Positions 1-64,000 of a stretch of DNA of 64,000 bases are shown here, piece after piece. The position numbers and the translations under genes were made by a program. Within the stretch, counting starts at the first letter, position 1. Each line of letters starts with the position of its first letter. The stretch is taken from NCBI GenBank assembly GCA_038049695.1, contig CP142459.1, positions 65,216,001 through 65,280,000 on the forward strand, written 5' to 3'. Source of the stretch: Cinnamomum chago. Lineage: Eukaryota > Streptophyta > Magnoliopsida > Laurales > Lauraceae. The notes below the pieces were generated by a model that did no database searches, was not told the DNA's origin, and worked only from the letters and a program-made list of their open reading frames with translations.

Positions 1-440
1 TTCGACAGAGAATATCGGTGTCATCGTAGATAGAAAGGCGTGACATTTCCATCAATCCTTGTTGAAATCTAACTTCGAAGAAGCTTCTGGCTTGCTTCAA
101 CTGAAATCTCCCTCCAGCTTCTTGGAGCTCTGTCGCAGAAGGAATGATATCCCACCGTAGTGGTGATTTGTGTTGGGACTCCGGTAAGGATTGTTGGGTT
201 GGAGTTCGGAACCTGTCATATGTATTGATCAGATATGTAGGACATAGAAAACGGAGGGTTTTTCCTATGTTTTGGCAAAGACGGATGAAAGAGAGTTTGA
301 CACTAGCACTCGTAGTTTGAGCTTTACTAGTGGGAGAATCTGGTTTGAGGGACAAGTGCAGTAAATGAAGCAAATGATGAATAACATGTTCTTCTGGACT
401 CTTCAGCTCAAGCTTATATGAAAAAAAAAGCTCAAAGGAA
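1..440 (-). pseudogene. DUF247 gene A, C-terminal part (continues off left edge)
   Basis: This is the downstream half of a plant DUF247 (UPF0481-type) gene read on the minus strand. It lines up base for base with the middle of the intact paralogue at 9570-11060 (around 10000-10435), with only an in-frame 6-bp length difference near 275-290. The rest of the C-terminus, which in the paralogue includes the membrane anchor, lies beyond the window. It is separated from its own N-terminal half (4435-5073) by a copia retrotransposon flanked by a GTTAA duplication. Before that insertion the frame appears to have been open, because the bases on the two sides join with the same spacing as in the paralogue. 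The molecular function of DUF247 proteins is mostly unknown; some act in grass self-incompatibility. Confidence 0.85.
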
Positions 441-445
441 GTTAA

Positions 446-754
446 TGTGAAAATAATTCAAATGTAGATGCTCAAACAGTCATATTGACTGGTCTACAAG
501 TTGATTTTGTCAACAACGTTCACTTACACGTTGTGAGCAATTGGTTGTTAGTTTCCCTTCTTTACTCCTTCTTGTATGTAATCATGGGACACTTGTCCTA
601 AGTTTGTTAAGTCTTTTTCAGTATATAAAGAGGTGCTGTCCTCAGTTGTATTATCATGTAATCGGTAGAAACATTTGAGTTATCAAAGGAAAGTGTTGTG
701 GTCTTTATCCAAAATCATGTGTGTGTCTTTACTGTCATTGTACTGTAGCCAACA
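446..754 (+). repeat. 5' LTR of copia element 1
   Basis: The 309-bp repeat starts TGTGAAAATAATTC and ends CCAACA. A TATA-like TATATAAAG lies at about 623-631, as expected for an LTR promoter. It matches 4121-4429 except for five substitutions. Confidence 0.97.
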
Positions 755-756
755 AA

Positions 757-770
757 TTTGGTATCAGAGC
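757..770 (+). other. Primer-binding site (initiator tRNA-Met type)
   Basis: TTGGTATCAGAGC lies two bases after the 5' LTR. TGGTATCAGAGC is the standard complement of the 3' end of plant initiator Met-tRNA, used to prime minus-strand DNA synthesis in copia elements. Confidence 0.93.
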
Positions 771-858
771 TAGCAGTTCAGCTGCTACACTTGTCCCTGC
801 TGCAAACCTGTCTGCACAGATTCTGGAGGTGCTGCAACAAAAAAAAGGAGAGTAAGGA

Positions 859-1645
859 ATGGCCAACAACAATTCTGTAAGTGTTTCTCAGCCATTGGTT
901 CCCATTTTTAAAGGTGATAATTATCAGTTTTGGAGTATAAAAATGAAAACCTTGTTCATTTCATATGATTTATGGGATTTAGTTGAGAATGGCTTACCTG
1001 AATATGACACACAAGAAGGAAGAGTTACTGCAACCCAAAAAAATGAGATGAAAGAAAATAAAAAAAAGGATGCAAAGGCCTTATTTTACATCCAACAAGC
1101 TCTGGATGAGACCATCTTTCCTAGGATAATGGGAGCCACCACATCAAATGAAGCATGGGGATTGCTTCGAGATGAATATAAAGGTTCAAGTCAAGTTGTT
1201 ACCTTAAAATTACAAACTCTTCGCCGCGAGTTTGAGACCTTGTTGATGAAAAATTCTGAGTCCATTCAGGGATTTTTCACAAGAGTTACAACCAATGTGA
1301 ACCAAATTAGGTCTCTTGGTGAGGATCTAAGTGATCAAAGAATTGTTGAAAAAGTGTTAAGAAGTCTCACTCCCAAATTTGACCATGTTGTTGCTGCCAT
1401 TGAAGAATCCAAGGATTTAACTAAATTATCCTTGAATCAACTAATGGGTTCTTTACAAACACATGAAGAAAGATTAAACAGAAATGCAGATAAGCCAGTT
1501 GAACAGGTCTTCCAAACAACACTTGATTTAAAGAAGGGATCAAGTAGCAATGCAGGGGGTACCTCCAACCAAAGGCAAAATAGCCAAGGTCGCGGTCGAG
1601 GTCGCGGGAGGCAAATTTTCGTGGAAGAGGCCGAGGAAGAAACAT
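859..1645 (+). pseudogene. gag of copia element 1 (frameshifted at its end)
   Basis: This encodes the capsid part of the copia polyprotein. The N-terminus carries a DUF4219-like start (LVPIFKGDNYQFWSIKMK) and then a UBN2/retrotran_gag domain (about residues 50-210, with EAWGLLRDEYKG and LQTLRREFE). The basic RGRGRGR linker follows. In this Arg-Gly tract, at about 1605-1615, the frame is lost, probably by one missing base. The rest of gag (zinc knuckles) and pol continue in another frame from about 1612. The original frame reads on to a stop at 1962 but is nonsense after the tract. Confidence 0.9.
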
Positions 1646-3347
1646 GCATGATGGAAATGAGAGAAACCGCAACAAAGGTAATTATGAACCTCCTCAATGT
1701 TACAATTGCAAAAAAAGAGATCATATTGAAAAAGATTGTTGGTACAAAAACAAGTCCTCAACTGTGCCTCAATGTTCAATTTGTAATAAATTTGGACATG
1801 AAGAAAAGGATTGTTGGCATAAAAACAAAAATCAAGCAAATTTCCATGAAGAAAAGACAAATGATGAAGTTGAGGAAAATTTATTTCTCTCATGTTTATC
1901 TGCAAATGCTGAATTTGTTGGAGATATTTGGTTTTTGGATAGTGGGTGCAGTAACCATATGACAGGTGATAAAACATTGTTTGTTGAGATGGATGAGTCA
2001 GTCAGATCACAAGTCTTGATGGGAAATGATAGTCAAGTCCAGGTGCAAGGCAAAGGTATTGTCTCTGTGAACACCAGGTCAGGTACAAAGCTCATTCATG
2101 ATGTTATGTATGTACCAGGTTTGGCTCAAAACTTGATTAGCTTTGGACAGTTAATGAAAAAAGGGTATTATGCGATTTTTGATGAGGATAAATGCATGCT
2201 ATTTAAAAAGAAGAATATGGAATTGGTCATGACAGTGAAAATGACTCAAAACAAAATGTTTCCTCTCAAAATTTCAGATCTTACCCTCAATGCGTTCAAG
2301 TCTGTGGAGTATGATAATTCATGGCTTTGGCATAAGCGATATGGGCATCTAAATTTTCATGGTTTGGATTCACTATATAAAAAAAACATGGCTGTTGGCT
2401 TACCTGTTGTGCATCATGGTGACAAAATGTGTGAAGCATGCATTTTTGGAAAACATCACCGAACCCCTTTTCCAGCGGGTAAATCTTGGAGGGCTAATCA
2501 ACCTTTAATGTTGGTACATGCTGATATATGTGGCCCTATGAGCACAAATTCACTTGGTGATAGCAAATATTTTTTAATATTTGTTGATGACTGCACAAGG
2601 ATGATTTGGGTGTATTTTCTAAAGAAAAAATCTGAAGCTCTTTCATGCTTTCTACAATTTCGAGCATATGTTGAAAAACAAAGTGGGTTCGTACTGAAGA
2701 CATTAAGAACTGACCGAGGGGGTGAATTTACATCAAAAGATTTTCTTATGATCTGTAAAGATGCAGGAATACGAAGAGAACTTACTGCAAGTTACACTCC
2801 ACAGCAAAATGGAGTCGCGGAGCGAAAAAATCGGAGCATTGTTGAAACCGCAAGATGCATGTTGAAAGAAAAAGGGCTTCCAAAAAGCTTATGGGCTGAA
2901 GCAGTATCTACAGCGATTTATTTGCTTAATCGCTCTCCTACAAAGGCAGTCAATGGAAAAACACCATATGAAGCTTGGTATGGGAGAAAGCCAAATGTAA
3001 GTCATTTAAAGATCTTTGGTTCTATAGCTTATGCACATGTTCCCTGTGAAAAAAGGCACAAGTTAGATGATAAAAGTCTTAAGTGCATTTTTGTGGGCTA
3101 TAGTGAAGAAACTAAAGGCTATAGACTTTATGCTCCTCAAAACAAGGCTTTATTTATTAGTCGTGATGTGATCTTTAATGAAAATGATGCATGGAAGTGG
3201 GACATTGATGTCGATCAATACCCTCTAATTATTGAAGAAGAAGAAACATCATCCTTTGATTCACCACCTGATGCTCAATTAACTCCGACTGGATTGACAT
3301 CGTCGGAATCACCTCCTAGAAAGGAAAATATGCAAGAGACTTGTTGA
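1612..3347 (+). pseudogene. copia element 1: zinc knuckles, protease, GAG-pre-integrase, integrase
   Basis: The frame carrying the ATG at 1644 is open upstream into the RGRGR tract. In order it encodes two CX2CX4HX4C knuckles (CYNCKKRDHIEKDC and CSICNKFGHEEKDC), the aspartic protease active site DSG (in WFLDSGCSNHM), the HHCC zinc finger of GAG-pre-integrase (LWHKRYGH to CEACIFGKHH), the integrase core (VHADICGPM, LRTDRGGEFTS, then the catalytic Glu in PQQNGVAERKN), and the integrase C-terminal GY.EETKGYRLY region. It stops at 3347, just after the deletion junction at about 3320-3327. Confidence 0.93.
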
Positions 3348-4108
3348 AAAGGTTTCATATGACAAATTGCAATCCGGCTAAAACACCCATGAATACAGAT
3401 GAGAAGCTTATGGTAGAGGATGGAGTTGAAAAGGCAGATGCAAAAGAATTTCGAAGCATGGCTGGTGGCTTGATTTATCTCACACATTCAAGGCCAGATA
3501 TAATGTTTTCAGTGAGTTTGATTTCAAGGTTTATGAACAGTCCAAGTAAAGCTCACATGGGTGCAGCCAAGAGAGTTCTACGATATATTCATGGAACATT
3601 GGATCTCGGACTCAGGTATAAAAAATCAGATGCTTGTACACTTGTCTCTTATACTGACAGTGATTGGGCTGGTTGTGCAGATGACAGGAAAAGTACTACA
3701 GGCTATGGACTTAGTCTTGGGTCTGCATTGATATCATGGGCTTCAAAAAAACAACAAACTACTGCACTTTCTACAACTGAAGCTGAATATATAGCGGCAA
3801 CAAGTGCAGCTTGTCAAACTGTGTGGGTGAGGAGGATTCTAAGTGACCTAAAGCAAAAGCAAGAAGAAGCTACAATCTTATTTTGTGACAACAAGTCAAC
3901 AATTGAATTGACAAAAAATCCAGTCTTCCATGGAAGAACAAAGCACATTGAAGTCCGACATCATTTCATTCGCGAGCTTGTGGCCAAGAAGGAGATTAAG
4001 CTGGAATACTGCAGCACAGAGGAACAAGTTGCTGATATTTTCACAAAGGCTCTTTCGAGAGAAAATTTTTTCAAATTACGAAGAATGCTTGGTGTTGAAG
4101 GCATTTGA
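3325..4108 (+). pseudogene. copia element 1: RT C-terminal end plus RNase H
   Basis: The frame resumes at the YARDLLKRF block, which in copia elements lies near the C-terminal end of the reverse transcriptase. It continues through YLTHSRPDIMF to the RNase H domain with its acidic residues (SYTDSDWAG, STTEAEYIA, ILFCDNKS) and ends with VADIFTKALSRE. The RT palm with the YVDD motif is absent, which implies that roughly 1 kb has been removed. The first in-frame ATG is at 3341. A short purine-rich stretch (AGGCAAGG) just before the 3' LTR is the likely polypurine tract. Confidence 0.92.
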
Positions 4109-4120
4109 ATTAAGGCAAGG

Positions 4121-4429
4121 TGTTAAAATAATTCAAATGTAGATGCTCAAACAGTCATATTGACTGGTCTACAAGTTGATTTTGTCAACAACGTTCACTT
4201 ACACGTTGTGAGCAATTGGTTGTTAGTTTCCCTTCTTTACTCCTTCTTGTATGTAATCATGGGACACTTGTCCTAAGTTTGTTAAGTCTTTTTCAATATA
4301 TAAAAAGGTGCTGTCCTCAGTTGTATTATCATGTAATCGGTAGAAACATTTGAGTTATCAAAGGAAAGTGCTGTGGTCTTTATCCAAAATCCTGTGTGTG
4401 TCTTTACTGTCATTGTACTGTAGCCAACA
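4121..4429 (+). repeat. 3' LTR of copia element 1
   Basis: The 309-bp repeat differs from the 5' LTR at five positions. It is followed directly by GTTAA, the target-site duplication also seen at 441-445. Confidence 0.97.
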
Positions 4430-4434
4430 GTTAA

Positions 4435-5073
4435 GGCCCCATTCCTAAGTGTATCCCTTGGGTGACCAATGAGCTCCCATAGGCATTCCAAGACGAAGAA
4501 AGGAAGTTGATTCTCCAAGAGGAGCATGTCACGGTCTATAAGGGTCGACATCCAATAGTTACCATTAATTAAGTCATCGAATTCAACATAATGGATTCGC
4601 TGGAGAATTAAGAAAATAATGAAGCAGCCGTCAAGCACCATCATTTCTACAAATTCCTTGCTACTCATTTGGATGTTTTCAGAGTAACAATTTCGTGCTC
4701 GCATTTCTATTGCCTTCATCTCTTTGAGAAACTTCTCCAAGTTATTCCCGGCTTTTCCAAAAGTAAGGACTTCATGTAGATAGCGCCATTTGTGCTCCTC
4801 CATAGCAAGCAGAGTTTCCCTTCCTCTATGAAATGGGCCGATGGAGACGATCCTGGGGTTGTAGGCAGCATGATCACACTCGCGGATAATTGCCGGGACT
4901 CGGCAAAAGGTGAATGATGGAGAGGAGTTGGGGCCGGACGTGGAGGCCAGCTTCTCTTCCATGGAACTCAGCCATGAAAAATCTATTGCCACATTTTCGG
5001 CATTATGAGCATCTATTCCCGCACTTTCTTCTGCAGGGATGTCTTGTACTTCTGACCGCTCAATCTCTGGCAT
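4435..5073 (-). pseudogene. DUF247 gene A, N-terminal half, cut by a copia insertion
   Basis: The frame starts at the ATG at 5073. That Met aligns with the start of the paralogue at 11060; an in-frame ATG at 5088 is also possible. The acidic N-terminus is followed by the family hallmarks IRECDHAAYNPRIVSIGPFHRG-like (broken here as IRECDHAAYNPR then SIGPFHRG), MEEHKWRYLHEVL, and the LLLENQLPFFVLECLWELIG block. At 4434 the frame runs into the 3' LTR of the copia element and stops at 4282 after about 50 foreign residues. The product would lack the C-terminal half and the membrane anchor. The sequence upstream of the start (about 5090-5180) resembles that upstream of the paralogue, so both arose from one tandem duplication. 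Confidence 0.85.
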
Positions 5074-5564
5074 CAAGGCTTGTAACACCCTAGTGTCTCT
5101 CTTTCTTTCTCAACTTGGTGAGGTGATTGTACTTGCAATATGTGCTTAGTCCTTTTATACTTGCAACTGTCCAACACTGGATACAGCTATGGGGTCCATT
5201 TTCATTTTGACGATATTTTAATGATTATTGGAAACTTTGGTGGCGTCAGTGGAACTTCCTTAAAACTCGATTAATGTGGCTCCCTGGCAAGAGGATCCAG
5301 GCAGTCCATTTAATGGGCCATTTTTAGGATAGGAACCCGACCACCTTATACGAATTATTTAAGCCCGTAGCATCCTCATTAGCTCTGTCAGAGATTAAAT
5401 CACCGGATTATAATCGTATCCCAGCTATGCGAGCTTAAATCCTATCTAGGCAGTAATAGGCCTAAGAATGGCATCTTACCAAAGTGAAAAGGTATGGCAG
5501 TTCTCACATAGGTTATTGGCCAACCCAACCCACGGTTCTATTTGAGAACTTTTACATGTAAAAT

Positions 5565-5810
5565 GAAGTTAAGTAAAGCATCAAATTATAAAAAGAATAA
5601 AATATAGATAGGTTATGATGATATTTTGTCTTTAATTTTTTTGGTAGAGAATTTTTTGACATTTTGTTTTAAAAGTGAGTGTTTTTTTATCTTTTAGTGT
5701 TGAAAGGAGATTGTTTTTTTTACTTTTTATTTTTAAAAAATGAAATAAAATTTAAAAATATGCACTTTTGATGTGACACTTTTTTTAAAATTGGATGCTT
5801 TACTTCACTC
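5565..5810. repeat. Remnant of a Tourist-like MITE family
   Basis: This AT-rich stretch matches, in reverse orientation, the interior of the well-bounded MITE at 57361-57668: shared blocks resemble GTAAAGCATCAAATT, AATAAAATATAGATAGG and GGTTATGATGATATTTT. The ends are too decayed to place. Other parts of 5090-6285 hold shared upstream DNA (to about 5280), a dispersed fragment around 5310-5400 that recurs near 28090 and 31915, and nothing else I recognise. Confidence 0.5.
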
Positions 5811-6284
5811 CACTCTATTCGTGCGCTACAAGCGTAAGTCCCTAATACCTTACTTGTGTGAGTTAATCCCTCTTCATAAAAAAATACAAAAATAAAGGTA
5901 TATAAATGTATAAAGCAATCGGCTTTTTCTTTTTTAAAGCAATGAGCCTTTGCTTTTTTGTTTTTTCTCTTTTTATTTTTATTAGTTGCCATGAATAAAG
6001 GTCAGAGAATACAAATAAGATAAAGCATAAAAATAAAGAAGAATGAAAAAAGAACTCGTGATTTTGCAAAAGCTGTGAAGAATCCAAACAGAGTTTTATT
6101 TTATTTTATTTTTATTCAGAGAGAGTACAGAAGATTAAGCCATCTGAGCAGATTGGCCAGGTCGAGGCACAAGACAGGGATAGGGGACCCGCTGATTGTA
6201 CGGAAAAGCTGTCAAAACTGTGTGCAGACAGACGTGCTTGAGGCCCTCCACACTGAACAGTTCCTTTGAAATTGTTTCAAGTGA

Positions 6285-7190
6285 GAAATTTGGAGCCAGG
6301 ATTTTCAGTATAAGGAATTTTAACTTCTCGTAATGATATTGGAGCCATGATTTTGTCACTTGGTGGATGAGTAATGTTAAATTCCTAAATTAAAGGCCCT
6401 CACCCAAAGATTTGCGGTGCAGGACCAATTAACATTAACAACCATTACATTCTGAATACAACTTGGCGGGCTAAAATTGATATGGAATCAGCTGATCAAG
6501 AGACTAGAGCCTGAATTTTGGAACCTTCATCTATTTCAAGACAACTCAGGCTTGGTCTAGGGGCATCCAAATTAAAACTAAGTACCTGACTGTTATACAA
6601 ACATATATACATGTGTATATTTGTATGTTGTATGCTATACAATATGTACAATTATATACAAGGAATATATATTTTTTTAAGTTTTACACTCTTTTTTCCT
6701 GAAAAATATAAGAAAATCAAATCCAACTCATGAGTTTGGGTAAGTTGGTCTAAACCAACTAAGTTGGGCCTGGATCAAGCATGTTCGGGTCTCACTCACT
6801 TCCTTTTGTTTTTATTAATTTTTTGCTCCGGTAAAATGCCCATACAATGACATACTCATGCTATCCGAGTTCCTATCCAAGAAACCCCAAGTTTGATTCC
6901 TGATCCCTAATTGTATCTATAGACATGGAGATGCCTTACCACCTGGGCTACAAGTGGATTGGTATGTCTCATTCACTTCAAGCTCAGCAACTGACATGCA
7001 TTTCAAATCAAGATTAGGTTGGACCAAACCAATTCACACGTCCCAGTTTACACCTAACTACATGTTCCAAAAATAAAATACTTAAAACACTTACACAGCC
7101 GTGTCAATTTCTTCTGTAGGTGGCGTAGCTACCGCTGCCAACACGACCAGAAAAACCGAAGAATGGAAGTACTTCAAGGAAGCCATGTGA
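6285..7190. repeat. Dispersed segment, copy 1 (contains a secreted-peptide exon)
   Basis: This roughly 0.9-kb stretch recurs twice. Copy 2 is at 12790-12975 plus 27272-27800 (split by copia element 2), and copy 3 is at 33905-34460. Shared landmarks are GGAGCCATGATTTT, the block around GTACCTGACTGTTATACAA, the GTTTGGGTA...TTGGGCCT block, and ACTGACATGCA. In copies 1 and 3 the right end is a short exon coding a signal peptide on the minus strand, so the rest reads as its intron. Downstream (minus-strand) exons were not found. Confidence 0.75.
7095..7186 (-). CDS. First exon of an unidentified small secreted-protein gene (copy 1)
   Basis: Thirty codons plus two bases run from the ATG at 7186 to a consensus donor (GT/GTAAGTG, intron from 7094 downward). 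The product starts MASLKY, has a hydrophobic core (VFLVVLAAVA), then TPPTEEIDTA. This looks like a secretory signal peptide followed by the start of the mature chain. A paralogous exon at 34266-34360 has the same start, the same TEEID motif and the same donor, which supports real coding sequence. I do not recognise the family and found no second exon, so this copy may be partial. Just upstream of the ATG lie a 66-bp duplicated repeat and a hAT insertion in the presumed promoter. Confidence 0.5.
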
Positions 7191-7193
7191 TGG

Positions 7194-7358
7194 CCTGGGA
7201 TCCTATGGTCCGGATGGGGGACCGGGCCATGGTTCGGTCCCCCATTTCGGTCCAAGTAGCACTCCTCTTATAACATGGCTTCCTTGAAGTGCCCTGGGAT
7301 CCTATGGTCCGGATGGGGGACCGGGCCATGGTTCGGTCCCCCATTTCGGTCCAAGTAG
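7194..7358. repeat. Duplicated 66-bp unit with internal hairpin
   Basis: Two identical 66-bp units (7194-7259 and 7293-7358; spacing 99 bp) start CCTGGGATCCTATGGTCC. Each contains the inverted repeat TGGGGGACCG/CGGTCCCCCA around GGCCATGGTT. Between them CATGGCTTCCTTGAAGT (about 7274-7290) is the reverse complement of the start of the neighbouring exon (about 7170-7186), so part of that exon was copied in inverted orientation. Confidence 0.85.
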
Positions 7359-7395
7359 ACTTTGTGATGTGATAATGAGTGTGGTGGCTACAGTG

Positions 7396-8699
7396 TAGAG
7401 ATGTCAAACGGGCCGGGGAAATACCCTGGCACGGCACGGCCCGGCCCACTAGCAGTGCCAGCCATGGGGCGGGCTGGAGAGGGCCGGGTCAGGTGAGCTG
7501 GCCCGCTCTGTTTTTTTTTTCAATATTAAAAAAAGTAGAATACAAGCACGGCCCACTGATCACTTTCATTTAGTGGGCCCCATTATGGATCCCACTTACA
7601 TATGACAACAACTAATATCAATACTTTCTAGAAGCTCGGTTATTGAAATTATCTGTATGCAAATCCAACCAGTCTTACACATAACATGGTCCACTCATTT
7701 ATGTAACTAATAATAACTAATAAAATAAATTTTTATGGTCTGCAATTGATGTTCATATAGCATTCCACCTCAACAGTGGATGCACATGATGCCAATCATA
7801 TGGTCATGTCCTCCTATTGCACGTACGGGCTTGGTAGTGGAACACTTTGATTTTCATGATCACCTTTTCAACCTAGAAAACCTATTCAAATCTTTATAAA
7901 TGTTCTAATTCCTCGAACATAGTAGTTTTTCCCACTCACCTTGGACTGAGTAACCAAATTAAGTCAACATATTTTGAGGTGTGGGTTGGGCTTTCATCCA
8001 AGACTATATTTCTCAATTGAATATTTACCAATTAAGTTAATTTTTGTCTGATAGGTAATTCATTGTCTAAAAGCATCATTTTTTTTATGAGATATTGAGA
8101 AAAGTTCGAGTTACCAAGATTGTTATATACTAGTCGGATAACCACAATGATCAATATCAAACAAATTCTATAATTCTATTTCTCAAAACTTAGATCTGCT
8201 TGAATTATTATCCAAATTTACATAATCAAATATCTAGATCACTAAGAAGTTAAGGTGAGAATATGGAAATCAGATTAAGGGCTTGAAATATTCGAGGGTA
8301 GAGTATTATAAATAATACTAATAAAATTAGAAAAAGAATAGGAGGGTTAGAGTATTATAGACTTTGTAAAATTGAAAATGATACAAAATACCCCTTATAT
8401 GACCGTTTTATGGCTGTTTTTTTTTGGGTGGGGGGGGGGGGGGGGGGTAAAAATGGATATTTTAAAATAAAAAAAAAGAGCCAATTTTGGGCGGACCAGG
8501 CAGGCCGTGCCTTGTGGGCCAGGCGGGCCCATCCTGGCGGGCCTAGCGGGCCGTGGAGGGCAGCCCATGTGCCAGGCGGGCCTGGGCCAACGGGCCTAGC
8601 CTCTTCGGCCCAGGCCATGCCGTTGACCGGGCCGTGCCGGGCCACAGGCTGTTGACTGGCGGGCTGGTTCGGCCCGGTCCAGCCCATTTGACATCTCTA
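7396..8699. mobile_element. Non-autonomous hAT element, 1304 bp
   Basis: The ends are TAGAGATGTCAAACGGGCC and its near-perfect inverted match GGCCCATTTGACATCTCTA. The flanking 8-bp repeats are CTACAGTG (7388-7395) and GTACAGTG (8700-8707), 7 of 8 identical, as expected for hAT. The two ends are GC-rich (GGCCC/GGGCC repeats) while the middle is AT-rich. No transposase frame is present; the short frames in the GC-rich ends are low-complexity. It sits in what would be the promoter of the secreted-peptide exon, because the flanking DNA on both sides matches copy 3 upstream of 34360. Confidence 0.92.
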
Positions 8700-8707
8700 G
8701 TACAGTG

Positions 8708-9569
8708 TGTGGAATATGTACTAGCAAGTGCATATTACAGAGGCGAAGGCAATTGTTTATAGAGTCGTACGATTGGCGTATCTCGATCGTCCATCAGGTG
8801 GATCGGCCTTACATCATCCACTCTTGAAACTCCACATCCCTATTGCAAGTAAATTCAGGTGAGCCAGGCCGATTAATATTCGATTTCAAAACATCGTTTT
8901 GGAGTTTTTTTTTTTGTGGTAAATAGGTTTGGAGAGTTGGTTTGCGCAGTGATCTACGATATCCCATGTCGGTTATTTTCACCCATCCGAGGTCTCCAGG
9001 GAACAACTGAAGTGGTCCTAGTTGGTTCAGTCTTGGCTTGAGGGCCAGTCAATCCATGTACTTAAGCTGATTAGCAGTCTGATAAAATCCAAACCTAATT
9101 ATCAACTTATATTTCATCTCCAAGCAAACATTATGTTTAGGCTTAAGGGCCAGTTTTCACTAGCGGCTCACTTGAAGAGCCAAAGAGGTAAAGGAACGCA
9201 ACAAAATCAAATCAGCTAATATTCCTTTTAAATTAAGTTTGGACTTAAATTCCGTCTTCATGTTGAATGCCATCTAATATATATACTAAATTGAAACTAC
9301 ATTCAGATATAGATAACTAAAACAGGTATAACAGTACTTGCATTATGAAGATAAGGGAACGCTTACTTTGATGACTAACTCAGAAAACACAACAGCTTAG
9401 GCACACGAGCATTGGCGCCAGCAAGACCAACAAAGAAAATTATTTTACAGCTCACTAGTAGGATTGTTGCTTTGCATGATAAGCCTCATTACCCAATACA
9501 GAGTTACTTTAAAGGCAAACTTGATTTACGACATACAGAGCTACATGAAACATACAGTGATAAATGGAA
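8708..9569. other. Intergenic; no gene seen
   Basis: The first about 150 bp match the region upstream of the secreted-peptide exon copy 3 (34390-34680). The remainder, up to the 3' end of DUF247 gene B, shows no coding pattern or repeat ends that I can recognise. Confidence 0.6.
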
Positions 9570-11060
9570 TTAGGGCTTTGGGTGATTGAAATAGGCGAAG
9601 ACGGAATAGTAGGTTTGTAAGAAGGAGAGAATGAGAATTATAATGCCCGCTATCAAGGATATGATTGCCCATGGATTGCTGAAATAATCACGTACCAATT
9701 TCCCCCGCCATTTGGGCCATCTTCTCTTGGTGTATTGGTTAACTTCCCTAAACAAATCAGTTAGGTAATTGTTGTAATGATCCCAGACAAGTACCTTGCA
9801 TAACTTGTTGATGAGAAGTGCCACCTCGTCGTTGCTTCCCAAGTTACTTCTTATGATGTCGGCCTCCCTGAGAATCGACACGTCTCTTGGCGTGTTCACA
9901 AGAAAATCAATGAAGTAGCAGTAGCTTGTAAAGTGATTACCCCATTCAGGATTAGGAAAGCATTGCTCGAAAGCGAGGAAGTTGTGAAAGAAAATACCGG
10001 TGCTCTCGTAGATACAAAGGCGTGACATTTCCATCAATCCTTGTTCAAATCTAACTTGGAAGAAGCTTCTGGCTTGCTTCAACTGAAATCTCACTCCAGC
10101 TTCTTCGAGCTCCGTCGCCGTAGGGATCATATTCCACGGTTTTGGTGTTTCCTGTTTGGACTCTGGTGAGGATTGTAGGCTTGGAGTTCGGTACTTGTCA
10201 TTTATATTGATCAAACATGTAGGACATAGAAAACGGAGGGTTTTTCCTATGTGTTGGCGGAGGGAAGAGAGTTTGCCACAAGCACTCGCAGTTTGAGCTT
10301 TCCCGGTGGGAGGATCAGGTTTGAATGACAAGTGTAGTAAATGAAGCAAATGATGAATACCATGTTCTCCTGGATTCTTCAGCTCAAGCTTATATGAAAA
10401 GAAATACTCATAGTAATTTAAGGCCTCATTTCTTAGTCTATCCCTCGGTTGACCAATGAGCTCCCATAGGCGTTCCAAGACGAAGAAAGGAAGTTGATTC
10501 TCCAAGAGGAGCAGGTCAATGTCTATAACCGTCTCCATCCATTCGTTACCAAAAATTAAGACATCGGATAGAGCCAAACCCATTTGCCGGAGAATTAAGA
10601 AAATAATAAAGCAACCGTCAAGTACCATCATTTCTACAAATTCGTTGCTACTCATTTGGATGTTTTCAGAGTAACAATTTCGTGCTTGCGTTTCTATTTG
10701 CTTCATCTTCTTGAGAAACTTTTCCAAGTTATTTCTGCGTCCTCCAAAAGCAAGGACTTCATGTAGACAGCGCCATTTGTGCTCCTCCATAGCCTGCAGA
10801 TTTTCCATTCCTCGATGAAATGGGCCGATGGAGACGATCGTGGGGTTGTAGGCAGCATGATCACACTCTCGGATACTTGCCGGGACTCGGCAAATGGTGA
10901 ATGCAGAGGAGTTGGGGCCGTCTGTGGAGTCCAGCTTCTTTTGCATGGAACTCAGCCATGAAACATCTATTACAACATCTTCGGCATTATCATCATCTGC
11001 TCCTGCACCTTCTTCTGCTGGGAAGTCTTGTGCTACTAACAACTTATTCCCTTCTGCCAT
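9570..11060 (-). CDS. DUF247 (UPF0481-type) membrane protein, gene B
   Basis: This is an intact single-exon frame of 496 residues, typical for plant DUF247 proteins. The acidic N-terminus (residues 1-35) leads into the DUF247 domain: ICRVPASIRECDHAAYNP, IVSIGPFHRG, MEEHKWRCLHEVL, MVLDGCFIIFLIL, LLLENQLPFFVLERLWELIG, TATELEEAGVRF and a late NLLAFEQC-type block (NFLAFEQCFPNP). The C-terminus ends in a hydrophobic span (AIISLIAGIIILILSFL) followed by a short tail, the usual membrane anchor. The start at 11060 has acidic residues and a spacing that match gene A. The biochemical role of the family is unknown; members have been linked to self-incompatibility and stress. It is the undamaged partner of the disrupted gene A. 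Confidence 0.93.
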   Translation of the reverse strand: MAEGNKLLVAQDFPAEEGAGADDDNAEDVVIDVSWLSSMQKKLDSTDGPNSSAFTICRVPASIRECDHAAYNPTIVSIGPFHRGMENLQAMEEHKWRCLHEVLAFGGRRNNLEKFLKKMKQIETQARNCYSENIQMSSNEFVEMMVLDGCFIIFLILRQMGLALSDVLIFGNEWMETVIDIDLLLLENQLPFFVLERLWELIGQPRDRLRNEALNYYEYFFSYKLELKNPGEHGIHHLLHLLHLSFKPDPPTGKAQTASACGKLSSLRQHIGKTLRFLCPTCLININDKYRTPSLQSSPESKQETPKPWNMIPTATELEEAGVRFQLKQARSFFQVRFEQGLMEMSRLCIYESTGIFFHNFLAFEQCFPNPEWGNHFTSYCYFIDFLVNTPRDVSILREADIIRSNLGSNDEVALLINKLCKVLVWDHYNNYLTDLFREVNQYTKRRWPKWRGKLVRDYFSNPWAIISLIAGIIILILSFLQTYYSVFAYFNHPKP

Positions 11061-11390
11061 CGATCAAGGTTTGTGACGATCAAGGCTCTCTCTTTCTTTC
11101 TCAACTAGGTGAGGTGATTGTACTTTTAAAATGTGCTTAGCCCTTGTTTCATTCTCATCCAACATTGAATACTGCCATTTTATTTTGACGATATTTTAAC
11201 AATTATTGGAAACTTTGGTTAAATTTCATTTTCAGTAAAACTTCCTTCACCCTATTGCAACTGGATTAAGCCATCTGAGCCGATTAGCCAGGGCGAGCCA
11301 CAAGACAGAGAGAGGGGACGGAAAAGCTGCAACAACGGTGGGCCATGACCGATTTTCCTTATAATGAATTTTAACCCACACTTAAAATGT
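11061..11390. other. Upstream region of DUF247 gene B
   Basis: The block about 11085-11260 (TCTCTTTCTTTCTCAACTAGG onward, AGGTGATTGTACTT) is shared with the region upstream of gene A (about 5095-5250), so the tandem duplication included the promoters. A further block at 11265-11330 (GGATTAAGCCATCTGAGC) recurs at 6132-6210. No clear TATA box can be assigned. Confidence 0.55.
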
Positions 11391-12405
11391 TAGTCACACT
11401 TAAAATATTCATGTGGTTAGGAAGTTCAGTTTTAACCTAGAGCTCCTGCCTTCGAATCCCTTACGGGTCGTTTGTTTTCTGTGTAAATGAACCCACATGT
11501 GGATCAAACTCCACTGTTTGTTACAAGCATAACATTTCACATGTGAATCTATGAATATGTTGTATATTGTTTGATGATATCTCAACTTCCAAGCAACATC
11601 AATGATTACAAATTGGACACATGACCGTGTTTGAGCTTCTGAAGAATATGAACGGTCCTAATTTTACAGGTGGAGCCCAGAAAAATAAAAAAATAAAAAA
11701 GGCGGACTGGGTATGTTAGTAACAATAGATTGTATATTGTTTGATGATATCTCAACATCCAAGCAACATCAATGGTTGCAAATTGGACACATGACCGTGT
11801 TTGAGCTTCTGAAGAATATGAACAGTCCTGATTTTACAGGTGGGACCCAGAACAATAAAAAAGTCATAAAAGGCGGACTAGGTATGTTAGTAACAATAGA
11901 TTAGTCTAACTATTGTAATTATGTTGATAATATCTCAACCTCCATGCATCATCAACAGTTGAAAATTGAACACATGGCCGTGTTTGAGCTTCTTAAGAGA
12001 ATGAATGATCCGGATGTTACAAATGGGGCCTAAAAAAATAAAAACAAAATAAAAGGCAAGCTGCTCATTGAGGCACTGTAGCACCCCACCTGGTAACAGT
12101 GCCATGTGAAACTGTTTCACACCTCTTGAGGTGTGAAAATGTGCTGCCTCTTTTGCACATACTTTACACAGCAAAATCACATGTGATTTACACACCTAGT
12201 GTGTAAATGTTGTAAACAAACATAAATGATATGAATCTCTTTCACATGTGGGATGTTTACATATGTAAATTGGGAGAAACAAATGACCCCTTAAAGCCTT
12301 ACCCGATACATAGGGTTAGTGGGTGATTCTATGTATCCGTGGGTTTACCAATAATGAACCGAATGGGGGTCGATGGGTTCCCATGTTATTAAAAAAAAAA
12401 AAAAA
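11391..12405 (+). repeat. SINE-like element A, split by a Harbinger insertion
   Basis: The two parts are 11391-11460 and 12294-12405. A tRNA-like head has an A-box-like stretch around GTTCATGTGGTTAGG and a B-box-like GCCTTCGAATCCC. The body contains CCTTACCCGATACATAGG and the element ends in a 15-A tract. A second, uninterrupted copy is at about 12475-12655. The target duplications are not clear. The DNA following both copies (GATGATCAA.AGTAAAAGGAG) is also shared, so the two may be one tandem duplication rather than two insertions. Confidence 0.6.
11464..12290. mobile_element. PIF/Harbinger-type non-autonomous element, 827 bp
   Basis: The flanks are TTA on both sides (11461-11463 and 12291-12293). 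The ends are CGGGTCGTTTG and its inverted match CAAATGACCCC. It interrupts SINE-like element A exactly between its B-box and body. The interior holds about three tandem copies of a roughly 170-bp unit (starting near 11561, 11731 and 11901) that contain ATCTCAAC..CCAAGCAACATCAA and CACATGACCGTGTTTGAGC. No transposase frame is present. Confidence 0.85.
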
Positions 12406-12474
12406 AACTTTTCTTGTGATGATCAATAGTAAAAGGAGTGTGGCTAGTGGGTGGTGTTGTGTATCCTAAATTTT

Positions 12475-12655
12475 ACTTACACTTAAAATGTTCGGGTGGT
12501 TAGAAAGTCCAGTTTTAACCTAGAGGTCTTGCCTTTGAATCCCTTAAGGCCTTACCCGATACATAGGGCTAGTGGGTGGTTTTATGTATCCGTGGGTTTA
12601 CCAATGATCAACCGAAGTGGGGTCGGCGGGTTCCCATGTTATATATATATAAAAA
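12475..12655 (+). repeat. SINE-like element B
   Basis: This is the uninterrupted sister of element A. It has the tRNA-like head with TTCGGGTGGTTAGAAAG and GCCTTTGAATCCC, then the CCTTACCCGATACATAGGG body, and a short (AT)n/A-rich end. Its head resembles other plant tRNA-derived SINEs. Confidence 0.6.
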
Positions 12656-12789
12656 AGACATTTTCTCATGATGATCAACAGTAAAAGGAGTGTGGCTAGT
12701 GGGTAGTGTTGTGCATCCTAAATTTTACCGATGATCAACTATAAGAGGGGTCAGCGGGTTCGTTGTTATAATAAAAAATTAAAAAAAAA

Positions 12790-12975
12790 AGCCTTTTCGT
12801 TATGAAATTTGGAGCCATGATTTTCCATTTTGACTGAGCTACTTAGTGGCTAGATAATGTGTAAACTCCTAATGTAAAGGCACTCACCCAAAAAATTAAC
12901 ATTAACCAATTACATTTTGAATACAACTTAGCGGGCTAAAATTGATCTTGAGTCAGCTGATGAAAATATTAGAAC
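12790..12975. repeat. Dispersed segment, copy 2, left part
   Basis: This matches 6290-6500 (TTTGGAGCCATGATTTT, AACATTAAC...ATTACATT.TGAATACAACTT, GCGGGCTAAAATTGAT). The match continues at 27272, on the far side of copia element 2, so that element landed inside this copy. Confidence 0.8.
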
Positions 12976-13172
12976 TGTTATATGATATGGATCTTGGGCA
13001 GATGACCACTTGAGATGAGTTAGGGTTAGAATTAAAGTTCCTCTCTTATGGAGTTACTTTGCCTATAAATAGGCCTCTCTACTTTTGTATTGAACACAGT
13101 TAATGAGATAATAGCAAGGCTCTCTCTTCTCTCCCTAATCTTCTTTCACTTGTCTCTCTCTCTTTTCTAATA
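12976..13172 (+). repeat. 5' LTR of copia element 2
   Basis: The 197-bp repeat contains the promoter-like CCTATAAATAGG near 13062-13073. A primer-binding-site-like CGTTATCAGCACG follows right after it (13173-13185). Confidence 0.93.
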
Positions 13173-13194
13173 CGTTATCAGCACGAAACTCTAA

Positions 13195-14052
13195 GGGCAT
13201 GTTTGGTACACATCCTCAGAGAGGATTTCTGTCATTTTTCCTCAATCCCGTGGAAAATCCACGTTTGGATCAGCATGGAAAAGCATAGGGAGGAAGAGAG
13301 AAATCCTTGTTTGCAAATATTTTGGAAGTCAGACACCCCCCCATAGGATCCGCGGAATCCACAAAGTCGCGGATTTGCGGAGCTACAGTGAATCTGACGT
13401 TAAAATAGGTGGGACCGGTTTTTGCGTTTTTTTGTTTTCATGGGCCCCACAATCAAGATCTAAACCGGTAAAAGTGTTCACAAGGTCCAAAACGGCTACC
13501 ACACCAAAAATCAGCCGTTGATTCCATCTATAACTTGAGATATTTGCAAAACCATTCTGACTGTTAATATGCCCCACAGTTAAAAAAAACGGGATTATTG
13601 GCAGTCTGTTTTTTTCAATTTTTTTATTTTTGTGGGCCTCGAAATCATCATCTGAACCGTGAATAGTTTAGAGGAGACCAAATACAACTAGGGGCCCAAC
13701 TTTCAACCGTAGATCTATCCTCTATTTTGAGATATTTGCAAAAACGTTCATAATCTAAAATGTTAGTTTTTTAACTTATGTGGCCCCCTTTGCACGATCT
13801 GAACCGTTCAGAATATCTAAAGAGACAAAAGTGATTGTGGAATGAAAGATCAGCCCTTGATATTTCATGGATTATGAGAAATTGACTAAAAACTTCTTAT
13901 TGTTGGATCACATAATGCATGGACTCCATGATTCCTCTCTTCTGCCAAACGTGGAACTATTTTTAGGAAATCCTCTTTGAGGATGACTTGATTCCAACAT
14001 ACCAAAGAAAACCTCTAACTAAGGGATTCTTCTCAATTTGCCAAACGTGCCC
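13195..14052. mobile_element. PIF/Harbinger-type element, 858 bp, in the copia leader
   Basis: The TAA duplications are at 13192-13194 and 14053-14055. The inverted ends are GGGCATGTTTGG and CCAAACGTGCCC. The interior is non-coding, with several degenerate copies of a motif around TGAACCGT/TTTGAGATATTTGCAAAA. It lies between the primer site and the coding part of copia element 2. Confidence 0.9.
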
Positions 14053-14104
14053 TAAGAGAATTAAAAAAAAAACCCTTCTTCTTACCCAAAAAGAAGAGAA
14101 ACCT

Positions 14105-14335
14105 TCCCTGCACATATTTTCATTGGCGAAATCCTTTCTTGCATAGATTTCCATCACGAAATCCTTCCCAGCGCGGATTTCCATCGCGGATTCCAGGCGC
14201 AGATTCCTTCCTAGCGGGGATTTTCATCACAGATTCCTTTTCAATGCGGATTTTCATAGCGGATTCCCTGCACAGATTCCTTCCCGGCGAGGATTCCCAT
14301 CGCGGAATCCTTCTCAGCACGGATTTCAGAAAAGG
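14105..14335. repeat. Minisatellite with GCGGATTTCCATCGCGG-like units
   Basis: Around eight to ten degenerate units of roughly 18-30 bp contain GGATTTCCATC or GGATTCC with CG-rich joins. The array lies in the leader of copia element 2. A second loose repeat family (GAAGTTCTA and AGAACCAGAAGTTCT words) fills about 14515-14850. Confidence 0.75.
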
Positions 14336-15112
14336 GTAATACTTTTCTTCAAATACAGTAAGTAGTATTTAAGCCATTCACCAAAATCAATTTATTAGAA
14401 TGCATGCAACTAGTTTATAATGCTTGTTTACATTAATTATAGTGTTTGGTTACTGTTCATCGTCTTGCATGATTTTTCTTTTAATTTTATTAATACTATG
14501 AATGAATTACAAAATAGAACCAGAAGTTCTAAATCTGAACCTAAAGTTCACTGATCTATGGACTAGCAGTCCCAGAAGTTGGAATATTGATATGAACCTG
14601 TAGATTTATATCCATAAATCAACATATAGAGTTTTTGGTTCAAATCCAAACAAATTATAAGGCTATGAAACCAAACCTGAAGATTTGATAGAACTTGAAG
14701 TTTTGATCAATTGTTAGAACCAGAAGTTCTACTTCAAACTTGAAGATTTGATAGAACCTACAGTTTTAATTTCATGTATTATAAACTTGAAGTTCTAAAT
14801 CAATCTTGAAGTCTTAAAAAAACCAGCAGTTCTGATTATCAAAGTTGAGAACTTGATGTAACAACTTTTCATCGGCCAACCTCTGAATAATGAGGCATTT
14901 ATATAGCACTCCTTGGCATGGTCTAGAAGACCAATAATTCTTTGAACTTTCACAAACTTAATTTTTAGTTCATTTGATATGCATGTTTCTTAGACTTTTC
15001 ATTTATGATGGGGATTTTTATTTTTCATTAATGTCCTAATTTATGGTGAATGATTTAATTATTTCAGTTTTATCATGTGATTGTATAGTTATATTGATTT
15101 ATTATTTAAGGT

Positions 15113-15300
15113 ATGAATCATAGAACTGAGGACAATCTATGTTTAGTAGATAGTGCCATAACACACCATTCTGAAAAATTAGAAATTTTTCTCAGAATTG
15201 TTATTCATTCCACGAAAGGTATCCACCATAGCTGGACTTGTGCAAATTTTGAAGGCTCCAGAAGAGCCCATATGATGAGACAATATTCCCGCCGTTAGGG
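15113..15300 (+). pseudogene. copia element 2: protease-region fragment
   Basis: The frame starting MNHRTEDNLCLVDSAITH corresponds to the copia protease active-site region (usual motif DSATTH) and is followed by a match to the region downstream of it. It breaks at about 15275 into a different part of pol. Most of the integrase is therefore missing. Confidence 0.75.
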
Positions 15301-15778
15301 GGAGATAAGATAGTTCCTGAAGAACATATTGTTCCTGTAGAACAACCTGTTCCTGAAGAAAAGAGAAAACTAACATTGTTCCACGAAAAAGGAGAAATGA
15401 ACAATCATCATCAGGATCCTCCCGAAGAGGCAAGTACCCTCCTGAAGATGTTCCTCCCGAAGAGGCAAGTAACCCTCCTGAAGAGGCTCCTCCCGAAGAG
15501 GCAAGTACCCTCCTGAAGAAGCAAGTAACCCTCCTAAAGAGGTTCCTCCCGAAGAGGCAAGTAACGCTCCTGAAGAAGTTCCTCCCGAAGAAGCACAAAA
15601 CGCTCCTAAAGAGATTCCTCCTAAAGAGGCATACAACGCTCCTGAAGAGGTTATGGTAAAACCCGTTCTGTCTAAAATAATGAAAGTCCCTGGTGAGACT
15701 TTGGAAGCCCCTGAAGAGGCATCGGTACCGGTTAATCAAGAGATCTCTATACTTTACAATTATTCAAGAGAGATGGAA
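15285..15778 (+). pseudogene. copia element 2: integrase-to-RT linker with amplified PPEEA repeats
   Basis: A frame beginning FPPLGGDKIVPEE matches the linker after copia integrase. From 15410 to 15660 the DNA is a run of CCTCCCGAAGAGGCAAGTA-like units coding Pro-Pro-Glu-Glu-Ala in one frame, with frame drift between units. The later part resembles the start of the RT domain (VNQEISILY) and ends in stops. No RT palm is present. Confidence 0.7.
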
Positions 15779-15839
15779 TAAAAGTGATGATGATGATGAT
15801 TGGGACACAAAACTACATTCTATAAATTCCGGAAGGACT

Positions 15840-16061
15840 TCCTTTGCCTGAAGCAAAGCCAAGGAATACGTACTCAATTCAATTAAGCCACTTGATTAGC
15901 ATTAAACACATCCTACGATATTTGCATGGAACAACTAATTTAAGAATATTTTATTCTTATGATCGTAGAGATTTCAGTTTTGTAGGATATGCAGATTTAG
16001 GTTATCTTTCTGCTCCTCATAAGGGTCAATCACAGACAGGTTATGTGTTTCTAAATTGTAA
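15840..16061 (+). pseudogene. copia element 2: RNase H, first half
   Basis: The frame contains SIKHILRYLHGTTNLRI, GYADLGYLSAPHKGQSQTGYVFL, which is the end of the RT region and start of the copia RNase H domain (the usual D in YADAD.GY is kept). It is cut at 16061 by the CACTA element. The second half resumes in phase at 26361. Confidence 0.88.
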
Positions 16062-16079
16062 CACTACAAAAAAAAGGAC

Positions 16080-16255
16080 TTTTAGTCTCGCTTTGAAAGT
16101 GAGCTTTTGTGTCGCTTTTACAATAAAATGACACGGTATGGTCTGATGTGTCACTTTTGTAGGCGGTATGGTCTTATGTGTCACTTTTGTAGCCCACAAA
16201 AAAATATATGGTCTTATGTGTCACTTTTGTAGCCCACAAAAAAATCTTATATCAG
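16080..16255. repeat. Left subterminal repeats of the CACTA element
   Basis: GTGTCGCTTTT and three copies of ATGGTCT.ATGTGTCACTTTTG lie in tandem, the last two with a shared CCCACAAAAAAAT tail. In En/Spm elements such motifs bind TnpA. Confidence 0.85.
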
Positions 16256-16259
16256 TTCC

Positions 16260-17080
16260 ACGTTTTTTTTCCCCCTCCCGCCCGCCTCCAAAACCCTCTT
16301 TTCTGTCCCACGCCTCTCTCTCTCTCCAAAACCCCTCTTTCCACTTGTCTCTCCTCTCACTCTCGTTCTCTCTGCTGTTCTCTGCTCTCTCTCTCTGTCT
16401 CTCACGCTCACTCTCGTTCTCTCTCTCTCTACTATTTCTCTCTCTCGTTCTCACCTCTCCCTCAGGATCCCTCTCACCATCACCCTCCACGTGAGCAATA
16501 CCATCTAGCCCTCCTCCTCCAACCACTGCGCACACCTCACGGCCTATCACTCTCGTCGCCTCCCTGCGTAGAGTCTCCGCAGATATCGCAGCCCATCATC
16601 CATTTCACGCCGCCCTCTCCATCGTCGCCATCTCCTCGTGCGCAGAACCTTGCCAGAGCCTCGGCAGAACCTATCTGGACTCCCCCTCTGGCGCCAATCC
16701 TCTCCACCATCACCGACTACACTTCTGCCCTGAGGCAACGCTCGTTCACGCCTAGACGCCCCTTTCCCCCTCCACGCCAAACCGCACCACTACCATCCAC
16801 AGGTAAGGATCTGTCCCTTCTCTCCCTGTCATCTACACCAACGCCCACTGCCTCTGCTCCCCGGCTCTGCTCCCTGCAACACCCAGTGCCTTGCACCATT
16901 TCACAGCACCTGCGCACAGGCACACCCTTCCCCTCCATCTTCCTTTTGCTTTTCTTTCATTTTCCTTTCCATCACCCTCTCTCTTTCGCCTCGCTGCATG
17001 ATTTGGGGCTTTTGCAAGTAAGTGATTCCAATTTCCCAATTTGCTGTTTCTTCTCTCATTCTGTTTTGAATTAGGTTTTC
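16260..17080. other. Pyrimidine-rich segment, possibly a captured 5' gene end
   Basis: C/T-rich DNA with (CT)n runs (16310-16450) passes into C-rich, less repetitive sequence and then T-rich, intron-like DNA after GCAAGTAAGTG (about 17016). This resembles the 5' UTR and first intron of a plant gene. It has long open frames (for example 16208-17074), but their composition is low-complexity and no domain is recognisable. I see nothing definable in 17080-19720. Confidence 0.3.
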
Positions 17081-19720
17081 CATGTGTGTATGTCGTCTGT
17101 GTTTTTTTTTTTTTTTGGGTGCCGGGGGTCAAAGGAGGCAATTTGTGATTTCTATTGTTCAATTTCTTTTGGGTTTTTCCAAACTTAAGAGCCTTTGGTT
17201 TGTTCTGATCAATCTCTTGGAATTCTTTTGTTTTGAACTATTTTTACTGTGTATTGGGAATTTGGTTCTTCCAAGTTAGTTTTATTTCTTTTGTGTTTTT
17301 GGGCAGGGATTGCAATTGTTGGATTTCTGCGTATTCTTCCACTTCATGTTGAATTGGGACTTTATTTTGTTAAAATGTGTGATCTTTTATGCTTTTCGAA
17401 TTGAGACTGGTTTGATTTATCTTGCTTTGTTGGGATTTAGGCTTTTGGATGCCAGAAATTTGTTGCTTGCGATTGTTGGATTTCTTGATTTTCTTTCACT
17501 TCATGCCCTTCTTCCTCATCGTGCACCCCAACCCACCCCCTGTTGACTTGAAAGTAAACGGTTGGCAACTAGATTTTTCTTTGGCTCTACACGGGAGGAA
17601 TGAGGAATGGTAAATTATCCTAGTCTTAAACTAGCATGGTCTAAGTCATATGGATTATTCTTAGAGTGCTCTATTTCGCTGCTTTGCCACACAATCTCCA
17701 TCTACCAGTGTACATCCGTTGTTGTACTCCACAACACTGGAGCCTCCACTATCCAACGGAATGTATGAAGGTGGGCTCTTTGTTCTGTGGTTTGGCCTTT
17801 GCAATGTAATGAGTTGTGAAGGTTTTTCTGTTGTTCATTCCCTCACAACCATATTCATATCCAAATCCACATTTGGGCATCATGTAATATTTCATTCATT
17901 TATAATTTTTGAATTTCTTCCAAATAAAGCAAAAGATATTAACCTTCTAGGGTTTCTAAATGGGTCTCTTGGTACCTTTCTCATTTGGCTTGAAGCTTGG
18001 TTTCAGGGCAGGTTGTAGAGTTCAAAAAGGAATGATAGAGAAGGAGAAGAGGTCGAGGAAAAGTTTTTTTCTTTTTGGCTTCAACCTTGAAGCTCCAAAT
18101 GACAACTCTTCTCCTGCTCAAGGGTTTCTTCGTGTGGAGTAGGAGAGAGATTTGTTGCAAATTGTAGTTGTATTCAAAGTAAATGAAGATATTCACTACG
18201 TCAAAACAGGTGAAAAGCGACATAGACATGTAAGGAAAAACAAGTAATCTGGACTCTGGTATTTTCTGGCACACGATTTTTCAGAAACCACAGCCGCTCC
18301 TTGTGGTTGTTTTATTTATAACTCTGTTTCTTATTTGTATTATGCTTTATATAAATCATGGAATGCCTGATGGAAAGATGTTTGCTTAATTGCCTATAAG
18401 AAGTTTGATGCATTCAATTATTTCTTCTGATTTTATATTGATGATTCTGTTTTTCTTTATAAAATAATTAAAGCATCATATTCTTGATTTCTTTATAATT
18501 TTGAAGTTGTGGTCAAATAACTAGTTTGAGTGAATGGTGTTTGGTTAAATGCCTGAAATAAATAAAAACTTTGTTAGTTGAAGTTTCATTAGTTCCATTG
18601 TTTTTCTTCAATTTATTTATATTTTAAAGTTTTTTTTCCAATAAAATATAGAACTCAAATTGAGACTTAAACTTACCAAAATGACAAATCTTTAGGACTG
18701 ATGAAGACCAAAAAGAAAAAAATACATATTTTTAACACTTTTAGAAAATTGCACCAGTAACTGTAGTCTCTATTATACTATAATGCTTATAATGCTAAGG
18801 GGTCTGACCAATTAAAGGGAAGATATAAATTGCTTAACATTTTGGAAACAAGACTGAAATTTATCTATTTCTGCTAGTAACGTATGTCGTATGCCACTAT
18901 GTAGTTATTCAAAAACAATACAATTACATAATAACATGTTCGCAGATACTTTGTAAATTGGATAGTATTAATGGTCCTTCAAAATTGTGCTTTATTGTTT
19001 CTTAAAATGAGAAATGGAAATAGAGCTGCTCATATGACAGTTATTTGGATTATTATCTATCCAGTTACAGGTGTTGCACAGTGTGACCATGTTCCAAGCA
19101 TCCAACCATGACCTTTGTAGCTTTAGATTGCTCTTTGTTTTCATGATATATCTAGCATCAGACTTTTTATATTAATTGGTAAGTGCAAGAACTCACCTCA
19201 TGACACCAACTAACATGTGATGTCCTTTGACCCTGTTTTGATCTAAGGAACTTTCTTGCTATACACTAAGTTCTTCTGTAACTCTATTTACATTTATTAT
19301 ACAGCTCTCATTGATTACACTCATTTCATATCAGGGGTACTCAACTCAATATTTTATCTTTTTCCTCAAGCGGCTTGTGATACTTATAATGCAATATTTG
19401 GAATGCAGTTTAAACGGTGACCCTGGTCCCTATAACAGGATTATAAAACAATTGCTTCAATGGAAAGAGATAAAATGACTCTTCGTGCCAAAAAACAAAA
19501 GGAAAGAAATAAAAAGATGGAACAAGAAGTGTAAGAAGGAGATGAACGATCTGCGTCTGAAAAATTCCTATCAGTATTAGGAGGTCCAATCAATAGTAAA
19601 CATGGCCAGCCATGACATGGACCACTGATAATATCAATGATGTCATTCCATCTGCTTATCCTGTTTTTATCATTTCACAGTTGTGGTCTCAAACAAGGTT
19701 GTGAATAGGAGGCTCAAACA

Positions 19721-20056
19721 TCAACAGGCTGACAATTGAGAGATCGTAACAGTGGCATTGGATGCAGATGATGCAGTAGAAGTGGATGTGTCAGTTCTGG
19801 CATTATTATGAACTCTACTAAAAGTTCTATTATTGGTGGCATCAATGAAGGCAGGTCTGTTTAGCCTGATTCCCTGTCCACCTCTTCTCAGCAGAAAAAC
19901 CACGACATCGGACATAGTTGGCCTTGAAGCAGCTGACTGAGTGCACATAAGAGCTATCTGTATTACTTTCTTCACTTCATCAGCTGAGTACTAATTTGGG
20001 TTTAAGCTTTCATCCAATAATTCCATAAGTAGATCTTCCTCATACAGCCTCCATGC
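19721..20056 (-). pseudogene. Captured cysteine-rich receptor-like kinase, last exon
   Basis: This 112-codon exon encodes the end of a CRK2/CRK3-type kinase domain and tail: AWRLYEEDLLMELLDESL, VKKVIQIALMCTQSAASRPTM, then a Ser/Thr-rich C-terminus ending ISQLSAC. The SRPTM motif is the kinase subdomain XI Arg region. It begins right after an intact acceptor (CCAG at 20057-20060). An in-frame TAG at 19991-19993, between NPN and YSADE, would truncate the product; the family usually has an acidic codon there. Confidence 0.88.
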
Positions 20057-20355
20057 CTGGTTAACAACACCACAAAGAAAACACCCAATCATGGTCACAT
20101 TAATCAATAGGAGCCTGGTGTTGCAGACATGGGTAAAAAGGAATCTATTGATATGGATAAATTCCAGAAAAGATGATGGCATTAATGCAAACTGAGTATG
20201 GATCTTCTATGATTTTAATTGTAGAGAGTTTTGCAAAGTAGGCCACCTAGTGGCCCCACTAGGGGATGGGAAGGGTGGGAAAGATGCTTAGGCCTACAGA
20301 TGGTAATAGAGAACCCAAGAATGAGTTCTTGAAAAAGTTTTTGGAGATTAGTTAC

Positions 20356-20506
20356 CCATTCAAGAAGGTATTGTGTGACTGGTTCAGTTTTTATGTGACT
20401 ACACTTCTGACCGCTAATGATTTCCAGGACGACCACACCATAGTTGTATGTGTCAACCTTCTCAGATAACTGCCCGTTGATTGCATACTCAGGTGCTGTG
20501 TAACCC
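20356..20506 (-). pseudogene. Captured cysteine-rich receptor-like kinase, middle exon
   Basis: Fifty complete codons lie between an intact acceptor (AACAG) and an intact donor (GTAACT). The product [20 protein letters not shown] then [10 protein letters not shown] covers kinase subdomains VIII-IX, including the APE motif and the conserved Asp of DxYxxG. The phase joins correctly with the exons on both sides. Confidence 0.9.
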
Positions 20507-20884
20507 CTGTTCAACAAGATATCATGTGCCTTTCAATCAATATAGATGTTCATGATCACTGTAATTTGAGCCTATGCTAATTCATGAAGGCAGGGCGATT
20601 TTACGGTTTAATTCACTAAAGTTGGGCCTAGTCCAGGCATGTTCACATTATACCATATCATGTGTCTTGCATTGACCAACCACCACCACCAATTCTGACC
20701 TTTAATCACAAAAGCTTAGACTGTTAAGCTACAGGGTCAGAAAATTAGGTCCAAGGAGCCCAAAGACAATCGAAATTGACATTTTGTGTTTTGAGCCTTC
20801 ATACTTGACAACAAAATGAGAAGAAATGGAGTTGGAGATTGGGCAGATTCAAAACAAATGTAACAATGGTAATTACTGACTTAC

Positions 20885-20999
20885 AAGGTTCCTGCAAATC
20901 TGGTGTTGAGATGACTCTGGTCCTCTGGAAGTAGTCTTACAAGCCCAAAATCTGCAATTTTGGGCTGAAAATCATCATCAAGTAGTATATTACTGGATT
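20885..20999 (-). pseudogene. Captured cysteine-rich receptor-like kinase, DFG exon fragment
   Basis: This encodes [19 protein letters not shown] then [19 protein letters not shown], which is kinase subdomains VIB (end)-VII with the metal-binding DFG and the activation segment. The donor GTAAGT is intact. The upstream (minus-strand) end fades at about 20999 without the HRD motif, which marks the edge of the captured piece. Confidence 0.88.
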
Positions 21000-21255
21000 C
21001 CATTCACTACATGTCAACAAATAATAAGTGATGACTGTTTCTGAATTGATTTTGACATAATGCAATACTGACATGCTAATTATTGTGAGTTCTGATCTAA
21101 TTGACCTAATTATCGAGCTGCAATATTTTAACTTTGAAGAAACTGTGCTACAGCACTTGAACAATCTTGAATGCATAACTACCATGGTGATTTAAGCAAT
21201 AACAAGTGATGGAATGGAATGCTTTCTTTTGGTCTTTTTCGCTAGGGGCTTAGGA

Positions 21256-21434
21256 CATCTTTTCATTGAAGTGGTCTTCACTTTTCTTGAGTTTCTATGA
21301 GATAATGGAGCTTGGAGGTTAGTTTGATCTATTGTGTGAATTTTTTTTTTTTTAGGTTTTGAAATTTTTGGTGGTGCCTATCACATCATTTTTATTAAAG
21401 TGGTCTTCATTTTTCTTGAGTTTCTATGAGGATC
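21256..21434. repeat. Short direct repeat inside the CACTA element
   Basis: A block of about 45 bp with AAGTGGTCTTCA.TTTTCTTGAG and TTTCTATGAG occurs at 21258-21303 and again at 21389-21432. Its role is unknown. Confidence 0.7.
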
Positions 21435-22158
21435 GCCATCATCTTATTGATTCAGCATGGCAAAGACGGCAGCAGATTGATGGTGGAGAAGAAGCATAGG
21501 AAGTTGAGAACTTTGATTCTTGAGTCTCAGTTGATTGAGGATTTTTATTTGAACATGGAAGTGACTTCTGCAAAGAGAAAAGACAGGACTACGAATTACT
21601 CCTGATCAGGCTTCATAGGTTCTCTTTCTCCTCCCATTCTCTCTCTGTTTTTTTTTTTTTTACTTTTTCAACTTTCTTCTGATCAGTTTACTTTTCCAAT
21701 GTCTTTTTTTTTTTTCCAAAGCATATATGGTTAGGAGAAGTTGTCCATGCCAACTAGAGGATATATTGGTCATTACAGTGAGAATCTTTTGCAATTTTAG
21801 ATCTTTTGCATTTCCTTCTAAAATTGATAAGAATTTTATTAGGTACTCACAGAAAAAAAAAACCTCTGAAATGTCTTAAATCTGTGAAAATTCATCCCTG
21901 ATATCATCACACAAGGTTTTGATGTTATTACTAAATCACCATGGCAACAAAAATAAAACTGACATTGCCTTTCTTGTATGATTTCTCTGTTTCTCACGTA
22001 TGATCTATGCCCTTTTTTGTTATTAGTTGGAAGTAGATGAGCAATGTGCAATGAGAACATGTATGAATAAACACAACCGTGATTTGATATCTTGATGTTT
22101 GTGGCCCCTCCTCCATAGCAAGGTTTAAATGGCTTCTCAATATCAGTGAACCACAAGA

Positions 22159-22372
22159 TTGGATAGATATCTCTCAGCCGACAAGTTTGCTTCATCAAGC
22201 CACTTACACACGACTGCACAACTTGGCTTCCGTGTCTTTGGCCTATTCTTTAAATCGAATAGATACCTTCCTGAGAATGTAGGAATGGACTACTTATTCA
22301 TGGAGACAAATCTCTTTGTTGTAGATTCGTACAACCTCAATGAAAACATCACAGAGGTTTGCCAAGTTTCTA
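22159..22372 (+). other. Exon-like stretch of unknown origin in the CACTA element
   Basis: An open frame contains GLFFKSNRYLPENVGMDYLF, METNLFVVDSYNLNENITEV and ends near a possible donor. Composition is like coding DNA, but I recognise no family. A 126-codon frame on the opposite strand (21839-22219) overlaps it. Either could be a further captured exon or chance. Confidence 0.25.
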
Positions 22373-22625
22373 TGTTCTTTTCTCTTTGTACTACATACAT
22401 TATTTTTAGTTGTCTTGGGTTTTTTCCTTTCTTTGTGAAACTGGTTTCGGTTTCAGTTTCAGTTTCTTTCATTCCTTTTTTTTTTTTTTTTGGGTGATTG
22501 GTTTTAGTTGTTTGGTCTATGGAATTAGTACCTGTTACTTGATCTTTTGTTTGAGATCTGTGTTTTTTTTTCTATTTATTCATCAGTCCTGAGTAGCTGG
22601 TTAAAATATACATGTATTGATAAGT

Positions 22626-22811
22626 TCATAGGTTCTCTGATTTACAATCAGAGGCCAATTGTGGTTTTTTCTTCAAAATGTCAACAATTAAATTGTTAGC
22701 TTTCTCCATTGTCTTCTTCAATTCATCTTCTGACGTTTGATACTTGTTGCAAAAAGATGCAATATGGATCAACCTGCAAATACCACCATCCAAAAGAGAG
22801 GCATGTGACAC
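22626..22811 (-). other. Exon-like stretch of unknown origin, minus strand
   Basis: This 61-codon frame ends in a stop. It contains [20 protein letters not shown] and [18 protein letters not shown], a charged, helix-like C-terminus. No family is recognised. It may be another captured fragment. Confidence 0.25.
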
Positions 22812-23248
22812 TGGCTGCTGGCACTCAGCTCACAAGGACTTCCTCTTAGACTGGTAAATTTGATACTCATCCTTTTCTATTCTTTGTCCACTTGATGTGC
22901 TTATCTATAGTCCCAATACCCATCATCAGTAAGATAAGATTGTCTCACAGTATTGGATTCTGTAATCACCTCACAATTCTATAGGCCCAGATTTAGGGCT
23001 ACCAATAGAAATCTCACATTTTAGTTGGTGCTAATTCTGAGAGCGGTGAGATGAGTTTGAAAAGGGCTGCCAAGAGAAATCTCACATACAGATGCTACTG
23101 ATATAATTCTATTTTCAAAAAATATGATGACAATATAAGTTCACTACAGACCTGCAGCTATTTCTATGTAACTTATATATGCACACATGTGATTAGATTT
23201 CCTTCTTTTCCACTGATGAGACTTTGTTGTTCTTATGGTGAAGTGTAG

Positions 23249-23386
23249 CTTAACCCTACAGAAGTAACTGGTATTATGAATGACTTTGTTGAACCTGGAT
23301 CACTTGCACCAACTGGCTTATTTCTCGGATCCACAAAGTATATGGTGCTTCAAGGCGAGCCAGGGGCTGTTATTCGTGGAAAGAAG
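23249..23386 (+). pseudogene. Captured profilin, exon 2
   Basis: This 46-codon exon sits between intact splice sites (TGTAG before it, GTGATG after it). It encodes the actin-binding profilin core: [39 protein letters not shown] and GKK. The reading frame is undamaged. Exon 1 (about 41 residues, starting MSWQ in plant profilins) is absent from the element. Confidence 0.95.
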
Positions 23387-23934
23387 GTGATGACCCTGTA
23401 ACATTCATTGACTCCATTGTTATAATTCCCTGAAAGGGGATTGCTATCAATCAATACCCAAGTTTGTATTTTGGTCAGCCTAAATAGATGGAATGTTTTA
23501 ATACTCTGGAGAAAATGGATGGTTTTCTAAGTGAGTGTTTGAGGGCCGATGAATATCTGATGTGTACACTTGGGGGCTTGATAAATGTCTGGTGTGTCTC
23601 AAACATGGTTATAAAAATTGACCAATGCATATCGGTTTTTCGGTGCTATAGATGGTTCCGGGCGATATATGTATTGCATATGTATCAGCTCATACACCAA
23701 TATGAATCGAACAGGGCTTTGAAAGAGTAAAAATATAATTGCCATGGTTCAAATGCATGAACAATTACTTTATCTCGTTATCACTCTAACCACAGGGCCA
23801 CAAAACAGTCACTTTCTTTGTAGTAATTATTTTCATGTAACAAATATTTGTTAGTGATGCTGCTCCATGTATAGTTTATGATGCTGCTCCTCTCTGGTGC
23901 GCGTTTTTCATTTGACTCAATGCTTTGTTTTCAG

Positions 23935-24069
23935 GGCTCTGGTGGTGTTACTATAAAGAAAACTGGCCAGGCCTTGGTCATTGGAATCTATGAAAAACCA
24001 GTGACTCCAGGCCAGTGCAACATGGTCGTTGAAAGGCTTGGTGATTATCTTGTTGATCAAGGACTTTAG
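23935..24069 (+). pseudogene. Captured profilin, exon 3 with stop codon
   Basis: An acceptor (TTTTCAG) is followed by 44 codons and [43 protein letters not shown] and QGL. This is the complete conserved C-terminus of plant profilin, including the poly-proline and actin contact regions. Exons 2 and 3 together would give about 90 of the usual 131 residues. The 548-bp intron between them is retained, so capture was from DNA, not from mRNA. Confidence 0.95.
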
Positions 24070-24315
24070 CTTGGGTATGCAACTTTTGGTTCTAATTCTT
24101 TGGTGATGAATTATACAACACTAGCGTTTTGAATTTGATATTCAAGGCTCATGGTTGGATAATCCCCATGAAAGAATCCATGGGCCTGTTTGATTAGCAC
24201 ATGTATATCCTTCCCATTCAACATGCCTTTTCAACCATGGTTCCCTCTTGTATATAAACAAAGCATTTAATTTTGGTGGATTCTTACATATTCATCTTGG
24301 ATATATTTTCTGCAG

Positions 24316-24401
24316 GTGGGGAATTGAAATGCCTGCTATAATTGCCAAATCCATATCCTTACTCTCCGATGCAGGTCTTGGAATGGCCATGTTCAGTTTA
24401 G
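24316..24401 (+). pseudogene. Captured PIN-type auxin efflux carrier exon
   Basis: This 86-bp exon lies between an acceptor (TGCAG) and a donor (GGTGCAT). It encodes [20 protein letters not shown] and LGMAMFSLG, a conserved block in the C-terminal membrane half of PIN proteins. No other PIN exon follows. Confidence 0.9.
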
Positions 24402-24883
24402 GTGCATACCAAATCTCATATTCGAAAAGAGATTCATTGTTGAGAAGTAATGAATGAGTAATGAATGCAGAGCTTCTTAACATTTAGCTTTATTATGTGG
24501 GTGTTCATTTCTTGTTGGATCCACTTGAACCATCTTTTCTTTCTTGTGAAGGTTGCACTCCAAAAATGTTGTTATTTAAAATTGATCTAAAAAAAAATTA
24601 CTTTTTTTTTTGGGTACTTCATATCTCTGTGTTTGAGATGTATATGGCTTGAGTGTGATTCTACACATGGGACCAATAATTTTGGTCCTCATTATTTCTA
24701 CATATATCTTGGACTGCATTATCTAATTTCTCCATTAACTAAATACATATGTGGATTCACATATTGTCATCTCTCTCAATTTTTTCGTTTCTTGTTTGTA
24801 TAGTTTCAAGTACCCAGAAGGCTAGAACTCTGCTTCCTTTGTGTACACTATTAGTATGTGTTACATTTTCCTCCTCTCTCTAG

Positions 24884-24964
24884 GTTCTTGCATATGTTTC
24901 TCAAGTGCATAAAGTTGTACTTCCAGAGGGAGTGGTTGACAACGAGACTGTAACACTTAATCAG
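24884..24964 (+). pseudogene. Captured chorismate synthase, exon a
   Basis: Twenty-seven codons lie between CTAG and GTATGG: VLAYVSQVHKVVLPEGVVDN then ETVTLNQ. This matches the plastid shikimate-pathway enzyme chorismate synthase (EPSP to chorismate, FMN-dependent). Confidence 0.92.
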
Positions 24965-25064
24965 GTATGGTGACTGCTGTTAGTTTTTACTCGATAATGG
25001 TTATTGAATACTGGCGTGTTCTGTGAGTTCCTAATTTTCTGTATTTGATTTTTTTTTCCTCCAG

Positions 25065-25197
25065 ATTGAAAGCAATATGGTAAGGTGTCCAGATCCTGAA
25101 TATGCTGAGAAGATGATTAAGGCCATTGATGAAGTTCGAGTGAGAGGGGATTCTATTGGTGGGGTTTTGACCTGCATTGCAAGAAATGTCCCCCCGT
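25065..25197 (+). pseudogene. Captured chorismate synthase, exon b (frameshifted at the end)
   Basis: This continues [40 protein letters not shown] and NVP. At 25190-25195 a run of six C replaces the five expected before the conserved Arg, so the frame into the next exon is lost. The donor GTAAG is intact. Confidence 0.92.
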
Positions 25198-25309
25198 GTA
25201 AGAATTCAACTTTCCTCATGAATGGTTTGTTAAACTCCAAAGTGTACTCGGATGCTTTGCTTGGATTGTAAAAACTGGACTGATATTTATAAATTCCCTT
25301 TTGTGTCAG

Positions 25310-25412
25310 GGACTTGGTTCACCAGTCTTTGATAAGCTTGAAGCCAAGCTTGCTAAAGCTTGTTTGTCCTTACCTGCATCCAAGGGATTTGAATTTGGCA
25401 GTGGATTTGCAG
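25310..25412 (+). pseudogene. Captured chorismate synthase, exon c
   Basis: After TGTCAG, this encodes [35 protein letters not shown], with donor GTATAT. The exon is complete and contains the conserved [12 protein letters not shown] signature of the family. Confidence 0.93.
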
Positions 25413-25530
25413 GTATATGAGCAAATTTCTCACTAGTCATTGTTTAGTGCTCTTCCTAAAAGATGTATTGTCCATAATGCTTGGACTTGTGGACTTCGGT
25501 TGTAACTGTGTCTCTGAGGCAATCATGCAG

Positions 25531-25585
25531 GTACTTTTATGATGGGGAGTGAGCATAATGATGAGTTTTATGTTAATGATTAATT
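25531..25585 (+). pseudogene. Captured chorismate synthase, exon d (truncated)
   Basis: An acceptor (ATGCAG) leads into TFMMGSEHNDEFYVND and then a stop. The family continues with a Gly-rich FMN-binding stretch, which is absent. Immediately after it, at 25588-25668, comes an open stretch reading MDYGEWTENSRGTYNKWD then GVAHCTTQ. I do not recognise that part; it may be a different captured piece. Confidence 0.85.
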
Positions 25586-26014
25586 GCAGGATGGATTATG
25601 GGGAGTGGACGGAGAATAGCAGGGGCACATACAATAAGTGGGATGGAGTTGCTCACTGTACAACGCAGGTATGGTATTCTCCTTTCATTCCTACAAGGCT
25701 CCTATAGATGTGCTACAGGGCATAATATTGTTCATTAGCACTTCTTTCTCTTCTTGGTTACAACAAAGGTGTTAATTCCTCAGTTTGTTATGTTGGTCTG
25801 TCATTCCTCCATTATCTTACATGAAGGTGTCGGTTTCATGGTTTGTGGAACTTTTATTTGTCATTCCTAAATTTGTTATGTCTTCTCATATCATTGATTG
25901 ATTAGATTCATGTAGAAATGGTTGTGATAGGGTTGATTTGAAAGTGTATCCATACTGCAGCATGTTATTAGTAATGTATATATTGCATTTTTTTTTTTTT
26001 AAAATGGATGGTAT

Positions 26015-26346
26015 CTCGCTTCTATGGAAAGTGTCACAACTGATGACTACTTGTGTCACTTTTGGTCCGAAAACAACATATTGATCACTGCTTTTGAAAA
26101 GGGAGACAACAAAGTTATCTTTCTTGTGACGCTTTTAAGTTATTTCAGTGTCACTTTTGGGTTTAAAGTGACACAAGTAACCATTTTTTTGTGTCACTTT
26201 GATAACAGAAACTGACACAACAAATGTATTTCTTGAGACGCTTTTACAAACTTTTAGTGACGCCGGCAGATAAGACGCTTGCATAGTAATCAGAAAAGCG
26301 ACACAAACCACTTTTTAAGACACTTTAAAAGTGACTCATTAAGACA
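26015..26346. repeat. Right subterminal repeats of the CACTA element
   Basis: At least eight GTGTCACTTTT, GTGACGCTTTT or AAAGTGACAC words occur in both orientations, mirroring the left end. Confidence 0.85.
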
Positions 26347-26360
26347 TTTTTTTTGTAGTG

Positions 26361-26782
26361 ATGCCGCCGTTTCTTGGCGGTTGACTAAACAAACTTTGGT
26401 AGCTACTTCCTTCAACTATGCTGAGATTTTGGCTCTTTATGAAGCCAGTAGGGAATGTATATGGCTAAAATCTTTAATTCAGCATGTTCGTAGTTCTTGT
26501 CAATTACCTTCTATTGCAGGTATCCCACATATTATCTATGAAGATAATGAAGTATGCATAAGACAAATTCGAGAAGGTTTCATTAAAGGAGACAAGACTA
26601 AGCATATAGCACCGAAGTTCTTCTTCACTCATGAACTTCAGAAGAACAATGAAATTGAAGTTGAACAAGTTCGTTCGAGCACCAATCTAGTTGATCTGTT
26701 TACCAAATCTTTGCCAAAAACAGTATTCCAGAAGTTTGTATATGAGATTGGCATGCGTAGAATTTATCATCAAACTATGTGA
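26361..26782 (+). pseudogene. copia element 2: RNase H, second half
   Basis: The frame resumes with AAVSWRLTKQTLVATSFNYA, EILALYEASRECIWLKSLI, then YEDNEVCIRQI and VDLFTKSLPK, ending at the TGA at 26780-26782. The domain is split only by the CACTA insertion; joining the two halves keeps phase if one shared A is counted once. The coding end is 287 bp before the 3' LTR. Confidence 0.9.
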
Positions 26783-27069
26783 ATGGTTGTTATCATCAGG
26801 GGGAGTGGTTTATCAGGGAGCATCCTGAAGTATGTTACCCATGGACATTTGTGCGCTATACTCTTTTTCCTTCTCTAGGTTTTTATCCCACTAGGTTTTC
26901 CTAATTAAGGTTTTAACGAAGCAGCATTATGCACGTCCAACACCAGTTCAATGATCTTGAAGAATGTTGTACTCTTTTTCCCTTCGCTTTGGTTTTTTCC
27001 CATTGGGTTTTCCTTAGCAAGGTTTTTAATTAGGCAACTGTCTTTGAATGATGGTCATCTAAGGGGGAG

Positions 27070-27266
27070 TGTTATATGATATGGATCTTGGGTGGATGCC
27101 CACTTGAGATGAGTTAGGGTTAGAATTAAAGTTTCTCTCTTGTGGGGTTACTTTGCCTATAAATAGGCCTCTCTACCTTTGTATTGAACACAGTTAATGA
27201 GATAATAGCAAGGCTCTCTCTTCTCTCCCTAATTTTCTTTCACTTGTCTCTCTCTCTTTTCTAACA
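27070..27266 (+). repeat. 3' LTR of copia element 2
   Basis: This is a 197-bp match to 12976-13172. It is preceded by the polypurine tract AAGGGGGAG (27061-27069) and followed by AGAAC. Confidence 0.95.
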
Positions 27267-27271
27267 AGAAC

Positions 27272-27810
27272 GTGAATTTTGGAAGCTTCGTCAAATTTCA
27301 AAACGAACTCAGGCGTTGGCCTAGCCAAGTACCTGACTGTTATACAATATGAACATGTGTATATTTGTATGTTGTATGACTATGCTATACAATATGTGCA
27401 ATTATATACAGAGAATATGTATTTTTCTAAGTTTTACACTCTTATTTCCTCAAAAATATAAGAGAATCAAATCAAACTCATGAGTTTGGGTAGTTGGTCT
27501 AACCCAATTAAGTTGGGCCTAGATAGGAATGTTCAGGTCTCATGCACTGACTTCTTTCTATATTTATTCAATTTTTGCTCTGGCAGAATACCGACACACC
27601 TACATACTCATGCTATCCAGATAGGACTTGTATCTATGGACAGTGAGATGCCTCACTACTAATCCTACGAGTGGATTGGCAAGTCTCATGCACTTCAAGT
27701 CCAGCAACTGACATGCAGTTCAAATCCAGAATAGATTGGACCGTAGCCAATTCAAATGTCTGAGTTGCACCAAACTACATGTTTCAAAATAAAATACTTA
27801 AAAACACTAT
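27272..27810. repeat. Dispersed segment, copy 2, right part
   Basis: This matches 6500-7090. It ends at AATAAAATACTTAAA, just short of where the secreted-peptide exon lies in copies 1 and 3, so copy 2 lost the exon. I see no gene in 27810-28900, only fragments shared with 5164-5400 and 31500-31950. Confidence 0.75.
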
Positions 27811-28909
27811 GTCAGTGTTGAAAAGGGAAAGGATGAGAAAACCACTGATATAGATAACTCTAGATATATTTCTTCCCATCAAATAAATTATATTAAAAGT
27901 CGGTTCCCCTTAATTCTCTCATTAATTAGTAAAACAGAGTCCTATATGAATTGAGCTTTCTTAAAGTAAATCCAAGCCAGATTTATTAAAATCAAAACTA
28001 AGGGGGACCGCTTATCTAAAATCAATTGGGTTAAAGTGGGGCCCTATCATTATTTGACATGCGATGTCTAAAAAGATGATCCCAACATTCCATCGAATGG
28101 GACAATTTTCAGGATAGGAACCTAGCCCCCTTTTAAGAACTCTTTAACTTGATAATCTACTTAATAGCTCAATCAAAAGGCATAGAATCGAACAGAAATG
28201 TTAGGCCTAAGATGGAGCAAGCTGGACTGCTAGATTTGTCCCCTAGATCTGAAGCTTATAGTATATGTAAATGACCTATAGACAGGACCTCGAAGCCAAA
28301 AAAAAACAAGAAAAATAGAAAGGAAAAAAAAAGTGTTGATAGGGCCTAACTATTGAATCTAGTGGGGGAGTTCCTAATCTAACCCGTAATTATCATCATC
28401 AGCTAAAAGGAGAATTTATATATCTACCATATCATATCCAACAGTACTCTGGATGCAGCTATGGGGATCGTTGTAGTAAAACTAGAGCTTTTTTCTTTAG
28501 GTCAAACTAGGGCAGATGGGGTCCAACTATTAAGTCTAGTGTGGCAGTTTCTAATCTGACCCACATTATCATCATCAGCTAAAAACCTTTCTAAAAAATG
28601 CAGGGTATATGTCAGATGCAACGTTCACATAACAAAAGATTCAAAATTAAACCTGAAAAGTTTTATTGCTTACCGCCAGCTACCTGAGTCCAACCGGCCA
28701 ATAATTTCAGATTCAGGATGAAATTTCCCAGCCCATTACCATGTGACTTAGGTTGGGTGCTTACCTCTCGACTTTGTCCCACGTCAGATTAAGTAGTTGG
28801 CCAGGGGCTAAGGCTAATCTTTCAATTAAGTCAATTAATCTGATATGTTAAGTTCTAATTGGGTTCTAACTCTTAGTGGAGAGTTTGGATATGCATGTAT
28901 TTCATCTGG

Positions 28910-29275
28910 CATAGGTTTCACGAGTCAATTGATGGATTTGAATGTAGGACTCCGACAGGCGGCTGGAAACCTATGTGCTTTCCGGCGATTAGGAAGCTCC
29001 GTGGATTTATTTGCCTCATGTCTCTCCTATGAGATAGAATAATACCAACCATAAGCATCCCTAATCTTATATAGACAAGTCCCAAAGAATCATACTTACT
29101 AAAAACTTCTTCACCAAGAAACTCATATCCACTAATTCAATTGGGAGTCTTATTAGTGGAACCATATCAAGTCTTAAATTGAGGTTGTATTCTCTATTGG
29201 CATCAGCCTTGCTTTATCTGACGAGGAACCCATGGCATGCGGGCCACACGATTTCCTACGTTAAAAAAGAAGAAT
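28910..29275. repeat. Dispersed repeat shared with 46320-46655
   Basis: The shared landmarks are GGCTGGA..CCTATGTG, GGCGATT.GGAAG, CTTATATAGACAAGT, CACTAATTC and CCCATGGCATGC. The type is unknown; it looks like a degenerate non-coding repeat or gene-like relic. Confidence 0.6.
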
Positions 29276-29619
29276 GTGGGACTTCAGGCTGAGATGGGAA
29301 TTGGTTATTAAGGTATATAGGAGGCACTATTATATTATGTAGGGAATTCCTTATTTAAGGGTGATTGAAACATACATTTTGCCCGATCACCCTAAAATTA
29401 TAGGATTCACATCCACTTCCAATGAGGTTTTTCATCAATTGATGGAGCGCACAAAGATTTATATTTCCATCCGAGCCCTATTGCTGTTCCGTGGATTGAC
29501 CGATGTGGACGTGGCTTTTATCTTCCTAACCTCAGTCCCTCTATCAAAATGCTGTTTATAAGTCAAACTGGGTTCTTTCAAGGACCCGGTTTGTGGAGGT
29601 AATAAATCGCATTTCATCT

Positions 29620-29755
29620 TCACCCTATGTTTGGAAAGGGGAGAGGGGAGGGAAGGGATGGGAAGGGAAAATTTGAAGGGTAAGAAAAATGAAGGGGAGG
29701 GAAGGGGAAGTGGAGGGGAAATAAATTTTACTTTCAACTGGACAAAAGGGACAGT
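29620..29755. repeat. Purine-rich dispersed repeat
   Basis: GGGGAGAGGGGAGGGAAGGG-type DNA is followed by TTTCAACTGGACAAAA..GACAGTTTAATAATTTCCC. A related copy is at 32055-32365. It may be a MITE with decayed ends. Confidence 0.5.
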
Positions 29756-29789
29756 TTAATAATTTCCCACAAATTCCATAAATGGTAAT

Positions 29790-31125
29790 TTCCCTTGCTT
29801 TATGCTCTATATTTACTTTCTTATTAAAATGGTGATTTAACAAACTCCATAAATGCTACACGTTTTTCTCCTTGAGATATTTAACTTGAGTTACTTGTTG
29901 GACTGCAGCTTCTCTCCTTGAGAGTTGCAAGTTTTTATTTGCCTTACAGGTAGTTACAACTACTTACAATGCTCTACACTTAAAATGCAAGTAGTTAAAA
30001 TTGGCTTTATGCTCTACATTTACTTTCCTATTAAAATGCTGATTTAACAAACTCCATAAATGCTACACGTTTTTCTCCTTGAGATATTTAACTTGAGTTA
30101 CTCATTGGACTGCAGTTTTTGTCCTTGAGAGTTGCAAGTGTTTACTTGCCTTACAGGTAGTTAGAACTACTTACAATCAGTGGCGGAGCCACATTGAGGC
30201 CTGGGGGCCCCCTGGCCCCCCCCCCCCCCAGCCTTTAGAAAATCCTTTTAAAACATTCAGCAATGACCATGCACAGCATTGAGAATTTGAACTTCTCCAC
30301 TTTGGCCCCCCCCAGCCTTTACAAAATCCTTTTAAAACATTCAGCAATGACCATGCACAGCATTGAGAATTTGAACTTCTCCACTTTGGTTATTTTACAG
30401 GCAATGACCATGCAGCAGCTCTCCTGAGAAGGTGCAACCGGCTGTCCGAGGGTCAGAACATACTTATCACATTGCAATATTAGGTTCTGCAAATTACCTT
30501 GGCAGTCTTGAGTGCCTCCGGCCAGTGGCGGAGCCACATTGAGGCCTGGGTCCCCCCCCCAGCCTTTAGAAAATCCTTTTAAAACAGTAAAATGCAACCC
30601 CCCCCCCCAAGAAGAAATCCTGACTCCGCCCCTGCTTACAATGCTCTACACTTAAAAATGCAAGTAGTTAAAATTGGCTTTATGCTCTACATTTACTTTC
30701 TTATTAAAATGCTGATTTAACAAACTCCATAAATGCTACACGTTTTTCTCCTTGAGATAATTAACTTGAGTTACTCATTGGAAGTTTTTGTCCTTGAGAG
30801 TTGCAAGTGTTTACTTGCCTTACAGGTAGTTAGAACTACTTACAATGCTCTACACTTAAAATGCAAGTAGTTAAAATTGGCTTTATGCTCTACATTTACT
30901 TTCTTATTAAAATGCTGATTTAACAAACTCCATAAATGCTACACGTTTTTCTCCTTGAGATATTTAACTTGAGTTACTCGTTGGACTGCAGTTTTTGTCC
31001 TTGAGAGTTGCAAGTGTTTATTTGCCTTACAGGTAGTTAGAACTACTTACAATGCTCTACACTTAAAATGCAAGTAGTTAAAATTGGCTTTATGCTCTAC
31101 ATTTACTTTCTACAATCCTCTCGCC
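29790..31125. repeat. Tandem array of a 207-bp unit, about 4.5 copies
   Basis: The landmark CTTTATGCTCTACATTTAC starts at 29798, 30005, 30678, 30881 and 31088. The spacing is 203-208 bp once the hAT insertion in copy 2 is removed. Each unit also holds GCTACACGTTTTTCTCCTTG and CTTACAGGTAGTTA. No coding frame is present. Confidence 0.92.
30178..30634. mobile_element. Non-autonomous hAT element, 457 bp, in the tandem array
   Basis: The ends are CAGTGGCGGAGCC and GACTCCGCCCCTG, with a perfect 8-bp duplication CTTACAAT on each side (30170-30177 and 30635-30642). Inside, a block of about 75 bp (AGCCTTTA.AAAATCC to CTCCACTTTGG) is duplicated at 30231 and 30315. A second CAGTGGCGGAGCC end at 30524 suggests a nested or rearranged copy. 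C runs are frequent. Confidence 0.93.
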
Positions 31126-31129
31126 CAAA

Positions 31130-31460
31130 CCCGCCCAAACTCGCTCATTGTTAACTCGGGCTTGTTTGACAACTTTATTAACAGAGTCAAGTAAAATAAT
31201 ACCCCCATTTTTTATTTTTTTTAAAAAGTTACATCAAAAGCACTTTAAATCAAGTTTTCCATATCTTTTTTTTGAAAAAAGAGTAAAAAAGCAACCCCCT
31301 TTCTCTACTAAAAGACATAAAAACTCTACTTCCCAATACAAAAAGGTCAAAAAAATTCCATTACAAACAACTAAAAATAAAATACCTTCATAACTCACTT
31401 TTATTTTATTCTTTATTTAAAATAATCCTTATTTCACTCAATTCCATTAGTAAAGCCCCC
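31130..31460. repeat. Degraded Tourist-like MITE
   Basis: This resembles the MITE at 57361-57668 in the same orientation (GGGCTTGTTTGACAACTTTA start, AAAAAAGCAACC, AAATACCTTCATAACTC, TTTATTTTATTCTTTATTT). The ends are imperfect. Confidence 0.55.
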
Positions 31461-32054
31461 AAATAGGACCAGAGGCCAATCTCATCCACTTTACAATTGT
31501 ACAATTGCAGGAGAATTTATACATCTACCATACCATATCGAACAGTACTCTGCATGTAGCTGTGGGGATCATTACTCACATCATCATGACATGAATGGCC
31601 TTCTGAGAATTACCATTAATGATTGTTGCAAGATTGGTCAAGTTTATTTTTTTCAAGGACAGCTAGCGTCAATAAAAAAAGCTTCATTCCCCCAAATACA
31701 AGTGGCCCAATGTGGTTCCATTGTAAGTATTGAAAAGTATCCCCGTTGTTCTACTAAGGCACCGTGGTTTTGATAGAACTGGTTATATAATGAAATTTAA
31801 GATGAATCAAAGCTAATTGGTCGCGAGTTCAAATATCAAGAAAATTGATTCGGAGAAAAAAAAATGTGTGCCACTAAATTAAAGCGTGCCGACCAAGTTC
31901 TAATGGGCCCATTTCAAGGATAGGAACCTAGCCCCGCCCCTCGTGAAAACTCTTTAACCAACCTAGTTCTCTTCTTAATGACTTAATAAAAAGGACTAGA
32001 ATAGAACCAAAAAACAAGAAGGAAAAAAATTGTCTAGATGGGTTCCAACTGCTA

Positions 32055-32510
32055 CCCTATGTTTGTGAAGGGGAGAGGGAGAGGGAGAGGGAGAGGAGGG
32101 GAGGGAAAATTTGAGGGGGAGGGGAGAGGAGGGAAAATTTGAGGGAGAAGGAAAATGAAGGGGAGGGGAGAGGAGGGAAAGGAATGAAAAATTAATTTTA
32201 CATCCTCTTATTTGAAAAGTAAAAAAGTAGGGGGAAGAAAAGTAAAAAAGTATAATTTTGTTTGTTTGTTTGTGAGATAGAGAGACAGACCAATTTACCT
32301 TTGCTTTTGCAAAAGTTTCAACTGGACAAAAACAATAGTTTAGTAATTTCCCTCTTTTGCCCTCATTTTCCCCCCTGTTTTGGGGGGGGGGGATTTTTTG
32401 AGTGAGCCCCCCCCCCCCCGCCCCCCCCCAAAACACCCTCATTTTTCATTTTCCCTCCATTTTCCCCCTTTTTTTCCTCCCCCTCATTTTACCCCCTTCC
32501 CAAAGTCTGT
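32055..32510. repeat. Purine-rich then C-rich low-complexity repeat
   Basis: GGGAGAGGGAGAGG runs (32070-32180) are followed by a core shared with 29740-29770 and by homopolymeric G/C runs (32383-32430). Frames here are composition artefacts. The preceding 31500-32050 holds repeat fragments also seen at 28410-28480 and 28090-28160. Confidence 0.55.
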
Positions 32511-33895
32511 GTTAGACCCCCACCCCACTTAAATGTGATTAATTCCTAATTAATCTTAATTAGGTGTCTAATATTTATTTTGGATGGTTTTATGTTGGAT
32601 TCGTGGATTAGTGGGGTTTTGAGCCAAGTTTAGTAGAACTATGACCTTTTGAATAATTTTAGGTAGGGCATGTGTGTATAATTTTGTAGGTTCTCATGTG
32701 CATTTCATAAAGCATGTCATTATTATTGATTTTCATGTTTGGACCCAACTTATTTGGTCCTATCTTGACTTATTTCCAGCCCAGCTCATCAAAAAAACAT
32801 TTTTCCCAGATTTCCTTTAAAGCAACCAAAATTTGGAAGAGAATCTCAGGGGGTGCCACATGTGGGGGAGATGTCATATCAATGACATCTCATCTCCTCC
32901 ACTTAAAAAAAAAAAAAAAATTGCTTCCCATGTAGCACCCCTTCATTGGATCCTCTTCCCCTGGATTTGCATGCAATGGAACCCAAAAGTTCCATCTCAT
33001 AAACCAAACCACCGTTTCCCTCCTCCATTTCTTCCATTCTCTCTCAACTAAGAGAAGTTCTTCTTCTCTTCATCTTCTTGTTCTCAAAATATCAAAAGGG
33101 GGAATCATGCATGTGGGTTCTCTAAGCTTCTTCTTCACCATCAAGTCCTCTCCACCTTCTACAACCTACCTTTCTCTCAATTACCAGCTCTAATTGGCAA
33201 AGCTCCCACCCAATCCTCTTCTTTGTGTTTCAAATCAAGCCAATATTGAAGGCTAGGTATGTTGGATTGAGGACGTAGGGAGCAGCAACCATCTCCAAAT
33301 TCGTCTTCTTCTCCAACCTCAAGCTTCATTCATCAGTATCTTCTCTATGCCCATTTCTTTGGTAAGCTTTCTTCCTTCAAGGTGTTATATAACTGAGTAA
33401 TGTTGGTTGGAATTTAATTACAATGCATGCATACTGATTTCACCTATTTCAATCGTTCACCATTGTAGGGATTTCTATATGAGCTAAAAATTGGGGTTTT
33501 TTGCTTAAATAGAGTCAAAGAAGAGATTAGCTTTGGAAAGCACCTAAAGAAGGCAAGTATTGAGCAATTTAGAGTTATGCATATGATTAATTCATTGATT
33601 GAGTGATATTAATTATTCCACTGAATGATAATTCAACCTTTTCCATTTGATTAGATTAATAATGTAAATGGGTTCTTTTAAATGGTTTAACAAAGAATGA
33701 GTTAGATGTGTATTAAAGAATTGGACCATAGGAGCAAATGGAGGCTCAAATTGATCATATAATGATTTTAGGAATGTTTTAGAAGCTTTGGGAAGAGTTG
33801 AAATGAATTGGAGTTGAAATTCCTTCGAAAGAAAATCATTTTCGATTTTGAACGCAGCATGGGCGGTCACCCACACAGGCAGTTAAAGCTGATAA
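32511..33895 (+). repeat. Possible solo LTR or unknown retroelement fragment
   Basis: It begins TGTTAGACCCCCACCCC and separates the purine-rich repeat from dispersed segment copy 3. It contains a C/T-rich leader-like stretch (33010-33330). No matching second LTR and no target duplication were found, so this is only a suggestion. Confidence 0.2.
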
Positions 33896-34265
33896 AATAT
33901 AGTAAAGTTTGGGTACTTGGTCTAACCCAATTAAGTTGGGCCTGGATCAAGCATGTTTGGGTCTCACTCTCTTCCTTTTGTTTTTATTAATTTTTCGCTC
34001 CGGTAAAATACCCACACACCTACATACTCATGCTATCCAAGTTCATATCCAATAAACCCGGGGTTTGATTCCTGATCCCTAATTGTATCTATGGACAGGG
34101 AGATGCCTCACCACTTGGGCTACAAGTTGATTAACCTGTCTCATTCACTTCAAGTTCAGCAACTGACATGCAATTCAAATCAAGATTAAGTTGTACCAAA
34201 GGCAATTCACAAGTCCGAGTTGCACCTAACTACATATTCCAAAATAAAATACTTACAACACTTAC

Positions 34266-34360
34266 ACAGCCATGTCAATTTCTTCTGTGGCTGGTGTTGC
34301 TACTTCTGCCAACACGAGCAGAAAACCAAATAATAGAAGTAAGTACTTCAAGGAAGCCAT
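34266..34360 (-). CDS. First exon of an unidentified small secreted-protein gene (copy 2 of exon)
   Basis: Thirty-one codons plus two bases run from the ATG at 34360 to the donor GT/GTAAGTG. The product starts MASLKYLLLLFGFLLVLAEV and continues ATPATEEIDMA. It has a basic-then-hydrophobic signal peptide and a TEEID motif shared with the exon at 7095-7186. The two exons differ by one codon in length and by several residues in the hydrophobic core, but keep the ends and the splice site. The segment is truncated at 33905, so the next exon is missing or lies elsewhere. The family is not recognised. Confidence 0.5.
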
Positions 34361-34463
34361 GTGAAAATGAGTGAGGAGGTGACAAGGTGTGGAAAGGTGC
34401 TTGCAAGTGCATTTTATAGAGGAAAGACAGTCATTTATAGTCGCACCATTGGTGTATCTCAAT

Positions 34464-34619
34464 CAATGGCGGATTGAGGATTTTCATCTAGGTGGTGCGG
34501 ATAATGGTCAAGTGAAAAGGTCAAATAACAAAATAAATTTTTTTACATCTTATTTAAGGTGTTTTTCGAGTCTCAATGGTGCAGTGACACCCTCTTGCTA
34601 ACACTTAGGTCCGCCCTTG
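34464..34619. mobile_element. Small hAT-type MITE, 156 bp
   Basis: The ends are CAATGGCGGATT and its inverted match (TCCGCCCTTG), with a perfect 8-bp duplication ATCTCAAT (34456-34463 and 34620-34627). Its empty site is visible in copy 1 of the segment at about 8776-8790. Confidence 0.92.
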
Positions 34620-34937
34620 ATCTCAATTGTCCATTAGGTGGACCTGCATTACATGGTCCACTCTTGAAATTCCACATCCTTTATTTTCCTGACTCTACGT
34701 TTTTCTTACATCTATATCTATCTATCTGAATGTCCCATGTCTGAAGATGACTTTTTTTTCCCCCAAGTTTCTTCAGGAAACTAATTTAGAAAATTCTAAA
34801 GATGATTACTGAATGTCATATAATACAGTTTTGATGAAAATTCACTATGATTTCGTTCAATCAAATTATTAAACAGTCTATTTGACTGGATTGAAATCAT
34901 ATGTCATAGCTCTACGTGGTTGACTACATATAATCAA

Positions 34938-36365
34938 GGGGATTTTACCGAAAAAGTCTCATAAGACTCGCTGTAGAGCAAAATGGCTTTCGAATATATG
35001 AAATGACCACACTAGTCCCAGTGACCCTTTTCAATTCTTTTTTTTTTTTAGTTTCGCCGAGCGGCGATATCTCCGCTCACCTGCATATACAAGCGGGGAT
35101 ATCCCCGCTCGTTTTTTTTCTTCTTCACAATTAAGCGGCGATATCCCCACCCATTCATTCATTATTCTTCTTCTTCCTCCTCCTCCTCCTCCTCCTCCTC
35201 CTTCCTCCAACTCCTTCCACCTCTGCCAACTAATCAATTACCCCTTATATATATTCAACTTTGATGGCATATGTGAGAGTTTGCTTCCACTGCAGTTTTA
35301 TAGGTGAAAGTGAAGATGAAGCATACCAAGACAGTGACTGGCATTGTTTGCAAGCAAAAACTCTAATGGCCTAGGGTGGGTGGACTGCTTCTCATGCACT
35401 GAAGGGATACAGATGTGTCAGCACTTGGTAGGAGATCTCAAGGTAAGCACCCTAACAAGTGCGTCCGGTGACCTTCATTTTTTCATTGCTTAGCTGCATC
35501 TTTTACTAGTGTTGTGGCCATTGATTCTTGAGTATCCAAAGATCTTGATTGGAGGGAAAAAAAACCTGAACAATAAGTTACATTGTGGCATACTGGGATG
35601 GATTGTTGCTTGGATCTCCAAGGCTCCTGAATGGAGCTAAAAGAAACCTGAAGTTACAAAGTGACAATTAGGAAGGATTTCTGGTTCTCCATTGTTTGGG
35701 ATGAATTTTTGGGTTTGCATTGTTCTCGCCTTTGAAATAAATGATCAGGGATGGGCAGTGCCTGGCTTCTAATCATCTTGATCACCTCGTTCTTTGATAG
35801 GGCCACTTTGACAACTACTTCTGCTTGACCATTGTAAACTTCTTTATGATTTGGCGGATGGCTTCTGCCCGAGTAATTGCTCCCTGTGATTGGTCCTAGA
35901 TAACAGAAGCTTCAGCTATAGGATAGAAACAAGAAGAGACATGGTTATCAATTAAATGAAGATCTGGTCATTGCATATTGGTTTAGGTAGAGGTACCAAA
36001 TATTTGGTAGTCCCTAAAATGATTTGCTTTGGCCATTTTTGGTCCTTCCTATGAAAGTTGGATATAAGGGGTATTTGATCAGTTGGTAGAGTTGGAAGGA
36101 GGTGGAGGAAGGGGGAGGAGGAAGGGGGAGGAGAAGAATAAACAAGTGAACAGGGATATCGCCGCTTAAATGTGAAGAAGAAGAAAAAAGGAGCGGGGAT
36201 ATCCCCGCTCGTATATGCAGGGCAGCGGGGATATCGTCGCTCGGCGAAACAAAAAAAAAAAAAATGAATCGAAAGGGCCACTGGGACTAGTACGGTCATT
36301 TTATATCTTCGAAAGCCATTTTGCTCTACAGCGAGTCTTATGAGACTTTTTTTGGTAAAATCCCC
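34938..36365. mobile_element. Mutator-like element (MULE), 1428 bp, long inverted ends
   Basis: Inverted repeats of roughly 290 bp start GGGGATTTTACCGAAAAAG and end with the reverse complement. The flanking 9-bp repeats TATAATCAA and TATAGTTAA match at 7 of 9. Each arm contains palindromic GCGGGGATATCCCCGC words and a (CCT)n/(AGG)n run. The 800-bp middle has exon-like pieces: GESEDEAYQDSDWHCLQAK near 35310-35375 (+), and a minus-strand open stretch at about 35715-35845 reading VVVKVALSKNEVIKMIRS. No transposase is present. It may be a Pack-MULE. Confidence 0.88.
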
Positions 36366-36876
36366 TATAGTTAACTTAAAAGAATATTCAGAAAAAAAAA
36401 AGAGCATTTAATTCACAAGTGCAAAGCTGAGGATTTTTGGGTCAGTATTTATAGATTTAGGTAGTTACTTCCATAGATGGATAATGACCTTAAGATTACA
36501 CATTCTATTATAATAGTAAATTCCTGTTTACTTTGAATTTGGAACATTGCGCATTTTGTTTCTTTAAAAAAAAAAATTCTTTGGATTGGAATTTTTAGTT
36601 AAAGGTTAAAATATCCAAATCCATGATATTTTTTAATGACCCATGAAGAAAGTGGCCCATTTGGAAGTCCTGCCATGTTTTACAAGATACTTTCGTAGTC
36701 AGGGTAGAGAGTGATTTTTTTAGTACAATTGCGTGGGTTCCTAATCGGAAAATAAACTCGTGGATATTTCATTTTATTTTTTAATGAAACTCGAAAGTTG
36801 TCTTCATCCATCAATGTCGTATTCCATCATGGACTTTCTCTTTCACTGATGCTTCACACAAACTAAGGGTTGTGAT

Positions 36877-37281
36877 TAGGGATGTAAATGAGTCCCTGAT
36901 TCTTCGGTTACCTGGAGGTTTCGACCCTTTAAAAAATGGATTTGGGGTCCTATTTGGGCATCGATAAGTAAATAGGTCTGAGTCTAGGTCCTTTTTTGGA
37001 CCTGTGACCTAAACGGGTCTGGATCTAGTTCCACATTAGATCCAACCCGTGGGCTCGACATATTACTTCAATTTTTTAGAATCTCCTTTAAAAATTAGAT
37101 TTTTCATTACATTATTCTCTATATAGACCAAGACCCGAACCCACACTCGTCCCATATATTGTTCTTGTTACAAATCCGATTCTATCTTCTCATCAACGGT
37201 TCCGGTTCCACCTCCTCATTAATGATTCGGGTTTTGGGTGCATCATGGACTTGAGCCGGAACCGACATGTTTACATCCCTA
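36877..37281. mobile_element. Non-autonomous hAT element, 405 bp
   Basis: The ends are TAGGGATGTAAA and TTTACATCCCTA. The flanks GTTGTGAT and ATTGTGAC match at 6 of 8. The interior has GGGTC/GACCC words typical of this MITE type. The following 37290-38950 shows no gene or clear repeat. Confidence 0.8.
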
Positions 37282-39120
37282 ATTGTGACGGTGTCCCCTT
37301 GAGAGGCTTTTATTATGTAACTGAGGTGGAGGTGGGGTACAATGCTCTTGTGCCTCCCTTTATAGCATTTCTTTTGCAATTTTCTTTTCTTTTAATAACA
37401 GCTTTTGTTACCGGTTTAAAAAAAAGAAGTGGCCTATCAAATCAATGGTATATATCAATACCTAATCACCACTTGTGGGAGACCTGAGAATGAAAGTAGG
37501 AATCTTGGGTGTATAGACTTGACTTGATCGAGACATTGGTGATTCAGGCGAGTCAAATGAGTGTAACCGAGTGAAGTACGACCAAGTTACTCAACCATTT
37601 ACTCTTTTAGTCAAGCTGCTTTTCAAGTGTTTAAACAACAAACTTTGGTGAATTTATACAATGATGAATCTCTTTATTTCTTTGAAAGTTATATCTACTT
37701 GAGATGGCCAAAGCTTAAAAAAACTAAGTTCTCTCAAGTCTCACCACTCGCTAGTCTTATGGATGCGGCTCCACTCATGACCCCACTCCACACACTGCTA
37801 AGCCAAGTCGTCCCAGTCAAGTTACAAATGGAGTCTTCATGTCACTGAGTACTGACCTTAACAATCTCTTCTCCATCAAATATCAGATACAGTAATTCTC
37901 AAATACCATTAAAATTAAGTTTGATTATATTTTAGGTGAATTCACTCAACATGCAGTTAACTCTATCAAAGGCTAACTCATTAAAAAAAAAAACTATCAA
38001 CATGGTCTAGGCCAATCAATGGGCATTATATGTACAAGATCAAAGCTCATAGGCACTAAAGCGTAGTTTGGAAACACCGTCAAACTTGCCTAAACTTTGT
38101 AATTGAATTCTTAGGAATTTTAAACATTTGCATCTCTTCGAAGGGAGAATGTTCTGGAGTGGACTGAATGTGTGTAATTCAGCTCTATGGGCCCATTTAG
38201 GTATGCTTTTGATCAATGAGCCTCTTTGATACTCTTGTCATCTTATTATAATATGGCATCATGACCAGTTTTATACTCATTGAACCTTGGATCACCATCA
38301 TTTGTTTATATCTCAATAAAAAGAAGTGTGGTTAAGACATCATTAAATTTTAGGGTTGTTTAACCAATGGCTAGGATAACTTGATGGGCCGATTTTTTTG
38401 CTTCCTCTTGCCCATAAGATGATCTTTTCATCTCCCTCCTTCCATTGATAGACATTTATTTAATTTGGCCCCATGAACTGGATTGCATAATATCGATATG
38501 CAATGTGCCTATAAGAGACATTCTCGCACTTGAAAGTGGTTTAAAAATGAAGAATCAAAGGTGAATATCTAAAAATTGTCATAATAACCTTTCATTTAAT
38601 GAAAAGTGAGGAAAGATAGAAAATAAATAGTCAATAATTAATGGCAAAACAAGAAAATAAATAGTCAATAATCAATGGCAAAATGAGGTAGCGGCGATGG
38701 GGTGTATGGCCCCCAAGAAATTTGGAAAATCCCCCCAGTGTTAATGAAAATCTTTCCTAACTTCACCACTACCAACCTATCACTCTTGGAATTTCAAGGT
38801 CCCAGATATAATATACCAACCTTACATCCTTCACCCCTCAAAATCTCCACCGGAGGGGAAGTTCAGGTTCAACCCATTCCAACCCAAAATCAACTCGTTT
38901 GGTGGCACATTAAATCATGAAGTGGCCCAAACAACTTTTCCCTTTTGTCTCTTATTGAGGCTTGTTTGGTTCCATGTATATCCATGGATTTCCCGGAAAA
39001 ACTCAACCGTCTTCGCTATGCCTGCCCGGATCCTTCTCCGGATTCCAGCATTTCTCGTTCAGAGCTAAAGTTCGCAAACTCCAAAACCCTAATAAAATCA
39101 TCGTCTTCTCCTTCTTCTTC

Positions 39121-39212
39121 ATGGCAGCAAAGTTCAATCAGAAGCAGGCACTTCCTTTCCTCAAAACCAGAGTCCTTCGATCCACTTCTTCAAACCCTAA
39201 CACTTCTCATTG
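39121..39212 (+). CDS. Possible first exon of the LysM gene (tentative)
   Basis: The ATG at 39121 has GCA as its second codon and opens a frame MAAKFNQKQALPFLKTRVLR. A possible donor (ATTG/GTATCT) at 39212 would join in phase with the LysM exon at 40046. However, the join would lack the hydrophobic signal and the first beta-strand expected before GETL, so another exon may be missing. Short AAACCCTAA boxes (39085, 39192) and a TTTAGGG run (39605-39632) nearby are typical of plant promoter/UTR DNA. Confidence 0.2.
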
Positions 39213-40045
39213 GTATCTTACATCTCTTGTATCTCTTTTTATCAAATCCGATTGAGAAAGAGAGAGCTCATTTCGTTTCGATTTCTGTGTAGTTTTTGTT
39301 CGAATTCTAGCCGAAACGAGAATAGAGCTTTGACGAAGCGTTTTCGAAGAGGCCTTACAGAGGTATGAATATGACTCTAATCTAGCTGTTTCTTCTGAGT
39401 TCTTGGTGGTTTGTTCCAGAGTAGGTTTAGGCAATTGCAAAAAGGTCCCTGCGTTAAGTCGAATTTAGGAACAGATGCTTGTTATCGTGAGATGTGTAGT
39501 TTTGGGTGAATGAATGAAGTTTGTTATCTCCCCCATTACAGTATCATTCACCCGTTTGATTAATTCCCCATGTACTAGGAACAACTTTGTGAGGAAAGTG
39601 CCAGATTTAGGATTTAGGGTTTAGGGTTTAGAAACCCATGGCATGAAAGCACTTAATATGGGGTCTTTTCAAAATTTGTGTTTTTATAATTCAATGTCAA
39701 CAATAGTGTCTTTCTTTCTTAAGGTTCAAATGTATGTAACATCCATAAAGATAAGTTCTTGGTCTTCACTCACCATTTGCTCTATGGTTATAGAGGTGGG
39801 ATTTTACTCAAGCACGAGAGCTATTGAAAAGCCACAGGCGGTACTCACCAAAGCTGTTCTTGATTCATGTTGTTAAGGAGTAGGTCCGATGCTTCAATAG
39901 CATTCCAATTATCTACAATTGGGTTTGGGATGAATGCTGATTATTTTTTCTCCTACATTTTTTTGCTTAGAGCTGCTAAATTATATTTGATCTGAACTTC
40001 ATTCAAATTTCTTTGTAACTCTAAATGAAGACCTTTCTCTGATAG

Positions 40046-42367
40046 GGGGGAAACATTGACTTCAATTTCAAGACTATACGGCGTGTCAATACAGAGTATT
40101 GTTGCAGTTAATGCAAGTATAGTTGATGTTGATTTTGTTTTGGAAGGGCAATGCCTTAATATTCCTTTCCGTGCTGAAGAAACCAAGATGGTGAGGTTCC
40201 AAACCAAATTAACAAACTCATTACTAGGGGATCACTGACACAGTGACTCTTGATATTTAAACCTACTGATTTCTAATGTATTAGGGAAAAAAAATCACAT
40301 ACGCATAGAATAACAGTAATGTTCCTTCCTATAATCTTCTGGGTTTATGTCCACATAGTGATACAGGAGGAAGTAGCATTTCTTAATTTTTCCTCTGATT
40401 AGATGTTGTAAGGCTTCTTTATACTGATTTGGATATCTGCTGTCTTATAAATAGCAAATCTTTGATATTCTTTTGTAGGATCCTGGCTGGAAAATTCAGC
40501 TTGACGGACGCAGTTCACATGAAAAATGCCAAAGCCCTTTGGATAGCTTGGTAGCACCCGAGAGTTGCAAACTTTCCAGATTTCTGTCTTCTCATCATTT
40601 ACAAAATGTAAGCACTTGTAGCAGTTTGCAACGTTTTAGTACCTTTTTTATTTTCTTGATTAACTTTCTACTGGAGCTTGTGAGTTCTGATCTTTCATTT
40701 GGTTAAAAGATGTATTAAAATCATGGCCCGACAAGATTCTCCCTTTATTATCAGGCTAAACCCACTGGTTATTTTCTAGTTCTGGTTCCTCTTATTGCAT
40801 TTTGCATCAGATGCATAATTGGTACCATTCAGCATAGAGTTACCAAGGATTTGAAACATCAAGCAGCAAATAAACCCAAAGCACATAACCAAGGATCAAG
40901 AAGCATACGCTGGAAATCTGTTCTTAGTGATTCAAGGGATTCAGATGTTGCTGACACTGAGTCGAGTCAAGATTCTGTTGTAAGTATTGGATGCTACCTC
41001 TTGATCAATCTGATAGATAGGGATTTCTTTTTAGCCCAGAAATAAGCTGCTTCTGCTCTATGCCATATGTTGCGAAAAATAAGAATTAAATTCATCAAAA
41101 AATGAGTTGGAATCCCATAATATATTTATGTGATTCTCACTTTTGCATTGTGCTAGGGTCTTAGGGTGCAGTTGAATAATCAGCATTTTGCAGGCATTTT
41201 AGATTGAACTTTTTCACCCTTGAGCTGAGTTTTTAAGCACTGCTGAAACCAGAAGAGCTTTGCATTAGGGTTTAGTTTTACCCCTTTCCTATTCAAGTCT
41301 CATTTTGTTTCCTTTAACTGCTACCTAAAAGGGAACTAGAAGAGACGAGATGAAAGCATCACACATTTAGACTTCTCAAGTGGCCTTTATCTTAACATGT
41401 GTGTTGCTAGCTGCATATTGCATTGAGAGTTATTATTGGCCATTCCTAAGCTGAGATCAGCCCAGTTACAAGGCCCATCTGGAAGCATGCAAAAATCATG
41501 GCAGGCCCAAGGTTTGACAGCTCTTCCTAAGACCTACTTGTGTGCAAAAAATGAGAACGGAAACATCCAATCGCAATATGTTTAGAGGGCCTCACAGTTT
41601 ACCAATTTCTAACCTTAGATAAAGTTGGGTGGGTGTCAAATTTTACTGGGTTGGGGCCCACAAAATTCAGATGTGTCAAATTTGGGTTGGTGGCATTTCA
41701 GGAGTTGAGAGGGTGGGTTGCACACTGATTATATGGAGACACTGGGTGCGCCCCACAGACTAGGTCGTTCCTTGCTACTGGACATTTTGGCCATTCCTGT
41801 AAGTTATCATTGCATTAAAACAACTAAAAATAAAATATCATCATAACCCTTTTATATTTTATTCTCTCTTGATTTGATGCTTCACATCACTCTACTTCAA
41901 TTCACCATACATCCAAACACACCTTAATGGTAGGAAGTGTCAGGCATGTTGAAACAAAAATCCCAATGTTGACACATTGACCAAAATAGCAATCTTCTTT
42001 CCTTTATATTCCTCCAGAAAATGAACCTTTTTTTATCCACAGGTTTACATCATATATTTTTTTCCTTACTAGGTGGATTAATGACACAGCTTTTTACGCC
42101 ATTGAGTTATGTGTGGAGGACACTTGAGAAATCTGGGAAATAGCAGCCATCTTGTGAAGGCTAATGCAAACTGCTTTTCTTATTTCTTGTACCTAAAACT
42201 GATCTAATGGGTCTTCTTTAACCATGCAGAATCCTCCTGAAGATGGGACAGTTCCTTTTGAAGACATCTCTCATGCCTACACTAAACTCGAACCTGCTTA
42301 TTTGAAATTCCTTTCAGAATGTGGAATGAGTAAGTGGGGTTATTGGCGCGGAGGTTCCTTGGAATGA
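40046..42367 (+). CDS. LysM-domain single-pass membrane protein (4 exons seen)
   Basis: The exons are 40046-40190, 40479-40607, 40755-40979 and 42230-42367 (TGA), all with GT-AG borders and compatible phases. Exon one encodes a LysM fold (GETLTSISRLYGVSIQSIVA then VLEGQCLNIPF), which in this family binds N-acetylglucosamine-type glycans. Exon three has a membrane span (GYFLVLVPLIAFCIRCIIG) followed by a basic, Ser-rich cytoplasmic part. Exon four ends with LKFLSECGMSKWGYWRGGSL, a conserved tail I associate with plant LysM membrane proteins of unknown role. No kinase domain is present. The 5' end is unresolved. The last intron (1250 bp) contains a MITE remnant at 41800-41927. Confidence 0.85.
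41800..41927. repeat. MITE remnant in the LysM gene intron
   Basis: AAATAAAATATCATCATAAC, TTTTATTCTCTCTTGATTTG and a CCAAACACACCTTA end match the right half of the Tourist-like MITE at 57361-57668. Confidence 0.65.
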
Positions 42368-43079
42368 ACACTGGGTAGGGATACGAGATGATGTTTGCAC
42401 TGTTTTAGCTCCTGGAGTGCTCACATTTGATACTTTTCCATGTACCATGCTGTAAAAAAAAAATTCTTTTAAAGTAAGGAAACATTTCTGATCGACTCAA
42501 TGATGGCATTGGTTGCAGACACTGTCAAGATCAAGCTTCCTACTGAAAACATATTTGATTCATTTAGTACTCTGTATTTCTAGTTCTGAAATTGAGTTGT
42601 GTTTTCAATTTATTTGCTATGTGAATTAATTGCAGTTGCTACTTTTAGAAAATATGAATGCTTCTTGAGATCTAAATGAAGGTGGATTTTATGTATTGCC
42701 TTGTTCCGATAGTGGGATTTGGGCGTTATTTTGAGGAACCCATCTACAATGCATTTTAACTCAATCCGCCAATGTGATGAGTTAATCTTGGACTATTTTA
42801 CACAGCATGGGTGGTCAGTCTGATGGCTGCCTTAATTCATGATATTTCTTGTCATTGATCAGATGCCCCCGGAATTCTTCATTGGGGAATGCCCATTATC
42901 AATCTCTGGATGGGACATCTGCTGTTGATCACCTGAGCTCAAAGAAGTTATCCAATCTTAGCTACGCCCAATGCCTGCTTCAGGAGGATTACTCAACAAC
43001 AGGGGAAGAAATCCCAAGATAAAAACAACGTAAAATTTCTTTTCTTTAGTCTTAATGGAATTAATGAAAGAACTTTTCA

Positions 43080-45850
43080 GATGGTATTATAGAACTATGA
43101 TCCGAAGGTTGACTTTTTGCATTTTCATATGGTTTACAATTGTGGCACAGATCCATTCTTTTGTGGTTTGCCACATACTACTTAAGAGTAATTGTAGTAA
43201 TGGATAAAATAGGTAACATGAGTGGGGTTTAACTGATAACCAAGGATCTAAACAAGATGTAGGGAAATGAAGGCGGCCCAATTCCAGTTGGAGCAAAATT
43301 TAGCTTGCATCAATAGATGGAAGGTAGTGATTTTCAACTGTTCAGATGTCAGATGGGGCGCCTCATAGGATCTGGATTCGTTTGTTACTATATTGCAAAA
43401 CCCAGCTTTTTAATGTTTGCTTGCTTAGATTTTCTTGGTTAACCACAAACTTCATTGCAAAATAGCTAATGCACGGAAATTGTTCGGTTCACCAAAACAG
43501 CTAACAGAAGCTCACCCTCCCAAGCATCCATCATACCTCGCAAAATGAGTGACAAGCTACCTTAGATAAAAGAATTAAGTCCCTGACTTACCAAATCACA
43601 TTATTCCTAATCCTGTGAGATTGGGAATTGGAGAAATTGCTTTAATATGTTTTCAATGAGACCTATGTCAAGATTCAATCCGAACTACTACAAAAAAATT
43701 AAACAACTGTCCACTTTGATTGTCTCACACAAATTTTATTCCGATAGTGCCCAAAATTCATTCTAATATAGGAGTTGGGCTCAGTGTGGATTACACAAAG
43801 CAAATGAACTATGTAACTACTTGTTCCCAACTCTTAACAAATAACCGAATTGATGCCAAACCCCTTTTTATCTAATGCCCGTGAGAGCTTATCCAGTTAT
43901 CTACATGTGTGAACTGAAAAAAACCCAGCTAAAAAGGAGAACAAAAAAAAAAAAGAAACAAATTGACTCAGAATTCCACACCAGAAAACAGAAAAATTAG
44001 ATAGAACTGTGGACTCTCTGGTCTCTAAGGGCAGAATGGCTTACCCAAGCTGCTTCTGTGACTGGGAATTGTGAAGTGCCTCAACCTGCCCTCCTGTTGC
44101 CTCATGTAGCCCTCACACCAAAAGGCCTTGGAGAACTTATCCTCCACCTCCCGATCTACATCATGGACAAACACATCCGTCTCCCCTTCCTTCCTGTTCC
44201 TAGCCATCATCCCAGCCGTATAAATGGCCCCCATCCTTCCTGGGGCACCCAAGAAGTACCCTGTGGGTGCATCCACCATGATCAGGTCCCATTCTACCTC
44301 AAAAATGTCATTGGGCACACCCTTCAGAGCCAGCTTACAATTGGACAATCTAAAATCCCCCACTACCCTACACTCCTCAAGCTGGCCGACCTTCATCAGA
44401 TCATCGGCCTGGCTCACCTTGGTATCATACTCCACGTGGTAGGACTCCAGGGAGGGCAACGTGGAGGTGACCTTCTTGATCCAGGCCCGGTCCTCTTCTA
44501 GGAAGACTGTCCGGCCACCATGGTTGAGTGCACTCCACATGAGGCTGTCATGGCCCAGCCCAAAGACTAGGAAGTTGCATGGGGACCTCCTCTGTAGGAC
44601 CTGGGCTGTGACAGAGATCTCTTTGAGTGTCTGTTGTGGGGTGATGTTGGAGGTTGAGTAGTGGATGAGAGCTTGGACTAGGGAGGGTGGGATCTTGGTG
44701 CATGATGAGGTGGGCTGTGTTGATAGGCATTTTGTTGTTGGGTCTGTTTGGATTTCTCCTATTGAAGAGGCTTTTGATGATATGCCTTGACGGATGGTTA
44801 TTTGGTCTTGTTGGGGTGATGAGAGGTTTGATCTTAGGATGACTATTAGGAGGAATGCAAGAGGAACTCCAAGAAACAGGAGCTTGAGGTTAAGGGGGTT
44901 TTGGGTTTTGAGAATCTTCTCAATGTGAGGAAAACCCATGAAACCAAATTGGGTTTTAAGATTCTTGGTCAGGGAACTGAGGAAAGTCTAGCCTGATTTG
45001 TTTTCTGCAACCTCAGAAATACAGAAGATGAAAACAGGAGATATTTTGATGAAAACGTGAGAGCTAAGTAAGGAAGATGGTTGGTAGATCCATGATGTGA
45101 TAGCTATTTTATTTTCTTTTAACCATGGAAGGTGTTTGTGTAATACTGTAATGTGACTAGTATTTTTATTTTATTTTTCTTGCTTTTGGTACTGGCCAAA
45201 GGGGCCGGAGCCCATGAAAGAACAAACCTAGGAACCCAATGATTGAACCCTAGTGGTTAATTGAAAATAAAATGTTCATAGATATCTGTAACTTATAGAA
45301 TAGCCCTTTTTACCAAAAAAAAATAAAAATAAAAATAAATAAAAATATGAACAGAAAAAGCCTAATAATGCCATCAAATTAATTTTCTCTAGTGTTGATT
45401 TCAAGGCATTAAATTTCATATAAAATGGAATATGTACATTATCTTGTATGCATGGATTTTTAACTTCTATCTTTCACATCCCTTTGATTAGTGGTGGTTC
45501 AAGACGCCCCTGCATAATGGCATGCCAAGTGTTATTTAGAGATCATTTCCGTAGAACAGCCTCATGATTTTAAAGAAGAAAAGATCTTCTAAAGATATTG
45601 CAAGTTAATGATCAATACTTCTTAACATCCCAAGTGCTGATTTTTTTATAATTGTTAGGTAGAAAACCCCCACCAACTTGGTAAACTACTAATAAATATA
45701 GTCGCTCCAATCTAGCGAGAATGGTGGAGGGAGAGGCATGTGAGGATGACAGAGGTCTTGTGCCTAATTATGTTCTATGTCTGATTGGAAAATATATGAC
45801 CTGAGTCAACATGTGGGGACTAGACTTTTGTGCTATGATGCAGGCAACAT
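43080..45850. repeat. Segmental duplication, left unit (with GXM gene A)
   Basis: This unit is similar to 47560-50050. The similarity includes the gene, its 3' flank (CCAATTCCAGTTGGAGCAAAA versus the copy at 47705) and its 5' flank (CCCTTTGATTAGTGG). Coding DNA is far more alike than the flanks. Confidence 0.8.
44025..44939 (-). CDS. GXM: Glucuronoxylan 4-O-methyltransferase, DUF579 family (gene A)
   Basis: This is an intact single-exon gene of 304 residues, the normal length. The protein is a Golgi type II membrane enzyme that transfers methyl from S-adenosylmethionine to the 4-OH of glucuronic acid side chains on xylan in secondary cell walls. Residues about 17-37 are the membrane anchor (LKLLFLGVPLAFLLIVIL). 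The catalytic DUF579 domain starts near residue 85, with CNFLVFGLGHDSLMW (SAM-binding loop), GGRTVFLEED, WDLIMVDAPTGY and FTIPSHR near the end. The tandem sister is at 48445-49362. GXM fits better than IRX15, which has a different N-terminus. The open frames antisense to this gene are shadows. Confidence 0.95.
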   Translation of the reverse strand: MGFPHIEKILKTQNPLNLKLLFLGVPLAFLLIVILRSNLSSPQQDQITIRQGISSKASSIGEIQTDPTTKCLSTQPTSSCTKIPPSLVQALIHYSTSNITPQQTLKEISVTAQVLQRRSPCNFLVFGLGHDSLMWSALNHGGRTVFLEEDRAWIKKVTSTLPSLESYHVEYDTKVSQADDLMKVGQLEECRVVGDFRLSNCKLALKGVPNDIFEVEWDLIMVDAPTGYFLGAPGRMGAIYTAGMMARNRKEGETDVFVHDVDREVEDKFSKAFWCEGYMRQQEGRLRHFTIPSHRSSLGKPFCP

Positions 45851-46319
45851 GAAGGTTAGGACTTGGGGGTCAATGTGGCCCGCCTGCCACACTGGGCTCA
45901 CAGTGGAATAAGCAGCTGGTTAACTACCAAATGATATCTTCCATTTAAAGTCTTAATATCTGAATTGGATCAAAACTCAATTCTGCATCTAATCCATGTA
46001 ACTGACATTTTAATATTGTAGAAGATGTGGAGGGTTTTTTTTTTCTTTTTTACTGAGTTATTTTATATCTCAAGCATCACGTTCTATCATTTACACTTGA
46101 CCTATTTGGTTGCAAACATTAATGATAGGATTTGTCTTTGTCTAGAATTCCTGACGAATAAAAGTCCTAAGATAGATCAACCATGTAGAATCTTCACATG
46201 TCCAGCATTTGGAAAGCTAACTCTATGAGAAGAAATCCTAGGAAGCCTGCAACCAAATAAGCCAGCATGTGCAAGACAGATATTCGAAGAAGAGTGATGT
46301 TAACTTCATGTGAGACTAA

Positions 46320-46655
46320 TGATGGATCTGGATATTGAGACTTCGACACGCGGCTGGATATTTATGTGTATTATGGCGATTGGGAAGGTCCGCGGATCTC
46401 TTTGCATCTGTCTAACCTATGGTAATTGAGAGTATCCAATCCTATGACTCTCTTATCTTATATAGACAAGTTCCATAGAATCACACTTACAGGACACTTT
46501 TTTGCCAAGAAACATGCATTCACTAATTCTACTAAGAGTCTTATTTGTGTGACAGGTCAAGTCTTTCTATAAGTAAACTTGTATTCTCCACTGACCTTGC
46601 TTGATATGACGTAGGACCCGTGGCATGCAAGCCTCACAATTTTCTACAACTAACC
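46320..46655. repeat. Dispersed repeat shared with 28910-29275
   Basis: Both copies run in the same order, from CGGCTGGA to CCGTGGCATGCAAGC. It lies between the two GXM units. The remainder of 45850-47560 shows no gene. Confidence 0.6.
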
Positions 46656-46868
46656 AACAAATGATATGGGAGAATCTTACCAATGTGTTTTACCATTTGG
46701 AATAGAAAGGAGGTATGGATCTTGGAGTTCTTCAAGTCCCTTGCTGTGTTCCGGGTCTTACCAGAAAAGGTGTAACTTTCCACAAGCTCTAGCTTTTTGT
46801 CCTTCTTTTTTTCTCTCTTGCAAGTCGCACTATAGTTTTTTGCTTTCGGTGCCTCGAGGATCTAGATC

Positions 46869-46982
46869 CCCTGTTTGGATGAAACAGGGACAGGTGCGGG
46901 AGCGGAAAGGGGCCCTCCGCCCCCACACGTGGCAGTCCCTGTTTCGTCCAAACAGGGCTCCCCTGTTTGGACGAAACAGGAG
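46869..46982. repeat. 23-bp inverted repeat plus a third copy
   Basis: The left arm 46869-46891 and right arm 46935-46957 pair at 22 of 23 positions (word CCCTGTTTGGA.GAAACAGG), with a 43-base GC-rich loop. A further partial copy follows at 46961-46982. Each arm is itself partly self-complementary (CCTGTTT...AAACAGG). Confidence 0.85.
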
Positions 46983-47559
46983 ATCTGTCTCCGTGTTTCG
47001 AAGGTCTCTTCTATCTTGACTTGTCGAGAGAAAACGTGTGCTTTACTTTGCTTTTCCTCATTTTGGGAAGAAAGGTAAAAGTGGAAAGAAAAATTACTTT
47101 ATTGCTCACATCCCCACAGTCTTTCAGCAGTTACAAGAAATTGTTCACATCCCCATAGTCTTTCAGCAGTTACAAGAAAAATTATCTTTCATCGCACTAA
47201 TATCAAAGCGCTTTTGCTGCCAACTGATTACATTGGATGTAATTGATTCAAATGAGCATGCTTGTTTGCATCAAATTAGAATAAATAAGAAATAATTGAT
47301 TTAGATGGTCTATCTGTTTACATGTATAAGAATTCATTGACGGATAAGAATAAATAGGTACTCATTGTCAAACGAGCCTATCTATTTGTATTAAATTGAA
47401 ATATATAAGAAGTAATTGAGTTGAATGGACCTCTTTATTTGTATGGAATTGGAACACCCAAGAATTTGCTATCAAATCTCAAATGGGAATACATGAGAAT
47501 TCATTGTCAAATTTGTTTTCATTAAGTGTTTAACGGTATTAGGAAAAAAGGTTCTAATG

Positions 47560-50050
47560 GTGTTCTAGAACTATCATAACCAGAGGGAAGTTTCTTTCAT
47601 TTTCATATGATAAAATTGATATTGTTTTGCTACTTCCAGTCAAGAGTAATTGGAATGGCAATAACCTGAGTACGGTGTGACAGATGACCAAAAAGATGAC
47701 CCAACTCCAGTGGGAGCAAAACTTGGCCATAATGGCTGGTAGTTTTGGCCATAATGGCTAGTAATGAGAGGGTACTGATTTTCAACTGTTTAGGTACCAG
47801 AGGGGACCACTCAAATAAAGTTTTAGGGTTAGCTCCATAAGAACCGGATTCTTCTGCCACTACTTTTAAAAAACCTAGCTTTCAAAGTTTTCTCATTTAA
47901 GTTTTCTTGGTTCACCAGAAATTTCATTAGAAAACAACTAATAGATGGAAATAGTTCATTTCACTAAAACAGCTAGCAGAAACCAACCCTCCCAAGCATC
48001 CATCATACCCAACAAGATGAGGGACAAGCTACATTAGCTAATAGTACAAATCCCCTACTTATTCAAATTATACCGGATCATGGAATTAGAAAATTTTCTT
48101 GATATATTTTCAGTGGGGACCTATTGTCAAAATCCAAATTGCTCAAAACATATATCCCACAAATTTCATTCTAATAAGAGTCCGGCCTAATATGAGATAT
48201 ATAACACAAAGCAAATAAGAAATATAGCCATTTGTTGCCAACTCGGAAAAAAAAAAAAAAAACTAATTGATGCCAAACTTTCTATATCTAATGTCTCTGA
48301 TATCTCATATCCACTGTCTCCATATATATGAATTTAAAACCCAACTAAGAAGGAGAAAGTGAAAAGCAGAAGACAGTACCCCAATTTGCCTCAGTCAGAA
48401 CCCCACCCCAGAGAATTGAAAAATTAGATAGAACTCTGGACTGACTAATTGGGGCAGAATGGCTTACCCAAGCTGCTTCTGTGACTGGGAATTGTGAAGT
48501 GCCTCAATCTGCCCTCCTGTTGCCTCATGTAGCCCTCACACCAGAAGGCCTTGGAGAACTTATCCTCCACCTCCCGATCTACATCATGGACAAACACATC
48601 CGTCTCCCCTTCCTTCCTGTTCCTAGCCATCATCCCAGCAGTATAAATGGCCCCCATCCTCCCTGGGGCACCCAAGAAGTAGCCTGTGGGTGCATCCACC
48701 ATGATCAGGTCCCACTCTACCTCAAAAATGTCATTAGGCACACCCTTCAGAGCCAGCTTACACTTAGACAATCTAACATCCCCCACTATCCTACACTCCT
48801 CAAGCTGGCCCACCCTCATCAGATCATCGGCCTGGCTCACCTTGGTATCATACTCCACGTGGTAGGACTCCAGGGAGGGGAACTTGGAGGTGACCTTCTC
48901 GATCCAGGCCTCGTCCTCTTCTAGGAAGACTGTCCGGCCACCATGGTTGAGTGCACTCCACATGAGGCTGTCATGGCCCAGCCCAAAGACTAGGAAGTTG
49001 CATGGGGACTTCCTCTGTAGGACTTGGGCTGTGACAGAGATCTCTTTGAGTGTCTGTTGTGGGGTGATGTTGGAGGTTGAGTAGTGGATGAGAGCTTGGA
49101 CTAGGGAGGGTGGGATCTTGGTGCATGATGAGGAGGGTGGTGTTAATAGGCATGTTGTTGTTGGGTTGGTTTGGATTTCTCCTACAGAAGAGGCTTTTGA
49201 TGATATGCCTTGAGGGATGGTTAATTGGTCTTGTTGGGATGATGAGAGGTTTGATGTTAGGATGACTAGTAGGAGGAATGCAAGAGGTACTCCAAGAAAC
49301 AGGAGCTTGAGGTTAAGGGGGTATTGGGTTTTGAAAATCATGTCTATATGTGGAAAACCCATGGAGGCAAATTGGTTCCTAGGATTCTTGGTGAAGGAAC
49401 TGAGGAAGCTTTAGTTGGTTTGTTTTCTACAGACTTGGAAATGCAGCAAAGGAGAAATTAAGATGTTTGATGCAGAAATGCCAAATTGCCAACTACTAAG
49501 ATTCTTGGTGAAGGAAGATAGTTGGTAGATCCAAGGAAGGTGATTGTCTAAAGTAATAAATTGAAATAAACAATAATGTTAATAGACACATATTATTAAT
49601 AGAATTGCCTAATAATGCATTTCAAGTTTCCATCATCCATATCACTTTTGGCACTCTCTCTTTTATTCATGCATTTAACTCCTATTTTTCACATCCCTTT
49701 GATTAGTGGAGCCCCAAGGCGGGCCCTGCATGATAGCATGCTATATGTTATTCAGGAGATCATTTCAGTAGATAATCAGCCTCATAAGTTTAAACAAAAG
49801 AAATGTAAAGATATAGAAATTAATAATCAATAATTCACTGTCACAAGTTAATTCAATATCACAAGTACTAATAAGAAATATAGACACCTACATGGTGGCA
49901 GTTCGAGGATTGTGGAAGTAGTTGAAAAGCAGGTGAGGGTGGCTGAGGTTTTGTGCCTATCATGCTATAAAACTCTGATTGAGAAATATAAGGCCCTTGG
50001 TCAACGTGTGAGGACTAGTGTTTTGTACGATGATTTGGGAATCATGAAAA
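47560..50050. repeat. Segmental duplication, right unit (with GXM gene B)
   Basis: This is the sister of 43080-45850. Shared flanks reach as far as the TGAGGACTAGT.TTTTG block near 50010-50025 (compare 45815-45832). Confidence 0.8.
48445..49362 (-). CDS. GXM: Glucuronoxylan 4-O-methyltransferase, DUF579 family (gene B)
   Basis: This is an intact single-exon gene of 305 residues, the tandem sister of 44025-44939. It has the same layout: membrane anchor near residues 17-37, SAM-binding CNFLVFGLGHDSLMW, and WDLIMVDAPTGY. I count 24 substitutions between the two proteins plus one extra C-terminal Asn. Fifteen fall in the first 82 residues (stem and anchor), and the last roughly 95 shared residues are identical. 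Both copies keep all recognisable catalytic motifs, so both are probably functional. Role and location are as for gene A. Confidence 0.95.
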   Translation of the reverse strand: MGFPHIDMIFKTQYPLNLKLLFLGVPLAFLLLVILTSNLSSSQQDQLTIPQGISSKASSVGEIQTNPTTTCLLTPPSSSCTKIPPSLVQALIHYSTSNITPQQTLKEISVTAQVLQRKSPCNFLVFGLGHDSLMWSALNHGGRTVFLEEDEAWIEKVTSKFPSLESYHVEYDTKVSQADDLMRVGQLEECRIVGDVRLSKCKLALKGVPNDIFEVEWDLIMVDAPTGYFLGAPGRMGAIYTAGMMARNRKEGETDVFVHDVDREVEDKFSKAFWCEGYMRQQEGRLRHFTIPSHRSSLGKPFCPN

Positions 50051-50755
50051 GGAAAACAAAGAGGAAAATATTTATTTTTAGTTGTTTTTCTTCTCAATGT
50101 CTTTCTTTCTTTCTTTCTTTTTTTCCTGACAACATGGGTCTTATTTTGAGAAAACAGATTTAAGGGTTTCGCTTGCCCTTCAATAAGGTTTTGTCTTCCA
50201 ACTTCCTCTTCCTGGATGGTTTTCTTATGTTACATTCTTATATATAAAGCTTTAAATAAATTTGAGAAATAAAAAGAAGATGCCTGTTAAATAAAAATAT
50301 TTCTTATACACATTTGGGCTATCAGAAATTTCAGAATTCATCTAGGAAGAAGAATGAAAAATACCATTTAATTTGAAGACCCAAAAAAGAGAAAAATGAT
50401 TCATTGCATCAAAGAAATCCTTTTTTCCTTTGAAATTCTCCAAATTCCAAAAAGGGAATTCCTAGAGAGAACTTGCTAACAGAAATTTTGCAGAGGACTC
50501 GAACCTCTGTAGACACAAATTATGTGAATTGCAGTCAAGCAGACCTAAAGATACTTTAGCTTCTTTTTTTTTTTCTCTATTTCATGACATGCAAAATTTA
50601 GAAAGTGCTAGAAAAGACTCACATGGTGGTTCTACCCAACAAAAATACCTTAATAGGAAATAAGCCCTAGATCTCACCTTAGTAGATTATGATTCTTCAT
50701 TTAATTGCAAACTCATCAAACAAGTCACATCATTTATTTCACTTGTAATAACTAA

Positions 50756-51252
50756 GGGCATGTTTCTTTGTTGGAATTCCAGGAATTCTTGTCTGGAAAA
50801 TTTCTGAATTCCTAGACATAGTGGATTCCTGGATGCTCCTTTGGGCTTAAGCGTTTAAGAATTCTACAAAAATACAAAAGGAGTGGAATACCTGGATTTC
50901 CCAAGATCATGAGAAACTTTTCATGTGGCTGGAATTCAGAAATGCTTGTGAAGAAACATGAAATTCAGAAATTGCAGGGACAGCATGTCACATCTTGTCC
51001 AAAATTTCTGGACATCGTAAATTTTTGATAGAAATTTCACAAAAGAAACAGGCCTAACTGGAATTTATGGTGGATTTATGCAATGTGAAGAATTCACGAT
51101 AGAGATGAATGTCCTTAATTTGTTTTCCACTACAGGGTTTTTTTTGCTCAACGCCACTACGGATCTTCACTTTGTTTCTCCAATTTTAACAACTTTAATA
51201 AACCTTGTTCTTAGAATTCCCATGAATTCCATTTCCACAAACAAACTGGCCA
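50756..51252. mobile_element. PIF/Harbinger-type MITE, 497 bp
   Basis: The flanks are TAA (50753-50755) and TTA (51253-51255). The ends are GGGCATGTTTCTTTGTTGGAA and a loosely matching inverse (TTCCACAAACAAACTGGCCA). The TSDs read TAA and TTA, which are not identical, so this is less certain than the other Harbinger calls. Confidence 0.55.
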
Positions 51253-51628
51253 TTAGACAAGTTGAGACTAGATTCATCAAGTCTATTGGATTCTTCAGGT
51301 TCAAGAGCACAAACTTAATGGGACCTGGTCTGGGTCTACCTTGTAACTGACCCTAACCCGAACCACCCTACCTGAATTATAGTCGGGTTGGTTTTGGGTT
51401 GCGGATTGTCTACCCTAACAAGGCCCATGTTTTGAACAGTCTAGGAGTCTGGGACACATATATAAAAACTGCAACTGGTGGTAGACGCACATGGAACTCC
51501 ATTTGCATTTCCTCGGGCGGCTATCGTCGCTTCCACAGCCCTCTCGATTTTCAAGTAGTCTCTTTACAGAAGAAGAGAAGCGAAATCGAGTTCAAGAAGA
51601 AGAAGAACACCAGAAGAAGGAGAAGAAG

Positions 51629-52412
51629 ATGAGATTTATAGTGAAAGCTTGCAGAAATGGAAGAGCAAGGGAAGGAGTTCTCCACTTGGGCAGCTGCCCC
51701 ACCGCAATCGAGACTCCCTCGCTCCTCTTATCAACCTGCAAGGGCCTGCCCTTTTTCATTACCCGTGATCTTCTCCCTTCCCTCCCATCACCAGATTCTC
51801 ACCTCCTCCAAATGAGCCCTCTCCATTTGTATGTATCTAATTCTCATATCTCCTAAAAATCCAATCTTTCTAAAACATACCCATTTGTTGGATTTCAAAA
51901 TGCAATAGTTTTATATTGGATTCTGTGCTGCTTTTTTTTTTTTTCATGTGATGGGGGAGCTCAAAGTAGTTATTTGTGAGTGTCCATGTTGTCTACTACT
52001 CCTAAAATTCTAATCTTTCTAGAACATACCCATTTGTTGGATTTCAAAATGCCATACTTTTATATTGGATTCTCTTCTTCTTCTTCTTCTTCTTCTACTT
52101 CTTTTTTTTTATATTTTTTTATTTTTTATTTTTATTTTTATGGAATGGGGGAGCTCAAAGTAGTTATTTGTGAGTGCCCATGTTGTCTACTACTCCTAAA
52201 AATCCAATCTTTCTAAAACATACCCATTTGTTGGTTTTCAAAGTGCCATAGTTTTATTTGGGATTCTGTGCTTTTTTTTATGGTATGGGGGAGTTCAAAG
52301 TAGTTATTTGTGAGTGCCCATGTTGTCTACTACTACTAAAAATCCAATCTTTCTATAACATACCCATTTGTTGGATTTCAAAATGCCATAGCTTTATATT
52401 GGATTATATGCT

Positions 52413-52469
<57 letters not shown>

Positions 52470-55400
52470 GTGATTGGGGAGCTCAAAGTAGTTATTTGCG
52501 AGTGCCCATGTTGTCTACTCCTAAAAATCCGATCTTTCTAAAACATACCCATTTGTTGGATTTCAAAATGCCATAGCTTTATATTGGATTCTGTGCTTTT
52601 TTATTTATTTATTGTTATGTGACGGGGGAGCTCAAAATAGTTATTTGTGAGTGCCCATGTTGTCTAAGTTGGTCGTGCTTTATGATTCTTGTAGCAATTG
52701 CCATTAACCCATATATTGTGGCACTGGGTGGTGAGAGTGGTTTGATTTTTTTTAGGTGACCAAGAGTGGCTGTGTTTATGTAAGCTTTGATTGTAGCAGA
52801 AAACGAAATCCCTGAATCACCAAGTTCAAAGTTCATTTTGATTTGTGTTGCAGTAGAAAAATGAAATCCCTGAACCACCACGTTCAAAGTCCAGTTTGGT
52901 TTTTCTTCTGTCTGCTGTTTTGTTGTTGGTAATTGAACCCAATTCAATTTGGTTTCAGTTCGTTCAATTTGTAGCGCTGATTTGCTAGTTTTGATGAAGT
53001 TCATTTTTTTCAGTAATTTTAACCGAATTGTATTTGGAAATATATGGTAAAATACAAAGAATTCCTCCTATTATTTATACAATTTGATTTCATGTTGGAC
53101 TACATCTCAGTTTGATATGCTTTCTCTATAGCACAGCACCAGAGAGAGAAAAGAATTTGGCTACTATGGATTACTTGAATATGGGGGGGAATGAGTTATT
53201 TTAGTGAATGGGTGGGTACCTTCCTAAATAATGGACGCCACTATCAGTTGCAACTTGCAAGATAGAATCCTTCCCCCTCAAAGCTACTTCGCATTACAAC
53301 CATCTTGGTTGCATCATTTAATCTGTTATATTTATTCAGATGTGGAGCTTTAAGTGCTTTGAGTGTTTTTTGTTCTTTGAGACATCTTTTGACCATCCAT
53401 TTCAATTTCAAGTTCATAGTACCTCTGTAGTAGGGATCCTCTGCCCTGGTGCTGCCCTGCTTTGCTCCTGAATAAATGTTCTATTGCTTGTACCACCAAT
53501 CACTCATGTCAGAGCACCAAGATGTCCTTGTAGTTCAATCATTCTTTACTCTAATAATATGCTTCGGCATGTTTCTTCCTTCACATTACATATCACCGCA
53601 AATTCCCATGAACATGCTTCACTCAAATAATTGCCCTTCTAAGTGTCCATCACAATGGGCTTTGTTAATAGATTGACATGTAATTGACATATAGCCATCC
53701 TTCTAATCACAGTCATTATACTAGAACCTTTCATTTTCTAAGTTTCACCTATTAAGATACCGAAAGATCCTTGTCGTATCACTGAAGTGGATGGCCATTT
53801 TTACTGGCAAAGGATAAACTTAGTCTGTTTTGGGATGATCCCCCTGGTAGTATCTGCACTAATAAATGGATATGAAACATTTCACCTTCTTTCTCTTTGA
53901 TTTGTGTTTGGTTACATTTTACAAGTATAGAGTTCTTTCTTTTTACATTGAATGGTTACCTTGTGCGTGACGTTGAATTTTCTATTAAGAAACTGTGTTT
54001 GCCTTCCCAACTCTGAACTTCAAAGCACTGACCTATATACATTCAAAAAAGTCAATGCCATAGGCAATTTGGTTGTTGAAAAACAGGTGGCGATAGGAAA
54101 CCACTTAAATGCTTGTTAAAGAAACATTTTTGTAGTATACTTCTCATGAGGCAATGCAATCTCATCTACAAAATAAAAATGTTACTTTAAAACATTGTAA
54201 TAGATGGTTTTCTGGTATTTATGTATTATATATTTATAAGTTTCTGTGACCGTTTTGCAGCTTGGAGTGCCCCTCAGCAACAACTATTTCAAATATTGGA
54301 GGTTTGCACCAGATGGTAGGTTTGCATGAACATTGTTTTGTAGCTGCTCCAAGAGATTCTATTTTAGGCCTTCCAGATTTTGAAGGCACCAATAAGCTTG
54401 GGGCTTCTTTTGAGACAACTGGTGGTCGCCGACTGGTATTATTTAGTTTCTTCTTTTTTTTTAGTGTTTCTGGTATTATATTTTCATAGTTTTGTACTAA
54501 TACGGCTTGCCTTTTACCAAACTGGCACATTGTCAGGCATTTTAACGGAAACTTACTGAATGATACTGGTGGCCTACTTGTTTAATATTTTTTCAGGTAA
54601 ACCCTGCGGAGTACATGAAAATTATTTCTTCCTTAAAGCCAGACCTGTGGACCAGTTTGGCAGATGAAGTGCCTGCCTGGGTCTCTGAAAAGAGGAACCA
54701 GATGTCTGTGGATCGAACTGTTCGTTGGCTTGATGACTGCATTGGAATTGACCTGGTGTGTAATTTGTCCACATTCCTCCCTAGTCTTGAGTGTTACTGT
54801 TGTTTTACATGTGCTTCTCACATTCAGAATATGTGCAACAAAAACTTTGTTAAGAAAGAAGGGATACATCTGCTTTAGTCAGCAATACAAAATGCTTTGG
54901 GAAGAAATTAAATGTTTGACAAGATGGTTCCTGTTTTCACAAAATTTAGGCAGCTGGAGCATCTGTTTTGGGAGCCATTGTTGGAGGATCTAGCTTAGAT
55001 GAACGCAGACGTTGTGCTCAAGAAGTGGTGAAGAGAAATGTAGCAGGTCACTTCAACTATGTAACCAAATCTCTTGTTTTCTCATTGAAGTTGACTTGGA
55101 CATTTGAATCTTTGTAATTTTATACTTGCTGTAATATAGTGCACACTTGTACTGCTTTGAGAAACATGCTTACTTGCCTCCGACTATATACAGCCACTTA
55201 TTTTTCTTGCTTTATGCCAATGGTGTCACTTGTACTGACTTTTCTCCGTTATAATTGCTTTAGCATGTTAGGTAGTGACCTGTCATCTCCTAGTTTAGTA
55301 TTAAAAAAAAAAGTCGCTTGATACTAGAAGAACATATTTTGAGTTTGTATTATTTAATCTGATTGCAGTTGGTTTCCCTTGTTGTTATTACTTTTCATAT

Positions 55401-58400
55401 ATTAAGCATGGGGAATTACATGATACTCAATCAAAAGGAACAACATCTTTTTTGTTTGATACAACAAATCAGGTGACGCTCACCTTTTTATTTTTCTTAA
55501 TCTTTGGAGCTGCATTATGGATGATTTGTGTTATAGAGTTTCCTTTAGCAGACGATCTTGACTTTCCAAGTTGGTTACATGAATATAAACACTTCAGTCA
55601 GCAACATTGTTGTCAATTTCATTTTTTACCTCATTTCAGTTTTGACTTCAGAAGGTTCGGCAGTGTTTGATTTTGGAGTTCCATTTTGGTTGACTTTAAG
55701 TATTTAAAAAGATATAAAAATAGTAAAAAAAAGTGATATTAACATATATACTATATTATCTTTGATTCATTCTACCGGGGAAAAAAAAGATACAGTATGT
55801 TATTTCAATATGCCAATAAAGAGTCTACAAGCCATGCTTGTGTATGACAATGTAAAATTATATAAAAAAAACATTTTAATACATAAAGTAGGCACAATCA
55901 CATAATTACTAATTTACTATAGTCCAATGGGGAAAATTAGTTCCTAATTCAAAATGAAGAGCCTTTTTTATTTAAAAAAAAAAAAACGAACTTGAAAAAG
56001 GAATTTTCACTATGTTCCCTGTTTGGCCAAAATCTAGACTGAAACAGCCAAACAAGGCTGAATTTTGGACTGGAGTTTTATGCAAGGCTCTTTGATTTGA
56101 TTGCCTGAACAAATTGAATAGTTTTGGCTTATTCGACCTAACAGAACCAAATGGTCAGCAGTCCTCATTTAAAAGGAAGTGATTCCAATTGTGTAGCTGC
56201 CCAAGAGGATTTATTGCGATTTCATTTATGAATGTGATCATTTCTTCTTCTTTTGTTTTTCTTGTAAATATTAATATCATCATTTATTTAAATGTGGAGT
56301 GCAACTTTAGTACTTCAAATATGCTAAATTTTTTTCAGGAAATGCTTTAATTAGGTTACTGGATTGGAGGCTTTGGGCTCGGAGAGAGTATGGAGGAACG
56401 CCCTGCTCTTCTTGCTGCTGTTACTGTAAGATATGAATCCCCACTAAGATAAAAAAAACTTAACTGCTATTCAAGAACATAGGTGCCATGGACAGTTTGA
56501 ATTATTCTCCAAAGTCATTAAGTTTTTTAGAGGGATTTTATACCTGATTCTTCTTGTGAGACTATTTGTTCATGTAATGTGTGGAATAAAGTAATATCCC
56601 TTCAAATTCTCCTTCTTTGTTGTCGGTGCTTGTATCTCTAGGTTATTCTCCTTTTCCTTTTTCTTTCTGTACTATTAACTAGATGCCTGGAATGTTTGTA
56701 AGCAACTATGCCCAAAATGCGGTAACAAATGTGGACATAGACATAGTAGGTGGTTGCCGTTTTTTTAAGGCAAAACTGAGGCATATATGCAATAATAAAA
56801 TGGTCATATTTATATTATAGCTTGTCATTGTCATGAAAGTCATTTCCATCTATTCGAGTCAGCTTTGTAAATTCTACTTCTCCAATCATCCCCTGAATCT
56901 AACGTCTCATTTATTTCTACTTCATTTAAGCCTTTACTAATCTTCTTTGTACACACCCTAAGGGGTTTTGTCTGCAAGAATTTCCTTCGTTGCGCCATTT
57001 TAAAAAATATATATATATCTGTGTTGGGAATTTCTGACAGTAATTTCAGTCGATGTCTATCAAATTCATGGGATTCCTTGTTCTATTAGTGGAATTCCAA
57101 AATCCCATCCTTTTGAAATGTCACTTTTGGCCTTTTAAATTCTCCATGTTCCAACATCCTGGATGTTCTACTACTGCAGTGTTTGGGAAACCTGTTGGGG
57201 GGACAACATTTGGAGAATTTATAATTCTTCCCATCAGGAGTTCTCGTAGTTTCAGCAAACAAACACCCACTACCATTTCAAATGGTATTCCTTGACTTTC
57301 TCTTCTATTGGACCAACCTCTTTGCTTCCTATAATTTATTCTATTTGTTACTAAATCTTAGGGCCCGTTTGGCAATTTACTAGGTCAGTAAAAGTAATGT
57401 AAAACCTCCATTTTTTAGACAAGGGGTCACATTAAAAGTACACATATTCAAAATTCCCTTCTTTTTTTAAAAAAAAAAGTAAAAAAGCAATATCCTTTCT
57501 CCACTAAATGACAAAAAAAAAAAACCCACTTTTTACACAAAAAGTTAAAAAAACTCCTTACCAATCCACTAAAGAAAAAATACCATCATAACCCCCTTAT
57601 ATTTTATTCTCTCTTGATTTGATGCTTTACATCACTTTTACTTTAACAGTAAATTGCCAAACTGACCCTTAGGGATGAAATGAGTTCCCAAAAAACCGAG
57701 GGACCATAAATGAAGGTAAAGTGTCCATAATAGTACCAATTTTTTAATTCAGGTCCAGGTTTGGACCCACTTCATGAACCCAAGTAAAATTTGGATTCGT
57801 TCCAATGACCTGAATACCTGATGCGGTGACCTCCTATTATATGTGTGATGTTTAGATTAAGTATATTATATTAGAATTTAAGTCTTTCGGCCTCAATTTG
57901 TTATCTGGTTTGGGCTTTTAATTTAAGTTCAGTTATGCATGGTCCTATAATCTGACTTAACCTGGGTGTAAACATAGAGGTCCACTATTGGTAATTTGGG
58001 TTCGGTCAGTTAGACGGTTTTCCGGTTTTTTAGAACATGTTAGTCGGTTCGGTCTATAACAGTTATGCATGTTATCATATTTAGAACAATGAGAAGAATG
58101 CCATTAAACAGAGGGAAAAGATAAAAAAAGACACATCTTTTGCTGCAGTCTTACAAAGGAGACTGAGGCCACTGGTGTATGTTCTTTTTTGTTGAGTGAA
58201 TATAGAATGGACTAACCACCGATGTGGGCTCAAATCCACTTAGAAACAGAGAGCCACACAAGCTCACATGTGCTAGATTTGAGTTGTTTCTTCAACAATA
58301 TAGAACATTTATCCAGTGTTTACTAGGTACTGTGGGTTCAGATGCATCATTGTATCTTTGATGAAAATGCCATGGAAATAGTTTCCATGACTTTAGCACG

Positions 58401-61400
58401 TCTAATTGTTTTGATATTTGAAGCAGTAAATATACCTCATTCAACTTTGACCAGTGTATTCACTACTTGGCTCCATTGTATGGATATATTTATATTGCAT
58501 TTTACTGAAATAAGAGTACATCCTTGTGTGTTACTCACAGGCATGTCTTGCAAATTTCATATTCTTACAATGGGTGAAGAATGCTGCAAATTATGCACTT
58601 CATGCTAATTTCAGTCCATGCTAATCAAGTTATGCATTCACTAAGGATAAACTTCTGCATAAGTTCTCAAATAAAAATAAATAAAGAAGATAAACTTTGA
58701 CATTCATGATTGATTATATTGGGATGGAGATAGTAGACCATTTGTTTATCCATTGCAAGTTTTCTTATACCTTATGGTGTAGGCTCCTCCTGCGGTGCGT
58801 TGTCCTTTGGTGTAGCCTAGGGACTTTGGCAGGGATGATTGAAGCTTGGAAGTGCTCTAGTTTTTATGGGTGTGGGTTAGTTCTTTGGAGACTTCTACCT
58901 TTTGCTATATTGTGGTCTATGTGGAAAGAGAGGAATGACAGAGAGTTCAAAAGGTCCAAGTTGTCAGTGGAAGACTTGACGTTATTGGTGGTGGCTTGAA
59001 TTGCTAAATGGGCCACTTTCAAGTGTGAGTTTGATAGTCTAAGAGTTGATGGTGTGTTGCACAATTGGGAAGCCTCCCTATTTTGTGGGGTTAAGAAAAT
59101 GAGAAAGGTGTTTTCCTAGGCTCCTCCTTTGGAAGGTGTGCTTAAGTTCAATGTGGATGGGGCAGCTAGGGGAAAACCTGGGCCGGCGGGTATTGGTGGG
59201 GTGCTTCGCAATAGTGAAGGCATTGTGTTGGCTTTGTTCTCAAAGTATGTGGGTTGTATGGAGTCTAATGAGGCTGAGGTTGTTGCTATTTTAGAAGCTA
59301 TCCGGATTTTCACTTCAACCTCTTTTCGTTCTAGACTTGTGGTTGAAAGTGATTCTCTTAATGCTATATCTTGGGTGTCTTCTTTGGCTATGTTTCCTTG
59401 GAAATTTCAGTTCTATTTGAATGAGATTAGAGCTCTATTGCCTTCAATTCAAGTGAGCTTTATTCATGTTGGGAGGACAGCAAATGGCTTTGCAAACTCT
59501 TTAGCTAAGCAAGGGGTTGATAGGTCTTCTAACTTCTTAACTTTTACCATGTAACTTGTTTTGTGGTATAATGCTTTTATACCATAGTGCCCTTGGGTCG
59601 GGCCTCTCTGTAACACTCTTTCCTTAATATATTTTCTTCGTTGCCTATCAAAAAAATTATATTGTGTGTATAAACGGTATTGCCATACTAAAAATTATTT
59701 TGTGTTATGAAGTGTCAGTGTAATGTGTATCCTGAGTGGCACCTCTTGCTTCTGTTTCACATTGGCACACTTGCTTGCATCTGATATGGGATAAACAGCA
59801 TTGCAGATGAATATTGTGCACCTGCCTGGATTGGTTTTCTAGATGCATATGTTAAAAGTTTACCTTCTTTCTTAGAAAACTAAAGCTGCCAACAATGTCA
59901 CAGGATCTCCTGCCAGAGGAAAGGCCACGACAGATTTGTGGACTTGGACTTCCAGGTATCAATGCATCAAATGCAATTTTGTCATTTCACACATAGAAAG
60001 TTCTCCAACATTTCATATGTTTTTTCATGGAATTCATTATTCATTCTAGAACTTAAAGCCTACTTTCTGTTTGTTTCATCATGTTAGTACATCTCAACTA
60101 AATCCAGAAAGTGCTGGCAGTTCTGTGGGAATGTTAATGATTTTCTTTGCACCATATTATTGCATTCAAATCCTGTGGTACGAGGAGATGCTATTCAGAA
60201 TATTGTCAGACAATCTTTTACTCTTTCCATTTTACATAAAATTCACAAGAAAGTAATTTTACATTTTGCCTGTCTACAGTATTATTACTGTTAAACAATT
60301 TTTGCAACCAAGTGACACTTTGAGCACTGTAAAATTTTGACTGCACTTTGTTCACCAAATGAACTTGTGGTTTTCTCTTACAGAGGAGGTCTTACAAGGG
60401 GTGGCAGCTGGCATTGATCTTTTTGAGTCTACGTGAGTAGTCTTTCACCAACTTATCATCTTCAGTATCTCCTGCATCCTTTCATCCATAGCTAGAGTCA
60501 TAACAGTTCTGTAATCTCATTGCAGGTATATTTACCATCTTACCCTTGGAGGCTCTGCGCTTACCTTCCCCCTTGACGGAGAAGAGAGGCATGGTTATGA
60601 TTCTCAGCTGAGTGAAATTGGTAGTGACTGTACAAAGATAAATCTACGTGCAACAGTTTACAGGTCAGAAACAAGATCTATGTGTTGAGTCTCGATTCTT
60701 CAATTGACCAGCCTTTAACTGTCATTTGGACAAGATCCAGTAGTTTTCAGGAATTTATCTGTCCTTGTAAAGTTGTACATTATGTTTGAGGTCCATCTTA
60801 AACATTTAATGGTCACCTGAAGAGAATTATTGCTAGACACCAACCATGCATGTTGCCCGTTCATACGGTGAGCCCAATCATGAGTTAGTCATATTATGAA
60901 AGCCTTCCCCATCTGGAAGTTAGATCCCATAAAATTTGTGGTGGACTGTGTATAAAATGTCAATGTGAAGGCCACCAATCTGACTGTAAAGGCTATTTAA
61001 TGAAAGATTTTAAGCATCAGCCAAGTCCAGGTTGGCTTGGGCAAGTCATTCAGACTCGTCCCCCAGCAGGTCGAGTCTGATACACATACACAAAATAGGG
61101 GTAGACTCGGTCAAGTTGCATGGGACTTGGCTGAGTCCCAACTGGTCTGACCGAATTTCATCTCATATCAACTGAGTCAGACGAAGTCCTTGGATTTAGA
61201 CTTAAAGTTGATTTATAAAGTTAGGGTTATACTTTTTTATTTCTATTTTCATGCTGTTTACCTGGATATGATTGTAGTTAGATCCATAGATTTTTAAAAA
61301 TATATATATCATTAAGAATATTTGCAACATGATGGCTCGGTGGTTAGGACACTGGGTTTGCTCCCTAGAGGTCCTGGCATCAATTCCCCCGGGCGTTAAC

Positions 61401-62878
61401 CATCCCCCGTTTGTGTGGGTCCGGGCGTGGGGCCCAGGAATTAGTCCTCCCAAAGGTGGGGATACCTTGAGACATAAAAAAAAAAAGAAAAAAAGAAAAA
61501 GAAAAATTAAGAATATTTTTATTAGTTTCTTTTGGGATTCAAATATGAAAAACGAATTAAATTTACTTAAATGAGTTGATTCATGCTCACAATCGCTTCT
61601 AGGTGCACTAAATTACAAACTAAATATAAAACATGTTAAATCTTCAAAGTTTATAAATGTATGTTTTCTATTTAAAAAAAAAACATAATTTTGTTTCTTT
61701 ATTTATATACTTTCCTAAAAATCAGAGCTTTGATGGACTTAGTCTGACTTGTCAAATACCACTCCGTGTCTGCGAGTCGAATTAGGTTTCTGTCAAGATT
61801 GAGTTGGCCCTGAACCAAGATTTAATCCCTTCGTTCCATGGAGGAAATATTTTTTTATGGCTGCCCCATCAGACTCTGTATTACTGAAAGGTATGTTCCA
61901 CTATAGTTTCTGCCCAAAACAAAGTGTGGTACTTTCTTTGGTTGAGCATTTAGTACCTCCTGCAAAGTGTTGAACCGATAGATAACTCCTTTTCCATTTA
62001 TTTATAATACATACGGAGTGCAATGGGTAGGGTTAAGCAGGTAACCCACTCTGATGTCCCCCTTTTGGGACAGGTTTTGTAGTGGTTTTAATGATGTTTA
62101 GGCAAAGTTGGATTATGTAGATGACCAACCTGTCTTGGGGTTAGGCGGGGTTGTAAGGTTCAATGTGAAGGGTGGACATTAACCTTCACAGTTGAGTGTA
62201 GGGATGACAAGTGGCCAGTTTATGTGGGTAACCTTCCCAGCCCTCCCCAATTGAAGTGAGTTTGATGCTTGTTTAGGTTCGGGGTGGGATCGGATTTTAG
62301 TTTAGTTGGGTTTTGTTTGCATTTACTTCTATCCATACAAAATCTGCCCCGTTGCTGTTGCTATTGCTCTTATCAGAAAATGAAAAATGACCTGTAAGTT
62401 AAGGCTAAATTCCATGAGTCACCTCTTCCTTTTCTTTTCTTTATCATTCATTGGTAGAAACAAATTTCTTAACGAAAAACATACATCGTGTATTGTGACA
62501 AGGATAATCTCTTGTTTTTTTGCTGTACAGGAAAGACACATCACCCATTGTCGATGGCTGTTGCTGCTACACATGCCAGAATCACACACGGGCATACCTC
62601 AATCATCTGCTTAATGTTCATGAAATGTTGGCTCATATTCTACTGGAGATGTAATGCTTTTTTCCCATCCCTGAAAATGGTCACGCTTCTCTCTTCTCTT
62701 TCCACTTCTATGTCTTACATCATAGTGCCCTGTCTATTTCAGCCACAACACCTACCACTATCTGGGTTTCTTTCGGTCAATTAGGAATGCAATCAAGTCT
62801 GGTGACTTCAACCTGTTTCATCAGAGATTTATTGAAGGCAGGCGTGACCAGCTTACTCCTGTTGCATTATGCTCATGA
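51629..62878 (+). CDS. QTRT2: Queuine tRNA-ribosyltransferase accessory subunit 2
   Basis: Ten exons join in phase to 398 codons: 51629-51828, 54261-54435, 54597-54755, 54950-55046, 56355-56425, 59904-59955, 60384-60432, 60526-60663, 62531-62650 and 62743-62878. All have GT-AG borders. QTRT2 pairs with the catalytic subunit QTRT1 to exchange guanine for queuine at the wobble position of GUN-anticodon tRNAs. Recognisable blocks are GVLHLGSCPTAIETPSLLL, TISNIGGLHQMVGLHEH, RTVRWLDDCIG, YWIGGFGLGESMEERPALL, QICGLGLPEEVLQGVAAGID and YHLTLGGSALTFPL. The zinc site CxCxxCx25H is complete (CCCYTC to the His of EIHNTYHY). Introns are large and hold a tandem repeat, MITE, LINE and SINE, but no exon is damaged. 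Confidence 0.95.
51875..52665. repeat. Intronic tandem repeat, five units, with microsatellites
   Basis: The unit word CCCATTTGTTGGATTTCAAA starts at 51880, 52029, 52223, 52363 and 52548 (spacing 140-194 bp). Each unit also has GGGGGAGCTCAAAGTAGTTA and GCCCATGTTGTCTA. Length differences come from simple repeats inserted at one site in the unit: (TTC)8 near 52073-52096, T/A runs, and (GT)24 at 52419-52466. Confidence 0.92.
57361..57668. mobile_element. Tourist-like (PIF/Harbinger) MITE, 308 bp, in QTRT2 intron 5
   Basis: The TTA duplications are at 57358-57360 and 57669-57671. The ends are GGGCCCGTTTGGCAATTTAC and GTAAATTGCCAAACTGACCC. This is the best-preserved member of a family also seen at 5565, 31130 and 41800. 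Confidence 0.93.
58722..59655 (+). mobile_element. 5'-truncated LINE (L1 type) in QTRT2 intron 5
   Basis: The 9-bp duplication ATTATATTG lies at 58713-58721 and 59656-59664, and a short A run ends the element after TTGCCTATC. It codes the end of ORF2: a reverse-transcriptase zinc-binding domain (VDHLFIHCKFSYTLWCRLL, WSMWKERNDREF) and a C-terminal RNase H (FNVDGAARGKPGPAGIGGVL, SNEAEVVAILEAI, VVESDSLNAI). Two in-frame stops (TGA at 58997-58999 and TAG at 59117-59119) show decay. The RT domain itself was never inserted. Confidence 0.92.
61324..61505 (+). mobile_element. tRNA-derived SINE, 182 bp, in QTRT2 intron 8
   Basis: A 13-bp duplication ATTAAGAATATTT (61311-61323 and 61506-61518) flanks the element. 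The head has an A-box-like TGGCTCGGTGGTTAGGAC and a B-box-like region GGTCCTGGCATCAATTCC. The tail is an A-rich run with G interruptions. It is not a functional tRNA gene. Confidence 0.92.
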
Positions 62879-63884
62879 CCATGCATCGGCTCTTCACAGG
62901 TTCCATTTCAAACATGCCTTATTACCAAAGTGAAGATGGATATGGTTTCTTTTTTTGCTTTTCTTCTTTGTTACTTGTCTTCTGGGTTTTTGTTTCTCTC
63001 TCTTGAAAAAAACCATTAAATTTGAGTGGCAGGAGATAAACCTATTGGAGTTAAGTCTGACACTTTGCATGGCCTCAGGAGTCAAGACTCAGGTGGACTT
63101 AACATGCGAGTGCTCGCGTCTGATGTGTGGGGCAGTTGACTGGGGCTAAAATAAAATGCAATTCCTCAACTTGAAAAATCTTCACCCGATATGTCAGTAA
63201 AAAAAAAAAAAAAAGGAAGGTATGACATATATTCGGCAAGCAGTGGAACTCTCAACTATTTCCAAATGCGCATGTAATGTCCTAGATAAAAATTGCTACC
63301 ACCCACGATTTTACATTGGTTGCCTATGTTTTTCTTCTTTTTTGCAAAAAAAAGATCTGTGTCATTGCAAAGAAGCCCATAGTTTTTTAAATGTAGGCTG
63401 ATCTGTATCAGTTTCGCCTGGCTTGTATTGGTTACAGTCTTACAGATATGACATGTTTTAAGAGTGGTAGGCTTTAAAATAACATCAATGACATGACAGT
63501 TTTGGCCACAATGTAACTGCTAGCTATTGCGACCTTTATTTTCTTGGTCATAAAATTCTCAATCTGTCCCCAGGTCTTTATTTGGTTTTTAAGCTTTTAT
63601 TTATATTTAAATCAACCATAAGAAAACATTAATGTGGAAAGCTTACATTAAAAAAAAAATTACATGTGGAAAGTTTACATTAGAAAAAGTTTTTACACCA
63701 CTTTCTTCATTTCACCAACCATTACAACATTACATAACACTTTGTCTTTGTAATGATTGAAACCTCAGTTGAAGGCAATCCATGGCAGAGAAGTATATTC
63801 TATTAATGGCCCATTAAAGAAACCTATAACCTCTTGCCACTCCTAGTCTTTCTTGTCAAGGGCTGTAGCCACATCCTTATATTA
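62879..63884. other. Intergenic after QTRT2
   Basis: This should contain the QTRT2 3' UTR. AATAAA-like words are present (ATAAAATAAAATG near 63149) but no single poly(A) site can be chosen. I see no gene. Confidence 0.5.
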
Positions 63885-64000
63885 TCAGAGAAGGCATCGC
63901 AGAGGAGATCTGGTTGCGTTGGCACCGGAGCTGTCGTAGTAGGGATCAGGCACATTGAAAGGAAGCCTCCCCGTCCTATAAGCCTCATCGCATTCATAGT
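63885..64000 (-). CDS. C-terminal end of an unidentified protein (partial)
   Basis: An open minus-strand frame enters from the right edge and ends with TGA at 63885-63887. The last residues include YECDEAYRTGRLPFNVPDPY, then DSSGANATRSPLRCLL. The codon pattern looks coding (aromatic, Pro and Asp rich, no low complexity), but the family is not recognised and only 38 codons are visible. Confidence 0.35.
   Translation of the reverse strand, partial: YECDEAYRTGRLPFNVPDPYYDSSGANATRSPLRCLL

Follow-up and report, generated by a model that had tools for sequence, protein, structure and literature searches.

Introduction

There is as yet no settled account of how DNA transposons of plants acquire host genes. 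Capture by the Pack-CACTA elements of Arabidopsis, rice and maize has been explained by the fusion of neighbouring insertions (PMC8903248), and the authors of work on animal Pack-TIR elements regard a gap-filling model as worth exploring for plant Pack-MULEs (PMC8277862). The window analysed here, a 64,000-nucleotide stretch of Cinnamomum chago DNA, contains an element (W) that raises the question of which route was taken. One genome, studied in one assembly, shows this element before and after a capture, with the donor in place and the junctions at base resolution, so that the two published models can be distinguished for the capture of its kinase piece.

Results

W is bounded by the following features.

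16062..26360, + strand: W, the entire Pack-CACTA element (10,299 bp), delimited by perfect 14-bp terminal inverted repeats, sister ends and empty copia copies
16062..16075, + strand: 5' terminal inverted repeat, CACTACAAAAAAAA
16109..16228, + strand: 5' subterminal GTGTCACTTTT array, 4 copies with at most one mismatch
26053..26337, both strands: 3' subterminal array, 6 copies with at most one mismatch
26347..26360, - strand: 3' terminal inverted repeat, perfect reverse complement of CACTACAAAAAAAA
12976..13170, + strand: one LTR of the host copia, 95.9% identical to 27070-27264
27070..27264, + strand: the other LTR of the host copia, 95.9% identical to 12976-13170

An earlier note on this DNA described perfect 14-bp inverted ends, subterminal arrays and no visible transposase, and we find the same. 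A 13-mer of the W end matches without mismatch at both ends of W and nowhere else in the window, and GTGTCACTTTT (at most one mismatch) occurs 13 times in the window, 10 of them within the two ends of W, compared with a whole-window expectation of 1.79 and a maximum of 5 in 100 shuffles. Six-frame translation of W gives no Pfam match to a transposase, the TNP2-type domain PF02992 included, and W is therefore non-autonomous. Helitrons end without inverted repeats, and Mutator-like elements have long inverted repeats and duplications of ~9 bp; both identities are ruled out by the 14-bp CACTA repeats of W and the 3-bp duplications of its sister copies. CACTA-type (En/Spm) terminal inverted repeats, subterminal motifs on both sides, host gene fragments whose donors lie elsewhere and several copies with common cargo together confirm W as a non-autonomous CACTA (Pack-CACTA) element.

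A genome search for other copies, which the earlier note had proposed, places the 28-bp family end (at most one mismatch) at 350 sites, with none for the reversed control, and recovers three sisters, S1, S2 and S3, that carry all of the W cargo minus the kinase piece. S1 (9,036 bp) and S2 (8,868 bp) align with W from end to end except for that piece, at 97-99% identity piece by piece, and the 3-bp target duplications are perfect in 7 of the 7 sisters for which both termini are available. Of the places at which one chorismate synthase exon occurs, 13 lie within family elements, W counted, and a 14th adjoins one. Of 1,658 candidate places for PF02992 elsewhere in the genome 150 were scored, and a comparison by eye placed none of them within 15 kb of 100 listed family ends (of 350), so that no autonomous partner emerged from this set. 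Mobilisation of W presumably depended on a CACTA transposase supplied in trans from another locus.

W sits in the RNase H frame of a copia element, as the earlier note had it. Seven of seven other copia copies that read across the insertion point are uninterrupted and lack W (40 full-length places scored, the W locus included, among 424 candidates). These whole copies, together with sisters that bear the same two ends and 3-bp duplications at other places, support the proposal that W is one mobile unit. The filled site reads TGTAA, element, ATGCC and the empty copia site TGTAATGCC, which gives a duplication of 1 bp where a clean insertion of a CACTA element should leave 3 bp.

The interior of W is a row of pieces of different origin.

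16062..18193, + strand: ancestral left part, common to the 5.2-kb T class
18194..18308, + strand: second CACTA-like family terminus (CACTACGTCAAAACAGG...) and adjoining piece, beginning exactly at the T junction
18309..19486, + strand: dispersed repeat R, part 1
19487..20993, - strand: receptor-kinase (CRK) fragment, three exons, 1,507 bp, in W only
20994..22434, + strand: dispersed repeat R, part 2, with 92 bp of R absent between the parts
22449..23061, + strand: piece common to L039, L040 and W, including a weak CCCH zinc-finger-like ORF
23062..23091, + strand: ~30-bp filler, replacing ~700-750 bp kept in L039 and L040
23092..24098, + strand: profilin fragment, exons 2 and 3, stop codon 24067-24069
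24099..24414, + strand: PIN auxin-carrier fragment, one exon at 24316-24401 (PIN1, 3.5e-10)
24415..26360, + strand: ancestral right part, common to the T class
24654..25579: chorismate synthase homology within the ancestral right part

This cargo was assembled in steps. W, S1, S2 and S3 group with T1-T5 (support 100/99) in a tree with six outer copies, all of the T form, that was rooted at its midpoint and whose bootstrap is not settled. Eight of eight T copies tested contain the whole T middle or most of it, and it was not found in W, in S4 or in the S1-S3 loci covering that stretch; tree and middle together place T before S. Carriage of the chorismate synthase piece dates back to the ancestral 5.2-kb T form. 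In one lineage the 1,121-bp middle of this form was then swapped for a block that opens with the second CACTA terminus, followed by repeat R and a profilin-PIN chimera. Outside W and S1-S3, relatives of the CACTACGTCAAAACAGG family occur at 31 places, against none for the reversed control, and the other end of this family was not found within W. Since the second step begins at a CACTA-like terminus, it may have used the neighbour-insertion route, the other published mode of capture. Six frames of L034 reveal no Pfam domain in repeat R.

Protein and domain matches bear out the profilin exons 2 and 3, the single PIN exon and the chorismate synthase exons proposed earlier: the two profilin exons match Pfam at E values of 9.9e-7 and 1.1e-14, and exon 2 has a best PDB profilin match of 7.7e-20. 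Over 927 bp of exons and introns, the chorismate synthase piece shares 98.1% identity with a gene copy in the genome, and the kinase piece is 98.6% identical to its gene. This supports capture at the DNA level, as was claimed; a retrocopy origin is rejected, with introns retained. Parental candidates named for a search are also present, namely chorismate synthase gene copies and a profilin gene that includes exon 1. The C1 gene is an unlikely direct source of the profilin fragment (95.4% over 762 aligned bases, versus ~99% for dispersed copies). The profilin-PIN fusion, with a junction common to both, already exists at five places outside the W family. Pieces of several host genes are present in W, but they were not four independent captures. 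The earlier note held that this combination would be a new example; only the kinase piece is special to W, and the remainder recurs in S1, S2 and S3. ORF 22700-22849 gives a CCCH zinc-finger-like match of 16.2 bits, under the Pfam cut-off of 20.5, and is a tentative candidate for a zinc-finger fragment. As judged by eye, the filler at 23062-23091 resembles sequence ~80 bp upstream, and a 12-bp filler at 23852-23863, in place of ~260-440 bp of profilin intron, also resembles nearby sequence.

The cargo pieces tested show no visible selection. Variable sites among 11 copies number 20/377 in chorismate synthase exons, 26/561 in its introns and 60/1,006 in the rest of the right part. Between the kinase piece and its donor, exons (8/577 sites) and the remaining sequence (13/930) differ to an equal degree. 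Purifying selection leaves no sign in the chorismate synthase exons (11 copies) or in the kinase piece (against its donor).

The kinase piece permits the capture itself to be read. Its donor, C8:11856896-11858402, lies on a different contig, and with all 11 candidates in the genome scored, the full-length piece occurs at two places only, W and this donor. The donor gene encodes a kinase domain and two Stress-antifung (DUF26) stretches, which make the label of cysteine-rich receptor-like kinase correct; with the domain matches they uphold the antisense CRK exons of the earlier note and supply the parental locus that it asked for. On its 5' side the fragment breaks off within an exon that in the donor continues and contains the catalytic-loop motif. 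In W only, 1,507 bp of this DNA replace 92 bp of R, a stretch preserved at 100%, 100% and 97.8% identity in three R copies outside the family. Among 13 R copies listed with both sides of the capture point, 11 run through it (S2, S3 and nine from outside the family), S1 bears a tandem duplication at this point, and W alone has the kinase piece, so W is the derived form. The junctions show microhomologies of 2 and 4 bp; of 200,000 random breakpoint pairs, 0.75% combine 4 or more on one side with at least 2 on the other.

Apart from the captured piece, the 14.5 kb around the donor are free of W and T sequence; they also lack family ends and GTGTCACTTTT, and hold three CACTA-like matches of 8 letters. 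A hairpin at the capture site is unsupported (z-score -0.19). Polarised by a paralogue over 458 sites, six of eight differences fall on the W side, one on the donor side and one is ambiguous. W and donor diverge by 1.39% (21/1,507), and W diverges from S1 and from S2 by 0.80% (70/8,735 and 70/8,744). This is a puzzle: the capture should postdate the split of W from the sisters, yet the W-donor divergence exceeds that between W and sisters. Perhaps the real donor was a different allele from the one sequenced, or sister copies exchange sequence with one another.

Discussion

We consider it highly probable that W is a non-autonomous Pack-CACTA that grew by steps, the kinase step being templated repair of a double-strand break. 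The donor is still in place, the element lost little, both junctions carry microhomology and the pre-capture state is known, as gap filling predicts. A break would arise inside the element, one broken end would copy an ectopic template, the other would rejoin through a few matching bases, and the cargo would afterwards drift unselected. Several small internal scars, together with the kinase step, probably reflect the same templated break repair within the element.

Two other origins of the kinase piece fit less well. Had two family elements flanked the kinase gene, lost their inner ends and moved with the gene piece between their outer ends, W would follow the scheme proposed for Pack-CACTA and other Pack-TYPE elements of Arabidopsis, rice and maize (PMC8903248), and its older block does start exactly at a second CACTA-like family terminus, 18194; however, both kinase junctions lie inside R, which is uninterrupted in 11 of the 13 copies listed with both sides, and the donor sits on another contig with no family sequence in the 14.5 kb around it, making this improbable. 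Entry as the cargo of another transposon inserted into W is more improbable still: nested transposons are common here and W contains that second terminus, but there is no target duplication, 92 bp are missing instead, both junctions are short overlaps of 2 and 4 bp, and the full-length piece is found nowhere besides W except in its own gene.

The 1-bp duplication bears on two further readings. That W was pasted into copia by repair rather than by ordinary transposition would account for the difference between TGTAATGCC and TGTAA/ATGCC and for the contrast with the 3-bp duplications of seven of seven sisters; both W ends are nevertheless intact to the final base, which repair would presumably seldom achieve, and it is simpler to suppose that 2 bp were lost from one edge once the element had inserted, so we regard such an arrival as unlikely. 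The missing 3-bp duplication and the single assembly could also point to an artefact of assembly, or to normal local gene pieces that happen to lie in a row, rather than to one element. This we judge exceedingly improbable, given sisters elsewhere with the same ends and order at 97-99% identity, their perfect duplications where both ends are read, copia copies complete without the insert, and 21 site differences between kinase piece and donor where a misjoin would give none.

Templated break repair thus best describes the kinase step, and the earlier step at a second CACTA-like terminus suggests that both routes may operate in one lineage. Within a 9-kb element, one and the same stretch of <200 bp was affected by the kinase capture in W and by a 138-bp tandem duplication that arose independently in S1. 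A broader view, in which plant CACTA capture is chiefly the copying of distant templates into interior breaks at a break-prone spot and a shared pool of fragment mosaics is repeatedly recombined, is speculative and rather doubtful. This is a single capture event, from which a rate is not derivable; its value is that the donor, sisters in the pre-capture state and the junctions are all known for it.

W adds another example to a known kind, the gene-carrying CACTA elements. Like Tgm-Express1, described as a soybean CACTA that lies in an intron of flavanone 3-hydroxylase and carries five fragments of host genes (PMC1947982), W holds fragments of several unrelated genes with exons and introns kept; unlike Tgm-Express1, whose exons were shown spliced into transcripts (PMC1947982), it is described here at the DNA level, with donor, sisters and empty sites. 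It resembles the Pack-CACTA elements described in Arabidopsis, rice and maize as a non-autonomous, multiplied family with CACTA ends and captured coding DNA, whereas its newest capture misfits the fusion of neighbouring insertions put forward for them (PMC8903248). CACTA-captured genes of wheat chromosome 3B are likewise described as showing many captures and exon shuffling, with purifying selection on part of them (PMC4290129), in contrast to the chorismate synthase exons of the W family, which vary as much as its introns. The capture recalls gap-filled animal Pack-TIR elements, as described in PMC8277862, in being internal, with short microhomology, a small loss and the donor left behind; donors lie on the same chromosome in 59.8% of 281 animal cases (PMC8277862), whereas W is a plant element and its kinase donor is on another contig.

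Ends, cargo and copies of the family

We find that W, the 10,299-bp Pack-CACTA element, has the inverted ends and subterminal arrays claimed for it in the earlier note and that no transposase is found in it; Pfam or solved structures recognise each of its fragments of profilin, PIN and chorismate synthase. The antisense kinase piece (1,507 bp, window 19487-20993) matches the final portion of a kinase domain and was rightly named a cysteine-rich receptor-like kinase (CRK), the donor gene having two Stress-antifung (DUF26) stretches. The window spans C9:65216001-65280000 in a 1.06-Gb assembly. Across that assembly, the terminal 14-mer of W occurs 965 times, versus 110 for its reversed control, and its first 28 bases, allowing one mismatch, at 350 places versus 0. 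A whole-element search gives at least 60 matches with 39 of 2,702 candidates scored, and other copies with the same ends, which the earlier note proposed looking for, include four sisters (S1–S4) and a shorter class, T.

Copies of the W family (C, contig)
C1:76352037-76361072, S1, near-complete sister
C6:38083856-38092723, S2, near-complete sister
C1:56843419-56865573, S3, interrupted sister
C5:36210626-36218561, S4, shortened form
T class, ~5.2 kb, both ends in hand for four (T1–T4)

Perfect 3-bp target duplications flank seven of seven copies (S1, S2, S4 and T1–T4). Comparison by eye of the scored transposase places with the family ends listed identified no autonomous partner.

Insertion into the host copia

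W lies in a copia whose LTRs (window 12976-13170 and 27070-27264) are 95.9% identical. A search with the 3' part of this copia finds at least 40 full-length places, W's own included (40 of 424 candidates scored), and the comparison with empty copies proposed earlier shows the insert to be absent from all seven of the 39 other places that were read across the junction. The empty sites read TGTAATGCC in six and TGTAACGCC in one, and the filled site is TGTAA-element-ATGCC, so that a single A is duplicated at W. W thus lacks a 3-bp target duplication, which counts against our reading; we take the 1-bp duplication as a former 3-bp duplication minus 2 bp, an intermediate being seen in no copy.

Window 6324-7091 is a paralogue of both outer flanks of the W-bearing copia, with ~5-bp overlap, and the unoccupied counterpart of that copia's own insertion site lies near 6503-6508. 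Another copia (446-4429; LTRs 446-754 and 4121-4429, 98.4% identical) is inserted in a stretch resembling a DUF247 gene, and the DUF247 gene at 9576-11063 shows the uninterrupted site. The window also holds two IRX15-like gene copies (44028-44987 and 48448-49410) in a duplication 82% identical over ~1.7 kb, a tandem ~205-bp unit (29797-31111; copies 94-97% identical, broken by another repeat) and an exon-like piece of a queuine tRNA-ribosyltransferase gene (54564-54875; Pfam 7.3e-10).

An older form and a second block

W and T share element positions 1-2132 and 8354-10299, counted from W's first base. The T-specific middle (1,121 bp) is present wholly or mostly in 8/8 T copies tested; W, S4 and those S1–S3 loci covering that stretch showed no trace of it. 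In a midpoint-rooted tree of the left part, with bootstrap not settled and S4 left out, W, S1–S3 and T1–T5 form one group (100/99), outside which lie six copies, all of them T, so that T, judged from sequence, is the older form of the family. The chorismate synthase piece is already in T: of the genome places of one of its exons, 13 are inside family elements (counting W), a 14th is next to one, and a few more are on C3, C4 and C6. Copies of the gene itself occur around 36.2 Mb of C4, and one matches the piece at 98.1% identity over 927 bp. Across 11 copies of the family, the exons (20/377) vary as often as the introns (26/561), so nothing suggests that selection keeps this cargo.

In W and S1–S3, a block in place of the T middle begins, to the base, with CACTACGTCAAAACAGGTGAAAAGCGAC, which occurs with up to three mismatches at 35 genome places, four of them W and S1–S3 (reversed control, 0). 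It appears to be the terminus of a different dispersed family, whose other end was not found within W. After 115 bp comes R, a dispersed repeat present at nine places outside the family; next are a piece common to two other loci (L039 and L040), the profilin fragment and a single PIN exon. Outside the family, the junction of profilin with PIN recurs at five places, some of these chimeras being joined to further repeated pieces. Assembly of the chimera therefore probably preceded its entry into the element. This second step may have taken a neighbour-insertion or nested-insertion route.

Larger mosaics, parts of which recur separately at many places, enclose the profilin-PIN chimera at L058, L041 and neighbouring loci (C5:22.81 Mb, C6:1.21 Mb). 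At C2:1927998 and C2:1928676, a W-family end is separated by ~650 bp from one of the second CACTA-like family, a possible second case of one such family nested in the other.

Capture of the kinase piece

Among family copies, only W carries the kinase piece. S2 has 92 bp in its place, which three R copies outside the family match at 100%, 100% and 97.8% identity. Thirteen R copies are listed with both sides of the capture point, and 11 are uninterrupted (nine outside the family, S2 and S3); the others are W and S1, the latter with a 138-bp tandem duplication overlapping the site. The search for a parental CRK locus leads to a gene at C8:11856896-11858402, the sole other full-length place of the piece (next-best genome match, 91% over 458 bp). 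The piece ends mid-exon in W, and the same exon runs on in the donor. Donor bases GT and TGGA are shared at the junctions; 0.75% of 200,000 simulated breakpoint pairs have at least four on one side and two on the other. In the 14.5 kb around the donor, family ends and GTGTCACTTTT are absent and the kinase piece itself is the sole W or T sequence; three 8-letter CACTA-like matches are present. No unusual folding was found at the capture site.

Under the neighbour-insertion model (PMC8903248; also summarised in PMC13317346), two family elements flank a gene, lose their inner ends and mobilise by their outer ends together with a piece of it. As an origin of the kinase piece this does not fit: donor surroundings (14.5 kb) free of family sequence, junction microhomology and an R uninterrupted in 11 of the 13 listed copies are at odds with it. 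These marks match the gap filling described for animal elements (PMC8277862). The piece probably entered W by templated gap filling, in which a break inside the element is repaired by copying an ectopic template and the other end is rejoined through a few matching bases. Divergence does not give the expected order: it is 1.39% between W and the donor and 0.80% between W and either S1 or S2, the wrong order if the kinase was captured last and the sequenced allele is the donor; polarised changes are mostly on the W side (6/8, over 458 sites).

Other scars occur in the family. Two fillers in the profilin part resemble nearby sequence by eye and look to have been copied from close by, and S4 lacks W positions 1396-6777, the two sides being joined through ~5 bp of filler.

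Comparison with known captures

Multi-gene capture by CACTA elements is, as the earlier note held, established. Published cases are a soybean element with five gene fragments (PMC1947982), a single wheat chromosome with 140 capture events (PMC4290129, which also mentions Ipomoea and sorghum) and multi-gene capture in grapevine (PMC2528002). Chimeric or antisense transcripts were shown for Tgm-Express1 (PMC1947982), and are possible from W. Among the papers listed from open-access literature, we found no plant CACTA case uniting donor, pre-capture sisters and junctions. The kinase capture in W bears the marks described for animal elements formed by gap filling (PMC8277862).
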